In this document: positions 1 through 64,000 of the stretch, piece by piece
Layout: every line of letters begins with the position of its first letter
How positions within the stretch are numbered: position 1 is the first letter of the stretch
Source of the DNA: Isoetes taiwanensis
Taxonomy: Eukaryota > Streptophyta > Lycopodiopsida > Isoetales > Isoetaceae
Assembly (NCBI GenBank): GCA_021234155.1
Contig: JAJEKV010000085.1
Span: 2,118,896 to 2,182,895 of the forward strand
Length of the DNA: 64,000 nucleotides
Direction of reading: 5' to 3'
Made by a program: the position numbers and the translations under genes
The notes under the pieces: generated by a model
Told to the model about the DNA's origin: nothing
Database searches by the model: none
What the model saw: the letters and a program-made list of their open reading frames with translations, nothing else

Positions 1-640
1 GGATCGCACTCGGAGATCTCCCCGTCCATCAATCACTTCGGCGTAGCGGGATGCTCAACCTTGCTTCTAGGGATGGCGTGCTTACGAGCAACGCACTATC
101 CATAAAATAAGCGTTTGCACCACAATCAAGTTAAGCCCAACACTTGCAATTCTCCAACTTGATTTCAATGATGTAGGGATGAAGAATGCCTTTGTCGACC
201 TTATCCGATGGAATAAACATGTCGTGAAATGTGGAAGGAGTCCGAGAAAAGGTGGCCACCGACGAGAGACTCCTACTACTCGAACCGCCCCCGAAGTTTT
301 CGACCGATTTAGGCACTTCACGGGGGCATCCACGAGTGATATGGCCAAGCTCCTCCACAAAGAGAGGCAAAGATTAGCCTCTCTCCGACGCCGCTTTTGC
401 GAGATAAGGGTCCTCGAATCGCCCAATCAATCTGCATAGGCTCAGGTCTCTAGATCTGCTAGATTCTACGATGAGGCGGGGAAGGCGAGCTATAGACGCT
501 TGTGTAATTGGAAAGGCCCCTCGTCGCCTCTCTTGCCTACGCTCAACAAAATTATCACATCGAACTGCAAATCTGATGGCTTCTTCCAAACTCGGGGATC
601 CTCCATAGACAACAACATATCTTTGACATCCTTCAGAACC
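1..640 (-). pseudogene. Element D: gag C-terminus and protease start (interrupted, runs off the left edge)
   Basis: Read on the minus strand this is the second part of the Gag of a Ty3/gypsy element whose first part is at 12859-13449. Visible blocks are a capsid C-terminal stretch (EEAIRFAVRCDN followed by ERRQERRRG, about 589-520), a degraded zinc knuckle ending in ELGHITRGCP (about 350), and near 150-60 a protease-like D-CGAN-YFMDSALL, where the family has DSGAT-NFIDSA. The reading frame is broken several times. The order fits gag-protease of Tf1/sushi-type elements. The rest of pol should lie left of the window. The gene was split by the insertion of element A at 641. Confidence 0.75.
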
Positions 641-3074
641 TGTTAGCCTAAAACCTGGAATTTTAGCCTAACCTCAAAGGAAGTACAAAGAAAACTGGTC
701 AGGACCTCCAGATCACTTAGGGTGATCAATCCTCAATCATATAAGCAAAAGAACTCAATTTGAAATGCTAGATTTTTCCAAATCACTACAATCCCTGAAG
801 CAGAAAAGACTGTCAGAGCCAAAATCAATCCAGCAATCACACTTTAAAGATTTTTGAGTTTTGGATTTTTGGTATGGTTCACAAACAAGCAGAGGAAGCT
901 ACTGGTGAAAGTCTGTCTTGATTTGGATAAAGGAAGACCAAGAAAATCAATGTCAAAGCTCAGTCAAAAAGTGGTCAATGCCAAAACAGAGAACCAAAAT
1001 TTGCAGATGGAGTTTGGTGACGAATTTTGAGTTGGGATTTGTGCAGACAGCTTCAAAATGAACCCTAGATCACGTGCATAAGGTTTAATTGATAAGCAAA
1101 CACTATGATTTTTTCTGAGATAGACCACAGACTCAATTTCTGTCACAGTCTGTAACAGTTATGGAAAAGCTACTTTTCCTTTGTCTTTTTTGCATATAAA
1201 CACTACTCAAGTCTATTTAAGGATGAGAAATGACTATTAAATTTGGTTTCATCTTGAAATATCTGATTTCTATTGGTTTTGACAGGCAGTAATAGATTTG
1301 TAATATGAGAAAATGCTAACACTATTTTTCCAAAAGAGAGAATATGCATTATAACCAGAGATATCACAGGAGTTCTGAAGTCTCAGCAAATAATTCCCAA
1401 AATAATGCCTGAGAATAAATCTCAAGGCACTTGTGAGCTTCTAAAAATCCAGAAATCATCAAAAGAAGAAAATAAGAAGATAATTTGAGTTGTAATAGAA
1501 GTTTTGATGTCGGGTCAGTCACAACACAGTCGGTCTTCAAACACAATGCAGTTAATCTTCAATCTCGAGCAGAATTAGCTGAATTTGGAGTAGAACAGAT
1601 CATGAAAATATCAAGAATATAGAATGCGCCCAGATCACAGAGGTATATCTCCGAGGGGGGTCATTAAATGATCTGCATTCTTGGATTAAAAACTGTCCTT
1701 CCCAAAAACCAGCTCGGTTGAGTGATTTCCGGCCAAATTTGAGCAAGTTTCTATAGATCAAGTGCCACAGAGAGTTCCAGGGGTTTCGGAAAAGGTCTAG
1801 GAGGATGAATCGGGAGCAAAAGGGCGGGATTCAATCAGATTTGGGCACCAATCAGCCAGATTTAGCAGGTTCCAGAAGTTTAGGGTTTTTGCAAGGCTCG
1901 ATATATCCCACAGGCCTAAATAGTTCTGGAAGATAAGGATATAAATTGAAAAGTCCGAGTCAGCTTATTGAATTTGCGTGCCACGCAGAAGGGTTGTGCC
2001 AGCTCGTGTTCTGGAGGCCCTGCCCTGCTGCCACGTGGACCAATGGGGGGGGCTGAGGTGGAATTTAGTGATAGGGTAGATATAGGCTAGAATAGGTTTT
2101 TATTTTTTATTTTCTCTGGCACGCATCCCAAGAAATAAATTTTGAGAGGCTTCCCAAGGTCTTTTTTTGATTTTTAAAAAACCAATTTAGCTCATTTTGG
2201 TCAAGCTTCAAATCTGGAGGGTTTCCAGGTCAAACTGAAATACTCGAAATTTTGGCCCTTTTGACCTTGGTCAATGGATTTTCAAACTTGGAAATGGTGG
2301 AAAAAAAACATAAAACAAATGGAAAAATGGTGGAAAAAGCTATGGTGGGATTTAGAAGGATGAGATGATGGTAAAAATCAAACTCCATTGCTCTTGAGGT
2401 TTTTTATGATCTTTTGAGAGCAATTTACAAGTGATGGTGAGGCCAATAAAAATATAGGTAGTGAAGTAATGGAAGAGGGTATGAAAAGGTGGAAGTGAGG
2501 TATGGAAAGGTGGAATAGATGAAGGATGGAAACCCCTGTAGCACATGATCTTATCTCAAAAGCTCAAATCATACCTTATGATGAACATAGTTTTGCTCAA
2601 GGCCTAAGGGTCTTCCAATCTTCTAAAAAAAATCTTCCAAACTTCAAGGCCAATATAAGAGCAAATATCAATTCCCAAGTGACCATCTTCATAAGTGTGA
2701 CTCCTAAACCATTGGTGCAACTCAATTAAGCTCCATATAAATGAATTTGAGCAAAATGCTTTGTAGCTCCTTGTATAACTTGCTATATCCTTTGCCTGGT
2801 CTTCAAGAAATAAAAATGTAACTTAGAAAAACTTCCTCAAAGGAAAGAATTAGGCTATATAAGCAAGATCCCCAGGGTCTTCCAATCTTGGACAAATTTC
2901 TTCCAAACTCTAGCAGGATCAAAATAGCACTAACTCTTACCCCATGAGTGATAGGAAATAACTTAAGATGAAACCTCAAAAGCTAACCACATGTCTTCCA
3001 AACTTCAACAAATATCTTCCAATCTTGAAACTCTAAGTATCATGTTGGTCCATGTTGCCCAAAAAGGGGCAACA
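641..3074 (-). repeat. Element A 3' LTR (2434 bp)
   Basis: Starts tgttagcc and ends ggggcaaca on the plus strand. It matches 10421-12858 along its full length. Differences are concentrated in short GC-containing patches (for example 816-840, 1140-1160, 2000-2030), with long identical stretches between them. Short ORFs inside it are not genes. Confidence 0.93.
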
Positions 3075-3090
3075 TCTCCTCAAAGGAAAG
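3075..3090 (-). other. Element A candidate polypurine tract
   Basis: On the minus strand the purine-rich GAGGAGA abuts the 3' LTR, where plus-strand DNA synthesis starts in LTR elements. Position is right; the tract is short and interrupted upstream. Confidence 0.4.
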
Positions 3091-3697
3091 AATGAGGCTG
3101 GTCCCCTCAGCCTCAAAGGAAAAATGCTAACTGAAGGGTCTTCAAATATCATCAAGTGGTGAGAGGGGTAGATTTACTCTGCAGTGATGGAAAATATGGG
3201 GCAGAGCATAGGGTGATGAAGTGAATGATAGGAGAAGAAGATCAAATGGAGGGTAGGTCAACTCAAGACAGGTGAAGATGGAGAAAAAGTGGATGAACCT
3301 ACATATGACAATAATAACCAAGTTAGCATGAGTGCTAATTAGAGGATGAATAACAATATAGGATTAGCACTCTTGAGAGTTCATTAGGGAGCAAAGGCTA
3401 AATGGAAGGCAAGTCAACTTAAGACAAGTGAGAATTTAGAACAAGTGAACCTGCATATGACAATGAGAAGCAAATTAGCCTGAGTGCTAAATAAAAGGTG
3501 AATAGCAATATAGGATTAGCACTCTTGGGATTGCACAAGGAAACAAGGCTAGATGGAAAGAGGCCAACTCAAGACAAATGAAAGTGGTAGGCAGATGGAC
3601 CTGAAATGACAACACTCAACTTGTTAAAGCATAGCAAATCTCTACCATATTTAACTAGACCTCAACTATTCAAAAATCTTACTCATAGAACCATTGG

Positions 3698-3730
<33 letters not shown>

Positions 3731-3848
3731 CAAAATCTTACTCATACAACCATTTGAACTTTTCAAAAATTCATACCATCGAGAATCGAAAACCTAATCT
3801 GCTTCTTCTCTGTTCGAGCTCAAGAATCTCGAGCTCCTTTCCCCGATC
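3075..3848. other. Element A region between 3' LTR and antisense ORF
   Basis: Non-coding AT-rich DNA with two related passages near 3220-3400 and 3400-3560 (both with gcaatatagga or acaatatagga, then ttagcactctt and ggcaagtcaact-like words), suggesting a diverged tandem repeat. A run of about 28 T lies at 3700-3730. Short ORFs over the T-run are artefacts. Confidence 0.4.
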
Positions 3849-4296
3849 ATGGCTCCTTTTTCCTACCACACACCCATCCGGGACAATGTAACAATTTGAA
3901 CCAAACAATTTAGGAGTGTTCCCGAGATTGATCCAGCCCACGGTATTCCCATTCCTTATGGAGTGATCAGACTGTGCAAGAAGTAAAATACTGATGCGTA
4001 ATGGGACAATGTCTTAATTAATGAAGAACCTCTTCCACGCTCAAATTTACTCAGTGCACATGCATATCTGAGACAGTGCATAATAGAGGGTAAGAATTTT
4101 GACACAAGCTTCCCTGATTCCGAAAAAGAACTCTTCAAAGAAGACATGAACCATGAGCACCATGCAATGTGCTGCTTTCTTGGACAAAAAACTTATCAGG
4201 AAAAACTAACAGACTCAAGCAGGATATCGGGACACAAAGGCTCTTTGGGCGAGAATTTTTCAAGGGAATGCATACAGATGCTACATATACACTACT
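3849..4296 (+). pseudogene. Element A antisense ORF between integrase and 3' LTR (decayed)
   Basis: Read against the element's own direction, a single frame from ATG at 3849 runs to about 4296 with only three stops (near 3897, 3984 and 3999), and it has protein-like composition (MAPFSYHTPIRDN, EIDPAHGIPIPYGVIRLCK, DSEKELFKEDMNHEHHAM). Antisense ORFs between integrase and the 3' LTR are known in Tat elements such as Grande and Retand. The product's function is unknown. A later plus-strand ORF at 4372-4590 may be a further piece in another frame. Confidence 0.5.
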
Positions 4297-4930
4297 TCTT
4301 ATGTAAGCACCACCATGAGTGACAGATGCTCGGTTGGATGAGGATATAGGCAATTATTTTACTCTCACAGGATGCTAGCAGATAACTATGGCTCTCTGAT
4401 GCTTCTTATGATAAAAGAAATGCATTTTAAACTTCTCAAAGAGAACCTTTGGGATGAAGAACACTATGTATTTGGCACCATGAAAAGCTTTTTTACCAGG
4501 TTCAATAGTCTTTTGGATGCTACAGATGCTGATCCTTCAAACAGGATACCTACCATTCATTCAAAGCCAAACGATAGCATTGGGGCTTGATGAAAAGATC
4601 TAGCCTTTTTAAAGACTCATCTGAAATGTAACATGTGTAATGTTTTTATTTTTGATCAATGAAAAATCTCTGGTCTTCTTTTTTGAAACTTGTCTAATCT
4701 GTGAGCATGGCTTTACTTCAAAAGAATACACATTAGTCAACCTCAAAGAAAAATTATCTTGATGGCACAGTTATAAGAGATTTCAATACAACCACACTAG
4801 CAAACTCCTAAGTAAGAATTACAACTAGAAACCAATTCAAATCCAAAGAAAATAATCACAAATATGCAAATCTATTCAAAAGAAATTTAAAGTTTCAACT
4901 AATTAGCCTAATTTAAGCCAAAATAGATAA

Positions 4931-6439
4931 TTATGTGGAAGCAAATAGGCTCAAGCATGCATGCTGAGGCCAATATCTCTTAAGATGCTGAATGTTAATA
5001 GGATTTGGCAGCTCTAAACCTGTATTAAGATCAATCAGCCTATAAGATGAGCAAACCAAATTTCTCCTAGAATCGATAAGGACCTTCCCAAGGATTTTCA
5101 AATTTAGATAGCTTACCTTCATTCTGCAAAGATTCCATTTGAGCACCAGCTCTAATGGAGAAAATTTATCTTGGAGCTTGTGAGCTGCCTTAAAAGCTGC
5201 TGCACTCCTAGCTTTCTTAAGTAGATTGAGATTTTCTGCATCAAATCTATCCTCATCCAATTTTAGCAAAACTTCATACCTGTGTTTTAATGCTTCAGTA
5301 AACTCCAGGTCCAATTTGAGTGCCATCCTCAATGAGGGAATTTCCAACTCAACAGGAATAACTGCTTCAACTCCATAAACCAAACTGAAAGGAGAAGCAT
5401 TAGTAGCAGCTTTAGCAGTGATTCTATGAGCCCAAAGGGCATCATATAATTTCAAATGCCAATCTTTTTGGTTTTGGCAAACTGTCTTCTGCAAAATACC
5501 CTTAAGCACTTTGTTAGTAGACTCAGCTTGGCCATTTCCTTGAGGATAATAGGCTGAGCTTTTCACATGCCTGATTTTGAGACTTGAGACGAGAAAATTA
5601 ATAACCTCATTAATAAAAGTAGAGCCTCTATCAGTCAAAATTTTAAAAGGGATGCCAAACCTAGAGCAAATGTTTTCATGTAAAAATCTGGCAGTGGTAT
5701 ATGCATTTGCTTTTCTCAAAGGTGCTGCTTCTGACCATTTGGTAAATAGATCTGTGGCTACAACAATGTATTCATGCTGGGCTGAAGATGGGGGATTTAT
5801 AGGGCCAACATAATCTAGTCCCCAAACTTGAAATGGACCTGGGGACACAATTCCAGTAAGAGGGGCAGGATGCAAAATTTTCTTACCAAATATTTGGCAT
5901 TGGTGACAAGTTTTTATGACATGATAACAATCTCTAAATAGATGAGGCCAGAAATATCCAGACCTTAATATCTTCTTGGCAGTTGTGTCTGCTGCAAAAT
6001 GACCACCACAAACACCTTTATGATTCTCAGCAAGTACCAGGGCAGCCTCATCTTCATCAACACACCTTAGAAGAACACCATCCCTGTTTACCTTGCACAA
6101 AATGTCACCAACCAATGAGTAAGTCAAACATTTTAACTTAAACTTGTAAGCTTGGCTTTTTGAAAATTCAGAAGGTATCTCTTGATACTGAAGGAATCTC
6201 CTGATAGGTTGTTGCCAACCTTGAGCTGGCATAATTGACACGTCCTGCTCATTTACAACAAGGTTAGTCATTTCTTCTTCTTGTACCACCTCCTCATGTT
6301 CAAAGTAGGCAGCAGGCAGGTATAAACTCGGGTTGTTCAATACATGAATAACCTTTACCTTTAAATCATAAGATTGAAGCCTACAAGCCCACCTATGAAG
6401 CTTAGGTTTTTCTAATTTCTTACCATACAAAAAGGGCAT
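4931..6439 (-). CDS. Element A integrase with end of RNase H
   Basis: 502-codon open frame. It begins in the tail of the Ty3 RNase H (KPKLHRWACRLQSYDLKVKVIH). It then shows the integrase HHCC zinc-binding block (HKGVCGGHF then CHQC, about residues 140-180), and a catalytic core with D in GLDYVGP, D in ILTDRGSTF and E in GQAESTNKVLKG, spaced as in the D,D-35-E family. The C-terminal part is the usual variable integrase tail. It would insert the element's cDNA into the genome. It is the longest intact frame of element A. No chromodomain is seen. Confidence 0.92.
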   Translation of the reverse strand: MPFLYGKKLEKPKLHRWACRLQSYDLKVKVIHVLNNPSLYLPAAYFEHEEVVQEEEMTNLVVNEQDVSIMPAQGWQQPIRRFLQYQEIPSEFSKSQAYKFKLKCLTYSLVGDILCKVNRDGVLLRCVDEDEAALVLAENHKGVCGGHFAADTTAKKILRSGYFWPHLFRDCYHVIKTCHQCQIFGKKILHPAPLTGIVSPGPFQVWGLDYVGPINPPSSAQHEYIVVATDLFTKWSEAAPLRKANAYTTARFLHENICSRFGIPFKILTDRGSTFINEVINFLVSSLKIRHVKSSAYYPQGNGQAESTNKVLKGILQKTVCQNQKDWHLKLYDALWAHRITAKAATNASPFSLVYGVEAVIPVELEIPSLRMALKLDLEFTEALKHRYEVLLKLDEDRFDAENLNLLKKARSAAAFKAAHKLQDKFSPLELVLKWNLCRMKVSYLNLKILGKVLIDSRRNLVCSSYRLIDLNTGLELPNPINIQHLKRYWPQHACLSLFAST

Positions 6440-7157
6440 GGGGTTCTCACATGTAGATAGTGGCTTGGGATTTTTTGTAAAAGATGACCCCTGTCTCGAT
6501 CAAAAAGATGAGGGCAGCAGCACTCCTTTCTATCTTAGCATACTTCTCTTCAGTTTGAGACCATTGTTTGCTTGCAAAAGCAATAGGGTGTCTATCCTGC
6601 AAAATGGCAACTCCAAAGACCTTTTTTAGTGATAGTTATGTAAACTTTAAATGGTAATGAAAGGTCTGGAGTTTTTAAAAGTGTAGAATGGCAAATAGCC
6701 TCTATGATCTGCAAAAAAGCTTTTTCACACTCATCAGTCCAAACAACAGGCCTATATTTACTTTCTCTTTTACTAACTTGGCCTACTCTAGTCAACTTAG
6801 AGATAGGACTAATAAGGTGAGAGAAATTAGGCACATACACTCTTAAGAAAGAGGTCATTCCCATAAATCCCTTGACTTCTTTAATTGTCCTGGGTGTTTG
6901 AAGCTTTTTTAAAGCTATGATCTTCTCTTCAGCTACTTGAAGGCCTTTAGCAGAAACCTCGTGGCCTAAGAGCTGGCCTTTTGATGCCAAAAAGATGCAC
7001 TTCTTTGGGTTTAGATTAACTCCAGTTTGTCTGCACAATGTAAATATTCTTGTTAGCTCTGAAATATGATCACTTGTATCGATTACCTAAGCATAAATCA
7101 TCCGATAAACTCAAATTGCTCAGAGTCATGTTTGCAAAGACAAGATCCATGGCTCTC
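6440..7157 (-). pseudogene. Element A RT C-terminus and Ty3-type RNase H (broken)
   Basis: Frame 7038-6592 holds the RT thumb/connection (LNPKKCIFLASKGQLLGHEV, KEVKGFMGMTSFLRVYVPNF, ending near VYITITKKG). Between 7157 and 7039 the catalytic Y-x-D-D region is scrambled by stops; an LSDD-like word is all that remains. From 6591 to 6440 a different frame carries RNase H pieces (HPIAFASKQWSQTE..). The reverse transcriptase of this copy is dead. Confidence 0.8.
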
Positions 7158-8117
7158 TCAAAATGTGGCGAGGGCATTCATTAAGCCAAAAGGCATCCTT
7201 TTCATTGCATAAGTTCCCCATGGAGTAATGAAGGATGTCTTTGACTGATCTTCCTTTTTGATGCTAATCTGATTAAAACCAGAGAAACCATCCAAAAATG
7301 AGTACATAGACTTGCCAGCCACTGCATAAAGTATTTCTTCTAAAAAAGGCAAGGGATAACAATCTTTAATAGTAGCCTTATTAAGATCTCTATAATCTAC
7401 ACAAATTCTCAAAGAACCATTTTTTTTTAATACTGGAACAATGCATGAAACCCAGGAAGGATTCACAATAGGCACTACCAAACCTGATTCCTGCATTTTA
7501 AACAGCTCTTGTTTGATAAGATCCAAAAGTGAAGAATTAATTCTTCTCAACTTCTGCATAACAGGTTTGGCATCTTCTCGAACCTTAATTTCAAACTCAC
7601 AAATTTTTTTATCAACCCCTTTCAGTTCTGAATACTCCCAAGCAAAAACATCCACCCAATCCTCAAATAACTCAACCATTTTACCTTGATCACCTTCATT
7701 ATATAAGTCTCCCATTTGCAGGGTCCTAGATATACCTCCTTTATGCACTTCAAGCTCTTTAAGTGATTCCTCTTGTGCTAGGTTGATAGTTAAGATGGGA
7801 TGGAATTGGGAAAGCTCCTCTTCATCTAAGACATCCTCTTGAATAGCTCCTTCAGACAAATACTCCATAAGGGTTTTTCTGCACAATGAGTCAGCTTCAA
7901 AATTTTTAGATCTAGGAATATGTAAAATCTCCCAATGATCAAAAAAAGTTAATAATTCTCTGGCTTGAGCACTCAGATCCTCCATGTCTTGATGTTTAGT
8001 TCGATATTCTCCCAAGATTTGTCTACAAACAAGTTGTGAGTCTCCATAAATAACAATATGAGAAATACTCATACACCTTGCTTCTTGTAAACCTGCAATG
8101 AGGGCTTTGTATTCTCA
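7158..8117 (-). CDS. Element A second RNase H (C-terminal part) followed by reverse transcriptase N-terminal half
   Basis: The frame starts in an archaeal-type RNase H: EYKALIAGL just upstream (after a TGA at 8115-8117), then HIVIYGDSQLV (catalytic D), ILHIPRSKN and EADSL (catalytic D). The RT follows: palm and fingers with QELFKMQESGLV, NGSLRICVDYRDLNKAT, YSFLDGFSGFNQI (catalytic D) and MPFGLMNALATF. So the extra RNase H lies before RT, not after it. The first D of this RNase H (WFDGG) is in the preceding frame (8162-8860). Confidence 0.85.
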
Positions 8118-8161
8118 CGCATTAGAAGAAATATTAGGGTGAATTCTCCCTATCTTAGTCA

Positions 8162-8860
8162 TCAACTTAAAATCGCATCCTTCAAAATAGCAGCAGAAGA
8201 AGCAATCCCCAGTTTTTTTGACATACCTCCATCAAACCAGAGATAGGCTTTTTTTGCCTTCAGATCAGGAGATTCAACATGCACGTAAGCAAAGTTGACA
8301 ACCTCTTCATGTATACTAGCATCCAGGCCTAAATTGTAAACACCCAAATCTTCTTCCTGTAGTATGTCCACATCTATGAACCTAATGTTAGCAGATGGAT
8401 CAGTTTTGTTTGCCGGTTGACGTAAGTTGCTCCATTGGAAATGGTGCAAGTGCCTTCGCACCATACAGTGTCCGCATCCAATCGCTTTCATCCATCTCCT
8501 TCCTAATAATAGATCATAGATATTAGCTTGATTGACATTTTCAAAATCAACAACCACAAATGTGGCCAGCACAATGATTCCCCCTGTATTCACAGATACA
8601 TTTCTTACTATTCCCTTAGGCACAACTTTAGCATTTGAAAAAGATTTTAGAACAATGGAAGTATTATCTTCTACCTTGAGATCCAGTGCCTTCATAACAT
8701 GATAAGGCATAACATTAAGAGAAGAACCTCCATCCAGCAAAACTTTGTCTAGATGGGAAGTTCCTATAGTAGCACTACAAGTAAAAGCACCTGGATCTTC
8801 AGTTTGCTCAGGCAAAGCCACAGAAATATTGTTGCGGGTTTTCAGCAGCAACCTCTTCAA
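8162..8860 (-). CDS. Element A protease plus start of the extra RNase H
   Basis: Retropepsin-like motif VLLDGGSSLNVMPYHVM (about residues 40-56), the Tat-lineage variant of the usual DTGAS, and the second motif YDLLLGRRWM near residue 120. After about 80 linker residues the frame enters an RNase H strand, AYLWFDGGMSKKLGIASSAAIL, which carries the first catalytic Asp. The frame ends at 8162. One-base breaks separate it from gag and RT. Confidence 0.8.
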   Translation of the reverse strand: MKRLLLKTRNNISVALPEQTEDPGAFTCSATIGTSHLDKVLLDGGSSLNVMPYHVMKALDLKVEDNTSIVLKSFSNAKVVPKGIVRNVSVNTGGIIVLATFVVVDFENVNQANIYDLLLGRRWMKAIGCGHCMVRRHLHHFQWSNLRQPANKTDPSANIRFIDVDILQEEDLGVYNLGLDASIHEEVVNFAYVHVESPDLKAKKAYLWFDGGMSKKLGIASSAAILKDAILS

Positions 8861-9040
8861 TATCTGGAGTGCTTTTGATCAACTTTTCCCTGTATGATGG
8901 TGCAATTCTCAGCAGAGTTAATAAATCCACAGTAACCTTAGAATTTTTCATAAGTAATTCAAATTCATCCAACTCAGAATCTTTCTGTTTATACCTTTGA
9001 GCAGGAGGAGGAGCTATATTCTGAGGATCTGATTGAAATG

Positions 9041-10362
9041 TTACCTTATGAGGTGGAATGTAACCTCAGAGATGCATTTGGATGAGCTCGCACGCGTCCG
9101 CACAACCATAACATCTTGCTCTTCCTGTTCTCCTGCACAAGTCTCAATAAAACTTATATTTGACATTTGTTTACCTTTATCTTGTTTTTCAAAATAAGCC
9201 TTAACACTGCAATACTTCTCCTCATGACCTATTTCCTTGCAAAAAGAGCAAACAGGACATTCTCTACCAAAGTGACCTCTTCTATGACACTTAGGACATT
9301 GCCTTGCAAAACACTGCTCAGCTCTATGGTAAGGTTTACCACGGTTTGTGCATTCGAGGTGGGGCATCTTTACCGTTTTTAATTCAAGAAGTTGTTTGGT
9401 AACTTCCAAAAGTGCCTCGAACACTTTATCGATCTCGTGATTTCATCTACGAAACATGAGGATCCAATTCTTCAGCCTTGGACTTCTTCTTCTCTTTTTG
9501 TCTTTGCATAAAACAGGGAGCAAAGCATTAGCAAAATGTAAATCATGTTCGGTTCCATGATGAGGAGGATAAAATGGATCTCCGATCTCTTCATCGGGGA
9601 AGATAGCTTAATAGTTCCGGATCTACCTTTACAAATGTTTTATGGATAGAATCCAACTCACCAAATTTTTTGTAATTTTAATAACTTCCTATAGATCCTA
9701 GGTCTAGACATCAAACCTCTGATAAAGGAAGCAACTAGGTGCAATGTTGGATGAGTAACCTGATTCCTGTTACACACTAGCAAATAAGAATTAAATCTCT
9801 CCACATACTGCTTTACACTCTCACCAGGTCTAATGGAAAATGAGTTGAGTTCAAAGACAAGATCCTGAGGTGAAGTAGCCTTACCAAACCTTGATAGAAA
9901 CTTGTGTTCCAATTCATCCCCTTTGGTACCTATAGACAGCTCAAAATCGAGCCAAGATCTGGCCTCATCACCCTTCATGCATTTGATGAATTACGCAAAC
10001 CCGAACCCTTTCTTTCTCCCATGTTCTTCATAATAGTCTTCAAAGTTTTTAGAAAATGGTTGGCATTCATGGAAGAATCATAGCAAGGGGGGGAAACAGT
10101 ATAGTCAACTCAAAATGATAAGGTGTTGATGGAGGAACAGACCGAAAGGTGTTGATCCGTTCAAAAAGTTTATGAATTTGTGAAGAAGAGGGCACTGAGA
10201 GGAAATATTTGTAATATTTGTAGACCCATAGAGAGGAGCCGGTGGAGGAATAGGCAAGTTGGGAGTATTTGTAGCATTAGTGGTAGATCTGGTAGCCACT
10301 CTCATGCTTACTCCTACCAAATCTGGTTGATTTGTCTCCTCCTGTGGTTCAGCGAGACTCAA
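9041..10362 (-). pseudogene. Element A gag (broken)
   Basis: Pieces in order on the minus strand: N-terminal low-complexity part (10362-10105; no clear ATG, open frame continues upstream through the primer site); capsid core (9978-9658) with ARSWLDFELSI, KFLSRFG and RPGESVKQYVERFNSYL; nucleocapsid (9424-9041) with two zinc knuckles, CPKCHRRGHFGREC and CSFCKEIGHEEKYC. Gag would form the cytoplasmic virus-like particle. At least three frame breaks. Confidence 0.8.
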
Positions 10363-10400
10363 AATCTTCCTTGGCCCATTGAGTTCAATTTCCGTAAAAA

Positions 10401-10417
10401 TCTCGGTGGGACCTCCA
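10401..10417 (-). other. Element A primer-binding site, probably tRNA-Gln
   Basis: Three bases inside the 5' LTR the minus strand reads TGGAGGTCCCACCGAGA, the complement of a tRNA 3' end TCTCGGTGGGACCTCCA. From memory of plant tRNAs, the 3' arm of tRNA-Gln (TCTCGGTGGAACCTCCA) differs at one base. The position is decisive for a PBS; the tRNA identity is inferred. Confidence 0.65.
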
Positions 10418-10420
10418 AAA

Positions 10421-12858
10421 TGTTAGCCTAAAACCTGGAATTTTAGCCTAACCTCAAAGGAAGTACAAAGAAAAACCGGTCAGGGACCTCCGGATCACTT
10501 AGGGTGATCAATCCTCAATCATATAAGCAAAAGAACTCAATTTGAAATGCTAGATTTTTCCAAATCACTACAATCCCCGGGCGTAAAAAAATCAATGAGC
10601 CAAAATCAATCCAAAGAATCACACTTTAAAGATTTTTGAGTTTTGGATTTTTGGTATGGTTCACAAACAAGCAGAGGAAGCTACTGGTGAAAGTCTGTCT
10701 TGATTTGGATAAAGGAAGACCAAGAAAATCAATGTCAAAGCTCAGTCAAAAAGTGGTCAATGCCAAAACAGAGAACCAAAATTTGCAGATGGAGTTTGGT
10801 GACGAATTTTGAGTTGGGATTTGTGCAGACAGCTTCAAAATGAACCCTAGATCACGTGCATAAGGTTTAATTGATAAGCAAACACTATGATTTTTTTTCT
10901 GAGATAGACCACAGACTCAATTTACATCCCACGGTCAGAATGCTTATGGAAAAGCTACTTTTCCTTTGTCTTTTTTGCATATAAACACTACTCAAGTCTA
11001 TTTAAGGATGAGAAATGACTATTAAATTTGGTTTCATCTTGAAATATCTGATTTCTATTGGTTTTGACAGGCAGTAATAGATTTGTAATATGAGAAAATG
11101 CTAACACTATTTTTCCAGGCAGAGAATATGCATTATAACCAGAGATATCACAGGAGTTCTGAAGTCTCAGCAAATAATTCCCAAAATAATGCCTGAGAAT
11201 AAATCTCAAGGCACTTGTGAGCTTCTAAAAATCCGAAATCATCAAAAGAAGAAAATAAGAAGATAATTTGAGTTGTAATAGAAGTTTTGATGTCGGTCAT
11301 CCAAACACACGGTCGGTCTTCAAACACAATGCAGTTAATCTTCAATCTCGAGCAGAATTAGCTGAATTTGGAGTAGAACAGATCATGAAAATATCAAGAA
11401 TATAGAATGCGCCCAGATCACAGAGGTATATCTCCGAGGGGGGTCATTAAATGATCTGCATTCTTGGATTAAAAACTGTCCTTCCCAAAAACCAGCTCGG
11501 TTGAGTGATTTCCGGCCAAATTTGAGCAAGTTTCTATAGATCAAGTGCCACAGAGAGTTCCAGGGGTTTTAAAAAAAGGTCTAGGAGGATGAATCGGGAG
11601 CAAAAGGGCGGGATTCAATCAGATTTGGGCACCAATCAGCCAGATTTAGCAGGTTCCAGAAGTTTAGGGTTTTTGCAAGGCTCGATATATCCCACAGGCC
11701 TAAATAGTTCTGGAAGATAAGGATATAAATTGAAAAGTCCGAGTCAGCTTATTGAATTTGCGTGCCACGCAGAAGGGTTGTGCCATTTCGTGTTACGAGG
11801 CCCCACCTCACGCCACCCGTGGACCAATGGGGGGGGCTGAGGTGGAATTTAGTGATAGGGTAGATATAGGCTAGAATAGGTTTTTATTTTTTATTTTCTC
11901 TGGCACGCATCCCAAGAAATAAATTTTGAGAGGCTTCCCAAGGTCTTTTTTTGATTTTTAAAAAGCCAATTTAGCTCATTTTGGTCAAGCTTCAAATCTG
12001 GAGGGTTTCCAGGTCAAACTGAAATACTCGAAATTTTGGCCCTTTTGACCTTGGTCAATGGATTTTCAAACTTGGAAATGGTGGAAAAAAAACATAAAAC
12101 AAATGGAAAAATGGTGGAAAAAGCTATGGTGGGATTTAGAAGGATGAGATGATGGTAAAAATCAAACTCCATTGCTCTTGAGGTTTTTTATGATCTTTTG
12201 AGAGCAATTTACAAGTGATGGTGAGGCCAATAAAAATATAGGTAGTGAAGTAATGGAAGAGGGTATGAAAAGGTGGAAGTGAGGTATGGAAAGGTGGAAT
12301 AGATGAAGGATGGAAACCCCTCAGAGCACATGATCTTATCTCAAAAGCTCAAATCATACCTTATGATGAACATAGTTTTGCTCAAGGCCTAAGGGTCTTC
12401 CAATCTTCTAAAAAAATCTTCCAAACTTCAAGGCCAATATAAGAGCAAATATCAATTCCCAAGTGACCATCTTCATAAGTGTGACTCCTAAACCATTGGT
12501 GCAACTCAATTAAGCTCCATATAAATGAATTTGAGCAAAATGCTTTGTAGCTCCTTGTATAACTTGCTATATCCTTTGCCTGGTCTTCAAGAAATAAAAA
12601 TGTAACTTAGAAAAACTTCCTCAAAGGAAAGAATTAGGCTATATAAGCAAGATCCCCAGGGTCTTCCAATCTTGGACAAATTTCTTCCAAACTCTAGCAG
12701 GATCAAAATAGCACTAACTCTTACCCCATGAGTGATAGGAAATAACTTAAGATGAAACCTCAAAAGCTAACCACATGTCTTCCAAACTTCAACAAATATC
12801 TTCCAATCTTGAAACTCTAAGTATCATGTTGGTCCATGTTGCCCAAAAAGGGGCAACA
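10421..12858 (-). repeat. Element A 5' LTR (2438 bp)
   Basis: Full-length match to 641-3074 with the same TG/CA ends, followed on the minus strand by the primer site. It abuts Gag-coding DNA of element D at 12859. Confidence 0.93.
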
Positions 12859-13449
12859 TAACCCCCTTCGGAAACAATCTCGAAGTGCAATATCATCCCA
12901 GGCAGTATCTACTGCAATTTGCCAAAATTCTGATGCATATACTGAAGCTGGGCGAGAGCCTTGCCTTAAGTTGCAAAGTTTTGTGACTGCTGTGCGCTGA
13001 CGATCGGTGTCTCCAGCAAAATCTTGCAACTTTGGGGCTCCTTTCTCCAATAAAGGAGCAAACCAACTTAGAGCTGGTCCTGTGAGAAGAGAACCAATCA
13101 GCCCCACTTGTTCTTGAGCTGTGGGATATCTATGAGGATGGAACTGAATCACAAGCCTGATTTGGTTCAAAAAACCGCGGAGCTTGGACCGAGTGCCATC
13201 AAACTTCTCTGGCAGGCTGATCTTAGGCTCTGATAGCCTCAATCCCGAGCTAGAAGCAGATTCGTGTGAAGCAATACGTTCCTTAAGCTCTTTATTGTCC
13301 AATTGCAACTGCTGGCATACTTGAACAAGCTGCTGGACCTGCTGTAATAAAGTCGGAACCTCCTCCATAGATATAAAATCGCCAAATATGAGCAAAAAAA
13401 AATGCTTAGGATCAGAGCAGACAAGAACCGGTAAGGGATTCCGGTTCAA
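12859..13449 (-). CDS. Element D gag, N-terminal part (Tf1/sushi type)
   Basis: Probable start is the M of MEEVPTLLQQVQQLVQ at about 13368 (the open frame extends upstream to 13449). A coiled-coil N-terminus (LQQVQQLVQVCQQLQLDNKEL) is followed by a capsid with LPEKFDGTRSKLRGFLNQIR, YPTAQEQVGLIGSLLTGPAL and SWFAPLLEK. This is the pattern of Tf1/sushi Gags (the family that gave rise to PEG10/RTL genes) rather than of typical seed-plant gypsy Gags. The frame is cut at 12859 by element A and resumes at 640. Confidence 0.85.
13438..13449 (-). other. Element D self-priming site
   Basis: Two bases inside the LTR the minus strand reads TTGAACCGGAAT. It is the exact reverse complement of ATTCCGGTTCAA within the LTR (13634-13623, minus strand), which lies about 24 bases after the TATATAAGG box, where the RNA should start. 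No CCA-ending tRNA complement is seen here. Tf1/sushi elements prime reverse transcription with their own folded-back 5' RNA end; this fits. Confidence 0.75.
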
Positions 13450-13451
13450 AC

Positions 13452-13961
13452 TGTCATGAACCTACGCGAAATCAAGGAAAATACGTGGAGAATACGCAAG
13501 AAATACAGAAGAAATACGCCAAGATCGGCAAAGAATCTGATATATGAACAAGAATCAAGAATACAATGGCCCGAAGGCAAGCATGAACAGGAGACAGATG
13601 CCTAGAAGGCTCAAGATGGGCGTTGAACCGGAATGGTTTGACTTACCTCCTTATATATCTAGACCAACGGTCAGGATCATGCCACCCCAATGGATGAGAT
13701 CGCGCCAAGTGTCGCGCATGCATTTAGGTTCTAGAACATTCTAGAACCTTTTGGAGATAGTCCCACATATGAGGAAGACGTGAAGGAATGTCTTCAACAA
13801 ATATTGGTAGCGCACTTGGCAAGGGTGTGTGACTCGCAACTGGAAGGTTGTAGGTTCAAACCCTGTCTTGTGCAACTACCCTTTTGCATCCGTGTGACGA
13901 CCATCTTTTGTACATAGGAGTATAATATTCGTATGATACGAATATCCGTATGGTCGTCACA
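13452..13961 (-). repeat. Element D 5' LTR (510 bp)
   Basis: Minus strand begins TGTGACGACC (13961) and ends CATGACA (13452), then the self-priming site and gag. It contains a TATATAAGG box (about 13661-13653). The first 70 bases form a hairpin: tgtgacgaccat at 13891-13902 pairs with atggtcgtcaca at 13950-13961, with a second palindrome (attcgtatgatacgaat) inside. It sits directly against RNase H of element B; attgc (13962-13966) would be one copy of the target duplication. Confidence 0.8.
13807..13876 (+). repeat. tRNA-like (SINE-head-like) sequence inside the element D LTR
   Basis: Contains an A-box-like ggtagcgcacttgg and a perfect B box ggttcaaaccc about 38 bases later, the spacing of an internal pol III promoter. 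There is no closed acceptor stem, so it is not a functional tRNA gene. It may be an old SINE that became part of the LTR. Confidence 0.45.
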
Positions 13962-14335
13962 ATTGCGTTACAATGGGTCCGGGTTACCCAGGGATGCCGT
14001 GACAACGCATCCGCAACCACATTATGCTTCCCAGGCTTATACATAATCTCGAAATCATACTCTTCCAAAAATTCCATCCATCTTCTCTGACGGAGGTTGA
14101 GATTCGGCTGGGTGGATAAATAACGGAGACTTTGATGATCTGTATCAAGCTGAAATCTTCGACCAAGAAGGTAGTGTCTCCAAATGCGCAAAGCGCGGAC
14201 AACTGCTAACAATTCCTGATCATGGGTAGGGTATCGCTGTTCCGTGTCGTTCATCTTCTTTGAATCATATGCAATAACTCTCCCCTCCTGCATTAGGACT
14301 CCACCGGTAGCAATCTTACTGGCATCCGTTGCCAC
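13962..14335 (-). pseudogene. Element B RNase H (truncated by element D)
   Basis: Ty3-type RNase H with all four acidic residues visible: ATDASKIATGGVL (D), HDQELLAVV (E), LDTDHQSL (D) and VVADALSRHPW (D). The frame then runs into the element D LTR; codons beyond 13961 are not original. A frame break near 14440 separates it from RT. Confidence 0.88.
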
Positions 14336-14448
14336 TAGCTTATCCTTTTCGATCGGGCAATGTGAGGACCGGTGCGCACGTTAAAAGCATCCTTAAGCTT
14401 CTGAAAGCCTACACCGACTTTCGCTTTTCCAATGTTCCATCCAATCCT

Positions 14449-15513
14449 TCACCTTCTCATGCTTTGTAAGATCGTAAGAAGAGGTGCGGCAATTGTTGCA
14501 AAATCCTTAACAAATTTCCGATAATATCCTGCGAGTCCCAAGAAACTTCGAACTTCTGAAACATTACCTGGAATAGGCCAATCCCTTACTGCTTCTATCT
14601 TTGCTGGATCTGTAGCAATTCCCTCTGCTGAAATGATATGCCCCAAATAATCCACCTTGGGAGTGGCAAACTTGCACTTAGAGAACTTGACAAAAAGTTG
14701 GTGACGTCTTAACTTTTGCAGGGCCAACCGAAGATGTTGCTCATGCTCTTCCAAAGTCTTACTATAGATGAGAATGTCGTCAAAGAAAATAACAACAAAA
14801 TCATCCAAGTATTGGCGGAAGACGTCATTCATCAACCGCATAAAAGTTGCAGGAGCATTAGTTAATCCAAAAGGCATAACGGTAAACTCATAATGCCCAT
14901 ATCTAGTGCGAAAAGCAGATTTATGGATGTCCTCCTCCTTTATCCTTATCTGATGGTATCCGGAGCGTAAATCAATCTTTGAGAAATATTTGGCCCCTTG
15001 TAACTGGTCCATAAGATCATCTGCCCTAGGCAAAGCATAGCGATTCTTGATGGTATGCTTATTGAGCTGCCTATAATCAATACACATCCTCAAGGAGCCA
15101 TCGTTTTTCTTAACAAAAAGGATAGGGGCGCCGAAAGGTGAAACACTAGGCCGAATGAAACCTAGGTTTAGTAACTCCTGAAGTTGCTTTTTAAGCTCTG
15201 CCAACTCTGGAGGACTCATTCGGTATGGGGCCTTGCTGGTAGGCTTAGTACCTGGTTCTAAAGCTATCTCACATTCTACCCCTCTAAAGGGAGGAAGCTT
15301 CTGGATCTCCTCTGGAAAAAGATCGGTAAACTCTCGGAGAAGACTCGCAATCCCCTCTGGCAAGGTGTCTATGATTTGCTTCTGTTTAGCATCTGAATCA
15401 ATGGATGCAAGCCTGATGACGCAGAGGAGCTTATCCTTGCGTATAGCTTTATCTAACTGCTTGATGGACATAGACTGCATAATAGGGTTGAATGGATCAC
15501 CTTTTATAGTCAC
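14449..15513 (-). CDS. Element B reverse transcriptase
   Basis: 354-codon frame opening at a GTG that overlaps the gag-protease stop by four bases. Motifs in order: [42 protein letters not shown] (catalytic D), [12 protein letters not shown], and [12 protein letters not shown], where F-F-D-D replaces the usual Y-x-D-D, followed by thumb [12 protein letters not shown] and [12 protein letters not shown]. The two catalytic Asp of the D-D pair are present. The frame change from protease may be ribosomal frameshifting or a one-base error. Confidence 0.93.
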
Positions 15514-16601
15514 GCGGGGGCGTTGAAGGTAACTTCCCGTTTCTCGCAGTCTATATTGGCCTTTGCAGATGCCAAGAATTCCATACCAACAATAAGATCA
15601 TATTTGCCAATATCCATTATCTCGGCACCCAAAGCAACTGGTGCACCTGGTAACTGCATCTTAAGGTTGATGCGACCATGAGTATGCCTAATCTTACCAC
15701 TGGCTAAGGTGACGGCCTTCGGTCGGGACCTCAACGTTTCAAGCTGCAATACCTGGGCTATTCTAGGAGAAGCAAAATTATGTGTACTTCCCGTATCCAT
15801 CAAAATTATGAAAGGCTTACTGTCTACTTGGCCTATGGTGGAAATAACAGAAGGCTGACTTTCAGCATTGCCAGTTTCAATGGCTGCAAGGATATGAGAC
15901 GCACCGTGAATGTACTCGGGAGCCTCGTCCTCGACAGGTAGTGTAGACTCCAGATCGTCCCAATCGAGATCGGCCATGGCCAGCTGGGCAGTCTGCGTGA
16001 CGTAAGGGCAATTCTGCATGTAGTGCCCGGGTCGCATACACCTGTAACATGCCTTATCTCTACGTAACTGATCTCGGGTGTCTTTGGGAATAGACTGTAA
16101 AAGATTCCGAACTTCCTTGCCGACATTATTCGGTTTGTCGGGCATGTTGAAGGTGACTTTCTTTTCCTGGCGGGCATAAGAGTTCTGCTGAGAGGGCCCC
16201 GGACTTGGTGAGCGGGGTTTGTAAGGTGTGGACGGGCGTGGCTGCGAGTAAGGAGCGGGGACGAGGATACCGTTCCTTGGTGTGTCCTCCTCGAGGCTTA
16301 ATGCCTTAGCCTCGCCTTCAAATCGATTTCGGTCTATGGCCTTAACCATTCGTTTAATGGATGGGGCCAACCCTTCAATGTAGCCCTCCACCGCCCTCTT
16401 TTCATTCATCCCTGGTACGCGTCTGCACTTCGAGCGCATGAATTCATCAGTGTAGGCCTGAACTGACATACCCTTCTGCGTTAACCTGTAGAAGGTCTGG
16501 ATTTGTTGGCATTTGTGCGCCGCAGGCACATAATGGGACTTAAAAGCCTTGGCAAACTTTTTGAACTTGCACCTGCTTACGTCCGGATGCTTGGCTCGCA
16601 T
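15510..16601 (-). CDS. Element B gag (capsid C-terminus, zinc knuckle) fused to protease
   Basis: 363 codons. Capsid part with [21 protein letters not shown] and [12 protein letters not shown]; one CCHC zinc knuckle [14 protein letters not shown] (about residues 190-203); then a retropepsin with [17 protein letters not shown] (active-site DTGS) and the flap/second motif [10 protein letters not shown]. Ends at NAPA just before the RT frame. It supplies particle structure and processing protease. Confidence 0.9.
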
Positions 16602-17140
16602 AGCCCTTCCACCAAATACGGGCGCTCTGTAGGGTTTGTGGTGGCAACCTTCCCCTGTATCCTTTTACGTCATGCCATAGGATTTCCCAAACTCCTTCAT
16701 TTCGGCCGAGCCAGGACTGCGCATTGAGCCCACCTCTAGATTTACCATCAAATTGGGCCAATTTCCTATTTTTCCATATACTTGGTTATGGTCAGATCAA
16801 CCGCCGTTCACTGGTACTCCTTGTCCCGGCGATGTGCATGGCCACCGGATGACACGACTCGACTCGAAGTCTCGAGGTTGCTTCAGTTGGGAGGAGGTTG
16901 CATCGTCCCTAGAGGAACCTCGATGACGTTTGGAACGGTGCCTCCCTCTGTCTGCACGTCGCAGACTAGATTCAGTGCGTAAGGCTGCTGTGGTGGGGAC
17001 TTGGTGGTAACGGAGGTAACTCCTGGTCCATCCTCCCCGACATGCCATGGTGGGTTGACATTTAGTACATAAGTCCGCAACTCAACTAGTTGCCTCTTCA
17101 TCAACATAAGTTCCTTTCCAGGGGTTAACCTCTCCGGCAT
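16540..17140 (-). pseudogene. Element B gag N-terminal region (frameshifted)
   Basis: Two frames, 17140-16883 (starting MPERLTPGKELMLMKRQLVE) and 16761-16540 (QFDGKSRGGLNAQSWLGR..WWKG), look like consecutive parts of one Gag N-terminus separated by a frame break near 16800-16880. The second is an FDG...W..G capsid start typical of gypsy Gag. The frame upstream of 17140 is open only to about 17215. Confidence 0.6.
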
Positions 17141-17377
17141 TCGAGGGTGTTCGCCAGCGGCGTTAGATGCACCGCCTATATTGGCGTAAAAAGATGTAAA
17201 GCGAATTTCAGAACATCAAGTCTCACAACAAGATCATTTTGGGTAGTAATGAAGTAAGAGTGAATAAGAGAAGACAAGAGAAAAGATTTTGATTATAAGT
17301 CAAAACAACTGTTACATTGAAGAACTTCACACTGAAGGTAGTTATCAAGTTAAAGTTATATAATACACAAGTGGATT
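17141..17377. other. Spacer between the histone-fold cassette and gag of element B
   Basis: AT-rich, no gene. On the minus strand it could be the 3' UTR of the gene ending at 17378 and/or the gag leader. I looked for LTR ends (TG..CA) followed by a tRNA-type primer site here and found none. Confidence 0.5.
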
Positions 17378-17901
17378 TTATACATTGGGTACTTCCTTAG
17401 TCACACTGAAGCATAGCAAAACAAAACTGAGGGGTCCGGACCTAGGGGTTCGCAAAAGGGTACATAATAGAATAGCGAACACTTTCCGCGTCATGACTCG
17501 ACGAAGCTTGTAACGTGTCCAGGCCTGGACGATAACAGGTTGGTAGTCCCATGTGGGGCTAATAATAAGGAGATTGAAAAGCCTCCTTAATGCATAGAAG
17601 ATTTGCCATAAGTAGTCGTTGGCATCCTCGAAAGCTTCGTGGCTGGACATATTCCAATAGTCCCATGTGCGGCGAAGGGTCTGCTTCAGGTCGTCAAAGG
17701 CTCATTCCCTAAGAATGTTAACTACCTCCATCCCCTTGTCTGGATCATAAGGCTCTTCTGGCTCTGCGGATTCCTCCATCTCATAATCACCGTCTCGTTC
17801 CGGGTACTCCCCATATCTTTGGCCGTAATCTTGTTCGGGAGGCCCTGGATCATATCGTATCAGGTCGGTAATTCGTTCTTCATACTCTTCGAGTGTCTCG
17901 T
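17378..17901 (-). pseudogene. Possible H4-like histone-fold gene or exon in element B, with in-frame TGA
   Basis: A pyrimidine-rich tract and TTGCAG end at 17902, so 17901 looks like an exon start (phase 1); no in-frame ATG is near. The frame has an acidic stretch (YEMEESAEPEEPYDPDKG), a TGA at 17702-17704, then continues open to 17378. After the TGA: LRRTWDYWNMSSHEAFEDANDY, then LWQIFYALRRLFNLL, then PVIVQAWTRYK. I align MSS-H-AFEDANDYLWQIF with H4 ISGL-IYEETRGVLKVFL, and VIVQAWTR with VVYALKR. The spacing between these anchors is 36 residues against 38 in H4. H2B is an alternative reading. Similarity is weak; the neighbouring H3 and H2A genes make it plausible. Confidence 0.35.
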
Positions 17902-18144
17902 CTGCAAGACGACATGAATAAATATATATACATTGAACAATTTTCTTATACTCCAACTTTAAGGAAGAGAATTAAACATTGAAGGGAAAAGACAATTGAA
18001 TGGTTTTCAACAGTACAAGAAAATATAAGGAGATATCCTGTATATATATAAGAGAATAGTACATAGATTATGTGATGGCCCCTTAAAGGTAATGCCAATC
18101 AAAATTACATAAAATTGGATACATTTGTCTGATAAGATCTAGAA

Positions 18145-19555
18145 CTAAGAAGTGGACCCCTCAACATCTTGTGCTTGGGTATCAAACTCAGGCTCTGGTC
18201 GATGCTGCAGGAGTAGCACACTAGGGTTAACTGATGAGGCAGCTGATGAAGCTATCTCTGGAGGAACATTTGTAGCCAATGGCGCTGCAACCAGCAGACT
18301 CATGTTCATCCAAGAACCGATATCGTGGTCAAATACTGCAATGGCTAGATCACGATTTACCAGGACGATCTGCTCAAGGTTAGTGGGCAACTTCTTATGG
18401 CCGGCGGTCGTAGAAAGTGCCCTAAGTGCCCAAACAGCCGCCTCTGCTTCAGGTGCAATGGCTTTAGCAAAGAAGAGAACTTGTCTACTTGTAAAAGCCG
18501 ACAAGAAGAACCGGGTAATATGGCATTTCAACCCCTGAACCGTCGGATGGGTTGAAGAAGCCAATTCAGACTCCAAGTTTTGGGGCAGTTCCTCTTCCAT
18601 AGCAAAATCCTTCTCCTCTTGAGCATACTGGCCTTCATCACATAGATCTTCCATAGTTGGGTCATCTTCGATCTTGACGACGACATCGTTGATGTTGGGC
18701 ACATGTGGCCCCGTAGCATGGAAAGCCGATTCAGGAACTGAGGACGGAGTACCCTGAATCATTAACTGGCGTAAGGATAAGAGTGTGCTGATAGGCTCAA
18801 CATCAAGAGGCTGATAGTTGAGCAGTTGGTGGATCTCTGGCACATAAACGGGTCGAGAATAATCGATGAAGTCGTTCTGACCCTGGCAATACTCGGCCAG
18901 CTCATAGAGAAGATGAGTCGTCTTCTGCTTACCCTTATTGGCGATATGCTGATATGCCCATTGAATGTCGCTCAGCAGCAAGTAATCTTGATCCCCAACC
19001 TTAATAGTAGAAAGGGAGCTTAAGCCGACAAGAGCTTGACCCTTACTACGAGGTAAAAGGCTTCTCTGTGGCCAATTTCTTCCATCTTACAAAGTCGGCA
19101 TAGCTGATCTGCTCATCCTCCTCAGGATCTGGAGGAAGTGGGAACTTGGCTTGCTCTAAGGCCGTGTCGGTGCCGTCAATATACCTATCCATGATAAGAG
19201 CAAGGGCAAATTGGGCCTCAAAATACAGCTCGTTAGAGCCACAGTCAATGATGGGGGCGTGCTTAGCACGTCTGAGAATGCCCTTAAGAATATCATAACT
19301 GTGGCGATCATCCCCAAACATGTGCTCTAAGATATCCCTATGAAGATAGGGTTAAGGCGGCTCTCCGAAAAACTCTGCCTGGGGCAGGATTTCCTCATCA
19401 TAAAACTCTAGGAAGGTGCCATAGTCAGGGTGTGCCCGCATGTTGTCGATGAGGTCGACTGTACACTGCAACATGGGATCCAAGAGAGGGTAGGGAACCT
19501 GAGGATCCCATTGCTCGCCTCCCATGTACCATGCTAGGCGCCCAGCGTAATCCAT
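18145..19555 (-). CDS. Two-exon gene with divergent histone H2A domain (possible H2B-like domain before it), in element B
   Basis: Exon 1 19555-19091, exon 2 18999-18145, joined in frame across a 91-base intron; 439 codons. A TAA at 19352-19354 (codon 68) interrupts exon 1, the frame staying open on both sides. The H2A part is 18537-18253: GLKCHITR (H2A GLQFPVGR), AIAPEAEAAVWAL (GAPVYLAAVLEYL), VNRDLAIAVFDHDI (IPRHLQLAIRNDEEL), then a docking-like VAAPLATNVPPEI. From the R of GLxxxxxR to AP is 19 residues (18 in H2A), and to the R of NRD 53 (52 in H2A), so alignment is nearly gap-free. Upstream, LSDIQWAY resembles the H2B helix SREIQTAV and IMDRYI resembles VFERIA, suggesting an H2B-H2A doublet; this is weak. 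Basic tails are absent and linkers are acidic. Start chosen at MDYAGRLAWYMGG. Confidence 0.7.
19000..19090 (-). other. 91-base spliceosomal intron in the H2A-like gene
   Basis: Donor GTAAGA after codon TTT, acceptor TACTATTAAG after a pyrimidine-rich tract. Removing it joins ISYADF to VGDQDYLLLSDIQ in frame; without splicing the frame meets TAG TAA. The size is typical of plant introns. It lies on the sense strand of a retroelement, so genomic RNA would have to stay unspliced while a subgenomic RNA is spliced. Confidence 0.65.
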
Positions 19556-19609
19556 TACTGCAGACGGAAGATGGGAGGAGGAAGAAAACGGAAGGAGTAA
19601 GAAATAATG

Positions 19610-19618
19610 AAACCCTAA
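19610..19618 (-). promoter_or_regulatory. Telo-box upstream of the H2A-like gene
   Basis: aaaccctaa on the plus strand, 55 bases before the ATG at 19555. Telo-boxes are plant promoter elements of growth- and S-phase-linked genes. The H3-fusion gene has the same motif upstream. Confidence 0.45.
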
Positions 19619-19636
19619 AATGAATGTCAGTTTTAA

Positions 19637-21050
19637 ATTTTCTGGGCACGGCGTTCGAGGCGCCAGCTCATTATTGCTATTTTCTGGGCACGGCGTTCGA
19701 GGCTGCCCATTATCGCCAACCCTGTTTGGCATTTTCATAGACGAATTGGAAGAATGGCTCAAAGATCAATCATTACAGGGCACACAAATAGGTAACTGTC
19801 TTATTCAGTTGTTGTTATACGCAGATGATATCGTATTGCTAGCCAACAAAAAGCAAGTATTACAGAAACATCTACACGGGCTGGAATTATTCTGCATTGC
19901 AAAGGGGATGAAGGTAAATATAGATAAGTCCAAAATTATGGTTTTTGGTACAAGGGAGAGACCAGATTTCTTATATCAGGGTCAAGCTCTTGAAACAGTA
20001 GAATGCTACAAATATTTGGGCATTGATTTTGCTTCAAATTACAGCTGGAAAGATTGTGTGAAAAGAAGAGTCACAGGAGGAAAATCAGCCTTATACAGCA
20101 TGCTAACAAGATGTAATAAAGCTGCATTAATTGATTGGGAGCTGAAAAAAACGCTTTTCAAGACTCTTGTGCAAACGGTGTTGTTATATGGTACACCAGT
20201 ATGGGGACCTGGATGTCCGGCTAAGCTATGGAGCCAAGTAGAATCCGTGCAAAAAATGTTTATACGAGAAGAGCTTGGGATCAAAGCTCAAACTCCGTAT
20301 GCAATAATGCTAGCAGAAGTTGGGTTGCTACCTCTCGAGCTTGAAGCTCTTTATCAAACTGTAAACTTTATGAACAGGCTACAAGAACAAGAGTCAATCC
20401 GAATCTCCTATCAAGCTATGGCAAATTCAGAACAAGGGTGGCTCAGAGATTTCTGGAATTGGGCAAAAAAATGGGGATTATCGGAAGCAAACTGGCCTAA
20501 TGATAAAAACGAAGCTAGAACCTTATTGGAAAAGCTTGCAGTGGATAGTTTATGGGCTGCCCCGGGCAGCAAAATGTCTTATTACAGAAATACAGTTAAT
20601 GATATGAGAGAGTACAAGAGCCAAGCTTATCTATGCTCAGATATTCCAAAGGCATATAAACGAGTAATGGCTAGATACCAAACCAGCTCTCATCGGCTAG
20701 AGATTGAAGTAGGCAGATGGTTTAACATTCCCATGGAAGACAGGAAATGTAAGATATGTGGCGCTGGAGACGTGGAGGATGAAGCCCACATCTTTTTGCA
20801 CTGCACAGCATATGAGCATATAAGGGAGGAGTTCGAGGTACACATAGACAGTTTTTATACATTGTTAAATCTGGAACCATTCTTTGTAGGAGAGTATATG
20901 AACAGGGTGGATACACACCGTACATTTTTGTTAAAGTTGTGAATATTTGCTCCATGGCCTTTCAAGGTCCTAAGTGAGCACTAGACATTTAAATAAATAA
21001 ATAAATTTAAATAAATAAATAAATATTTATTTATTTAATTATTTCTCTTT
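19637..21050 (+). mobile_element. 5'-truncated LINE inside element B
   Basis: Plus-strand non-LTR element: RT-domain ORF, short 3' UTR, and a taaa-type tail (20985-21040: repeated taaataaataaa). The left end holds a 25-base sequence present twice (19637-19661 and 19679-19703, period 42), so the true junction is unclear. I could not find a convincing target-site duplication. It separates the H3-fusion and H2A-like genes. Confidence 0.8.
19680..20942 (+). CDS. LINE ORF2 C-terminal half: reverse transcriptase and C-terminal zinc knuckle
   Basis: Enters at RT block 4 (RGCPLSPTLFGIFIDELEEW), then LLLYADDIVLLANKK (catalytic YADD), KSKIMVFG and YKYLGIDF, the thumb, and a C-terminal CKICGAGDVEDEAHIFLHC cysteine/histidine knuckle. 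About 420 codons fully open to the TGA at 20942, so a young insertion. The endonuclease and RT N-terminus are missing: 5' truncation, usual for LINEs. Any ATG upstream is fortuitous. Confidence 0.9.
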   Translation, partial: FSGHGVRGCPLSPTLFGIFIDELEEWLKDQSLQGTQIGNCLIQLLLYADDIVLLANKKQVLQKHLHGLELFCIAKGMKVNIDKSKIMVFGTRERPDFLYQGQALETVECYKYLGIDFASNYSWKDCVKRRVTGGKSALYSMLTRCNKAALIDWELKKTLFKTLVQTVLLYGTPVWGPGCPAKLWSQVESVQKMFIREELGIKAQTPYAIMLAEVGLLPLELEALYQTVNFMNRLQEQESIRISYQAMANSEQGWLRDFWNWAKKWGLSEANWPNDKNEARTLLEKLAVDSLWAAPGSKMSYYRNTVNDMREYKSQAYLCSDIPKAYKRVMARYQTSSHRLEIEVGRWFNIPMEDRKCKICGAGDVEDEAHIFLHCTAYEHIREEFEVHIDSFYTLLNLEPFFVGEYMNRVDTHRTFLLKL

Positions 21051-21165
21051 TTTTTCTGATATGCGTACATAAAGAAAGAAAATCATACGATGACTAATAA
21101 GTCAAAACAAGATTTGTATTAATATATACCAAATTACATAGATACAAAAATGTTGTTTTACATAA
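21051..21165. other. 3' flank of the H3-fusion gene
   Basis: Short AT-rich stretch between the LINE tail and the H3-fusion stop codon. No plant histone hairpin or clear terminator recognised. Confidence 0.3.
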
Positions 21166-22521
21166 TCATGGCCGTTCCCCACGGATCCGGCGTGCTAGCT
21201 GAAGGTCCTTTGTCATGATCATCACTCGCTTGGCATGAATTGCACATAGATTTGCATCGCCAAAGAGGGCCACCAAATAGGCCTCGGCTGCCTCCTGGAG
21301 TGCTAAAATGGCATGAGTCTGAAACCGGAGATCTGTTTTAAATTCCTGAGCAATCTCTCGGACCAGACGCTGGAAAGGAAGTTTCCGTAGCAGAAACTCG
21401 GTGGATTTCTGGTACTTCCTTATTTCCCTAAGTGCCACGGTGCCAGGCTTGTAATGATGCCTCCTCTTAGGCTGGGGTGGAGCTCCGGGAATAGTTTTCC
21501 CGGCTGTCCTCGGATGCCGGGCCTTTCGGATGATTTCATCTTGCCAGTTGTCCCCTGCAGCCTTAGCGATACTACCCCCAGCCTTGAGCTGATCCTTATA
21601 TTGGGCATCCGACTTACGGGGCGTCTTCTTCAGTCTTCGGCGAGGCATAGGAACATCCGGAGGTGGCGGATCTTGCCGGTGTCGTTCTTCCGCTTCTTTC
21701 CTCAGGCGCTCCTTTACTGCCTCTGTTACCTCGTCCGCCCTCTGCTCGGCTTCCTCTTGCATTCTTTTTTCGTTCTGCTCCTGTTCTAGCTGCTGCGCTT
21801 GGAGGGCATCTTCGCAAAGCTTAGCAGCCTCCTCAAGTATTTGAATTGCCCTGTGTGATTGCGCCAGGAGTGCGGCCTGCTCCTCCGCTCGCTTCTCCCT
21901 GGCTATTCGAATATCCGTTCTTCTTTTAAGCTCCAGGAAGTAGCGTGGAGGGTTGGCCTGCATGTCCCGCTCGACAGCCCGCTGGAATTGATCTGTGAAG
22001 AATGGGGGTGTTCCAGCTTCCCAGATGATGCGATTAGTCTCCTCTTCATATGAAAAAGCTGGAAGGATGTAGGATCCCCCATCAAAGAGGCACATCCCAT
22101 TCCCAAGGTAGCGGTACCCTGAAGCTGGGTCATCGGTAGCAAGCCATTGCAGGTCCGCCGCTTGTGCCATTTGCAGGATGTTTTGGGCCTGCGTTTGTAT
22201 GGCCTCGGCCTCAGCTTGTTCGTTCCCTTCCGGTGGAAAGTATCGTGTATATTTCTGGACACCATCTTTCTGCTCAACTACGATGTACGTTTCTTGGATG
22301 GCGTTAAGCTTGTACACGAAGCGCTCGTTATAGCAAAAGAGCGGAAATGGTATCCTAACTCCTTCATAGAAGCGTTTGACAAAGTACTCCAGTAGCTCCT
22401 CAGTTTTAGCCTCCTCTTCTGGCGATGGGTTTGAGTGTGGCAACAGTTGGGCCATTAGAGACTCTATGGGAGTTTGAGAATGACGAGGCTTGCGCTTGTA
22501 TACCTGCTTGACTTCCTCCAT
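21166..22521 (-). CDS. Fusion protein: novel N-terminal domain, coiled coil and C-terminal histone H3, in element B
   Basis: 451 codons, uninterrupted. Residues 1-195: globular region I do not recognise ([28 protein letters not shown]). About 196-285: charged helix/coiled coil rich in E, A, R and Q. 286-357: proline-rich then basic H3-tail-like linker with KTPRKS, resembling QTARKS around H3 K9, and [10 protein letters not shown] before the core. 358-451: H3 fold with [55 protein letters not shown] and [10 protein letters not shown], ending exactly where H3 ends. HAIL after QT resembles HAVL of plant H3.3. Loop 1 is not lengthened, so it is not CENH3. Start ATG chosen because MEEVK follows a stop-containing leader. 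It should enter nucleosomes with H4 or bind chromatin; the fused N-terminus may add a retroelement-specific function. Confidence 0.92.
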
Positions 22522-23082
22522 CTTGAATAAGTGGGCGATGGGTGGGCGCTTGGGAGAGAAAGGTAAGGGACGAGGTCTGGCTATGGCGGAGAGAAGCTTC
22601 CAGTTCCGGCGGCTATGGCGGCTAGGCGGAGCTCAAGAGAGCACTAGGCGTTAGGAAAAATGAAGGGAAAAGTTACCCTTAACTAAATCTGAAATTTTAA
22701 CCCTAAATTTTTTTTAAAAGAAAAAGTGGCGGAACGCGCTTTTCGAGGTGGCGGGCACCCCCTACCTCGACGTCGCTACGGCCGCTAGAACGCCCCGGTG
22801 CCCCCGCCGCACTTAGGGTTAGGGTTTTTTTTTTTTTTAAGGTGGCGGGCACCCCTACCTCGTCGCCACCGCCGCCCGGCAACACCGGTACCCCCCGCCA
22901 CTTAGGGTTAGGGTTTCGCACCGGGTACACTTCTCTTAATTACACTTAAACCACATTAAGTCAATCATGACGACATCTACTACACCACCCAAATCTCATA
23001 CTACTCCAAAAATCCTCACTCACTAGCTAACGATCTAACGAAGTTAGTATGTGGCGGTCAATAGTTTGGCTTCCCGAACCAT
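22522..23082 (-). promoter_or_regulatory. Leader/promoter region of the H3-fusion gene in element B
   Basis: Between primer site and ATG. Contains AACCCTAA (22699-22706) and the two GC-rich units with TTAGGGTTAGGG (22747-22916). 22522-22680 is a pyrimidine-rich 5' UTR on the minus strand. No ORF with recognisable product; the 22703-22930 ORF is over the repeat and not a gene. Confidence 0.45.
22747..22916 (-). repeat. Two tandem GC-rich units, each ending in telomere-like sequence
   Basis: Units at 22747-22829 and 22841-22916 share ggtggcgggcacccc, ctacctcg, a ccccgcc-acttagggttagggttt end, and diverged middles. Each ends with TTAGGGTTAGGG, close to the plant telomere repeat TTTAGGG and to telo-box promoter motifs. 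A T-run separates them. Confidence 0.7.
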
Positions 23083-23093
23083 GCTCGATACCA
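23083..23093 (-). other. Element B primer-binding site, initiator tRNA-Met type
   Basis: One base inside the LTR the minus strand reads TGGTATCGAGC, close to the common plant PBS TGGTATCAGAGC, with one base missing. It fixes the direction of element B and shows that the DNA from here to gag is internal sequence. Confidence 0.65.
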
Positions 23094-23094
23094 T

Positions 23095-24733
23095 TGTGAC
23101 GCCTCCGAATATATATATGACCCCGTGGATACATGCGAGGACTTTCCCTCCCATGGCGACCATCTACTCACATGGCGGCTCCTCCCGTCTAACCCGGCCA
23201 TCTATGGAGAGATGCCCGAGTGAAGGACACGGAGGTGTCATTCGCCCACGCCTTCAGTGGGACTCCTAAGTCGCGGAAGCGTGAATACATGTTAGCACAC
23301 AGCACGAATATATATATAAATAACCACCACGAAGGGTGGAACATCCATCCAAATACCAACGGCAAAGAATATGCATCTGATCCTAAGGAAAACACCCCAA
23401 ACCCCGTGTTCTACCCGTTTTGCACTCACGTGCAGATAGACCGACGCTCGGCCTCAAGAGATCAGCGGATAGAGGTATAACCCGGCGCGCTGCCCGCATA
23501 GAACATCGGGCTAGGGTTGTCCACTCCATCCCAGCCCCGCGGCAATACTTTTGCGCGATGAGTCGAATCATGCTATGGCGTCCACTATAGCCTTCCGGAT
23601 ACGCAGACTTAAGGTATCACCCTTCGAGCCTACTACGGGGGTTCATGAAGCCCCGTCCCCGATGAGGCAGGTCGGGAAGCGCCCCTTCCGTGATCACACG
23701 TGGGTTCCATGGGTGGACTAGGAGAATACGTGTCGCATCGGTGACCCCCGCATCCGCACAGGCCTTACTACCTAAATCTACTCAGTACAGATGCCCCATG
23801 CGGGTCATACCCCCTCAGCATTCGTGGAGTGTCGGACCCATACCCTCCCCGGATCGCGCCTTAGCTCACCGGGCCGGGCTATTAGGCCTAGTCCAGCGTA
23901 GGAGTCTCGAGCCTTTTATGTTCGTGCAAGACCCCACCCCCACTTCATCATGTCCCCTTGTTTGGTGCTAAGTCACCTCCATAGCATCCACGACTCGGTG
24001 GTCTCTTGTACACAGTCATAACTAATGGGATAATACTGTGGCTCTATCTAGGGCGCACTACAATACATGGGCTCAAAGGTCTCTATCCCCCCAAATTCCC
24101 CATTTCAAGAGTAATACTATGCAAAGAACTATCAATCCATCTTTTAAGAGCAAGACCGAGCAGAAATAAAGAGAACTCACCTTTACAATCAAGGGTTAGT
24201 TCCTACAAGTAAAACATAGAGAGAACAGAGAAACAAACACAACCAAGGTGCCCAACAGGCCACCCTAGAATTCTCAAGCCACACTAGCCACCCACTGAAG
24301 TTCTACTGGACCCGTTATCATTTGGTGCTTCCATCTTCCTGGGTCTTGGTGCTCAGCTTCAGCTACACAGGTACAAGTGCTTGGTATGGTGGCGCCGGCT
24401 TGCGGGTAGGGTAGCCTTCACGCCTCCTTTTGGACGAATTTTGGGAGTCAATTAGGGATAGGGATCGGGTTGACAGCCACTTGGAAGTCCCCATGTCGGC
24501 CAATTTATTTAGCCAACTGGCGCCTTCCCAAAGCATTAATTAACCTAATTAATCCATTTAAACCTTAATTCCCTAAATTATAGGTTATTATCTTTAATGA
24601 TTAAATTAGCATAGCTAATTTAATCCCTTTTAGGTCAACCCCCTAGGTTACAATACCCCATGGTGGCGTACCTTTGATGGGTGACGTATCGGTATATTTA
24701 TACATATACCGTATAAATACGTGGAACGTCACA
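23095..24733 (-). repeat. Element B 5' LTR (1639 bp)
   Basis: Plus strand runs from TGTGACGCC to GGAACGTCACA, a TG..CA unit with inverted ends (TGTGACG/CGTCACA), next to the primer site. The outer 60 bases hold a palindrome (cggtatatttatacatataccg at about 24690-24711) and a TATA-rich part. A second copy is not in the window, so the call rests on ends plus primer site. Short ORFs inside (23051-24212) have no family features. cttat (24734-24738) would be the target duplication. Confidence 0.65.
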
Positions 24734-24768
24734 CTTATCGTTTACATTTATATGGGAAATGAACTAAC

Positions 24769-25065
24769 TTGCACCCAGTTTTTAATGTGGGAATACTGAA
24801 ACCCTATAAGGGAAGTGAAATTTCTCCTGAGATTTTGCAGAGAATGGAACAATCAGAACCTCCCAATATCAAGGGTGACGAAGAAGTACTGGAACCGGAG
24901 AAAATTTTAACACACCAGGATAAGGAGACTAGGAGTTCTTCCTATCGAAGGTATCTAGTGAAATTTAAATTTCATCCGTCCACTGATGCGGTATGGTATT
25001 CTAAGATTCAATTAAAAGAATACGGTTCCTTGGTGGACGAATACGAAAGAACTTTGCAAGAATAA
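24769..25065 (+). pseudogene. Element C: integrase C-terminus with chromodomain
   Basis: Opens in the middle of a gypsy integrase tail (HPVFNVGILKPYKGS), then EPEKILTHQDKE and YRRYLVKFKFHPSTDAVWYSK, a chromodomain where the usual YLVKWKGY-P---TWE is recognisable but one aromatic is F and another is changed. The upstream pol is missing because element B lies there. Plus strand, opposite to elements A, B and D. Confidence 0.8.
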
Positions 25066-25587
25066 TGAGCAAAGTTCAAGACCTTCAAACTTTATATTTG
25101 GAATTCCTTATTATTTAAAAAAAATTGCAATTGCTTTGTTGAAAAAATATCTAGATATTGATATGCATAAAATTGCTAAATTCTTTACTAACGATTGTAA
25201 AGATATTAAGTCCTCTAACTGACTTGAGGCCACCCCTAGCTGAAAAGGGGACGAAAGCCCTCTAATGGAATTGAGGCCATTTCTAACTGATCTGAAATGA
25301 GAAATCTATGACCTCTAAAGGAACTGAGGCTATAGAGTTGAATATCCTTAAAAGAAATAGGATAAACGATTCTTTTTCCCTCGAGGTTAACGCGGACGTT
25401 TATCCTCAGGAAGGGAAGGATTGTTACGGCTTAATGCCGGCTTGGGGGAGCGGCTCAGGCAAAAATGCAGTTGGAGTTAGAGTTTCAAAGGCTAGTAAAT
25501 AATTCATAAAGGATAGTTTATTTCTTTTAGCATAACATTAGATGGGTAGATTAATGATTTAAAAACCAATGGTTCAATAAAAAGCTA
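25066..25587 (+). other. Element C 3' region
   Basis: Non-coding tail after the chromodomain. Four diverged short repeats of the form ctct-a-ctga--tgaggc-a (about 25213, 25258, 25280 and 25308). No clear polypurine tract. Confidence 0.35.
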
Positions 25588-26087
25588 AATGTTGGCGTGG
25601 GATAATCCGGGTCGGACCCTTCAAAAAAAATAGCTTGTCTCAGATCGAGCTTCCCGATCTAGAGGAAAAGGGCCGATTCGCCCAGGAAAAAGATTGAAAT
25701 CTAGATATTTCTGGCCAAATCATTGCTATTTAGGATTTCTGACCTTTCTGATAGATATTTAGGTTCTAAAAGGCTAATTCGTAAATAGGTTCTTTTCGCC
25801 TATAAATGCAACTCGCTTTCCTTTGTTGCGAAATCCCGTTGAGCGCTCTAAGAATCCTTCCGCCTTGGTTATAACCTTGTTCGACAATCTTGCCTTTAGT
25901 TTTTATAGTTCTGATTGCGTTTTGAGAAGCAGGATAATGATTTCTTGATAACAAGCTTGAGCCCGGTTGGGTGGTTAAATCCTTCTAAAGATTGGAGTGA
26001 AGTTTTTCATTAGCTTTTAGTCGTTTGAATTTGTCAAGATTACTTTATTGTATCACATTTCCACATTTTGGATTAAGTACTTGGCAT
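25588..26087 (+). repeat. Possible element C LTR
   Basis: Starts tgttggcgtggg and contains a TATAAAT box (about 25800). It is followed by ttggcatcgttcgcgg, loosely like a primer site. No second copy and no clean CA end, so this is a weak call. Confidence 0.3.
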
Positions 26088-29000
26088 CGTTCGCGGCCAA
26101 TGAGGACATGAGAACGAAAAGCACATGGTGAGTTACTTGCTCTTAAAACTTTCAAAATTTTTTTTGGCTCAAAAAAATCTTTTTTCTAAGAGATGCTTTG
26201 AGCCAAGGATCATGTCAATGGTGCATGTTTGTTACATTCATCACCATCTCCCAGACATCCTTCCAATCATACACGCTCTACAAATGCAGCCCACAATCAC
26301 ATAGATTTTGATAAATCAACAGAAACTTAGTTGTAGAAGCCCGCAATAATACACGCAAAGATCCCAATAGACTCGAAACTTTCCGCATCCATTCACCAAT
26401 ATTTTAATGGTCTATTCAGAAACGGCTTCGCCCCGCGGTCTTTGCCATTTTCTATATGAAATTGAACCAGCCAGCTCTTGGTATCATCGATTACTACAAC
26501 TCATGAGAAACCCGACAGTGTACAATACTTGGTACAATGTTTGGAAATGCTTGCTAGGATGCTTGAGATGCAAAGGCATGATTATATCATTTTGTTAGTG
26601 CCGATCCGAAATAGAGTCGTATGGTCAGTAACTTTAGTTAACTTTGATGGGGTTTGATGGGTGTTTTACACATTAAGAGCATTTTTTTGCTTACGTCCCG
26701 TGTTGGACTAAGATTGAGATGCAGATCAAGGGGTGTGAACACAAGACAACTGTTGAACTCTAAAAACTATCGCCTGTCATGCAAAGAGATAGTTTCCCAC
26801 GGAATTTTTTCAAGCACATATCTTAACAATCTATGAGGACATTTTTTTGAAGTGCATTTCTTTTTGAAAGCACAATCACCCGGGTAAGCACATTGTAATA
26901 GCTATTGGCATGTTCAACATTTGAGCATGTCATGAATAGTCTTGAACCCACAAGAATCTCATGAATTGTCTATGTGTCTTGCAGATGTAGGTAAAGCCTG
27001 AACACTTTGTTTGTTGTTAGCATATTGGAGCATAAACATATTTTGTACATGTGGCAGATATATGGAAAAAATCTCTGCTAGCTGCTGCATACATCTACAG
27101 AGGTCAAGTGATTGTGTTTTTTGCCCCCACTATTCAAGGCTTAGAGGCTTAGAAGGTTGCCTGACCACTTCAAGAAAAGTAAAAGAGACAATTGGTTAAA
27201 TGAACGGAGAAGAAAAGGAAATGAAGCGATCACATAAGGAGATTTGTAGGATCAAATGTTGTGGTTAAATTAAAATTCAAGCAATGTGCAAACTACAGGT
27301 ATAATCTGTTTTAAGAACTGGATTTTGACATTGGCTTCGAAGAGATCATTGCTAGGCAGGGTCTGCGATGCTCTTTTCCGTTTTGATGCAAGAGCATTTA
27401 CTTTTCTGACATTGTTTTGTTGAAGGAAGAAGCTGTTGCCTAGAACATTCACAACATGTTGTTGGAGTAAGGCAGTGTTTTTTATTATGCCAAAGGGAAA
27501 TAAGACCTAGTTAAAACTAAACCTATAGAGTGCAAAATCGTTTTCTTCTTGAGGAAATCTAAGATCACGAGAGAATCATTTTGGGATATAGTGACGTCAC
27601 CAAACAAAAGTAAAAAGCAAAAAAGAAGAAAAAAGAAACACATTGTCAAGATAATACAGCCAGCCATGGACTCTCATGGACTCTAATGAAGGATAAAGGA
27701 AAAAGGAATAAGAATACTGATTGCAAGACAAGTTCTACTATTTGAAAATATTGGGCTTTTATTTTTACCTTTAAATTTGCAAATCAATCATTCAATTTAT
27801 TTTTAACATTCAAAGTCTATATGAAAAAGGTTTGGCGCACATGAGTTAAGGGGACAACGCAAAAAGCTTAAGCCAAGAATGATTAGGAGCAAGGTGGTAT
27901 TAAAGGGAAGATGTGAAAAGTTTAAGTGAAGAATAATTATGTAATTTTGATTACCATCCATGTTCAAGATGTTTTCTGCTACTCCTTGATGCAAAACAGA
28001 TGGCAATAGTGCGGGTTCAACTCCTGCATGTTCTTTTGCATCTCAAGGATGTCCAGAATTGAGATCTATTCAACTTAGCACAAAACTTCTTTTGCAGCGG
28101 GTTAGAGAAAAGAAATGTTTGCGGCGGCCGCAAGGCCGTCGCGATAAATTTCTTGTAGGGATTATTGTTTATGCACTAGTGCGGTAAACGTTTTCCATAT
28201 TGCATGTTGTAGGGATTATTGTTTATGCAATAGTGCCGTGACAACTTTATTGGCAATCGATGCTATGGGAACTATACAATATGGAGTGGTCCTAGGGTCC
28301 CCATGATATTGCAACGCAGGGAGTTTGCAAAAGATAGCTTGATTTTTTCTAAAGAGCCAAAGACCAAGTGGCAAGGGTCTTCAAAGGACTTTATTAATCA
28401 CTCTCAAACACTACATGATACAATGCTGAGACATGAATAAAACCCTAGTTAAATAGACTTAACTAAGCAAAGCCACCCGTCTAAGCATGATAACATAATG
28501 CAAGAAAAATTATTTTCTTCTCACAACAAAGAGAAGAATAATCTTCAATGCAGATAAACTACTTATATCTTCAATGCAGATAAACTTAACTAAGTCGAAC
28601 TTCCACATCCATAGAATCACTAAGAGCAGATGCACTTATCTTCTGGTGTCTGAATGTCACTGGATCATGTAGAGGGACATCCACTATAACAATAGTAGTA
28701 GATACTGGAGCTACCGGGTGAATCAGAGGAGCTGAACTATTCTTGTTGTGTGCAGCTCTTTATACGCGAGAAAGACCATCCTTCTTCCAGAACTTCCTGT
28801 TTGTGAGCAATATCTTGAAGGTGAGAATGTTGCTCACAATGACATAATCTGAGAGGCAGATGCACTACAAGGAAGTGGTGGGCGCAGATACTAGTAAATT
28901 AACTGGTGCAGAAGGAGACACATCAGAAGATAACAGGACATGCAACTGAAGAAGATGCTATTTGACATGGTGTTGAAGCAATTGGGGAGGCAGATATAGG

Positions 29001-29690
29001 AGTCTGCCTAAATCTATAAGTAGCAAAAGCTTCAACACTGAGAAACATCTTGGCAAGCTCTAGCCCGTCAAGCAGATGTAGTTTGCATCTGAAGAAAAGA
29101 GGACCGCTCTTAATCACTACTGACTGAGGAATAGAAACACAAGTGGGAAGAGATATGCAGATTTGAGGACCATGAACACAAATGGGCAAGATGCATACCC
29201 AATCCATTTGCAATAGCAGTCATAAAATCAAGAATTTGCAATTCAAGTGGAAAATCTTCCAATGCAAGCTAGCAAAACATGCGCAATGCACCAGACTCCC
29301 TCAAGGACGATAATCATCTCCATCAAAGTGATGATAATTATAAATTCCTATGAAAATGGTAGAACTATGACTTGATAATGTTCTGAAAGGAGCTTCTCTA
29401 TGATTTTGGTATTGATGGGCCAAAAGAAGGAGGTGTCTGTTTTGTTGTGGAATGTTTCTAAGGTCCTAGGTTAGACGTTTCTTATATGCATATGCTTTTC
29501 TATATTTGGTCTGAGGCTTAGGTATAGTTATTTTTTTATTCGACATAGGCAACGTGGCAATGCTTCATACTGGCAGCCGCAGGACTAATGTTCCAAAGAA
29601 AACGGGCCTGATGTTCCAAAAAAAATATCGACATCTAATTTTGCAAGATAAAGCTGGCCTGATGGACTACAGATCCGGCCCTTGTTTTCT
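26088..29690. other. No gene recognised
   Basis: AT-rich. Short ORFs lack family motifs and codon bias. Near 28720-28610 on the minus strand a coding-like frame (TIVIVDVPLHDPVTFRH) ends in a stop; 29213-28923 minus is another 96-codon frame. Both may be relics of unidentified genes or elements. Confidence 0.3.
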
Positions 29691-29699
29691 GTGAATTGT

Positions 29700-30110
29700 A
29701 GTCCCTGTTTTGGGTTTTATAGGCAGATCCAGCGTTGTTGGACTGTATTTCGATCATTGGCGAGCTTTAGAAGCTCTGTTTCAGATTGTGCAGCACAAAT
29801 TTGGCGTTTTGAATCGAATTGGGTGCTTGATGTGGAATCATTCTTAGATTCATTGAAGCATTAATGTCGTATGGATATAAATGCATGCTGAGCCGAATTG
29901 GGCTGTTGGAGACGTGTTGCAGAGGTTCTAGAGGTTCAGAAGCGGATGAACACCAGCTTATGCTCTGATTGCAAAAATCTTTTCTTCCTTTTGCAATGGT
30001 CCGTAGTTCTGTATTTTCCATTCTCGTATATATTCTTATACATAATACGTATGCAGAGGAGCGCTCTAGTATAAGGGGGTGTGACATGTATATTCCTCGA
30101 CCCCAGATGT
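29700..30110 (-). mobile_element. Possible short-LTR (TRIM-like or Copia) fragment
   Basis: Minus strand: TGTCACACCCCC (about 30094) starts a short AT-rich unit, then GCAATCAGAGCATAAGCTGG (about 29973-29955), which resembles a Copia/TRIM primer site (TGGTATCAGAGC) plus leader, then a coding-like frame. No second LTR found. A run of about 24 A lies at 30151-30175. Confidence 0.3.
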
Positions 30111-30179
30111 GACAAATTATTAGAAATATGCCAAAGATCCAATGAACCCACAAAAAAAAAAAAAAAAAAAAAAAAAGTA

Positions 30180-33100
30180 AGGAGTTTACAATAAGGGCAA
30201 GATAACAACAACTTCAGCCTTGAATGTAGCCGCGATATCGCATGGAAGCCAATCCACTATGTAGCCACGATACCTTAGGAGCTGCTTGCATATTATTATC
30301 TAATACATGCAGATAACACCTGAAGAAATTTCTAACACCCACTATTGGAGGCTGCCATACAAAAATTATAAAAGCATCTGGTCCAGTAACAAAGGAATCA
30401 GTCGATCTCAGATGCCACTTTAAGGTCATACCTCCCACAATGATTCTAAAAAAAAGGCACGTCTTCCCCCAAGAATGATAGTTCTATGTTGCTATAGAAC
30501 AATTGCATTCTTAGTTTCTCTTGGATTTGTTAGGATCAATTTGATCCATTTGAGCGCCTTCTCAGGCAATTTCTCTTGATGGGCTAACTAGGGGATTCTA
30601 GCAGCCTCTTTTTCTTGATATGTCAACAATTTTGCTTCATATTTTACAGTTTTTCTAGGTCAGAGCTTTATGGCATTCATGCATCTACCGCTTGTTTTTG
30701 GAGCAAGTTTAGCAGGTGGGGATACCGGGATCTGGTCTTTTGCTTCTCTTTTTTACCCTAGGGATACCAGGTTTTCAATTTCTCTATTATTAGTGTTAGG
30801 TTCTTTTTTGCCTTCTGCTTGGAAGCTACAATCGAGATTGTATAAGCATCCGGTTCACTAATAAAAGAACTAGTCCATCACCTAGATGCCACTTCAAGAT
30901 CGAAATACTACCAACTAATATCTTTCGTTGAAAAGATCTCTCTCTCCATAACAATCCAATGATTGATAGATGCGTGAAGAATTTCAAATTCCTTTGGAGT
31001 AGCTCAATTCAACGAAACATTAAATCTTTTATATGGCAACTCTAGCATAAGGTCTTAGCCAAAAGATGGAGACTCTATATGACCCTCTCAAATCTTTGTG
31101 ATAGATGCTTGCAGGATGAAGACAACAAATTTTCGGGCAAATTTGGTAGGGTTTCACACCCCACTAGTTGGTTAAAACATGATTTGCACAGCACCAAATT
31201 ATACTCTCTACCCAGCTGATCATTTTGGTCATGTCCTTTGTTCTAAATAATTGTAATTAAAGAGATGATGTTATCGTGGCCGCACTTTGTATTGGAAAAC
31301 AAATATTGGAACTTTTTGTTTTCATGTGTGGGGTTTGTGCTATATTTGATGGTTTATATGTTATTCATAAACTTGTCAATGTTTTTTGAATTTTTATTTC
31401 TTTTCCAAATCGGAAAAAACAACATCTCCCGTAACACACCAAAACAAAGGGTTCCAATATTTACAATAAAACATAAGCTAAAAACATAAAACATAAAAGT
31501 TCCAATTTTTCCAATTTTTGTTGCTATATACAATATGCATATATCATCTGCGTTCCTTGGGTAGCAAAAAACTCCTTAGTATATGGTCTAGAAAATCTAA
31601 AAAATACCCATTTCAAAAATATAGGGGCTTGAAGTAGTGGTCCCTTTCCATTTTTTTCTTGTACAAAAAAAGCTCCAAAAATAACCCATTCCTTACACTT
31701 TGATGGTTTGTACTAGAGTTCAAGTTGAAACCCCTTGGCAAAAAAATAGCAATGCAATCTCCTTACACTGAAACAAATCGCACCCCCGATCTTTCAGACC
31801 ATTTGGTGCTCAAATGAGCAGCTAGTGGGGTATCATTATAATAGAAACTTGTCCATGAAGATCGCGTAGTAAACTAGAAGAGAAGAAGCTGAGCATATCT
31901 CTGACAAGAGGGACCTCAATGCCCAACATAGAAGCATCCAAGACCCCTCCCGCCTTGACACATCCATTGTTGAGGAAATTAGGATTTGCTTAACATTATA
32001 GTTCTATTGACATGAGCAATCGCAATGATAATAATCTCCATGCTCATAAGCTCTATATTTAGTTTGACTAAGAAAGAAAAGAAAAATAGATGGGCAACTA
32101 GAAAAAGGCGCAACAGAAGGCTGGGGCAGTTTTAGGTTTGGATTGACTTCTGCAAAAATGTAAAAAAGTAGTCACATTCATTGGATATGGATTCCTTTGC
32201 TTTTAGAACTGAATTTGAATCAGAAGACTTGGGCAGTTTTAGGCTTGGATTCACTTTTGCAAGAATGTAAAAAAAGTGGTCACATTCATTAGGTATGGTT
32301 TCTTATACTTTTAGAACTGAATTGAATCAACTAATACGACAATGCAAAGTACCAAGATCATAAAAATGTGAAAGCAATGCAGAGTGTTAACTTTATAGAG
32401 CATTTTCTGTGTGGATCATCTAGAACATCTGGAAGAGACGAAATTTCTTCACCTTCAAGGGATAGGTATTTCCAGATACTCAAATGCCCAGTGATGCTCA
32501 TAGCCATATTATTAAAGCTTATTAGTGTTCTTCCTTAAATTATAACATCAAGAGTATCATTTGGGAGAGCTATCTTCAGATTGATACTTATTCATAGTCA
32601 ATTGTGCTCTTGGTAATTTTTATTCTTTGCTTTTTTATGTTATGCATGTCTGGATAGTTTTGCTTTAGTGGACATCTTCTCCACTGGCACCCATGTACTC
32701 TTTGTATTCTTTTAAATAATAAAGGTCCAAGTTCCTCAAGGGAAAGAGAAAAAAGGGAAGAACATGGCCAAAGATAATCTTGCAAATGTTGTGCTCCAAA
32801 CATAGACATGTGTTTGACATTTTCAACCCCATGAAATTGAATGCGTCACACATCCAACTAGCCATACAGTTGCACTATCCTACAATCATGAACTTCTTAC
32901 AGGTGCATAAGATGCATAGCCATCTTACCGAAGCAAACGATCCAATCATGTATCTATGGATTTCTTATGCATATTACAGTTTCTTACAGTTGCTTAGAAG
33001 ATCCAAAAATTACCTCTTAAACACTTTTCGAAAACCAAAAAAAAAAGGGGCAACATCCTCTATTATGTTCGTAGTTAAAATCAATGGAGCAAAGGATCCA

Positions 33101-33849
33101 TATAAATGGTCTATTACAGTTGCATATGAATGATCCGTATCACTTTCTTTATCATGATTGATTTTATTATAAATTTGGATTATGGAAGATTCCATAATGG
33201 ATTATGGCCAATGTATTTTGTTTCTTAAAAACTCTTACACAAACTAATGGTGCCAAAAGACCATTGTCTTCCTCTCTATATTAAAAATTTTGTTTTTATT
33301 GGAAGCAACCAATGAAGTTGCTAGCTACGTTTGCTGGAATGTTTGACTGCTCTGAGCTCTTGAACGCAGCTTCTGAGCCGAGCCTATTAGCAAATTTGAA
33401 GAGCCAAAGAAGTGGAACTGCCTTGCAAGAATCAGCTTCTCTGAACCAGAATCCTGCAGCTTTGCCCTGGCTACAAACAAACCAGCATAAATGCAAACTG
33501 GCATGAAGACCAACATCGTGTACAGCCTATTCCTCATGGCATGAACACCAAGACAAACAAGGCAATCAGAAACACAAACTTGTCTGAAAAAGACACATGT
33601 ATATGGCAAAAATCAAAGACCTGGGAAAACAAGAAAAGAAGCTGGATGAATTGAATTCCTATTTAGCACCAGCACCTCTACAAGTTACGCACATCACACA
33701 TAATCCTGCCCACAATGAAACACAGAGGGTCTTCCTCTGCCACACCACAACCTGGCTTCTGCTTTTGCATCCACATCAGCATGAGCCGCATTCGATTTCA
33801 TCGAGCAAGTAAACTGCCTCTGCACAGCCGGAAATAGAAAAAGCATGCA
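30180..33849. other. No gene recognised
   Basis: AT-rich intergenic DNA. 30340-30435 and 30820-30915 are diverged direct copies (both with taaaagcatc/tataagcatc, then agatgccact-t-aag). 32120-32170 and 32235-32300 are another local duplication (ttttaggtttggatt / ttttaggcttggatt, then aatgtaaaaaagt). An ORF at 32780-33133 (+) has no known motif. Confidence 0.35.
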
Positions 33850-34728
33850 TTAGGGCGGATTTGGGGTCTCAAAATGGCCCATAGCCGAATTCCACGTCAT
33901 GTTTCGCGACCAATGATGTTTTAGCATTTTTTCAAAGTCGATGATTAGTTGGCAAGTAGAAAGAGGAGCAGGCTTACTTGGCATCCACATGGCGAAATTT
34001 CATAAGACATGTTTGTGCATTCATTGCAACCACATTAATGGCCCGCATTTTTCGAAAATCGTGTCAGCGGACCAAAATAATGGCTACTTTTCCCACCCTC
34101 CATTGCACATGCCTACATGCACCAACCACCTTATCAAATTTTGGCACCAAGATTTCCATTGTTCACATTAAGCGCCGCTTCGTTGCATCCTCTCCGCCAA
34201 GCTCTTCATTTTGGAATCCAAGTCTCCAATAGTGTCCGTGTTTTTATGGGCGAGCATAGAGTTAAGCAACAACGGCGAGGCGATGTGCGGACAAGCAAAC
34301 GTGACGTTACATGCCATGTTTTTACTACCCAAATTTTCATTCTGAAGTTTTCCTACTTTTTCAGCCCTTCCCATTCATCGTATTGCTCCACGCCATTCAT
34401 TCTTACAATTCAACGAATCGACCAGATCCCTAAATGCATCCATCATTGCTTCTAGTACTCCTACATTGCTTCAGTTCATCACTTACAAAACAATAAAGGC
34501 ATGATCGGTGGAAGGATATCTATCCATAGGCTCGTGGATGAGAATGCTATCCTTAACGAAGGGTGACTATGGAGTTACATCACGGGCGACATTCATACGC
34601 AATGAGTAGGTAGAACTATAGGGTTCAAAATAAATGCTATGGATAGTATATTGCAAAAAAAAAAAAGGGAGGGGGGGAAGGGATTTGAAGAGGAGGATAT
34701 TTGCAAATTTGCACCCTCAATAATACAT

Positions 34729-34794
34729 GGATCACACCATGCGAAAATGCATATGCACTTTGTAAATGTGTAGTGAGATTTCGCCATGTGATCC
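34729..34794. repeat. Hairpin of the gatcacacc-gcgaaa family
   Basis: ggatcacaccatgcgaaa pairs imperfectly with atttcgccatgtgatcc across a 31-base loop. Same stem words recur at 35.5, 35.9, 36.1, 49.6 and 54.9 kb. Confidence 0.6.
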
Positions 34795-35439
34795 TTGCTT
34801 CTTTTCTTCCCTCTTCTTGATTTATATTCACTCATTGAATCAAATATTTTTTCTTTGGGCTATATTTATCGGATGTGGGGATTTGAGACTAGGGAAAAGC
34901 ATTACTAGCATCGTTGTTGTCTAACATATGGACATAAGAGACATGCTTTTCCAAGATATACATTCAGGGCAATGGGCATCTAGTTTTTACGTTGTAAAGT
35001 TGTGGGAGCCGAGCTTGAAAGTCGTCCCATGACCTCGTTTAATAATTGTGCAAGCCTCGAGTTATGAGAATGGTGTCCTTGCAATGAAGAAATGTTTGAT
35101 AAGGCGTGCATCCGGGGTTGTTGAAAAAATGAGTTACAAAAATATTTGCTCCATTAGAGGTGTTTACTAATGCCCCGACACAAAAAGCTCCAAAGACATA
35201 TTGTATAAAATGTCGCTTTCATGAGCCTTTGGATCAGTTAACTCAAAGTGTCACATATGGAAACATTGTTAGGTTTGATAAAATAACATAAAAAACTTAT
35301 TTAATAAAGCTTTGGTTGTTGGTAAAGTAAGTGTTTGTATTTTGCTTTGGGACCCTCTTTGAAAAAGTTTAGTTCATAAAACATAATATAACTTGGAATG
35401 ATACATATTTTATATGCAAATGGGAGACTATTGATGAGG

Positions 35440-36170
35440 GACTTGGTGTTATTATCTATTGACAACAAACAAGAAAGTGGATCACACCATGCGAATTTAG
35501 TATATTCCAACCTTTTAGCTTATACAAAATTCGCTTGGTGTGATCTTTTTGGAAAAAGATGACTTCCTATAGTAAAATTACTTTGATTATCTTTTAATAA
35601 AAGAAATATATATGTGTCTTATTTGAAGTTGTGTGGATATATGACGTGCTCATTTATTGATAAAGTGTTTGCTTTTTGAAAAGGGCTAATAACTTTATGT
35701 ACTACTAGAGTTGGTAAAGTATTTTAGATGCAAATAGGATGCTTGATGTGATCCTTCTTAAAAAAAGATATGCTCTTTGAAAAGGACTAATAACTTTATG
35801 CACTTGGGGTGGTAAAGCATTAAATGAGAAGGGGTACTTGTGTTTAATTTTAATTTGACAACAAATAAGAAAAGTGGATCACAGTCGCGAAATTTAGTGT
35901 GTTCCATTTTGTTGCATATGTACTATTAAACTTGGTGTGATCCTTCTTGAAAAATAATATGCTCTTTGAAAAGGGATAATGACTTATGTACTTAAAGAGT
36001 GGTAAAGCATTTTAGATACAAATAGGAATGAGTACTTGTGTTTAATTTTAATTTGACAACAAATAAGAAAGTGGATCACACCATGCGAATTAGTGTGTCC
36101 CTTTTTTTTTTGCATATGTATTATTAAGCTTGGTGTGATCCATCTTGAAAAAAAATAGCTTTCAAGTAAA
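35440..36170. repeat. Tandem units of about 197 bp, each with a hairpin
   Basis: Hairpins at 35480-35545, 35876-35942 and 36072-36141. In the first, gatcacaccatgcgaattt pairs with aaattcgcttggtgtgatc, 18 of 19 bases. The last two units have the same order (gtacttgtgtttaattttaa, hairpin, ctttgaaaagggataatgac or its relic) with a period near 197; the first is more diverged. Confidence 0.65.
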
Positions 36171-37854
36171 AAGGAAAGAAAGAAATATCTTATTTAAAGT
36201 GTAAAGTGTTAGTATATAAAGTGTTGGTTTATTAAAATACTATTTGTTTACGCTAAGTTGTAAGTTCAATATTTGTGTTTCTATTTACTTTTTACGCAAG
36301 GATCACACCAGCTTAATTTCTTATATGCAATTACTTAGCATGAAGATTTAGCATCATATGATCCTCTTTAAACGGGGATGGCTTTGACCTTCAATGTTCA
36401 TAAATTTTATGAATGTTTGCATATAAGAATGTCACATATCATATTTTCTTAAAAATGGTCATCAAATGGATAACTAGTCAAAGAGTTCTTCTACTACTTA
36501 AAGAGTTTCAAGACTCATTTTTGCTATAATTTAAATAGCAATAGATTTTTAAAGGAATCTATTGTTAAAAGTAGTCAAAGACTTCTTGTATTAGACGAAT
36601 CTAAACACAAACACCATAACCTTTGTACTTCAAGAATGTATAAACCCTTAGCATTGCAAAGTATAATGTCATTTATTAGCATCTTCACGGACATTTCCCT
36701 TCCTTATCGGGCGGCTCATCTCAAGGATCATTTATCGATTCCAATGCCTTCATCCTCTCTCAATCTCTCACAATATCCTAGGAGGCCGAGTTACCGTCAC
36801 CACAAAATCGGACTAAACTTGAAACGTCCCGAAATGGCGGTTTCTTGCCACTCAACGGATCCAATGGATATAAACCGCCATCCGCCCGGATAATCGACAC
36901 TTTTTGAGCCCAAGACACAACACGCCGAGGTCTAAGTTCTTATTTTTAGACCTCCTTTTTGCGATTGAAGACCGGAGCATATTCATGAGTCGGTTGGATC
37001 CTTATCCACACATCATTTGGAGCTTCCATATCGCTGCGTGGATCGCGACGGCGTGAAATGAAGGTGTACAATTTGTATGCCCCAAAGACAATTAAACCGT
37101 GTGAGCGAACGTTCGTACTAACCTCGTTTTGAAAGTTGCAACGTGCATATGGAAATTGAAAAGTCCATTCTCCTACAATCCATGCTTTTATACATTAAGC
37201 AAATTTAAATTTCGAATTGTAGGGGCGGGAAGCCCGTATTGGGATGAAGTAAAGATCCCTAATCTTTGAGGTTCACATGGACCCGAATAGCAAAGCCGGC
37301 TTAAAATCACGAACTTGGGCCGAGGCAAAAAATTCAGCCCGTTTTGAAAAATCAGCCCTTGCAAGATCCAACTTTATGTAGGCTGATCTGTGGCTGAATT
37401 TTTTAATCAAGGCCTTGACTCAGCGTAACTGTTGAGAGGGCCTAAACTTCTCCATGTGAACCACCCATAAAGTAGCTGACGCGGGCCTCGAAATGAAAGT
37501 CGATACAAAGCTTCAAATTTTGAAATGTGGAAGGCGGGAAGCTTGTATGGCCATGGCCTCTAAATGAAAATAGCGCAAGAATCGGTGACACGCACGCTTG
37601 GTATCTGACAAACCAAGAGACACCGTCATGAGTTGCCAGTATACTATAATGCAAGTGGCTTTTTAGAAGCGCCACATGTTGCATCAGCCTGTCTGACAAC
37701 CAATAGAATTAAATACATATGGCGCCATGAATATTCCAAGTAAATCTGTAATGATGAGATTTTGGTATCCTAGGTGGCATGGGAAAAAAGGAGCGGAAAT
37801 ATGACGTGGAATGGCTGATAGGAGGCCATTTTGAGACCCCAAATCCGCCCTAAT

Positions 37855-39719
37855 GGAATCTTATCCACGCCCTAAAACTTGGCATCTCAAAACTATCCAT
37901 ATTTCTGCTCCACATCTTTTTGTTTTTGAACCGTTGAAATAAAGGCATAAATAAACTCCACAATAGAAACAAGACCACTGAACAAAACAAGTTGTTCAAA
38001 CTGCCCCCAAATATACCATTTTCTATACAATACAATACCCAAATCTTAGTTATACCCTCCTCCCCCAATACAATAGGAAACTAATTGTGCAAACTTTAGG
38101 CCCGTTTTCCACGGTAGTCGTATTTCCAAAAGTCACATATTTTATCAAATGATGTTTGTCCACCTATTGTTATAAAAGAAAATCACTTTTCCACTATAAA
38201 AATAAGACATGTCTTATTTAGGTTCAGAATAGGTTTGGATTGTAAATGGAGCCTTATTTTATTCCCGGGGATTTCCCCCGCCATAAAATAAGACACCTAG
38301 CCTTATTTGAAAATATAACTAAAAATAAGACGTGTCTTATTTTTTAATAGTTTTCCACTAGTGTTTTAGTGGTGTCATATTTTATGACTACAATGCAGTG
38401 AAAAAATAAATTTAAGTTTGTGTGTCTCATTTTTAGCCCTGGAGTCACAAATGCTGTCATATGACACCCATATTTTGCGACTATTGTGGAAAAAGGGCCT
38501 TATTGTGCTGATGTCAAAATGCTTCAAAGGGCAAAGTAATAAGGTTCCCAAAAGATCATTTTTCGTCCAGTTTTGAAGGTGGATGGAGATTTTTTAATTG
38601 GTAGACCATTGTTTTTTTTTTTTTTACGGTGGTCCCAATTTAGGTCCTTTTTTTTGTGGCCTTCTTTTTCTGGCGCGATGGATTGGGGCCGATGAACGGC
38701 TGTCCAGTTTTGGCAAGAAGGATAGGACAGATGAACTGGCCGCCGGATCAAGCTGTGCTGGCTGGTCCGACATATTTTTGCTCCAACGGTTCTTTCTCTT
38801 ATTTACTTTTGTTTCAGACGCAAAGCCTGCTTGCTTCGGGTTTTGGACTGACCGCAAACCCTACCTGCTTCAGATGCTATTATGCCTGCCGGATTCGTCT
38901 GCATATTCAAACGGTGGGCGGCTGTTCTTGCTCTCACAAAGAAGTTTAGATTCAAGACTTGAATTTTGAACAGGGCAGTCTCGATTGATGGAAGAGTATT
39001 CCTCATGGTACCTATTACCTAATGGTTCGTAAAAATTTATTTTGTCCAGGTTTTGGCATATTCAATCCTAAAGAAATTGGATGTTTGATCGTATCTTGTT
39101 TGTAGATGCTGGTTTGGTTTCAGCGAGGTTGAACTCTGCAACAAGTAGGTCTGGTGCAGGGCCATAGAACTACGAATTTGGCATGATGATTCTTCAAACG
39201 TATTTTTTATTTCTTTAGCCATTGATTTGTGCATGTATTTGTACATTTTCTATTTGTGGCGAACCTAATTTTCTTGCAGAGCAAAATGGAACAGGGCTTT
39301 CTTGAAGAGGAGTTGAAAAGTTTCTTGAAGAGGGTTGCGATGGCTGTGCCATGGGCGCGATTCGGTCGCAGATGACGATGGTGTTGCCCCGTTTCTTGTC
39401 ATTAAATCAGATGTTTGTATGCTTCTTATGTGTAACTGGTTGGTATTACCGGGGTTCGACTCCCCGGCCAGTAAATCTTCTGTATAGCTGGTTGGTTCGT
39501 TTATTTGTTGCTGCAGTTTCTTATTTCAGATTTCATTCCAAATTTGTGTACACCTGATTCTGTTGTTGCTTCTACCTCCGGATGTTTGTTGCTTCACCGG
39601 AGCTTTTCAGGTTGAAGCTTTGGGCTATTCAAATGCCCATATTTGCACCTCTTTGTGTATTTATTCGTATTTAACAAATCCAATGGTTTATAATCCAATT
39701 TAGCAAAACAAATATTTAA
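37855..39719. other. No gene recognised
   Basis: AT-rich. Passages at 38100-38480 have many words for aaaataagac/gtcttattt in both directions (foldback-like). At 39446-39464 ccggggttcgactccccgg is a perfect tRNA T-arm-like hairpin without the rest of a tRNA. Confidence 0.35.
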
Positions 39720-40510
39720 GATATGGGTTATATAAGGTTCCCAAATTTTCTTTTCCTATGATTTTGGTAGTGGTTTGGCGGGAAAAGGGGGAGAGGGTTA
39801 TTTCTTGCTATGATTTTTGTTAGTGGTTTGGCGAGAAATGTTAGGGTTAAGGTTAAAAAGAAATTGGACGTTGGAGAAATATTAGGGTGAAGATTAAAAA
39901 AAAATTGGACGTGGCGGCTGCGTCCGAGCATGGCGGGTAGCGGAGAACTCAGGGAAGCATGCCGAAATGAAATGCCTGCGCAAGGTGAGAAGCTTGTGGC
40001 TGCTTTGTGGCTTCGATCGTGGAAGAAGGCGAGGGCTAAGGCAGGAAGAAGAGGGCGTATGCGTGGATGAGGGGGCTAAGATCGTGGAAGAAGATCGTGG
40101 GAAGAAACTTGTGGTGAGAAGCTTTTGATCAAGAAAGAAGATGAGGGCGGGCGGCAGATCCGCAGGTCCAAGCCCGATGCAGAGGGCGCAGGCAGTGGCG
40201 AAGAAGAGTCGAGAAGTGGAAGTGGAAAGGGCAAATAAGAGCCGCTAAGAAGAAGGCCCGAGAAGTGGAAAGGGCTAGAAAGCGCAAAATTATTCGTTGT
40301 TGCTTTTTCAGTTGCTTTATGAATCCGTGCTTCAAAGTTTGCGCTTTGAAAGTCAGAGAATCCAGTGGAGTTTGCGCCGAGTCGAAGAAGACTCCAACTT
40401 CGGCTGAAAATGCAGTTTTCATGTCACGTTTTTATTGAATGGCACGGGTTTAGCCTCATTTTCTTCACTCCCTTTTGCTCTCATTTCTTGTTCTGTGTTC
40501 TGTGAATGCA
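39720..40510 (+). repeat. Dispersed repeat, copy 1
   Basis: Shares with 46620-47260 the start tttcttttcctatgattttgg, -gtggtttggcgggaaaa, ggttaaggttaaa, later ggcgg--gcgtccgagcatggcggg, and, after a diverged purine-rich middle, ttt-atgaatcc and ctctcatt--ttg. Type unknown; no ORF. Confidence 0.6.
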
Positions 40511-41851
40511 CAATGGTCAGTTTACGCATTTCTTGTGTGTATGGATTCAACTATACCATGTAGGTATATACGTATTTAGGCGTATGGGGTGCGCAGGTGT
40601 ATACATGGGTCTGATGTGTAAATTCCACAACCCTTGATTTGGCACATTCATAGAATAATGCTTCGATCCAATGATCGAAAAAGAGCAATAAGGATAGAGC
40701 AATAAGGTTCTATAAATGGTAAGGTATATGGGTTATAAGGTTAAGGTATGGGTTAATAAGGTATGGGTTATAAGAAATAGTCTCTCAGGCCTCAGGGTTT
40801 TTAAATTTGTTTTAAGTAACGTAGTTAATTACTCGTGCAAGTTAAGTTCCGAACATAGCACTATAGATTAAGGAAAAGCTGCGAATTTCTCATTCCGGTA
40901 TGGCTCTAATTTCTTCGCGCTGCTTCAACCTGCTTGAATTTGAGGAATTCGATGGTTTTGCAGTACATTTTGAGAACTTTGAAATAAGAAAAAGGAATGA
41001 AGGGATAGTTAGAATCTAGACTGTAAAACATTGCAAGAAAGCTGGAACATGTAATTGCATATAATCCGGCCGCGCCTATGCAATCTTATCAAATAACAGA
41101 AAAAAACTTGATCTGCTGATGAAAACGCAGACTAATGGCTATTTGAAGAGGATCATTACTGTCATCCTCAAAAAAGGGTTTCTCCAACGTAGGTTTTCCA
41201 GTATTCACCATAAGACTCAGGTGGAGTTTGAATACTCAAAAAATTAGTTTATTAGTTCTGTCAGGTAAAGGTGCAGAAGGACCAAGATTCGCCAATAGAC
41301 ATTGTATCTAATTATTATGTAGTTTGACGTTAACGCATTTGTTGTGACTGGAGATCTATCGCAGCATTGCATTCCGTTCCAATTGATGGACCAACAGAGT
41401 TCTAGACCTGTTTCTTATGATTATAATCTCTGTCATTCCCTAGAAAATTAACTTCTCGAGATTTTGGGACAAGCTTTTGGTTCCTGAAGGTGGAACATAA
41501 AGTATAAAATTTCCCCTGCATTGAGGTAACCAATTCAAGGCATTTAACCGTTCAGATATGGTTAGGAACCCAGATCATGTTAATCAAGAATGTTTGGAAA
41601 GTGAACAGAAAAACCCCAGTTTGGAAACAGCTTTTATATATATTTATGTTTCCAAGTCCCAATGATCATCTCAGAAACATACGAAGCTTTAAAGGAAAAA
41701 TTAGCTTGGCGCTGTACTTGTAGACAACCGATTTAATTCTGAACATGGAAGTAATCCTGGTAGAAATTGTTTAAGACTAAATAGAATTGATAGCAACTGA
41801 TATTGTTTGAGGTGTATGTAATGCTTTTTCCTATAACTTGACAGGATTGAA
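40511..41851. other. Intergenic, upstream of the DUF4864-like gene
   Basis: AT-rich, no ORF of note. cttgacag just before 41845 could be a 3' splice site of a 5' UTR intron. The promoter of the gene at 41852 should lie here; no box can be assigned. Confidence 0.35.
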
Positions 41852-42808
41852 ATGGGCTATTGTGAATCAGCTTGCGGTTTAAGGTTTCCAGCAGTCGTAT
41901 TCAGTTCTACTGCTCACATTGAAAGAAGCCCATCATTTGGCCACAAGCAATTGAGGAATGGGATTCAAAGGGAGACTCCTCGCCTCTTCATTTGCTGCCA
42001 TCAACAGCTCGATTGCAGCATTGCTCGAAATGATGCAGCCTCATCTGGGCCCCAAAAGAAACCTGCTCCAGAAGTATGTAATGCTTTTTTTCTTTTTTCT
42101 CAAGATGCATACAGGTATCTGCCGAATGAGAAATTTTTTCTAAACTGCTGACAAATTCAGATATATGTTAATTCAGCTGGCAGCAAAAGATGTTGTGGAA
42201 CTTCAACTGGATGCGGTAAGAAGCAATGACACACCCCGGCAAGACCATGGTCTAGAGGTATGTCCCCACTCATAATATTAAGGAAAAGCTCATAGAGTAT
42301 ACATTTTGCAAATTAGCCTTTCCTATCAGCTAGCCATTGCAAAGTTTGTAGCGCACATAAACGCAGAAAAGGTCCCAAATACCTCTGCTTTTAAAACTTA
42401 ATCCTGTTATCTAGGTTATGTATCATTTCGCCAATGCTGAAGGCACATTGGAGAATGGATCATTGTCATGTTATTTTGGGCATCCCTCAGATTTGTATCA
42501 TTTTGGCCATTTCGCTCTCAAGTTTAAAACTCGGTAAGCTAATCCATCAAATTTGTATCTTTTCTTAATGCTGCATTCAAGTTTTCTGAGTTTGCATTTC
42601 CAGATACCCAGAATTGATAGAACTCAAGGCATATGAAATACTTGTAATTGATGAATTCGTGGAGCAAGCTGAACCTGCATGTCATATCCACGTTAGAGTT
42701 TTAGACAAAACTGGAAGTCAAAGCACTTGGATGTTTGTGTTATCAAAAATTTGTCGAGGAAACAATTCCCCTTGTTGGCTTACAGAGTCTTTAAAGAAAA
42801 TTTCATGA
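41852..42808 (+). CDS. DUF4864-like protein with N-terminal plastid-type extension, 4 exons
   Basis: Exons 41852-42073, 42177-42257, 42415-42533 and 42604-42808 give 208 codons plus stop. All introns are GT-AG, in phases 0, 0 and 2. Residues 1-70 are rich in S, R and hydrophobics with few acids, like a transit peptide. Then KDVVELQLDAVRSNDTPRQD, YFGHPSDLYHFGHFALKF, STWMFVLSKICRG and SCWLTDSL-like CWLTESLKKIS. I recall this pattern from plant proteins with DUF4864 (an NTF2-like fold); biochemical role unknown. It is intact, a likely live host gene, and converges with the methyltransferase gene 287 bp downstream. Confidence 0.8.
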
Positions 42809-43095
42809 AGCTGATGTCTACTGCTTTCGGAATTATGAACTCCAATGGATCTAATATTTAAGGATACCTTTGCATGTAATGGCTCCAGGTGTCTGTGGTA
42901 TCCAATGCTTGATACATATTTCAAATTACATATATGCACATACATTTATGGTATCTGAAGCATTTCAAGAGAAATACCATAAATGTAATTGGAGTCCTTT
43001 TCTAAAGCAAGAAGTTCCTTCATTCAGTATAACAAGAAAACATGGCATTCAGATAAAGAACAGCCATTGCACAGCGACAAGATTTGTTATAACTG

Positions 43096-46531
<3,436 letters not shown>

Positions 46532-46619
46532 CAAGGACCTAGTAATGGGTCTCCGGAGGCAGGAAGCGCAAGGGAGAACGTTATGTGAAGTCCTATGTGA
46601 ATGTTGCACCATCAAGGCT

Positions 46620-47260
46620 GAGCCTGGCCTATTCCCAAATTCTCTTTTCCTATGATTTTGGCAGTGGTTTGGCGGGAAAAGGGGGAGAGGGTTATTTTTT
46701 ACTATGATTTTGTTAGTGGTTTGGCAAGAAATGTTAGGGTTAGGGTTAAAGAAAATTGAACATTGGCTATTTTGGCGGTTGACGTGGCGGCAGCCGTCCA
46801 AGCATGGCGGGAAGCAGAGAAGTCCGAGCATGGCCGGACCTGAGGAGCCCTGCACCTGAAAACAACAGGTGAGAAGATTCTGGCGCAGGAGGTCCGAGCT
46901 TCTTCAGCTTTGTGAGCGAAGATCCGGCCTGGGAGACAGAAGCACAGAAGAAGCTATGAAGCTATGAAGCTATGATTTCGGAAGAAGCTTTGTGAGGCGC
47001 AGGAGATCCGGGCCGCCGAGAAGCCCGGTTGCAAAGGGCGAGGCGGTGAGAAATCTTTCTTGACAAATCTTAATTGCTTCAAATCTTTCTTTGAGAAATC
47101 TTTGGCAGAGGGCGAGGCAGGCGCAGAAATCGAGAAGGGGCAGAAGTGGGCGTCTATCTGCTTTATGAATCCTCGAACTTGTGTTCAATGCAGTTGTTAT
47201 GTGACGTTCTGCTTCAATGGCAACTCTCATTTGCTCTCATTGTGTGGAAGAACAAGAGAA
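46620..47260 (+). repeat. Dispersed repeat, copy 2, at the 5' end of the methyltransferase gene
   Basis: Related to 39720-40510 in the same orientation. It begins only 10-90 bases upstream of the candidate start codons of the methyltransferase gene, so its promoter or 5' UTR probably lies in this repeat. Contains ttagggttagggtt (46735-46748). Confidence 0.6.
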
Positions 47261-49024
47261 AAATGTCTTCCCAATAGTGTGCCCAATTCGTTTGGTATTG
47301 GGAAAGGGTATTTTGGCAATGGTTAGGACTAAGATTTTGGTATGGTATTGTATAGAAAAGGGTATATTTAGCTAACTTTGAGGAGCTTAATTGGCTTAAA
47401 GCGGCCCAATTGTAGAACCGTATATTTCTAACTTAAGATTTCTATAGTTATGTATAGGTATTGTATAGAAAAACCGTAGAAGTCTGAGCTGGAGGGCGAG
47501 TTTTGACCCCAGATGACTCTAGGGTATCTTAGGTTGAATGGTTCAGTTTTCAGGTTATTTTTGGAAAGCCCTGGCGATGGCGGTGGAGCAGCCGAGTGGC
47601 GATGGCGGTGGAGCAGCTTTGGATGAAGGGACAAATGGGCCTGAAGGGCCAAAAGGGCTAAAAAGGCGGTTTGTTATTTTTTCATCTCTGTTTTACGCTT
47701 TACTTAGTTCAAGATGTTCCCGGCTAACTTCCAAATACTCGATTCCTTTGCTGTTTCGGCTTCTCCCACAGACAACACTGGATTATCCAGGCATGGCAGT
47801 GGTCGTTGGTGTATTTATTCTTCTGCCAGATGAGATTTGTTTCTGCTTATGCCACATAATTTGATTGCTGAAGAATCGGACAGATTGGGAAGAAGATCAG
47901 TCAGATATAGCACAGGCTTAACTGAGGGTTTGATGTAGCTTAGGAACAGAGTTCAAGTATTTTAAATGAGGGTTGTATGACCTCCAAATTCTCAAAACCT
48001 CCTATCACTTTGATTATGCATGGTACTTGCACTTCATACATGGTGTGGAAAGCTAACAAGCAAGTGCACAGAAATCACCAACGGCTTTCAAAATAATGGG
48101 ATCAATCTGCTATGTCCTTATGGTAACTTTTAATTATGTTCTATTTGTTTTGCTGTGACTGAAGGGGCTAAAGAAGTTCATCTTCCAAAACTACGGATGA
48201 TGAAAGCCTCAAACAAATTCTATTTTTTTCTGAAAATTCTAAACTTCTTGAAATTTCTGAGCTGAAATAGTTCATATAGATTTGTAACCGAGGAAAAACA
48301 TGCTTGGGTGAGCAGCTTATTAGATGTTTTAGGCATTTAGATGTTTGAATGAAAATTCGATGCCCAATGATATGGGCCTCACTTTTGTGTACTTGGCATT
48401 GCTTTATTATTGTACCTGTTTTTCTTAGTTGGATGGTTGTGCATGTTAATCCATTTGCAAAGACCAAGCAGATGCAGTCGGATGGGCAGCAGTTATTGCG
48501 GAGGTGCATAGCAAGTTTGTCAGAGTGGAAGGAGGGCTTCTCTTCAAGGTTTGATCTCAAAACTTATGGTGCTGCCTAGTCTGGCAGGGGGGTTCAAATC
48601 CCCTTAGAAACTGTGCTTTGAAAGGAGTTTATTCTGACTTACATATTGACTTATTGCAATAGTTAAAGAATCCTATGGTGAGCTGGAAAATGCCATTTGA
48701 CCCTATCATGGATTTGGCGGATGGTGTAGAATGCAGGTGAGGGAATATATAAGGGAATATTATGGAGCGATAAGGAAAAATGAGCGATAAGGGCAAATGA
48801 GCGGTAAGGAATGGATTTCTTCTATTTTGGGTGGTGTCTATGGTTTTTCAATGCCTTATTTGTAGTGAATTTTTCAGAGGCCCTATATGGAAATCCATGA
48901 GCCTTCCGGATCTTCATCGGCCACTTCTGGGGCAGACAACCTGAGGGAAGCCGATCTGCAGCCGATTTGCATGGCCCAGATGCACGGAGGCGCTTTAAAA
49001 TAAGCGCCAACAGGATCTCTGAGT
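47261..49024. other. No gene recognised
   Basis: Contains a 24-base tandem duplication (ggcgatggcggtggagcagc, about 47571-47617) and a tRNA-like stretch near 48520-48600 with B box ggttcaaatcc. Short frames at 47538-47864 (+) and 48168-48560 (-) have no family motifs. Confidence 0.35.
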
Positions 49025-49525
49025 TTGGCGAGCCCTTCATTCAATCGCAGCGGCATAAGCCTGGTAGATGAGGATAAATGTGAAGAAGATAAGCTTGAGG
49101 GTTCTTATTTGTGGGAAGTAGATGATTTTTTCTTGCCCGACATGCACGCGGGGACAGGGGAAAGATTGAAGGACTCTACATTGTTACGATATATCTCAAG
49201 ATTCGTTAATGGGGAGATAATCGTCTTCTTGAGAACTTTCGGTCAAAAAGGTGCGAGTTTGTCTATTACATCCGTGCATTATGCATGTTCGGAACCATTC
49301 CCAATTGGCATCAAACACCGAAAGGGTGATAGCAATTCATGGGATGTTGTGTTACAATATTTTGACGACCAAGCCGGTCTGCATGCGAGCAATATGTTAA
49401 ATTTTTTAGGCTGGCGGCTTGACTCACCCAAGGTTGGAAGGGGGGTCGATAACATGGAAGTCATTGCCTTGTTGGATCAGTGCGGCAGGGGATTGAAAGA
49501 GCATGAAATTGACGACGAAGGTTGA
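49025..49525 (+). CDS. Unknown protein, 166 codons (possibly a 3' exon)
   Basis: Open frame without an ATG at its 5' end. It starts after AACAG (49007-49011), a possible splice acceptor; the first in-frame ATG is near 49142. Composition is protein-like: acidic N-terminal part (VDEDKCEEDKLEG), aromatic-rich middle (YLWEVDDFFLPDMH, SWDVVLQYFDDQ) and charged end. I do not recognise a family. Its 3' flank (49542-49607) is shared with the first coiled-coil unit at 53043-53105, which suggests a common mobile or duplicated origin. Confidence 0.45.
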   Translation: MASPSFNRSGISLVDEDKCEEDKLEGSYLWEVDDFFLPDMHAGTGERLKDSTLLRYISRFVNGEIIVFLRTFGQKGASLSITSVHYACSEPFPIGIKHRKGDSNSWDVVLQYFDDQAGLHASNMLNFLGWRLDSPKVGRGVDNMEVIALLDQCGRGLKEHEIDDEG

Positions 49526-49541
49526 GATATGTTTTCCAACT

Positions 49542-49607
49542 TGTATCGGTAAAATTATTTATGTACAGATTGTCCTTCCGAAATTCCTAATAAAAATTAT
49601 TTTATTT
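49542..49607 (+). repeat. 3' flank motif shared with 53043-53105
   Basis: Both read tatcggtaaaatta-ttatgta-agattgt, then -ccgaaatt--taataaaaattat. Includes an AATAAA-like signal, so it may be a shared polyadenylation region. Confidence 0.65.
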
Positions 49608-49616
49608 GTATTTATT

Positions 49617-49678
49617 CACATCACGCGAAATACATCAGTCTGATTTTCTGTCATATCTAGGTTTTCGCGTCGTGTGAT
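49617..49678. repeat. Hairpin of the gatcacacc-gcgaaa family
   Basis: cacatcacgcgaaa pairs with ttttcgcgtcgtgtga, loop about 31 bases. Directly after the shared 3' flank of the unknown ORF. Confidence 0.6.
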
Positions 49679-52254
49679 ATCTATCTCGAAGAAATGAAAT
49701 ATTATTGGAAAAAGACAATTCTGTGGCAAGGTCCTATATAGCACATATGTTGGCCGATAAAAAAAAAAAAATGATTAAAGTTCACGGGAACGAACAAAAT
49801 CTAGGACTACTACAGCCAGCCCAGACAAAAGGTTTTATGGGCCTAAGTGCAAAAAACCGGAAAAACCCTTATTAACATCGTCCGCAGACCATGATAAAAA
49901 TGTGAATAACTAGAGATCATGGCAACAAAAATGAAAAAACCTCAAATATAAGGAGTCAAATGCACCCACAAATGCACAAGACAAAATGAGTACCATAGAA
50001 CAAATTGGGATACAATGCAAGACTCGCTTAATGCAGAAATCCGCAAAACCTTGAAAGATAGCACTAGGACCAATATCAAATGTGAACCGACCTAGTAATG
50101 GTAGTAGCTTGAAAAAACTTGTAGGGGCGCACTAGAACATGAATTGACAAGAAACTTTACGAACCCATGCTCAACTATAAGATAGTATGCATACAGTCGT
50201 GAAATGTAATTACCGTCACAATGAGTAACTCATTGCATATCATGCGATCAAACCTCGATCCAAAACAAGAGAAGTTAGAATAATATCAATAATGAAGGTT
50301 CCTTATGGGCCATATTTATTATCCTTGTTCATGTATGAGCACCAAATGTGCAAAATAAATATTAATAAAGGATTTCTAAAAACAACAACGCGTATCAAAA
50401 AACCAACCAAAACAGTAACAAACAAGGAAACAATCAGTCAAAGGCATCCAAACCTCCAACAACCAATTAGAATATGTACACATACATCATATGAAGGATA
50501 GGCGAGTGCAAGATACAAATATACAACCATAAAATACCTGTGACACAAATAACCCATGAATTTACATGCACCATACCACCTCAGGTATCTAGACAATTAG
50601 AACGTGCCGCATAAAGATGCTTACTAACATGGAAAGTGCATAGCCACAACCCCAGGCTAGACCTAGTATTCTAAACCAAATGGCGATAAATAAAAGAGGG
50701 CAAAATGAAACCCATGAAACCGCTCCAAGTTCAAGACACTTTAATAAAATAACGCACCTGATGCACGCGGCCACAAGTAATTCGAACGACGTATTAAACC
50801 ATGGAAGAATCTAATCCAAACGAGAAGCTTAAAGGAAGTCGTGACGGTTAACTCCTGCCGCATAAATTTGGGATTGAATCAAAAGGATGTTGATCGAAGA
50901 TGCCACTATAAGTTCAAGATGAAGGATCTGTGTGTATTTTTTATGCAATAAAAAACAGAGCAATTTAGTTAATAGAACTTAGACAAGTGCGTGTAATACG
51001 TGTATCTACCGATGCATAAAATCAAACTATTTCGAAACAAGAGGCACCAAAAACGAAAAAACGAACCTCAATTGGACTTGAAATGCAAAAACGCAAAATT
51101 ATACCTTAGTTGGACTCGAACTCTAGTTTGAGAGATCTTTCAAAAAGAAAAAATATTAAGCCAAAAAATACCATTGGACGAATTTGATTGAAAAGGTGAG
51201 CACCCGATAAGCGGGTGGCTCACCTACTAACCCGATAAGCCATTGAATCACAGCAGAAGCTGCCGGTCTGCCCACTAACTGATCCGAGCTGCCTTCTGGA
51301 GGGCTGACACGTGGCGGAGTCAAAAAGTACGGAAGCGGCAAATCGATAAGGAGCTGAGTTACAGGCTTGGTACAGGCTGGAAGCCGCAGATGGAAAAGAG
51401 GTCGAATACAGCCCCAAATCGAAGCATGGCAGATCGAAATTGCGGCTGATAAATGGATTTTAAGAGCCAAGGAGAATCCGGTAGATTGATACCTGCACAA
51501 ACGTCTTAAGCCGTATCTATATACCCACAGAAACAAAAAATCCACTCTTAGACAGATCAACGATTTCACAGAGATACTACCCGATTCAAAAAACAAACAA
51601 TACCCGATCCAAAAAACAAACAAAGTCTTAAAGCTGACCTTATCGGAACAGAAGCAAATTATTTTAAAGATAACGGCGATGATCTAGATAAATCAAGGAA
51701 GAGAGCAGAAAAAAGAAAACTTGATGCAAACGGAATCCAGAGAATGGAAAAATCGAGAGCCCCAACTGCAAAAAACAAATATAACCAACGAAGAATAGAA
51801 GATACTTAAGGCTCATCCTATATAAAACTTATCTGATTGGATTGCAACGACTCCAAAGAACTCTGTCTAGCTGACCCAGCACCCCAATCAAGCTCCACCG
51901 ATAAGAGGGTTGCAACCCAGGAATCCAGCCAGGCATAGGCACAAGAAATTCAGAGAATCAACGGCATGAAGGCAAAAACTATGGGATGGATCCTCCCATC
52001 GTCAATATACTAGATGCTCCAGATATCGAGCCAGAAAGACAGCACACACAAAAGAACCACGCAATTTGATAGAGTACCAAAGCATAGTGCAGGGAGTGAG
52101 GGAAACTAGTAAACTAGTAGGCTAGAAGAGAAGGAGAAAACTAGCAGAAAACTAGCTCAAGAGAACGCCGATGAGGAAGAAGCAGAAGAAACACGTATAT
52201 AAAGGAAAAAAGGGGCTCAAAATAGCAGATGACGTCCCTTGCCAAAGAATGGCG
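49679..52254. other. No gene recognised
   Basis: AT-rich; short frames only. The 51156-51623 minus frame has no known motif. Confidence 0.35.
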
Positions 52255-52432
52255 GTTCTATTGCTCCGCAATAGAACCTTGACATTAATTTATTTATTCC
52301 TCACACGACGCGAGAAGCAACTCGTGTGACTCATGTTATAAATAGAAGACCGATGTCCACGCTGACCTCCGATCGCCTTCCGCCTTTTGCTCATCTTCTA
52401 CTTCCGGCTTCCGCCTTCCACCTTCTGCTCCG

Positions 52433-52816
52433 ATGGCATCATCATCTTCCTCGGCAAGCGACCCACGCCAAGATAGCACTCCCCACCCCCCAGAGCTGCC
52501 CGTGGACATCACCCTTGCAGTGGTGATGAAGAGATTCAAGGAGATCCATGATGAAAACAACCGTCTCGTCGCCGAGAACAATGAGGCGGTCGACAGATTA
52601 GCCTTCACGAGGGAGCTGCTGCCGAGCGAGACGTTGAGCTCGTGGAAACATTCGCCATGTACCAAGAGGCGGCGAGCCGCGGGGGCGAAGCGGTTGAAAC
52701 CGCTCACATGATTTCGCGAGCCTTAGAAGATATGGAGAAGAAGCTCGAGCTGCGCCGATGGAGGATGAGAACGCTGCTTGACCTTCACGCTGCAGAGGAC
52801 ATGAAAATTAGCTAGA
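52433..52816 (+). pseudogene. Coiled-coil gene array, unit 1
   Basis: TATA box ttataaatag at 52336 lies about 95 bases before ATG 52433. Protein: MASSSSSASD, then LPVDITLAVVMKRFKEIHDE and NNRLVAENNEAVDRL; after a one-base frame break near 52610 it continues AERDVELVETFAMYQEAA, MISRALEDMEKKLELRR to a TAG at about 52814. About 128 residues, helical/coiled-coil. Function unknown. A small inverted repeat (cacacgacgcgag / ctcgtgtg, 52302-52328) lies upstream. Confidence 0.6.
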
Positions 52817-53342
52817 GGATCATGAAGATCCCTAGCCGTTGTATCTATCTATTTTTTGCTTCAAAAGAAAGTTTTCTCTATTTTTGCTTCTATCCCGTTG
52901 TTCCAATGTATGTTACGTTTTATTAAAATATCACACCTACCTTGAAATGCCTTGCTTGCAATTAGGTAGCAATCTTTGGATTTAAGCGTCGTGTGATCTC
53001 CATGCCGCTCTATTTTGCTTCAATGAGAAGTTCCATCTTTAGTTATGTATCGGTAAAATTACTTATGTATAGATTGTATCACCGAAATTATCAATAAAAA
53101 TTATCACACGAGCTTTCTACGGAAGAAAAGACGTTAGAAGAAGTAACGGTCCTTTTTCCTCACACACGGCGAGAAGTAATAGTCCATTTTCCCCCGACCC
53201 ACGGCATCCTTTCAAGTCGTGTGACTCAAGCTACTACGAAATCCCCGTTATAAATAGAAGACCTTCTATCTTGCCTTCGACCTCCGATCCTCTTCGCCTT
53301 CCGCCTTACGCTCATCTTCTCATCCTTACGCCTTCTCCTCCG

Positions 53343-53700
53343 ATGGCATCTTCATCCTCCTCCGACAGCGACCACGCCCCCCGAGCTGCCAGGACATCAC
53401 CCTTCTTTGGGTGATGAAGAGATTCAAGGAGGTTCACGACGAAAACAACCGTCTCGTCGCCGAGAAGATGGAGGCGGTGGACAAAGTTAGAATTCACGAG
53501 GGGGCTTTGCATGAGCGAGACCTTGAGCTCAGCAAGCAACATTAACCAGTACCGAGAGGCCAATAGCCGTAGGGTCGGTGGCGCGTTTTAACTGCACACA
53601 ATATTTCGCAGCGCTTAGAAGATATGGAGAAGAAGCTTCGAAATGGGAGGATGAGAACGCAGACTTTACGGCCCGACTACGGGATCATGAAGATCCGTAG
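53343..53700 (+). pseudogene. Coiled-coil gene array, unit 2
   Basis: Copy of unit 1, 910 bp downstream, with the same TATA (ttataaatag 53248), the same ATGGCATCTTCATCC start, gatgaagagattcaagga, and 3' flank (caattaggtagcaatc at 53812 matching 52958). Reading frame broken at several places. Confidence 0.6.
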
Positions 53701-54317
53701 CCATTGTATATAAATTTTTGTTTCAAAGAAAAATTTGCTATGTTTCTTGCTTCTATCTGTTCTCTTGTTTTGTTTTATTAAAAGATCACCACGACCAAAT
53801 GCCATTCTTGCAATTAGGTAGCAATCAATGGATTTCCCGTCGTATGATCTCCACAACGTACACCTCGTTGTATGTATAAATTCCTAATTTATTAATGGAA
53901 AAGTATATTTAACACAAATATCTAGCTAGATTATGTGATAACTTGCGGTAAATGCGAATTTGCATGTGGATGACAACGTCTATTCACATACGTGGCTTGT
54001 GGATGACAACGTCATGCCAAGGACGTGGCATCTTATTGCCACAATAACACCGTCTTTTATGCGGCCCGCATACAAGATGCGGCTAGGATATGACGGATCC
54101 CATGATGATGCGAACATAGGCTACCGTTGCCTAATTGCATGCTATAATTTTGCCTCGTGGGATTATTACACAACTTTATCGGTACTGCAAACCGTAGATT
54201 CCAACGATATCTCTAGTTTCTATATAAAACGTCGGAGGCCTTTGTCTTCTCCTATCCGCCATCTCTGTTCTACCACATCCGCCCTCGATCATCTCTCCTG
54301 TTCTCCCATCACTTTCA

Positions 54318-54731
54318 ATGGCCTCCACTCGGTTCCATCCCTCGCCGAGATCTTGTCTCAAGTTTTGGTCAAGGAAATTCGAAACATTCGTCTTTGAAGT
54401 GGAGGAACGGATCCGCCTTCTAAAAGAAAAGAATGATGAAGACGCCGCCAAGCTTGGTTGCTTGGCGCAGAGGAAAAGGCCGCCTTCTGAGGGGAGGTGA
54501 TTTTAGTCTTGACAATCAGCGGGCTGCCTTGGGCCGCCAATTGCGCTACCACGATATAACCTCCAAGAGGCTTAGGGCCGCAATCGGCGGGAGGGCTGCC
54601 CGAGCCCAACTCGATGGCGGGAAGATAAGGTTGCGGAATATGAGAACGTGGTTTCGCGGCGAGCAATCATGTTGGAGGAGCGAGAAAAAATTATCACTGC
54701 CCTCCAGGAAGAGCTTGCCCGGCGATCATAG
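54318..54731 (+). pseudogene. Coiled-coil gene array, unit 3 (diverged)
   Basis: TATA-like tatataaaac (about 54220), ATGGCCTCCACTCG at 54318. Frames hold SLAEILSQVLVKEIRN and VEERIRLLKEKNDEDAAKL, in the same order as LPVDITLAVVMKRFKE and DENNRLVAEN of unit 1. Frameshifted; later part re-reads as coiled coil. Confidence 0.45.
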
Positions 54732-54881
54732 GCATCGGGCTCCTCCTAGAGGGGCCCGTTTTTTTTTTTAATGTTTGTAATGGTTTTATTTCTCAATGGG
54801 AAAAGTTTTTGACAAATGTGCCGAATATTACGTTTCCTATTTTTAATTTTCAATATCCGTGGTAGAGAGAATGACAAGACA

Positions 54882-54946
54882 GATCACACGAAGCGAAACC
54901 CTTCATAGGGTTTTAAAGCTCGTGTGCAGATTTCGCGTGGTGTGAT
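54882..54946. repeat. Hairpin of the gatcacacc-gcgaaa family
   Basis: gatcacacgaagcgaaac pairs with gatttcgcgtggtgtgat. Located between units 3 and 4 of the coiled-coil array. Confidence 0.6.
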
Positions 54947-55180
54947 ATACAGTGTAGTTAGAATAGTTATTAATGTGTTCCAGCGGACAGTACCATTAAT
55001 GTGTTCTAGCGGACAACCGGCGAGAATCCGCTTCGACCGCATGCGGCCGGCCCGAAAGTGTGTTTAATATGTTCAAAAAGCTAATATGTATAAATTGAGG
55101 TCCTTGCATTGTGCTCCTTCCCGGTTAGAGTCTTTGCTCCTCACTTCTATAATCTTAACGTCCCCTCCCATTTGTCATCT

Positions 55181-55755
55181 ATGGCCTCCACATCCTCAAC
55201 CCGCCGATAAGGGAAAAACGCAAGAGGATAGAACTCCCTTCCGACATAGTGTTGGGTGTTCTAATGAAGAGGTTGAAGGAGCAAGGTGATCTTCTTAAGG
55301 AAAACGCCGCTACAATTCAGCAGAAAGAAGAAGAGAATGAATTCAACCTTCTCATGCTTCGTGCCGGAGAGGCAAATCAAAGTGTTGAATAGAAGGTCGG
55401 ACAGGATGACATGCCCCAACAACCTGCACCGAGGTGGTTATGGCGGCAACGGGATGCTAATTCAGGCGAAGAACACGTTGTGCTATTGGGACAGGAGCGG
55501 GACATGTACAAAGAGATGGTGGGCAGATTGGAGGAACGTTTGGATAGGGTGATTGCTCGCTTGAGGGGAAGAGATGAAGACGAAGACGAGGGGCGGGCTG
55601 ATGATGATGATGAAGATAATGAAGAAGAGCTCGCCTTTGGAGCAACAATGTGTCATTGTATTTTGTTTTTCAATGTAATATCTTTCACAACTTTCAAAAG
55701 TAACCCTTTTTATTATTATCTTGTAAAGCTTCACCGCGGCATCGAAGCCACATAA
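55181..55755 (+). pseudogene. Coiled-coil gene array, unit 4
   Basis: ATGGCCTCCACATCC at 55181, frame break, then ELPSDIVLGVLMKRLKEQGD (compare unit 1 ELPVDITLAVVMKRFKEIHD), KENAATIQQKEEEN, a stop at about 55391, and a second frame 55411-55755 with ERDMYKEMVGRLEERLDRV and a strongly acidic tail (DEDEDEGRADDDDEDNEEE). The best evidence that the array is one gene family. Confidence 0.55.
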
Positions 55756-55759
55756 ATGC

Positions 55760-56343
55760 AAGCAATAGCGAACTCCAATTGTTACGCGCCGTATGATACA
55801 AATAAGATCACCACGGCCTTGAAGCTACAGGTTGTGCAAACAAGGTTGGAGGCAAGTACTTCGCGTGTGAACATGCTACACATTACAAGCATACTTTACG
55901 ATTCTTTGTCTCTTAGATCTCCACTTTGTTGCGATGCTAGTGGGGCCCTAGAACTTTGCCAAGCAACTTTCGTTTTCTCTTGACGTTATGCCAATGGTGT
56001 TTCGACTTCGGGTTGCTCCTTAAAGCGACCTTCTTGTAAATATTTAGCCATCGCCCTTCTATAAAACCACTCTGTCATCCGTCTTAGAGGGTTGGTTCCC
56101 ACATTTCCACCCCTCTTTGAGTATTACGATGAAAGGCTATTTTAGCTTGTTTATGCGACTTCTCCATGCCTTGTGCACTCCACACTGCTAGGCTTCCATA
56201 CTTCCTAAAAAACCAAGGTGCATGAGCCCAAAAGATGTGCAAACGTGACTTCACTCTCTCCCCATGCGTCTATGAAAGCTTTAATAAATTTATTATTAAA
56301 CTTGCACGAACATTTCTCGCATCTTCTCTTGTGAGGTCCATTC
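55760..56343. other. No gene recognised
   Basis: Short ORF at 55756-55983 without motifs; otherwise non-coding. Confidence 0.3.
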
Positions 56344-57780
56344 TCACGAATGTATGGGAACAATTCGGACAATGCATCCCATGCTTTTTTTTTTCCTCAA
56401 TGCGAGCGAGGCCATGCGTGCGGTCTGCTCCGCATCAACCAGCAATTTTCCAAATTCATAGACCTTTTCTCCCATCTGGTTTCCGTTCAGAGCCTCTCTA
56501 TGATTCTTTATGAAGCGTCGAGCTTTCACCCCTCCAATTGACACCTTACGAGGCACACTTGTTCTTCCTGCCCGTTTCTCATCGAGCTCTAATCTTACAT
56601 TGCCACCATGCAAACACATTCGATAGAACATGTTCAACTCTCTGAATTCCTTCCTCTCTTCTCTTCTTGTCTGAAATGTTCCACACGAATCTGCAGCTCA
56701 AAAATATCATCTTGTCGATGATTCTCACAAAGCCGTGCAAAGTGCAGATATGAACCCTCTCTAATGGAATGGGGAAAATGCCATGGAACTTGGGATCTTC
56801 TTCTCCTCTATTAGGAGCATTTGCTTGGTTAAGGGACAAGGTTGAAACAGTCTTCCCAGGATTTTGACTTCCTTGCATGATTGCGGTCTGGACAACTTTT
56901 GCATGTTCCTTGTTCTCCTCCACTTATGTTGTACATTGCTTTCTCGGTTTTAAATTAGGCGCCAAGTGAAAAAATACTTTGTAAGATCCATAGTGATCTA
57001 CTTGCAATTTTTCCCCTCCCTCGAATCTAGATATTAGACTCGGGATGTCAGTTTGATTGAACACCCATTTCAATACCTCGTGGGTTTCTTTCTGAACTTT
57101 AAAGAGACCTAACCACCGGTGTCATCTTGATTGACATGAGAACCATTTTTCCATACGCTTCTTCTCCTCGTCAAGTCACCTCTACATCTTTTTGTTATTC
57201 TTGTTGCTCTTTGATTTAGCATGTGCAATTGCATTCTCAATTGCTCTATTCATGATGACAACGGATACCCTCTCATACTTCTCAAACTTGGTCAGTTCCA
57301 TTTCATCCAATTTTATGCAAACTTCAATCTCACCATTAGTTTCTGCAACTGTTAAGTCATAATATTTGACAAGGAATTGTAAGAGAGTAACCAGGTCAAC
57401 CCAAAGATTATTATGTTCATTCATTCCAACTATATCACAACAATCCTTGCCATTCTTATCTTTTTATGGCTATGGCGGGACCAAAGACATTCAACGTGGT
57501 GCATCTCTCCTAATATGGCATACACCATCTTTGTCCTAGTAACCCTTGTATTCTCGACAATTTGTGGGCGTGGAGGCGAATACTTTTTTTTGTGCCCATT
57601 CTTTTCAACGCCGTGGAATGGCTTGAATAGAGAAACGGTAACCAAACCCTCTTGATGCCTACATCATCACAAACAATCTGTACATCCAGCCTTCTAACTT
57701 CTTGTAGATCTCCCCTAGTACCATTTCCAATACCATCTTCTTGAGAGGGAGAGTTGTAGGGCTGACAAATCATGTCCACT
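56344..57780 (-). pseudogene. Decayed coding region of an unidentified repeat
   Basis: Several minus-strand frames (57779-57510, 57424-57182, 56923-56579, 56637-56344) read as pieces of one protein: LERVHICTLHGFVRIIDKM, KVSIGGVKARRFIKNHREAL, MGEKVYEFGKLLVDAEQTA. It lies just left of DNA related to the right half of the 33850-37854 transposon, so it may be remains of that family's transposase. I cannot name the family. Confidence 0.35.
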
Positions 57781-58139
57781 ATCTCCCTGTTAAATCGCTA
57801 GGTTCTTCACTCACGTAACCAAGATTGCTTCTAGTTTCCCCAGGATCTTAAGCGGCCTTTGCTAGTGTTGTAAAGCGGATCTTGTGGCGTGACCTGCGTT
57901 TGAATGCACTGATCAAACTTCAGTTCCTCTATCGGTCGATAATGCTTCTTCCTTTCTATAAAGCCAAGGGGTGTTTTCTTGAATTCTTTAACCTACATTG
58001 AAGCCCAAAGTTTGCTCTTTTCGAGCTCTTGGATCTTTTCTTGCAGCTGCCCTATCACCAATTTGGACTTGTCCACCCATTATCTCAAAGAAGTTTCCCT
58101 CCCCAAGCCGTCATTCCTTTCCTTTCATCACGGTGGAGT

Positions 58140-59127
58140 AATGAAGCGAGAGAAAAAAAAGCTGGCTGGTTTAAGTTATAATTCTCTTGTGACAATCGGA
58201 AGCAACTCATCTCAAGGAACGTATTCGATTCAGAATGCCTTCATCCTCTCTCAATCTCTCACAATATCCCAAGAGGCCGAGTTACCATCACCACAAAATC
58301 GGACTAAACTTGAAACGTCCGAAATGAGCGGTTTCTTGCCACTCAACGGATCCAATGGATATAAACGCCATCCGCCCGGATGTCGACACTTTTTGAGCAC
58401 GCAAGCGCAACATGTCGAGGTCTAAGTTCTTATTTTAGACCTCCTTTTTTGCGATTGAAAGGAGCATATTCTCGAGTCATTTGGATCCTTATCCACACAT
58501 CATTTGGAGCTTCCATACAGCGCGTGGATCGTACGGCGAAATGAATGTATACAATTTGTATGCCCCAAAGACAATTAAACCGTTTGAGGCTCGATCCACC
58601 ACTAACCTCGTTTTGAAATTTGCAGCGTGCATATGGAAATCGAAAAGTCCATTCTCCTACAATCCATGCTTTTATACAAAAAGCAAATTCAAAATTGAAT
58701 TGTAGGGGGCGGGAAGCCTGTATTGGAATGAAGTAAAGATCCCGGTTCACGAACTTTTAAGGCGCAATCGCAGGCGCCTCGAAAACGAAAGTCTAATACA
58801 AAGCTTCAACCTACATTCAAATTTTGAAATGTAGAAGGCGGAAATGGATTCTAAATGAAAATAGGGTAAGACAAGAATCGGTGATCGCATGATTGGTATC
58901 GACAAACCAAGAGACACCGCCATGAGTTGCCGGTATGCTATAATGCAAGTGGCTTTTTAGAAGCGTCCACGTGTTGCGCGTCAATCATGTCGACAACCAA
59001 CGAGAATTAAATACATATGGCGCCATAGATATGCGATTCCCCTTATTCGGAGAATATTCCAAGCAAATTTGACCCGGAAAAAAAAAAAGGAAATATGACG
59101 TGGAATGGCTGATAGGGAGGCCATTTT
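58140..59127. repeat. Copy of the right half of the TIR transposon
   Basis: 58223-58700 matches 36735-37210 and 58780-59127 matches 37480-37825, including tgacgtggaatggctgatag--aggccatttt just short of the inverted repeat end. Confidence 0.7.
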
Positions 59128-59128
59128 A

Positions 59129-59360
59129 GTTCATAAAACATAATATAACTTGGAATGATAGATATTTTATATGCAAATGGGAGACTATTGACGAGGGACT
59201 TGTGTTTAATTTTAATTTGACAACAAATAAAAAGTGGATCACCGATCTTAATTTAGTGTGTTCCATTTTGTTGCATATGTACTATTAAGGCTTGGTGTGA
59301 TCCTTGAAAATAATATGCTCTTTGAAAAGGGATAATGACTTATGTACTTAAGAGTGGTAA
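59129..59360. repeat. Copy of the middle of the TIR transposon, out of order
   Basis: ttcataaaacataatataacttgg onward matches 35370-36000, joined directly to the right-end copy at 59127. Shows rearrangement or nested insertion within the family. Confidence 0.65.
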
Positions 59361-60479
59361 CACATGTACGATAAAAAAAAAAGTTAGGTATTCAAATGGA
59401 ATTAGAAGCAAAAACTTTTACATTCAAAATTTTTATGGTCAGATGGCTTTACATCATTTTGTAAATTTAAATGCCCGAGGCTTCAACTATTCACAACAAA
59501 AAAGCCGGAGGCTTGGCAGTCATATGGTAAGAAAAGTTGGAGGCAAAATTTGGAGGCTTCGAACAAGGAAAAAAAAAATAAAGAGGTGCTCTGCCCCTAA
59601 CAAATTTCATTCATCCGCTTCACCATCTCATAAAAAAAAAAAAATACTAGCTTAGTTGAATGCTTAAGAAAAGAAAGAAAACATGCATGTACCATGAACT
59701 AGCATACATGAGCTCCTGTCGTGGGTTGATTAGTCTTCAACTTCATCTTCTTCATCATCTTTGGCTTCTTCTCCGTGGTGAATACTCATTTTCTGAAGAA
59801 TCTCCTATCGGCCTTTCAAGAACACGTGATGAACTCCTCGCTCAAAATTTCCTCTGATTCCTCATTCTCGATTCCTCGTCAAAGGAATCGGAGGAATCGA
59901 GGCATTGGCTAAGAACCGTGAGCGTGCGGAGGGAATCTAGAGGGGAACATCTCTTCCGGCCCGTAATAGGCCCTCTTGGAGGACACCTCGACTCTTCCGT
60001 AGCTGATCTCTTCATGGCGATGGACTAGAGAAATTGGGCGGAGGATCTAGCGAAGATTAGGCGGAGATTGGGGGAGAATGGGCGCCAATCTAAGAGGGTG
60101 GAATAGATATAGGCTGGATTAGGCGTGAAAATCGTAGGAATGATTAGTATTCCAGTCCTATCAACCATCATTACATGCCATTATGTGCATATCTCGAAAT
60201 TTGAGCCATATCTAATATCTTCCTTTTTTTAACCTTATACCTAAATATCCAATATCTTCCTTTTTTAACCTTATTCCTAAATATCCAATATCTTCCTTTT
60301 TAACCTTATTCCTAAACCTATATGATTTGAGTTTAACCCCGAAAATGAACACCGATATAATTCGAATTTAACATACTATTTAATACCAAGATGCTACGTC
60401 CACACTATGTCGATAATTGAGATTTAAAAAAAAACACTCCAAACCCTCCTCGAAAAACCACGTAAGTGCCGACCTCACT
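59361..60479. other. No gene recognised
   Basis: AT-rich. 60210-60320 has three tandem copies of an about 43-base unit (aatatcttccttttttaacctta-tcctaaatatcc). Confidence 0.45.
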
Positions 60480-61118
60480 TGTGTTTAAGTTTAATTTGAC
60501 AACAAGCAACTTCCATCTTGTGTAGATGCTTGTGGCGAAATCAAGGTGTGGTATTTTTATGCCCCAACACAATTAAAACTTAGTGTGAGCAGAACGTCCG
60601 TACTAACCGTTTTGAAATTTGCAACATGCATATGGAAATCGAAAAGTCCATTCTCCTACAATCCATGCTTTTATACATTAAGCAAATTCAAATTTCCGAA
60701 TTGTAGGGGCGGAAGCCCCAGATTAGGATGAAGTGAAGATCGGTTAAAAAGAAAAACAAATACGCCTCGAAATGAAAGTCTGATCCGATACAAAGCTTCA
60801 ACCTACACATTCAAATTTTGAAATGTAGAAGGCGGTGGCCGCGACGCTTACACAAGAACACCGTCATGAGTTGCCGGTATGCTATAATGCAAGTGGCATT
60901 TTAGAAGCGCCACGTGTTGCATCAGTCCGTCTGACAACCAACAGAATTAAATACATATGGCGCCATGAATGTGCAATCCCCCTTATTCCGGAAGAATATT
61001 CCAAGCAAATCTGTAATTATGAGAGTTTGGTATCCTAGGTGGCATGGGAAAAAGGGAGCGGAAATATGACGTGGAATGGCTGATAGGAGGCCATTTTCAG
61101 ACCCCAAATCCGCCCTAA
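60480..61118. repeat. Third copy of the TIR transposon right end
   Basis: 60590-61118 matches 37110-37854 with internal deletions and ends in the full inverted-repeat end accccaaatccgccctaatg. Confidence 0.7.
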
Positions 61119-61937
61119 TGAAAGCCATCTTCATCGGGCATGACAATCCAGCAGATCCTGCACAATATCTTCATTTTTTAATTCAAATGCGGCACACGGC
61201 TTATAAGAAAATTTTATCTTGATGGAATGTCATCTGAAATACAGGATGTATACTGCAGTACAATATTTACAATGGAAAGCCTTTCTAATTATTTCTCTTA
61301 CTGCAAGTTCATGCAATTTTAATGATATTTGATCTCCATACATTGATCTTCTATCCACCTCCTTAAATCTAGTTGCAACAACCTCTCTCTGAGCTAAAGG
61401 GCAGCCAAATCATCATAAACTTCATTTCTCAAATAGCCATCATTTTTCTTCTAGCTTTCCTTTTGTTCTAAAGAAAAGTGTTCTCGTTCTTCATGATAGG
61501 CAAATCTCAGTTATTGAAGGCAAAATACAATAAATTCTAAAAAAACACAGGATCCTAGCCACTATCTTTGAAACCCTAATTTTAAAATACTAAAATTACT
61601 AAATGCGCCATAGTGCACCTAAGATTCTTTCAGAAATGAAATATGAATATGGTATTTGCCGAAACGATATTTGTAATGCAAAGGAAGAGTTCATCGTTGA
61701 AAAGAAAAGTACAAGTATACCATTGAAAAACAAAAAATGCAACATAATTTTTGTAAACAAGTATTGTAAATTGACCATTTGCACAATACAAATCGTACAA
61801 TGGGAATCAAAATTTTAAAATCATTAGTATTTGTCTAAACTACCTAAATCAATTCTCAAATACAGAAAGCACCCTTCCCGAACCAAAACTGGCTTATACC
61901 AATGGATGAGACATATCTGAAGGTCCATGCTAATATT
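61119..61937. other. No gene recognised
   Basis: AT-rich intergenic DNA, short frames only. Confidence 0.35.
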
Positions 61938-62860
61938 AAAATAGAATAGAATAGAATAGAGTTTTATCGTCCACTGAAGCCAATCGACCTATGAAACCCA
62001 AAAAGAAGGCGCAGCAAACATATTACTGTCCGGGTTAAAAAAACCCTGCCTCGAAGAATTTTCGGGGGAAAAACTATGACAGGAGTAAGAGTGTTATCAA
62101 ACTGTACAGACATCTATCACGAGGAAAAATATACATATATCAGGCAAGCGCCCGAGGACTAAGCCGATCCCAGCGATCTATGACCTCGTGACAGAGGTCG
62201 TGCTCAACATCACATGCAGTCGCTGGCGAGGCTAGGCCAGCTGAGCATAGAGTGTCCGAATTTCATCATATGTCGGGCAACTCTGAAGGGTGTGGCATTC
62301 TTCTTCCACAGCTCCAACTTGGCAGCGTTGACAAAGCCTCTCCTGGCTTGGCTCCCCAATCCATCTTTCTGTCTCAATCTGGAGACGATGTGTGCCTGTG
62401 CGGATGGTGGCAATGGATCTGTGCTTTTTCATGGGTAAATGGGTATGCAGATAGCGTTGCGGGCCCGCTCCAACAAGGGGTTTATCTGGTGTTGCTAATG
62501 TGCCGTCTTGACATATTCAAAAGTATTGGCATCCTAGACTTGCTGAGAAAGCATGTATCAAGGTATTGTCTGATGCTGTCGCAATCTGCCTCTGTTTGCA
62601 TTTGGATGCGCTTGTGCTCCTGCACATTCTGTCTAGCCAATCACTGAGATCTCTTTTCCTGCCAACATGCCTTTAGACGCTGGGGCCCCATTGCCATGGT
62701 GTAAGCGAAGTAAGGGAGGCGAGCATCTTCCATACTTCCCACCTTCTGGAAGTAGATGATGTGTCGGTTAAGGGTCCCCCTCTGAAGATGCAAGAAGCCT
62801 TCAAAGAAAATACATGTCAAAGAAACAACAAAGTGGCAATTGAATTGTAAGGCCATTAAT
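61938..62860 (-). mobile_element. LINE 3' end, copy 1
   Basis: Minus strand: a decayed ORF2 C-terminus with RTGTHRLQIETERW and CQRCQVGAVEEECHTLQSC (zinc knuckle, 62350-62260), then a 3' UTR with ggttttt-a-cc-gac hairpin-like text, ending GGACGATAAAA and a (TCTAT)n tail at 61938-61961. Same family as 63229-64000. Confidence 0.7.
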
Positions 62861-63228
62861 GCTTTTCGTATATATATTTGTTGGTTGATTCATCAACACA
62901 AAACATGTGTTATGGCAATCATCTCACTAATACCACATATCAAAAATAGATAAAATATATTGATGGTGACATCATCATCTCTGCGACGCCTCCTGCTCGT
63001 ATACAGTGCTCCAACCATATAAGAACATGAGATTCCCTCCTGTCAGCACATGCTTGCCAATACGAGGTCATATGTCTAATGCCAGACTCTTGATGGTGAG
63101 CAAGAATCTGACATGGAAGGAATAGACGTGTCATCCATCTCGTCTTCCTCGGGACCGATATAGCTGTGGAAGCGCATAAACATGAGCACATAACAATATA
63201 ACAAATATACATAGCCACCTTGAAAGAA
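62861..63228. other. No gene recognised
   Basis: Spacer between two LINE copies; no structure seen. Confidence 0.3.
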
Positions 63229-64000
63229 GGAAGGAAGGAAGGAAGGTATTTTTATCGTCCACGGAGACCAATCGGTCTATGGGACCCAATACAAAAGCGC
63301 AACAAGCAGATTATTACCCGGATTAAAAAACCCCCGCCCCGAAGGGTTTTCGAGGGAAAAACCGTGGCAGCAATCAGCCTGCTGACAAACTGTTCCAATA
63401 TACGAAATGCAAAAACACACAAATATATACACTCATGTCATCGTGCCGTAGTGCACGGTCGGTGGCGGCGGTGAGGGGCAAAAGGTGAGCTCGCGATCCG
63501 GTACCTCACAGATATGCGACCACGAGCGCGTCTCGGCGGTGTGTTCATCAACAAATGTAGGGCACCGTCCGTACTGCATTAAAGAACATTCCGCACCTGG
63601 TCCGGACCAGATCTTTGAGCAACTCGAAAGTGTGAGACTCATCCTCAATGGCACCCGCTTGACGGCTTAGCCAGGCCAATCATGCGGGCTCGCTCCCAAT
63701 CCACCGCCTGCCTCACGAAGATGGTGACAGGCTGTCAGGCGAATGGAGGCAATGGGTAGTGGCTTTTCCAGGCGGTAGGACCTTGGTAAAGTCATGGCCC
63801 GACCAATCACCCGGGGGTTGATGTGCTCCTTGTAATGGGCCGCTTTGACCGCTCTAGAGTGTCGGGGTCCCAGAGCTTGCGAGGGAAGCAAGTGTCCAGT
63901 ACTCCCCAGTCTTGCCACGACCGGGCCCTCTGTGTCCACCTCCGCATCGTGCTCCTGCACATTCCATCGGCGAACCATTGATCTCTCTTACCCCTCAGCA
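63229..64000 (-). mobile_element. LINE 3' end, copy 2 (runs off the right edge)
   Basis: 3' UTR matches copy 1 (ccctcgaaaacccttcgggg versus cccgaaaattcttcgaggc), ends GGACGATAAAAATA and a (CCTT)n tail at 63229-63246. Upstream, frame-broken ORF2 remains (63978-63433) align roughly with copy 1. Confidence 0.65.

Follow-up and report, generated by a model that had tools for sequence, protein, structure and literature searches.

A Ty3/gypsy chromodomain retrotransposon lineage of Isoetes taiwanensis carries a histone H3 gene fused to a new domain

Structure of the element and of its H3 fusion

The window analysed here is a 64,000-nucleotide stretch of the Isoetes taiwanensis genome (assembly GCA_021234155.1, contig JAJEKV010000085.1, positions 2,118,896 to 2,182,895). 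Its minus strand holds element B, assigned by sequence and domain matches to the chromodomain type of Ty3/gypsy retrotransposons (Table 1). A first-pass annotation had described an LTR and a primer site followed, on the same strand, by a set of histone-fold genes and then by gag, protease, reverse transcriptase (RT) and RNase H. The LTR with its TGTGACG and CGTCACA ends, the primer site (which we take to be initiator-Met-like) and the H3-fusion gene on the LTR strand were all recovered, and domain matches confirmed the downstream genes. In the genome search the LTR, itself excluded, matched best at C1095:2098496-2100131, outside the window and on the same strand. This 3′ partner is 87% identical to the 5′ LTR (206 differences over 1603 sites), and both outer LTR ends are flanked by ATAAG, hence the LTR in the window belongs to B and not to another element. 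At position 13961 B is interrupted by a nested LTR element, itself flanked by GCAAT on either side, and B resumes beyond it near C1095:2102255; integrase and chromodomain remnants lie beside the 3′ LTR partner.

Table 1. Features of element B in the window, from the 5′ flank to the point of interruption (a slash marks the splice site)
Feature	Position	Strand	Evidence or remark
Target-site duplication ATAAG	24734..24738	-	outer flank of 5′ LTR; identical five bases outside 3′ LTR, C1095:2098496
5′ LTR	23095..24733	-	TGTGACG...CGTCACA ends
Primer binding site TGGTATCGAGC	23083..23093	-	directly after 5′ LTR
H3-fusion ORF, intact, 451 aa	21166..22521	-	between primer site and gag
N-terminal domain of fusion, replacing H3 tail	21547..22521	-	genome search: 126 matches
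Histone H3 fold, residues 339-447	21181..21507	-	PF00125 2.3e-39; PDB H3.3 2.2e-50
Intron by comparison	17176..22503	-	donor CAG/GTATAC after codon 6 of H3 ORF; acceptor AATATAG/ at gag
LINE-type RT frame, an insertion separating the H3 and middle ORFs	19611..20942	+	RVT_1 1.8e-16
Middle ORF, broken in window	18145..19555	-	reading frames
Third ORF, stop-interrupted in window	17378..17901	-	after AG acceptor (17903-17902)
gag, N-terminal part	17175-16883	-	upstream of main gag/protease stretch
gag and protease	15510..16664	-	Ty3_capsid 1e-9; Retrotrans_gag 4.1e-9; RVP_2 1.2e-13
Reverse transcriptase	14449..15597	-	RVT_1 5.7e-40
RNase H	13962..14380	-	RT_RNaseH 2.3e-33

The fusion ORF ends in a nearly complete H3 fold; a comparison of six copies over 97 positions gave 86-90% identity to host H3. 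Against the curated PF00125 profile the fold in the window scores 134.7 bits (2.6e-39, cut-off 26.4), and the same profile was matched in 10/10 members of the fusion alignment A3. The canonical N-terminal H3 tail is not present; in its place stands a domain of about 330 aa, which reads as long, basic and coiled. A test for a viral-type histone doublet gave one Histone match in the fusion, at the C-terminal end, and none in the N-terminal domain. This domain had no relatives at E<=0.001 in a large protein set (about 8000 best candidates scored) and no histone match in the PDB (best E 0.35). A DUF5960 match in 1/10 members, under the Pfam cut-off, was taken as chance. A helix at residues 191-283 appears at low confidence in a single-sequence model, such models of the window proteins being poor (mean pLDDT 34.7 and 49.3). 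By eye, a K9-like motif may have been retained, as VARKS in copy L028 and TPRKS in the window.

Recurrence of the module and its removal as an intron

The arrangement recurs in the genome. Among 20 further copies, picked for long H3 frames, the fusion was found in 20/20, LTR-like DNA upstream in 19/20, the middle ORF in 19/20 and gag downstream in 16/20. Perfect 5-bp target duplications flank two complete copies (L022, GTGGC/GTGGC; L016, AATCC/AATCC), and a third, L013, has one with a single mismatch (GCTAG/ACTAG); all three share the primer site TGGTATCAGAGCC and the polypurine tract AAGGAGGGGAGAA. In L030 integrase follows RNase H, which gives the Ty3/gypsy order of gag, protease, RT, RNase H and integrase. 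A chromodomain (PF00385) follows integrase at 5.8e-9 in L033 and 1.2e-8 in L031, and was not recognised in the examined piece of L022. Taken from the side of the replication genes, 8 RT matches were examined for gag-pol copies lacking the histone gene: five have H3 and the middle ORF upstream, two the middle ORF and one neither, H3 being missing at one of the two loci with the middle ORF only and lying beyond the fetched piece at the other. Distant subfamilies share the module, and fourfold sites in their H3 cores have reached saturation (0.71). A many-copy Ty3/gypsy chromodomain lineage thus carries a captured H3 gene joined to an element-specific domain. The gene is part of a module some 5 kb long, comprising the H3 fusion and two further ORFs, that separates gag from the primer site.

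Copies without H3 also occur (L034 and L043). L043 lacks exactly the GT-AG stretch that holds the module, up to two ambiguous bases (AG), and is a spliced retrocopy, the module having been removed as a GT-AG intron in at least one reverse-transcribed RNA. It is the only exact spliced copy; four other junction matches had 2 mismatches, which is the control level. L034 and L011, each without part of the module, were considered as splice products and rejected, their deletions lying at A- or T-rich tracts instead. The gag acceptor is at its place in 13/21 sequences. Upstream, no leader donor is common to all copies, GTRAGK being found in 11/18 leaders. Comparison with L043 indicates that the H3 start codon is not joined in frame with gag in the spliced RNA. 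A further potential acceptor, TTGCAG, precedes the third ORF in 12 of the 13 sequences in which its start was located (21 scanned).

Selection and possible roles of the element H3

In a sample biased by its selection for open frames and H3 score, the H3 fold has a median dN/dS of 0.029 (10/10 pairs) and 0.033 (105/105 pairs), at dS 0.5-0.8. The other ORFs of the element lie well above this, at 0.08-0.16. These substitution rates point to strong purifying selection on the H3 fold, and the difference from the other ORFs is expected if the fold must fit conserved partners.

Hosts silence retrotransposons largely via marks on the histone H3 tail, and this parasite may itself supply a component of the chromatin by which it is normally silenced. 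The preferred reading, tentative and of somewhat less than even probability, is that an element H3 without a normal tail enters nucleosomes and shields element chromatin from silencing. Unspliced RNA would give the H3 fusion and spliced RNA would give Gag-Pol. The element H3 fold would pair with host H4 and be built into nucleosomes; with the element's own domain standing where the canonical tail would be, these nucleosomes could not receive the usual H3 tail marks. The N-terminal domain could recruit partners, and the net effect would be that element chromatin is shielded from silencing. In favour of this reading are the near-complete H3 fold and its low dN/dS, the place of the module inside LTRs and target duplications, the spliced copy L043 together with the gag acceptor of other sequences, and the chromodomain in two copies, by which a chromatin-reading domain was already part of the lineage. 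Against it count the bias of the dN/dS sample, the single exact spliced copy, the lack of a leader donor shared by all copies and the H3 start codon that does not join gag in frame. The H3-less copies also tell against it, showing that H3 is dispensable in cis. If retained, a K9-like motif would weaken the notion that such nucleosomes cannot be marked. An extended form of this reading, which we consider speculative and unlikely, is that the element H3 replaces host H3 on element copies to give silencing-proof chromatin, possibly paired with a divergent H4-like protein from the middle ORF, that the splice switch balances chromatin protein against Gag-Pol, and that the chromodomain and the H3 are two halves of one self-recognition system.

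The first-pass annotation had suggested that the proteins might package cDNA, wrap or mark integrated copies, or steer integration to chromatin. Alternatively to the preferred reading, the fusion could serve the particle or the pre-integration complex as a cofactor, compacting the cDNA or tethering it to chromatin and leaving silencing unchanged. The long basic, coiled N-terminal domain would suit such a role, as would the conservation of the H3 gene along with the replication genes. However, no known particle protein in the protein set or the PDB resembles the fusion, and the H3 fold shows the kind of selection seen in a nucleosomal histone. A cofactor role is rather improbable. Somewhat less likely still, the fusion could disturb host chromatin generally, as proposed for viral histones, and derepress many loci including the elements. 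A bracovirus has histone H4 among its virulence genes (PMC9145170), but broad damage would profit a vertically inherited element little.

That the element encodes several core-histone folds, which would be compatible with the other readings, is very unlikely. The H2A-like gene and the possible third histone-fold gene of the first-pass annotation together form one broken ORF in the window (19555-18145), which is a single frame of 482-502 aa in L014, L025 and L027. Its C-terminal part resembles H2A by eye, persuasively enough that an H2A identity was entertained, and this was dropped after the Pfam, PDB and hhalign results. Against Pfam, the window ORF gave only a weak non-histone match (TBX2-3_RD, 0.036), and seven members likewise gave no histone (Sos7 0.12 and PepSY_TM 0.23, one member each). 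There was no histone match in the PDB for the single sequence or for profiles A1 and A5, nothing at E<=0.001 in the large protein set (about 8000 best candidates scored), and the hhalign comparison with H2A stayed at shuffle level. The N-terminal part scored 18.95, 18.4 and 18.2 against H4, exceeding every shuffle in the respective runs (maxima 13.9, 16.5 and 14.2) and level with the true H3-to-H4 pair (18.8), but it was the top score among 44 comparisons, for each of which few shuffles were made, and its hhalign probability is 3%. Noise in such comparisons is illustrated by region 80-190 against H2B (14.6 over 12.8) and by the C-terminal part against H4 (11.9 over 10.9, reversed control 13.9). 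The third ORF had no Pfam match in 8 copies, and an H2B-like reading of it found no support, its hhalign score of 14.6 staying below a shuffle maximum of 15.5. By the tests run, the middle and third ORFs are other conserved ORFs with no recognised fold and H3 is the sole recognised histone; of the described set of histones between primer site and gag, H3 is confirmed and the further members are not supported.

Least probable and already disfavoured is a captured H3 gene multiplied along with the element as a functionless passenger: capture of gene pieces by transposable elements is common and H3-less copies exist, but neither the low dN/dS of the fold nor the sharing of the module by distant subfamilies fits it.

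Comparison with other histone-carrying elements

The literature searched yielded no LTR element that encodes a core histone. As in chromoviruses, the lineage has LTRs, a primer site, a polypurine tract, gag-protease-RT-RNase H-integrase and a chromodomain; unlike them, it has the H3 fusion and two ORFs between primer site and gag. A close parallel is found in fungal hAT DNA transposons, which are reported to have captured histone H3 and amplified it to tens or hundreds of copies (PMC3538342, PMC6710886). In the hAT of Pyrenophora, another ORF of unknown function adjoins H3, similar to the extra ORFs here, while in Pseudocercospora all amplified hAT-H3 copies are RIP-inactivated, in contrast to the purifying selection indicated here (PMC3538342, PMC6710886). 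The hAT elements have inverted repeats and no LTR, gag or RT, whereas the H3 described here is fused to a large new domain.

Core histones are also encoded by giant viruses (Marseilleviridae, medusavirus), which have DNA genomes and carry histones either as fusions or as complete sets (PMC9145170), whereas only H3 is recognised here. The element H3 looks of recent eukaryotic type and close to host H3. Bracovirus CvBV-H4 is likewise one core histone on its own, encoded by a parasite and potentially active in host chromatin, although it is an H4 from a wasp-derived virus and not an H3 from a retrotransposon (PMC9145170).

LTR elements thus join a short list of parasites with core histones. An element-encoded, tail-replaced H3 with a selected fold and a spliceable gene leads to the prediction of an unusual histone in element chromatin, and such a natural H3 fusion offers a means to ask which parts of H3 silencing requires. 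In addition, element copies may be among the “histone H3” genes counted in genomes of this kind.

Element B and its two LTRs

Element B, a minus-strand Ty3/gypsy chromodomain-type LTR retrotransposon, carries between its primer site and gag an ORF of which the N-terminal domain replaces the H3 tail and the C-terminal end is a histone H3 (PF00125, E 2.6e-39, 134.7 bits, cut-off 26.4); a PDB search aligned residues 370-487 of the stop-to-stop frame with H3.3 (2.2e-50). A plus-strand LINE-type RT is situated in the window between this ORF and the middle ORF.

Features of element B and neighbouring repeats (positions in the window, C1095:2118896-2182895, unless the contig is named)
Feature	Position	Strand	Remarks
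LTR of element B	24733-23095	minus	primer site next
H3-fusion ORF	22521-21166	minus	intact, 451 aa
Middle ORF	19555-18145	minus	broken in the window
Third ORF (just before gag)	17901-17378	minus	one internal stop
gag-protease, RT, RNase H	reaching 13962	minus	in that order
Element inserted in pol of B	13961 leftwards to ~C1095:2102256		starts TGTGACGACC; insertion ~30.6 kb by coordinates
Second LTR element	702-12709	minus (RT and integrase frames)	LTR-like direct repeats 702-2925 and 10484-12709; adjoins the nested element interrupting B
Repeated blocks	35368-37858 and 58234-61123		~21-24 kb apart, 61-96% identical (families D5, D7, D10, D12, D14)
92-base block	52504-53483		recurs at 888-base spacing, 86% identical (D20)

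A search of the genome (1,658,258,908 bases, 1110 contigs) with the LTR of element B yielded 55 matches from 40 scored candidates out of 7678, and the top non-self match listed, 87% identical, lies on the same strand at C1095:2098496-2100131. ATAAG flanks both LTRs on the outside, remnants of integrase and chromodomain precede this 3′ LTR, and a nested LTR element, flanked by GCAAT on either side, accounts for the gap in pol. Because of this partner LTR, the shared flanks, the remnants and the nested insertion, element B spans C1095:2098496-2143628, about 45.1 kb including nested insertions. The LTR in the window hence belongs to element B, as the first-pass annotation had proposed, and does not pair with a different element. 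The divergence between the two LTRs (K2P 0.142) points to an old copy.

Copies of the H3 module in the genome

A genome search with the histone family gave 150 matches scored among 8705 candidates; besides ordinary H3 genes, these include many open frames of 440-494 aa with an H3 fold inside. Twenty further loci were chosen among the latter for long frames, and the arrangement proposed from the window, an LTR element with H3 before gag, was found to recur. All 20 contain the N-terminal part and the H3 fold, 19 have upstream DNA resembling the window LTR (exception L025), 19 the middle ORF (exception L011) and 16 the third ORF (exceptions L009, L011, L018, L020). A same-strand gag-protease follows within the piece in 16 of 20 (exceptions L012, L017, L018, L020), with another LTR intervening in L009 and a weak gag match (30-36%) in L021. 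The N-terminal part is 76-88% identical to the window in a window-like group (L021, L024, L025, L027) and ~30-39% in a distant group, L028 standing apart at 28-29%. Genome searches with the N-terminal part, the middle ORF and RT gave 126 (123 of 4345 candidates scored), 88 (88 of 6920) and 115 matches (115 of 34336), respectively, all of them candidates unconfirmed as copies.

The 3′ side was fetched for five of the chosen copies, of which three possess both LTRs: L022 (96.6% identical, K2P 0.035, flanks GTGGC/GTGGC), L016 (95.9%, K2P 0.042, AATCC/AATCC) and L013 (97.4%, K2P 0.027, GCTAG/ACTAG with one mismatch). In L027 the 5′ LTR is incomplete (91.4%, K2P 0.092), and no LTR pair was found in the sequence fetched for L025. 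The complete elements measure ~12.5-13.2 kb by coordinates, with the primer site TGGTATCAGAGCC and the polypurine tract AAGGAGGGGAGAA. A chromodomain lies downstream of integrase in L033 (PF00385, 5.8e-9) and L031 (PF00385, 1.2e-8); none was recognised in the piece of L022.

In the reverse direction, eight loci without a listed nearby H3 match were picked by eye among the 30 RT matches listed first, out of 115, and 2.2 kb upstream of each was examined. Five (L035, L036, L039, L040, L041) carry H3, broken or diverged in several, and the middle ORF. The piece of L037 begins just before its middle ORF, beyond reach of any H3; in L034 the middle ORF was present and H3 was not found, and in L038 neither was found within the 2.2 kb.

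Splicing and putative roles of the H3 fusion

The element of L038 continues in L043 (C1028:10562330-10565400). This copy lacks H3, its gag-pol frame is open (RT frame of 1354 aa), and LTR, primer site and leader are followed immediately by gag, with no module between. Compared with the window and L027, the missing stretch starts at CAG/GTATAC, just behind codon 6 of the H3 ORF, and ends with AATATAG/ where gag begins. The break is ambiguous by two bases, AG, and one placement gives a perfect GT-AG intron; L043 is read as a retrocopy of spliced RNA. The corresponding intron in the window would be 22503-17176. The donor in L021 reads AAGTATAC; the alignments of L024 and L025 end short of this position. 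Among 21 sequences scanned, the gag acceptor is in place in 13, both groups being represented. The start of the third ORF was located in 13 of 21 scanned, 12 of which have TTGCAG ahead of it; in L014, no ATG occurs in this frame before residue 101. A genome search with the joined junction gave one exact match, L043 itself, and four with 2 mismatches; a control gave three matches of the latter kind. Spliced copies are either rare or masked by divergence. Since the gag frame is lost when codon 6 is joined to gag, translation of gag would require a separate start codon.

The H3 gene thus belongs to a mobile element, is conserved and was removed by splicing from at least one RNA. Tentatively, we favour a reading in which the H3 fusion would be made from unspliced and Gag-Pol from spliced RNA, the H3 fold would join host histones in nucleosomes, and the replaced tail would keep the usual marks off while bringing in the element's own domain. 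An action of the fusion in the particle or as a tether is rather unlikely, and broad interference by it slightly more so.

Accessory ORFs, selection and origin

The first-pass annotation had noted an H2A-like gene and a possible third histone-fold gene, both of which fall in the middle ORF. In L014, L025 and L027, this ORF is a single frame of 482-502 aa; profile, PDB and profile-profile searches tied neither it nor the third ORF to histones. PDB matches were weak and unrelated (poxvirus G9 proteins at 0.24 for the third ORF, eL14 at 0.026 for the N-terminal part of the middle ORF). The sole hint is an hhalign score of this N-terminal part against H4 of 18.95, 18.4 and 18.2 (shuffle maxima 13.9, 16.5 and 14.2; probability ~3%, best of 44 comparisons; reference pair H3 and H4, 18.8), an H4 likeness that may serve as a lead. 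That the element encodes several histones, a question separate from the role of the fusion, is very doubtful. For the N-terminal domain of the fusion, neither the PDB (best E 0.35) nor the scored candidates of a large protein set contained a relative.

By NG86 on open-frame copies, a sample selected for open frames and H3 score and thus biased toward low dN/dS, the H3 fold has a median dN/dS of 0.029 in the window-like group (10/10 pairs) and 0.033 in the second (105/105 pairs; range 0-0.159). Values were 0.119 (10/10 pairs) and 0.153 (76/105 usable) for the N-terminal domain, 0.081 (1 pair) and 0.159 (10/10) for the middle ORF, 0.112 (12/28 usable) for the third ORF and, with three copies comparable, 0.159 (1 pair) and 0.076 (2 pairs) for RT. 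That the captured H3 is a passenger is highly improbable.

Between groups, dS is saturated in 75/75 pairs for the H3 fold and the N-terminal domain and in 10/10 for the middle ORF; L028 gave 1/20 (H3) and 4/20 (N-terminal) usable pairs with other copies. Fourfold sites in the H3 core differ by 0.71 between groups and 0.74 to host H3, whereas those in RT differ by 0.29 and 0.35 in the two available between-group pairs. L024 displays the reverse, with a window-like H3 fold (94%) yet RT and gag-protease 72% and 51% identical to the window. From these opposite patterns we infer that modules were probably exchanged between subfamilies, for example by template switching.

In the six copies compared, the H3 core shares 86-90% identity with a host H3. 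A tree was built from 21 cores of elements and 5 cellular ones, 3 of the latter entered by hand; one branch separates the two sets (98/97; present in 99% of 200 bootstrap trees, although bootstrapping had not settled), and D-A-N in 21/21 element cores stands against D-T-N in 5/5 cellular ones. A single capture would be the simplest reading. H3 in a transposon is already known, hAT transposons with an H3-like gene being reported in Pyrenophora tritici-repentis (PMC3538342) as well as in Pseudocercospora and its relatives (PMC6710886); viral histones are covered in PMC9145170 and in further papers. Because no LTR element with a core histone was recognised in the literature searched, mostly titles and abstract openings with few subscription papers, this combination is taken as new as far as these searches go; the word "histone" occurs 0 times in the main text of the Isoetes taiwanensis (PMC8566536) and I. 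sinensis (PMC10541799) papers. By eye, a motif resembling the K9 context precedes the H3 fold, VARKS in L028 (L028:3139-4371) and TPRKS in the window ORF, and the same place reads KPVKS or KPVKG in other copies.
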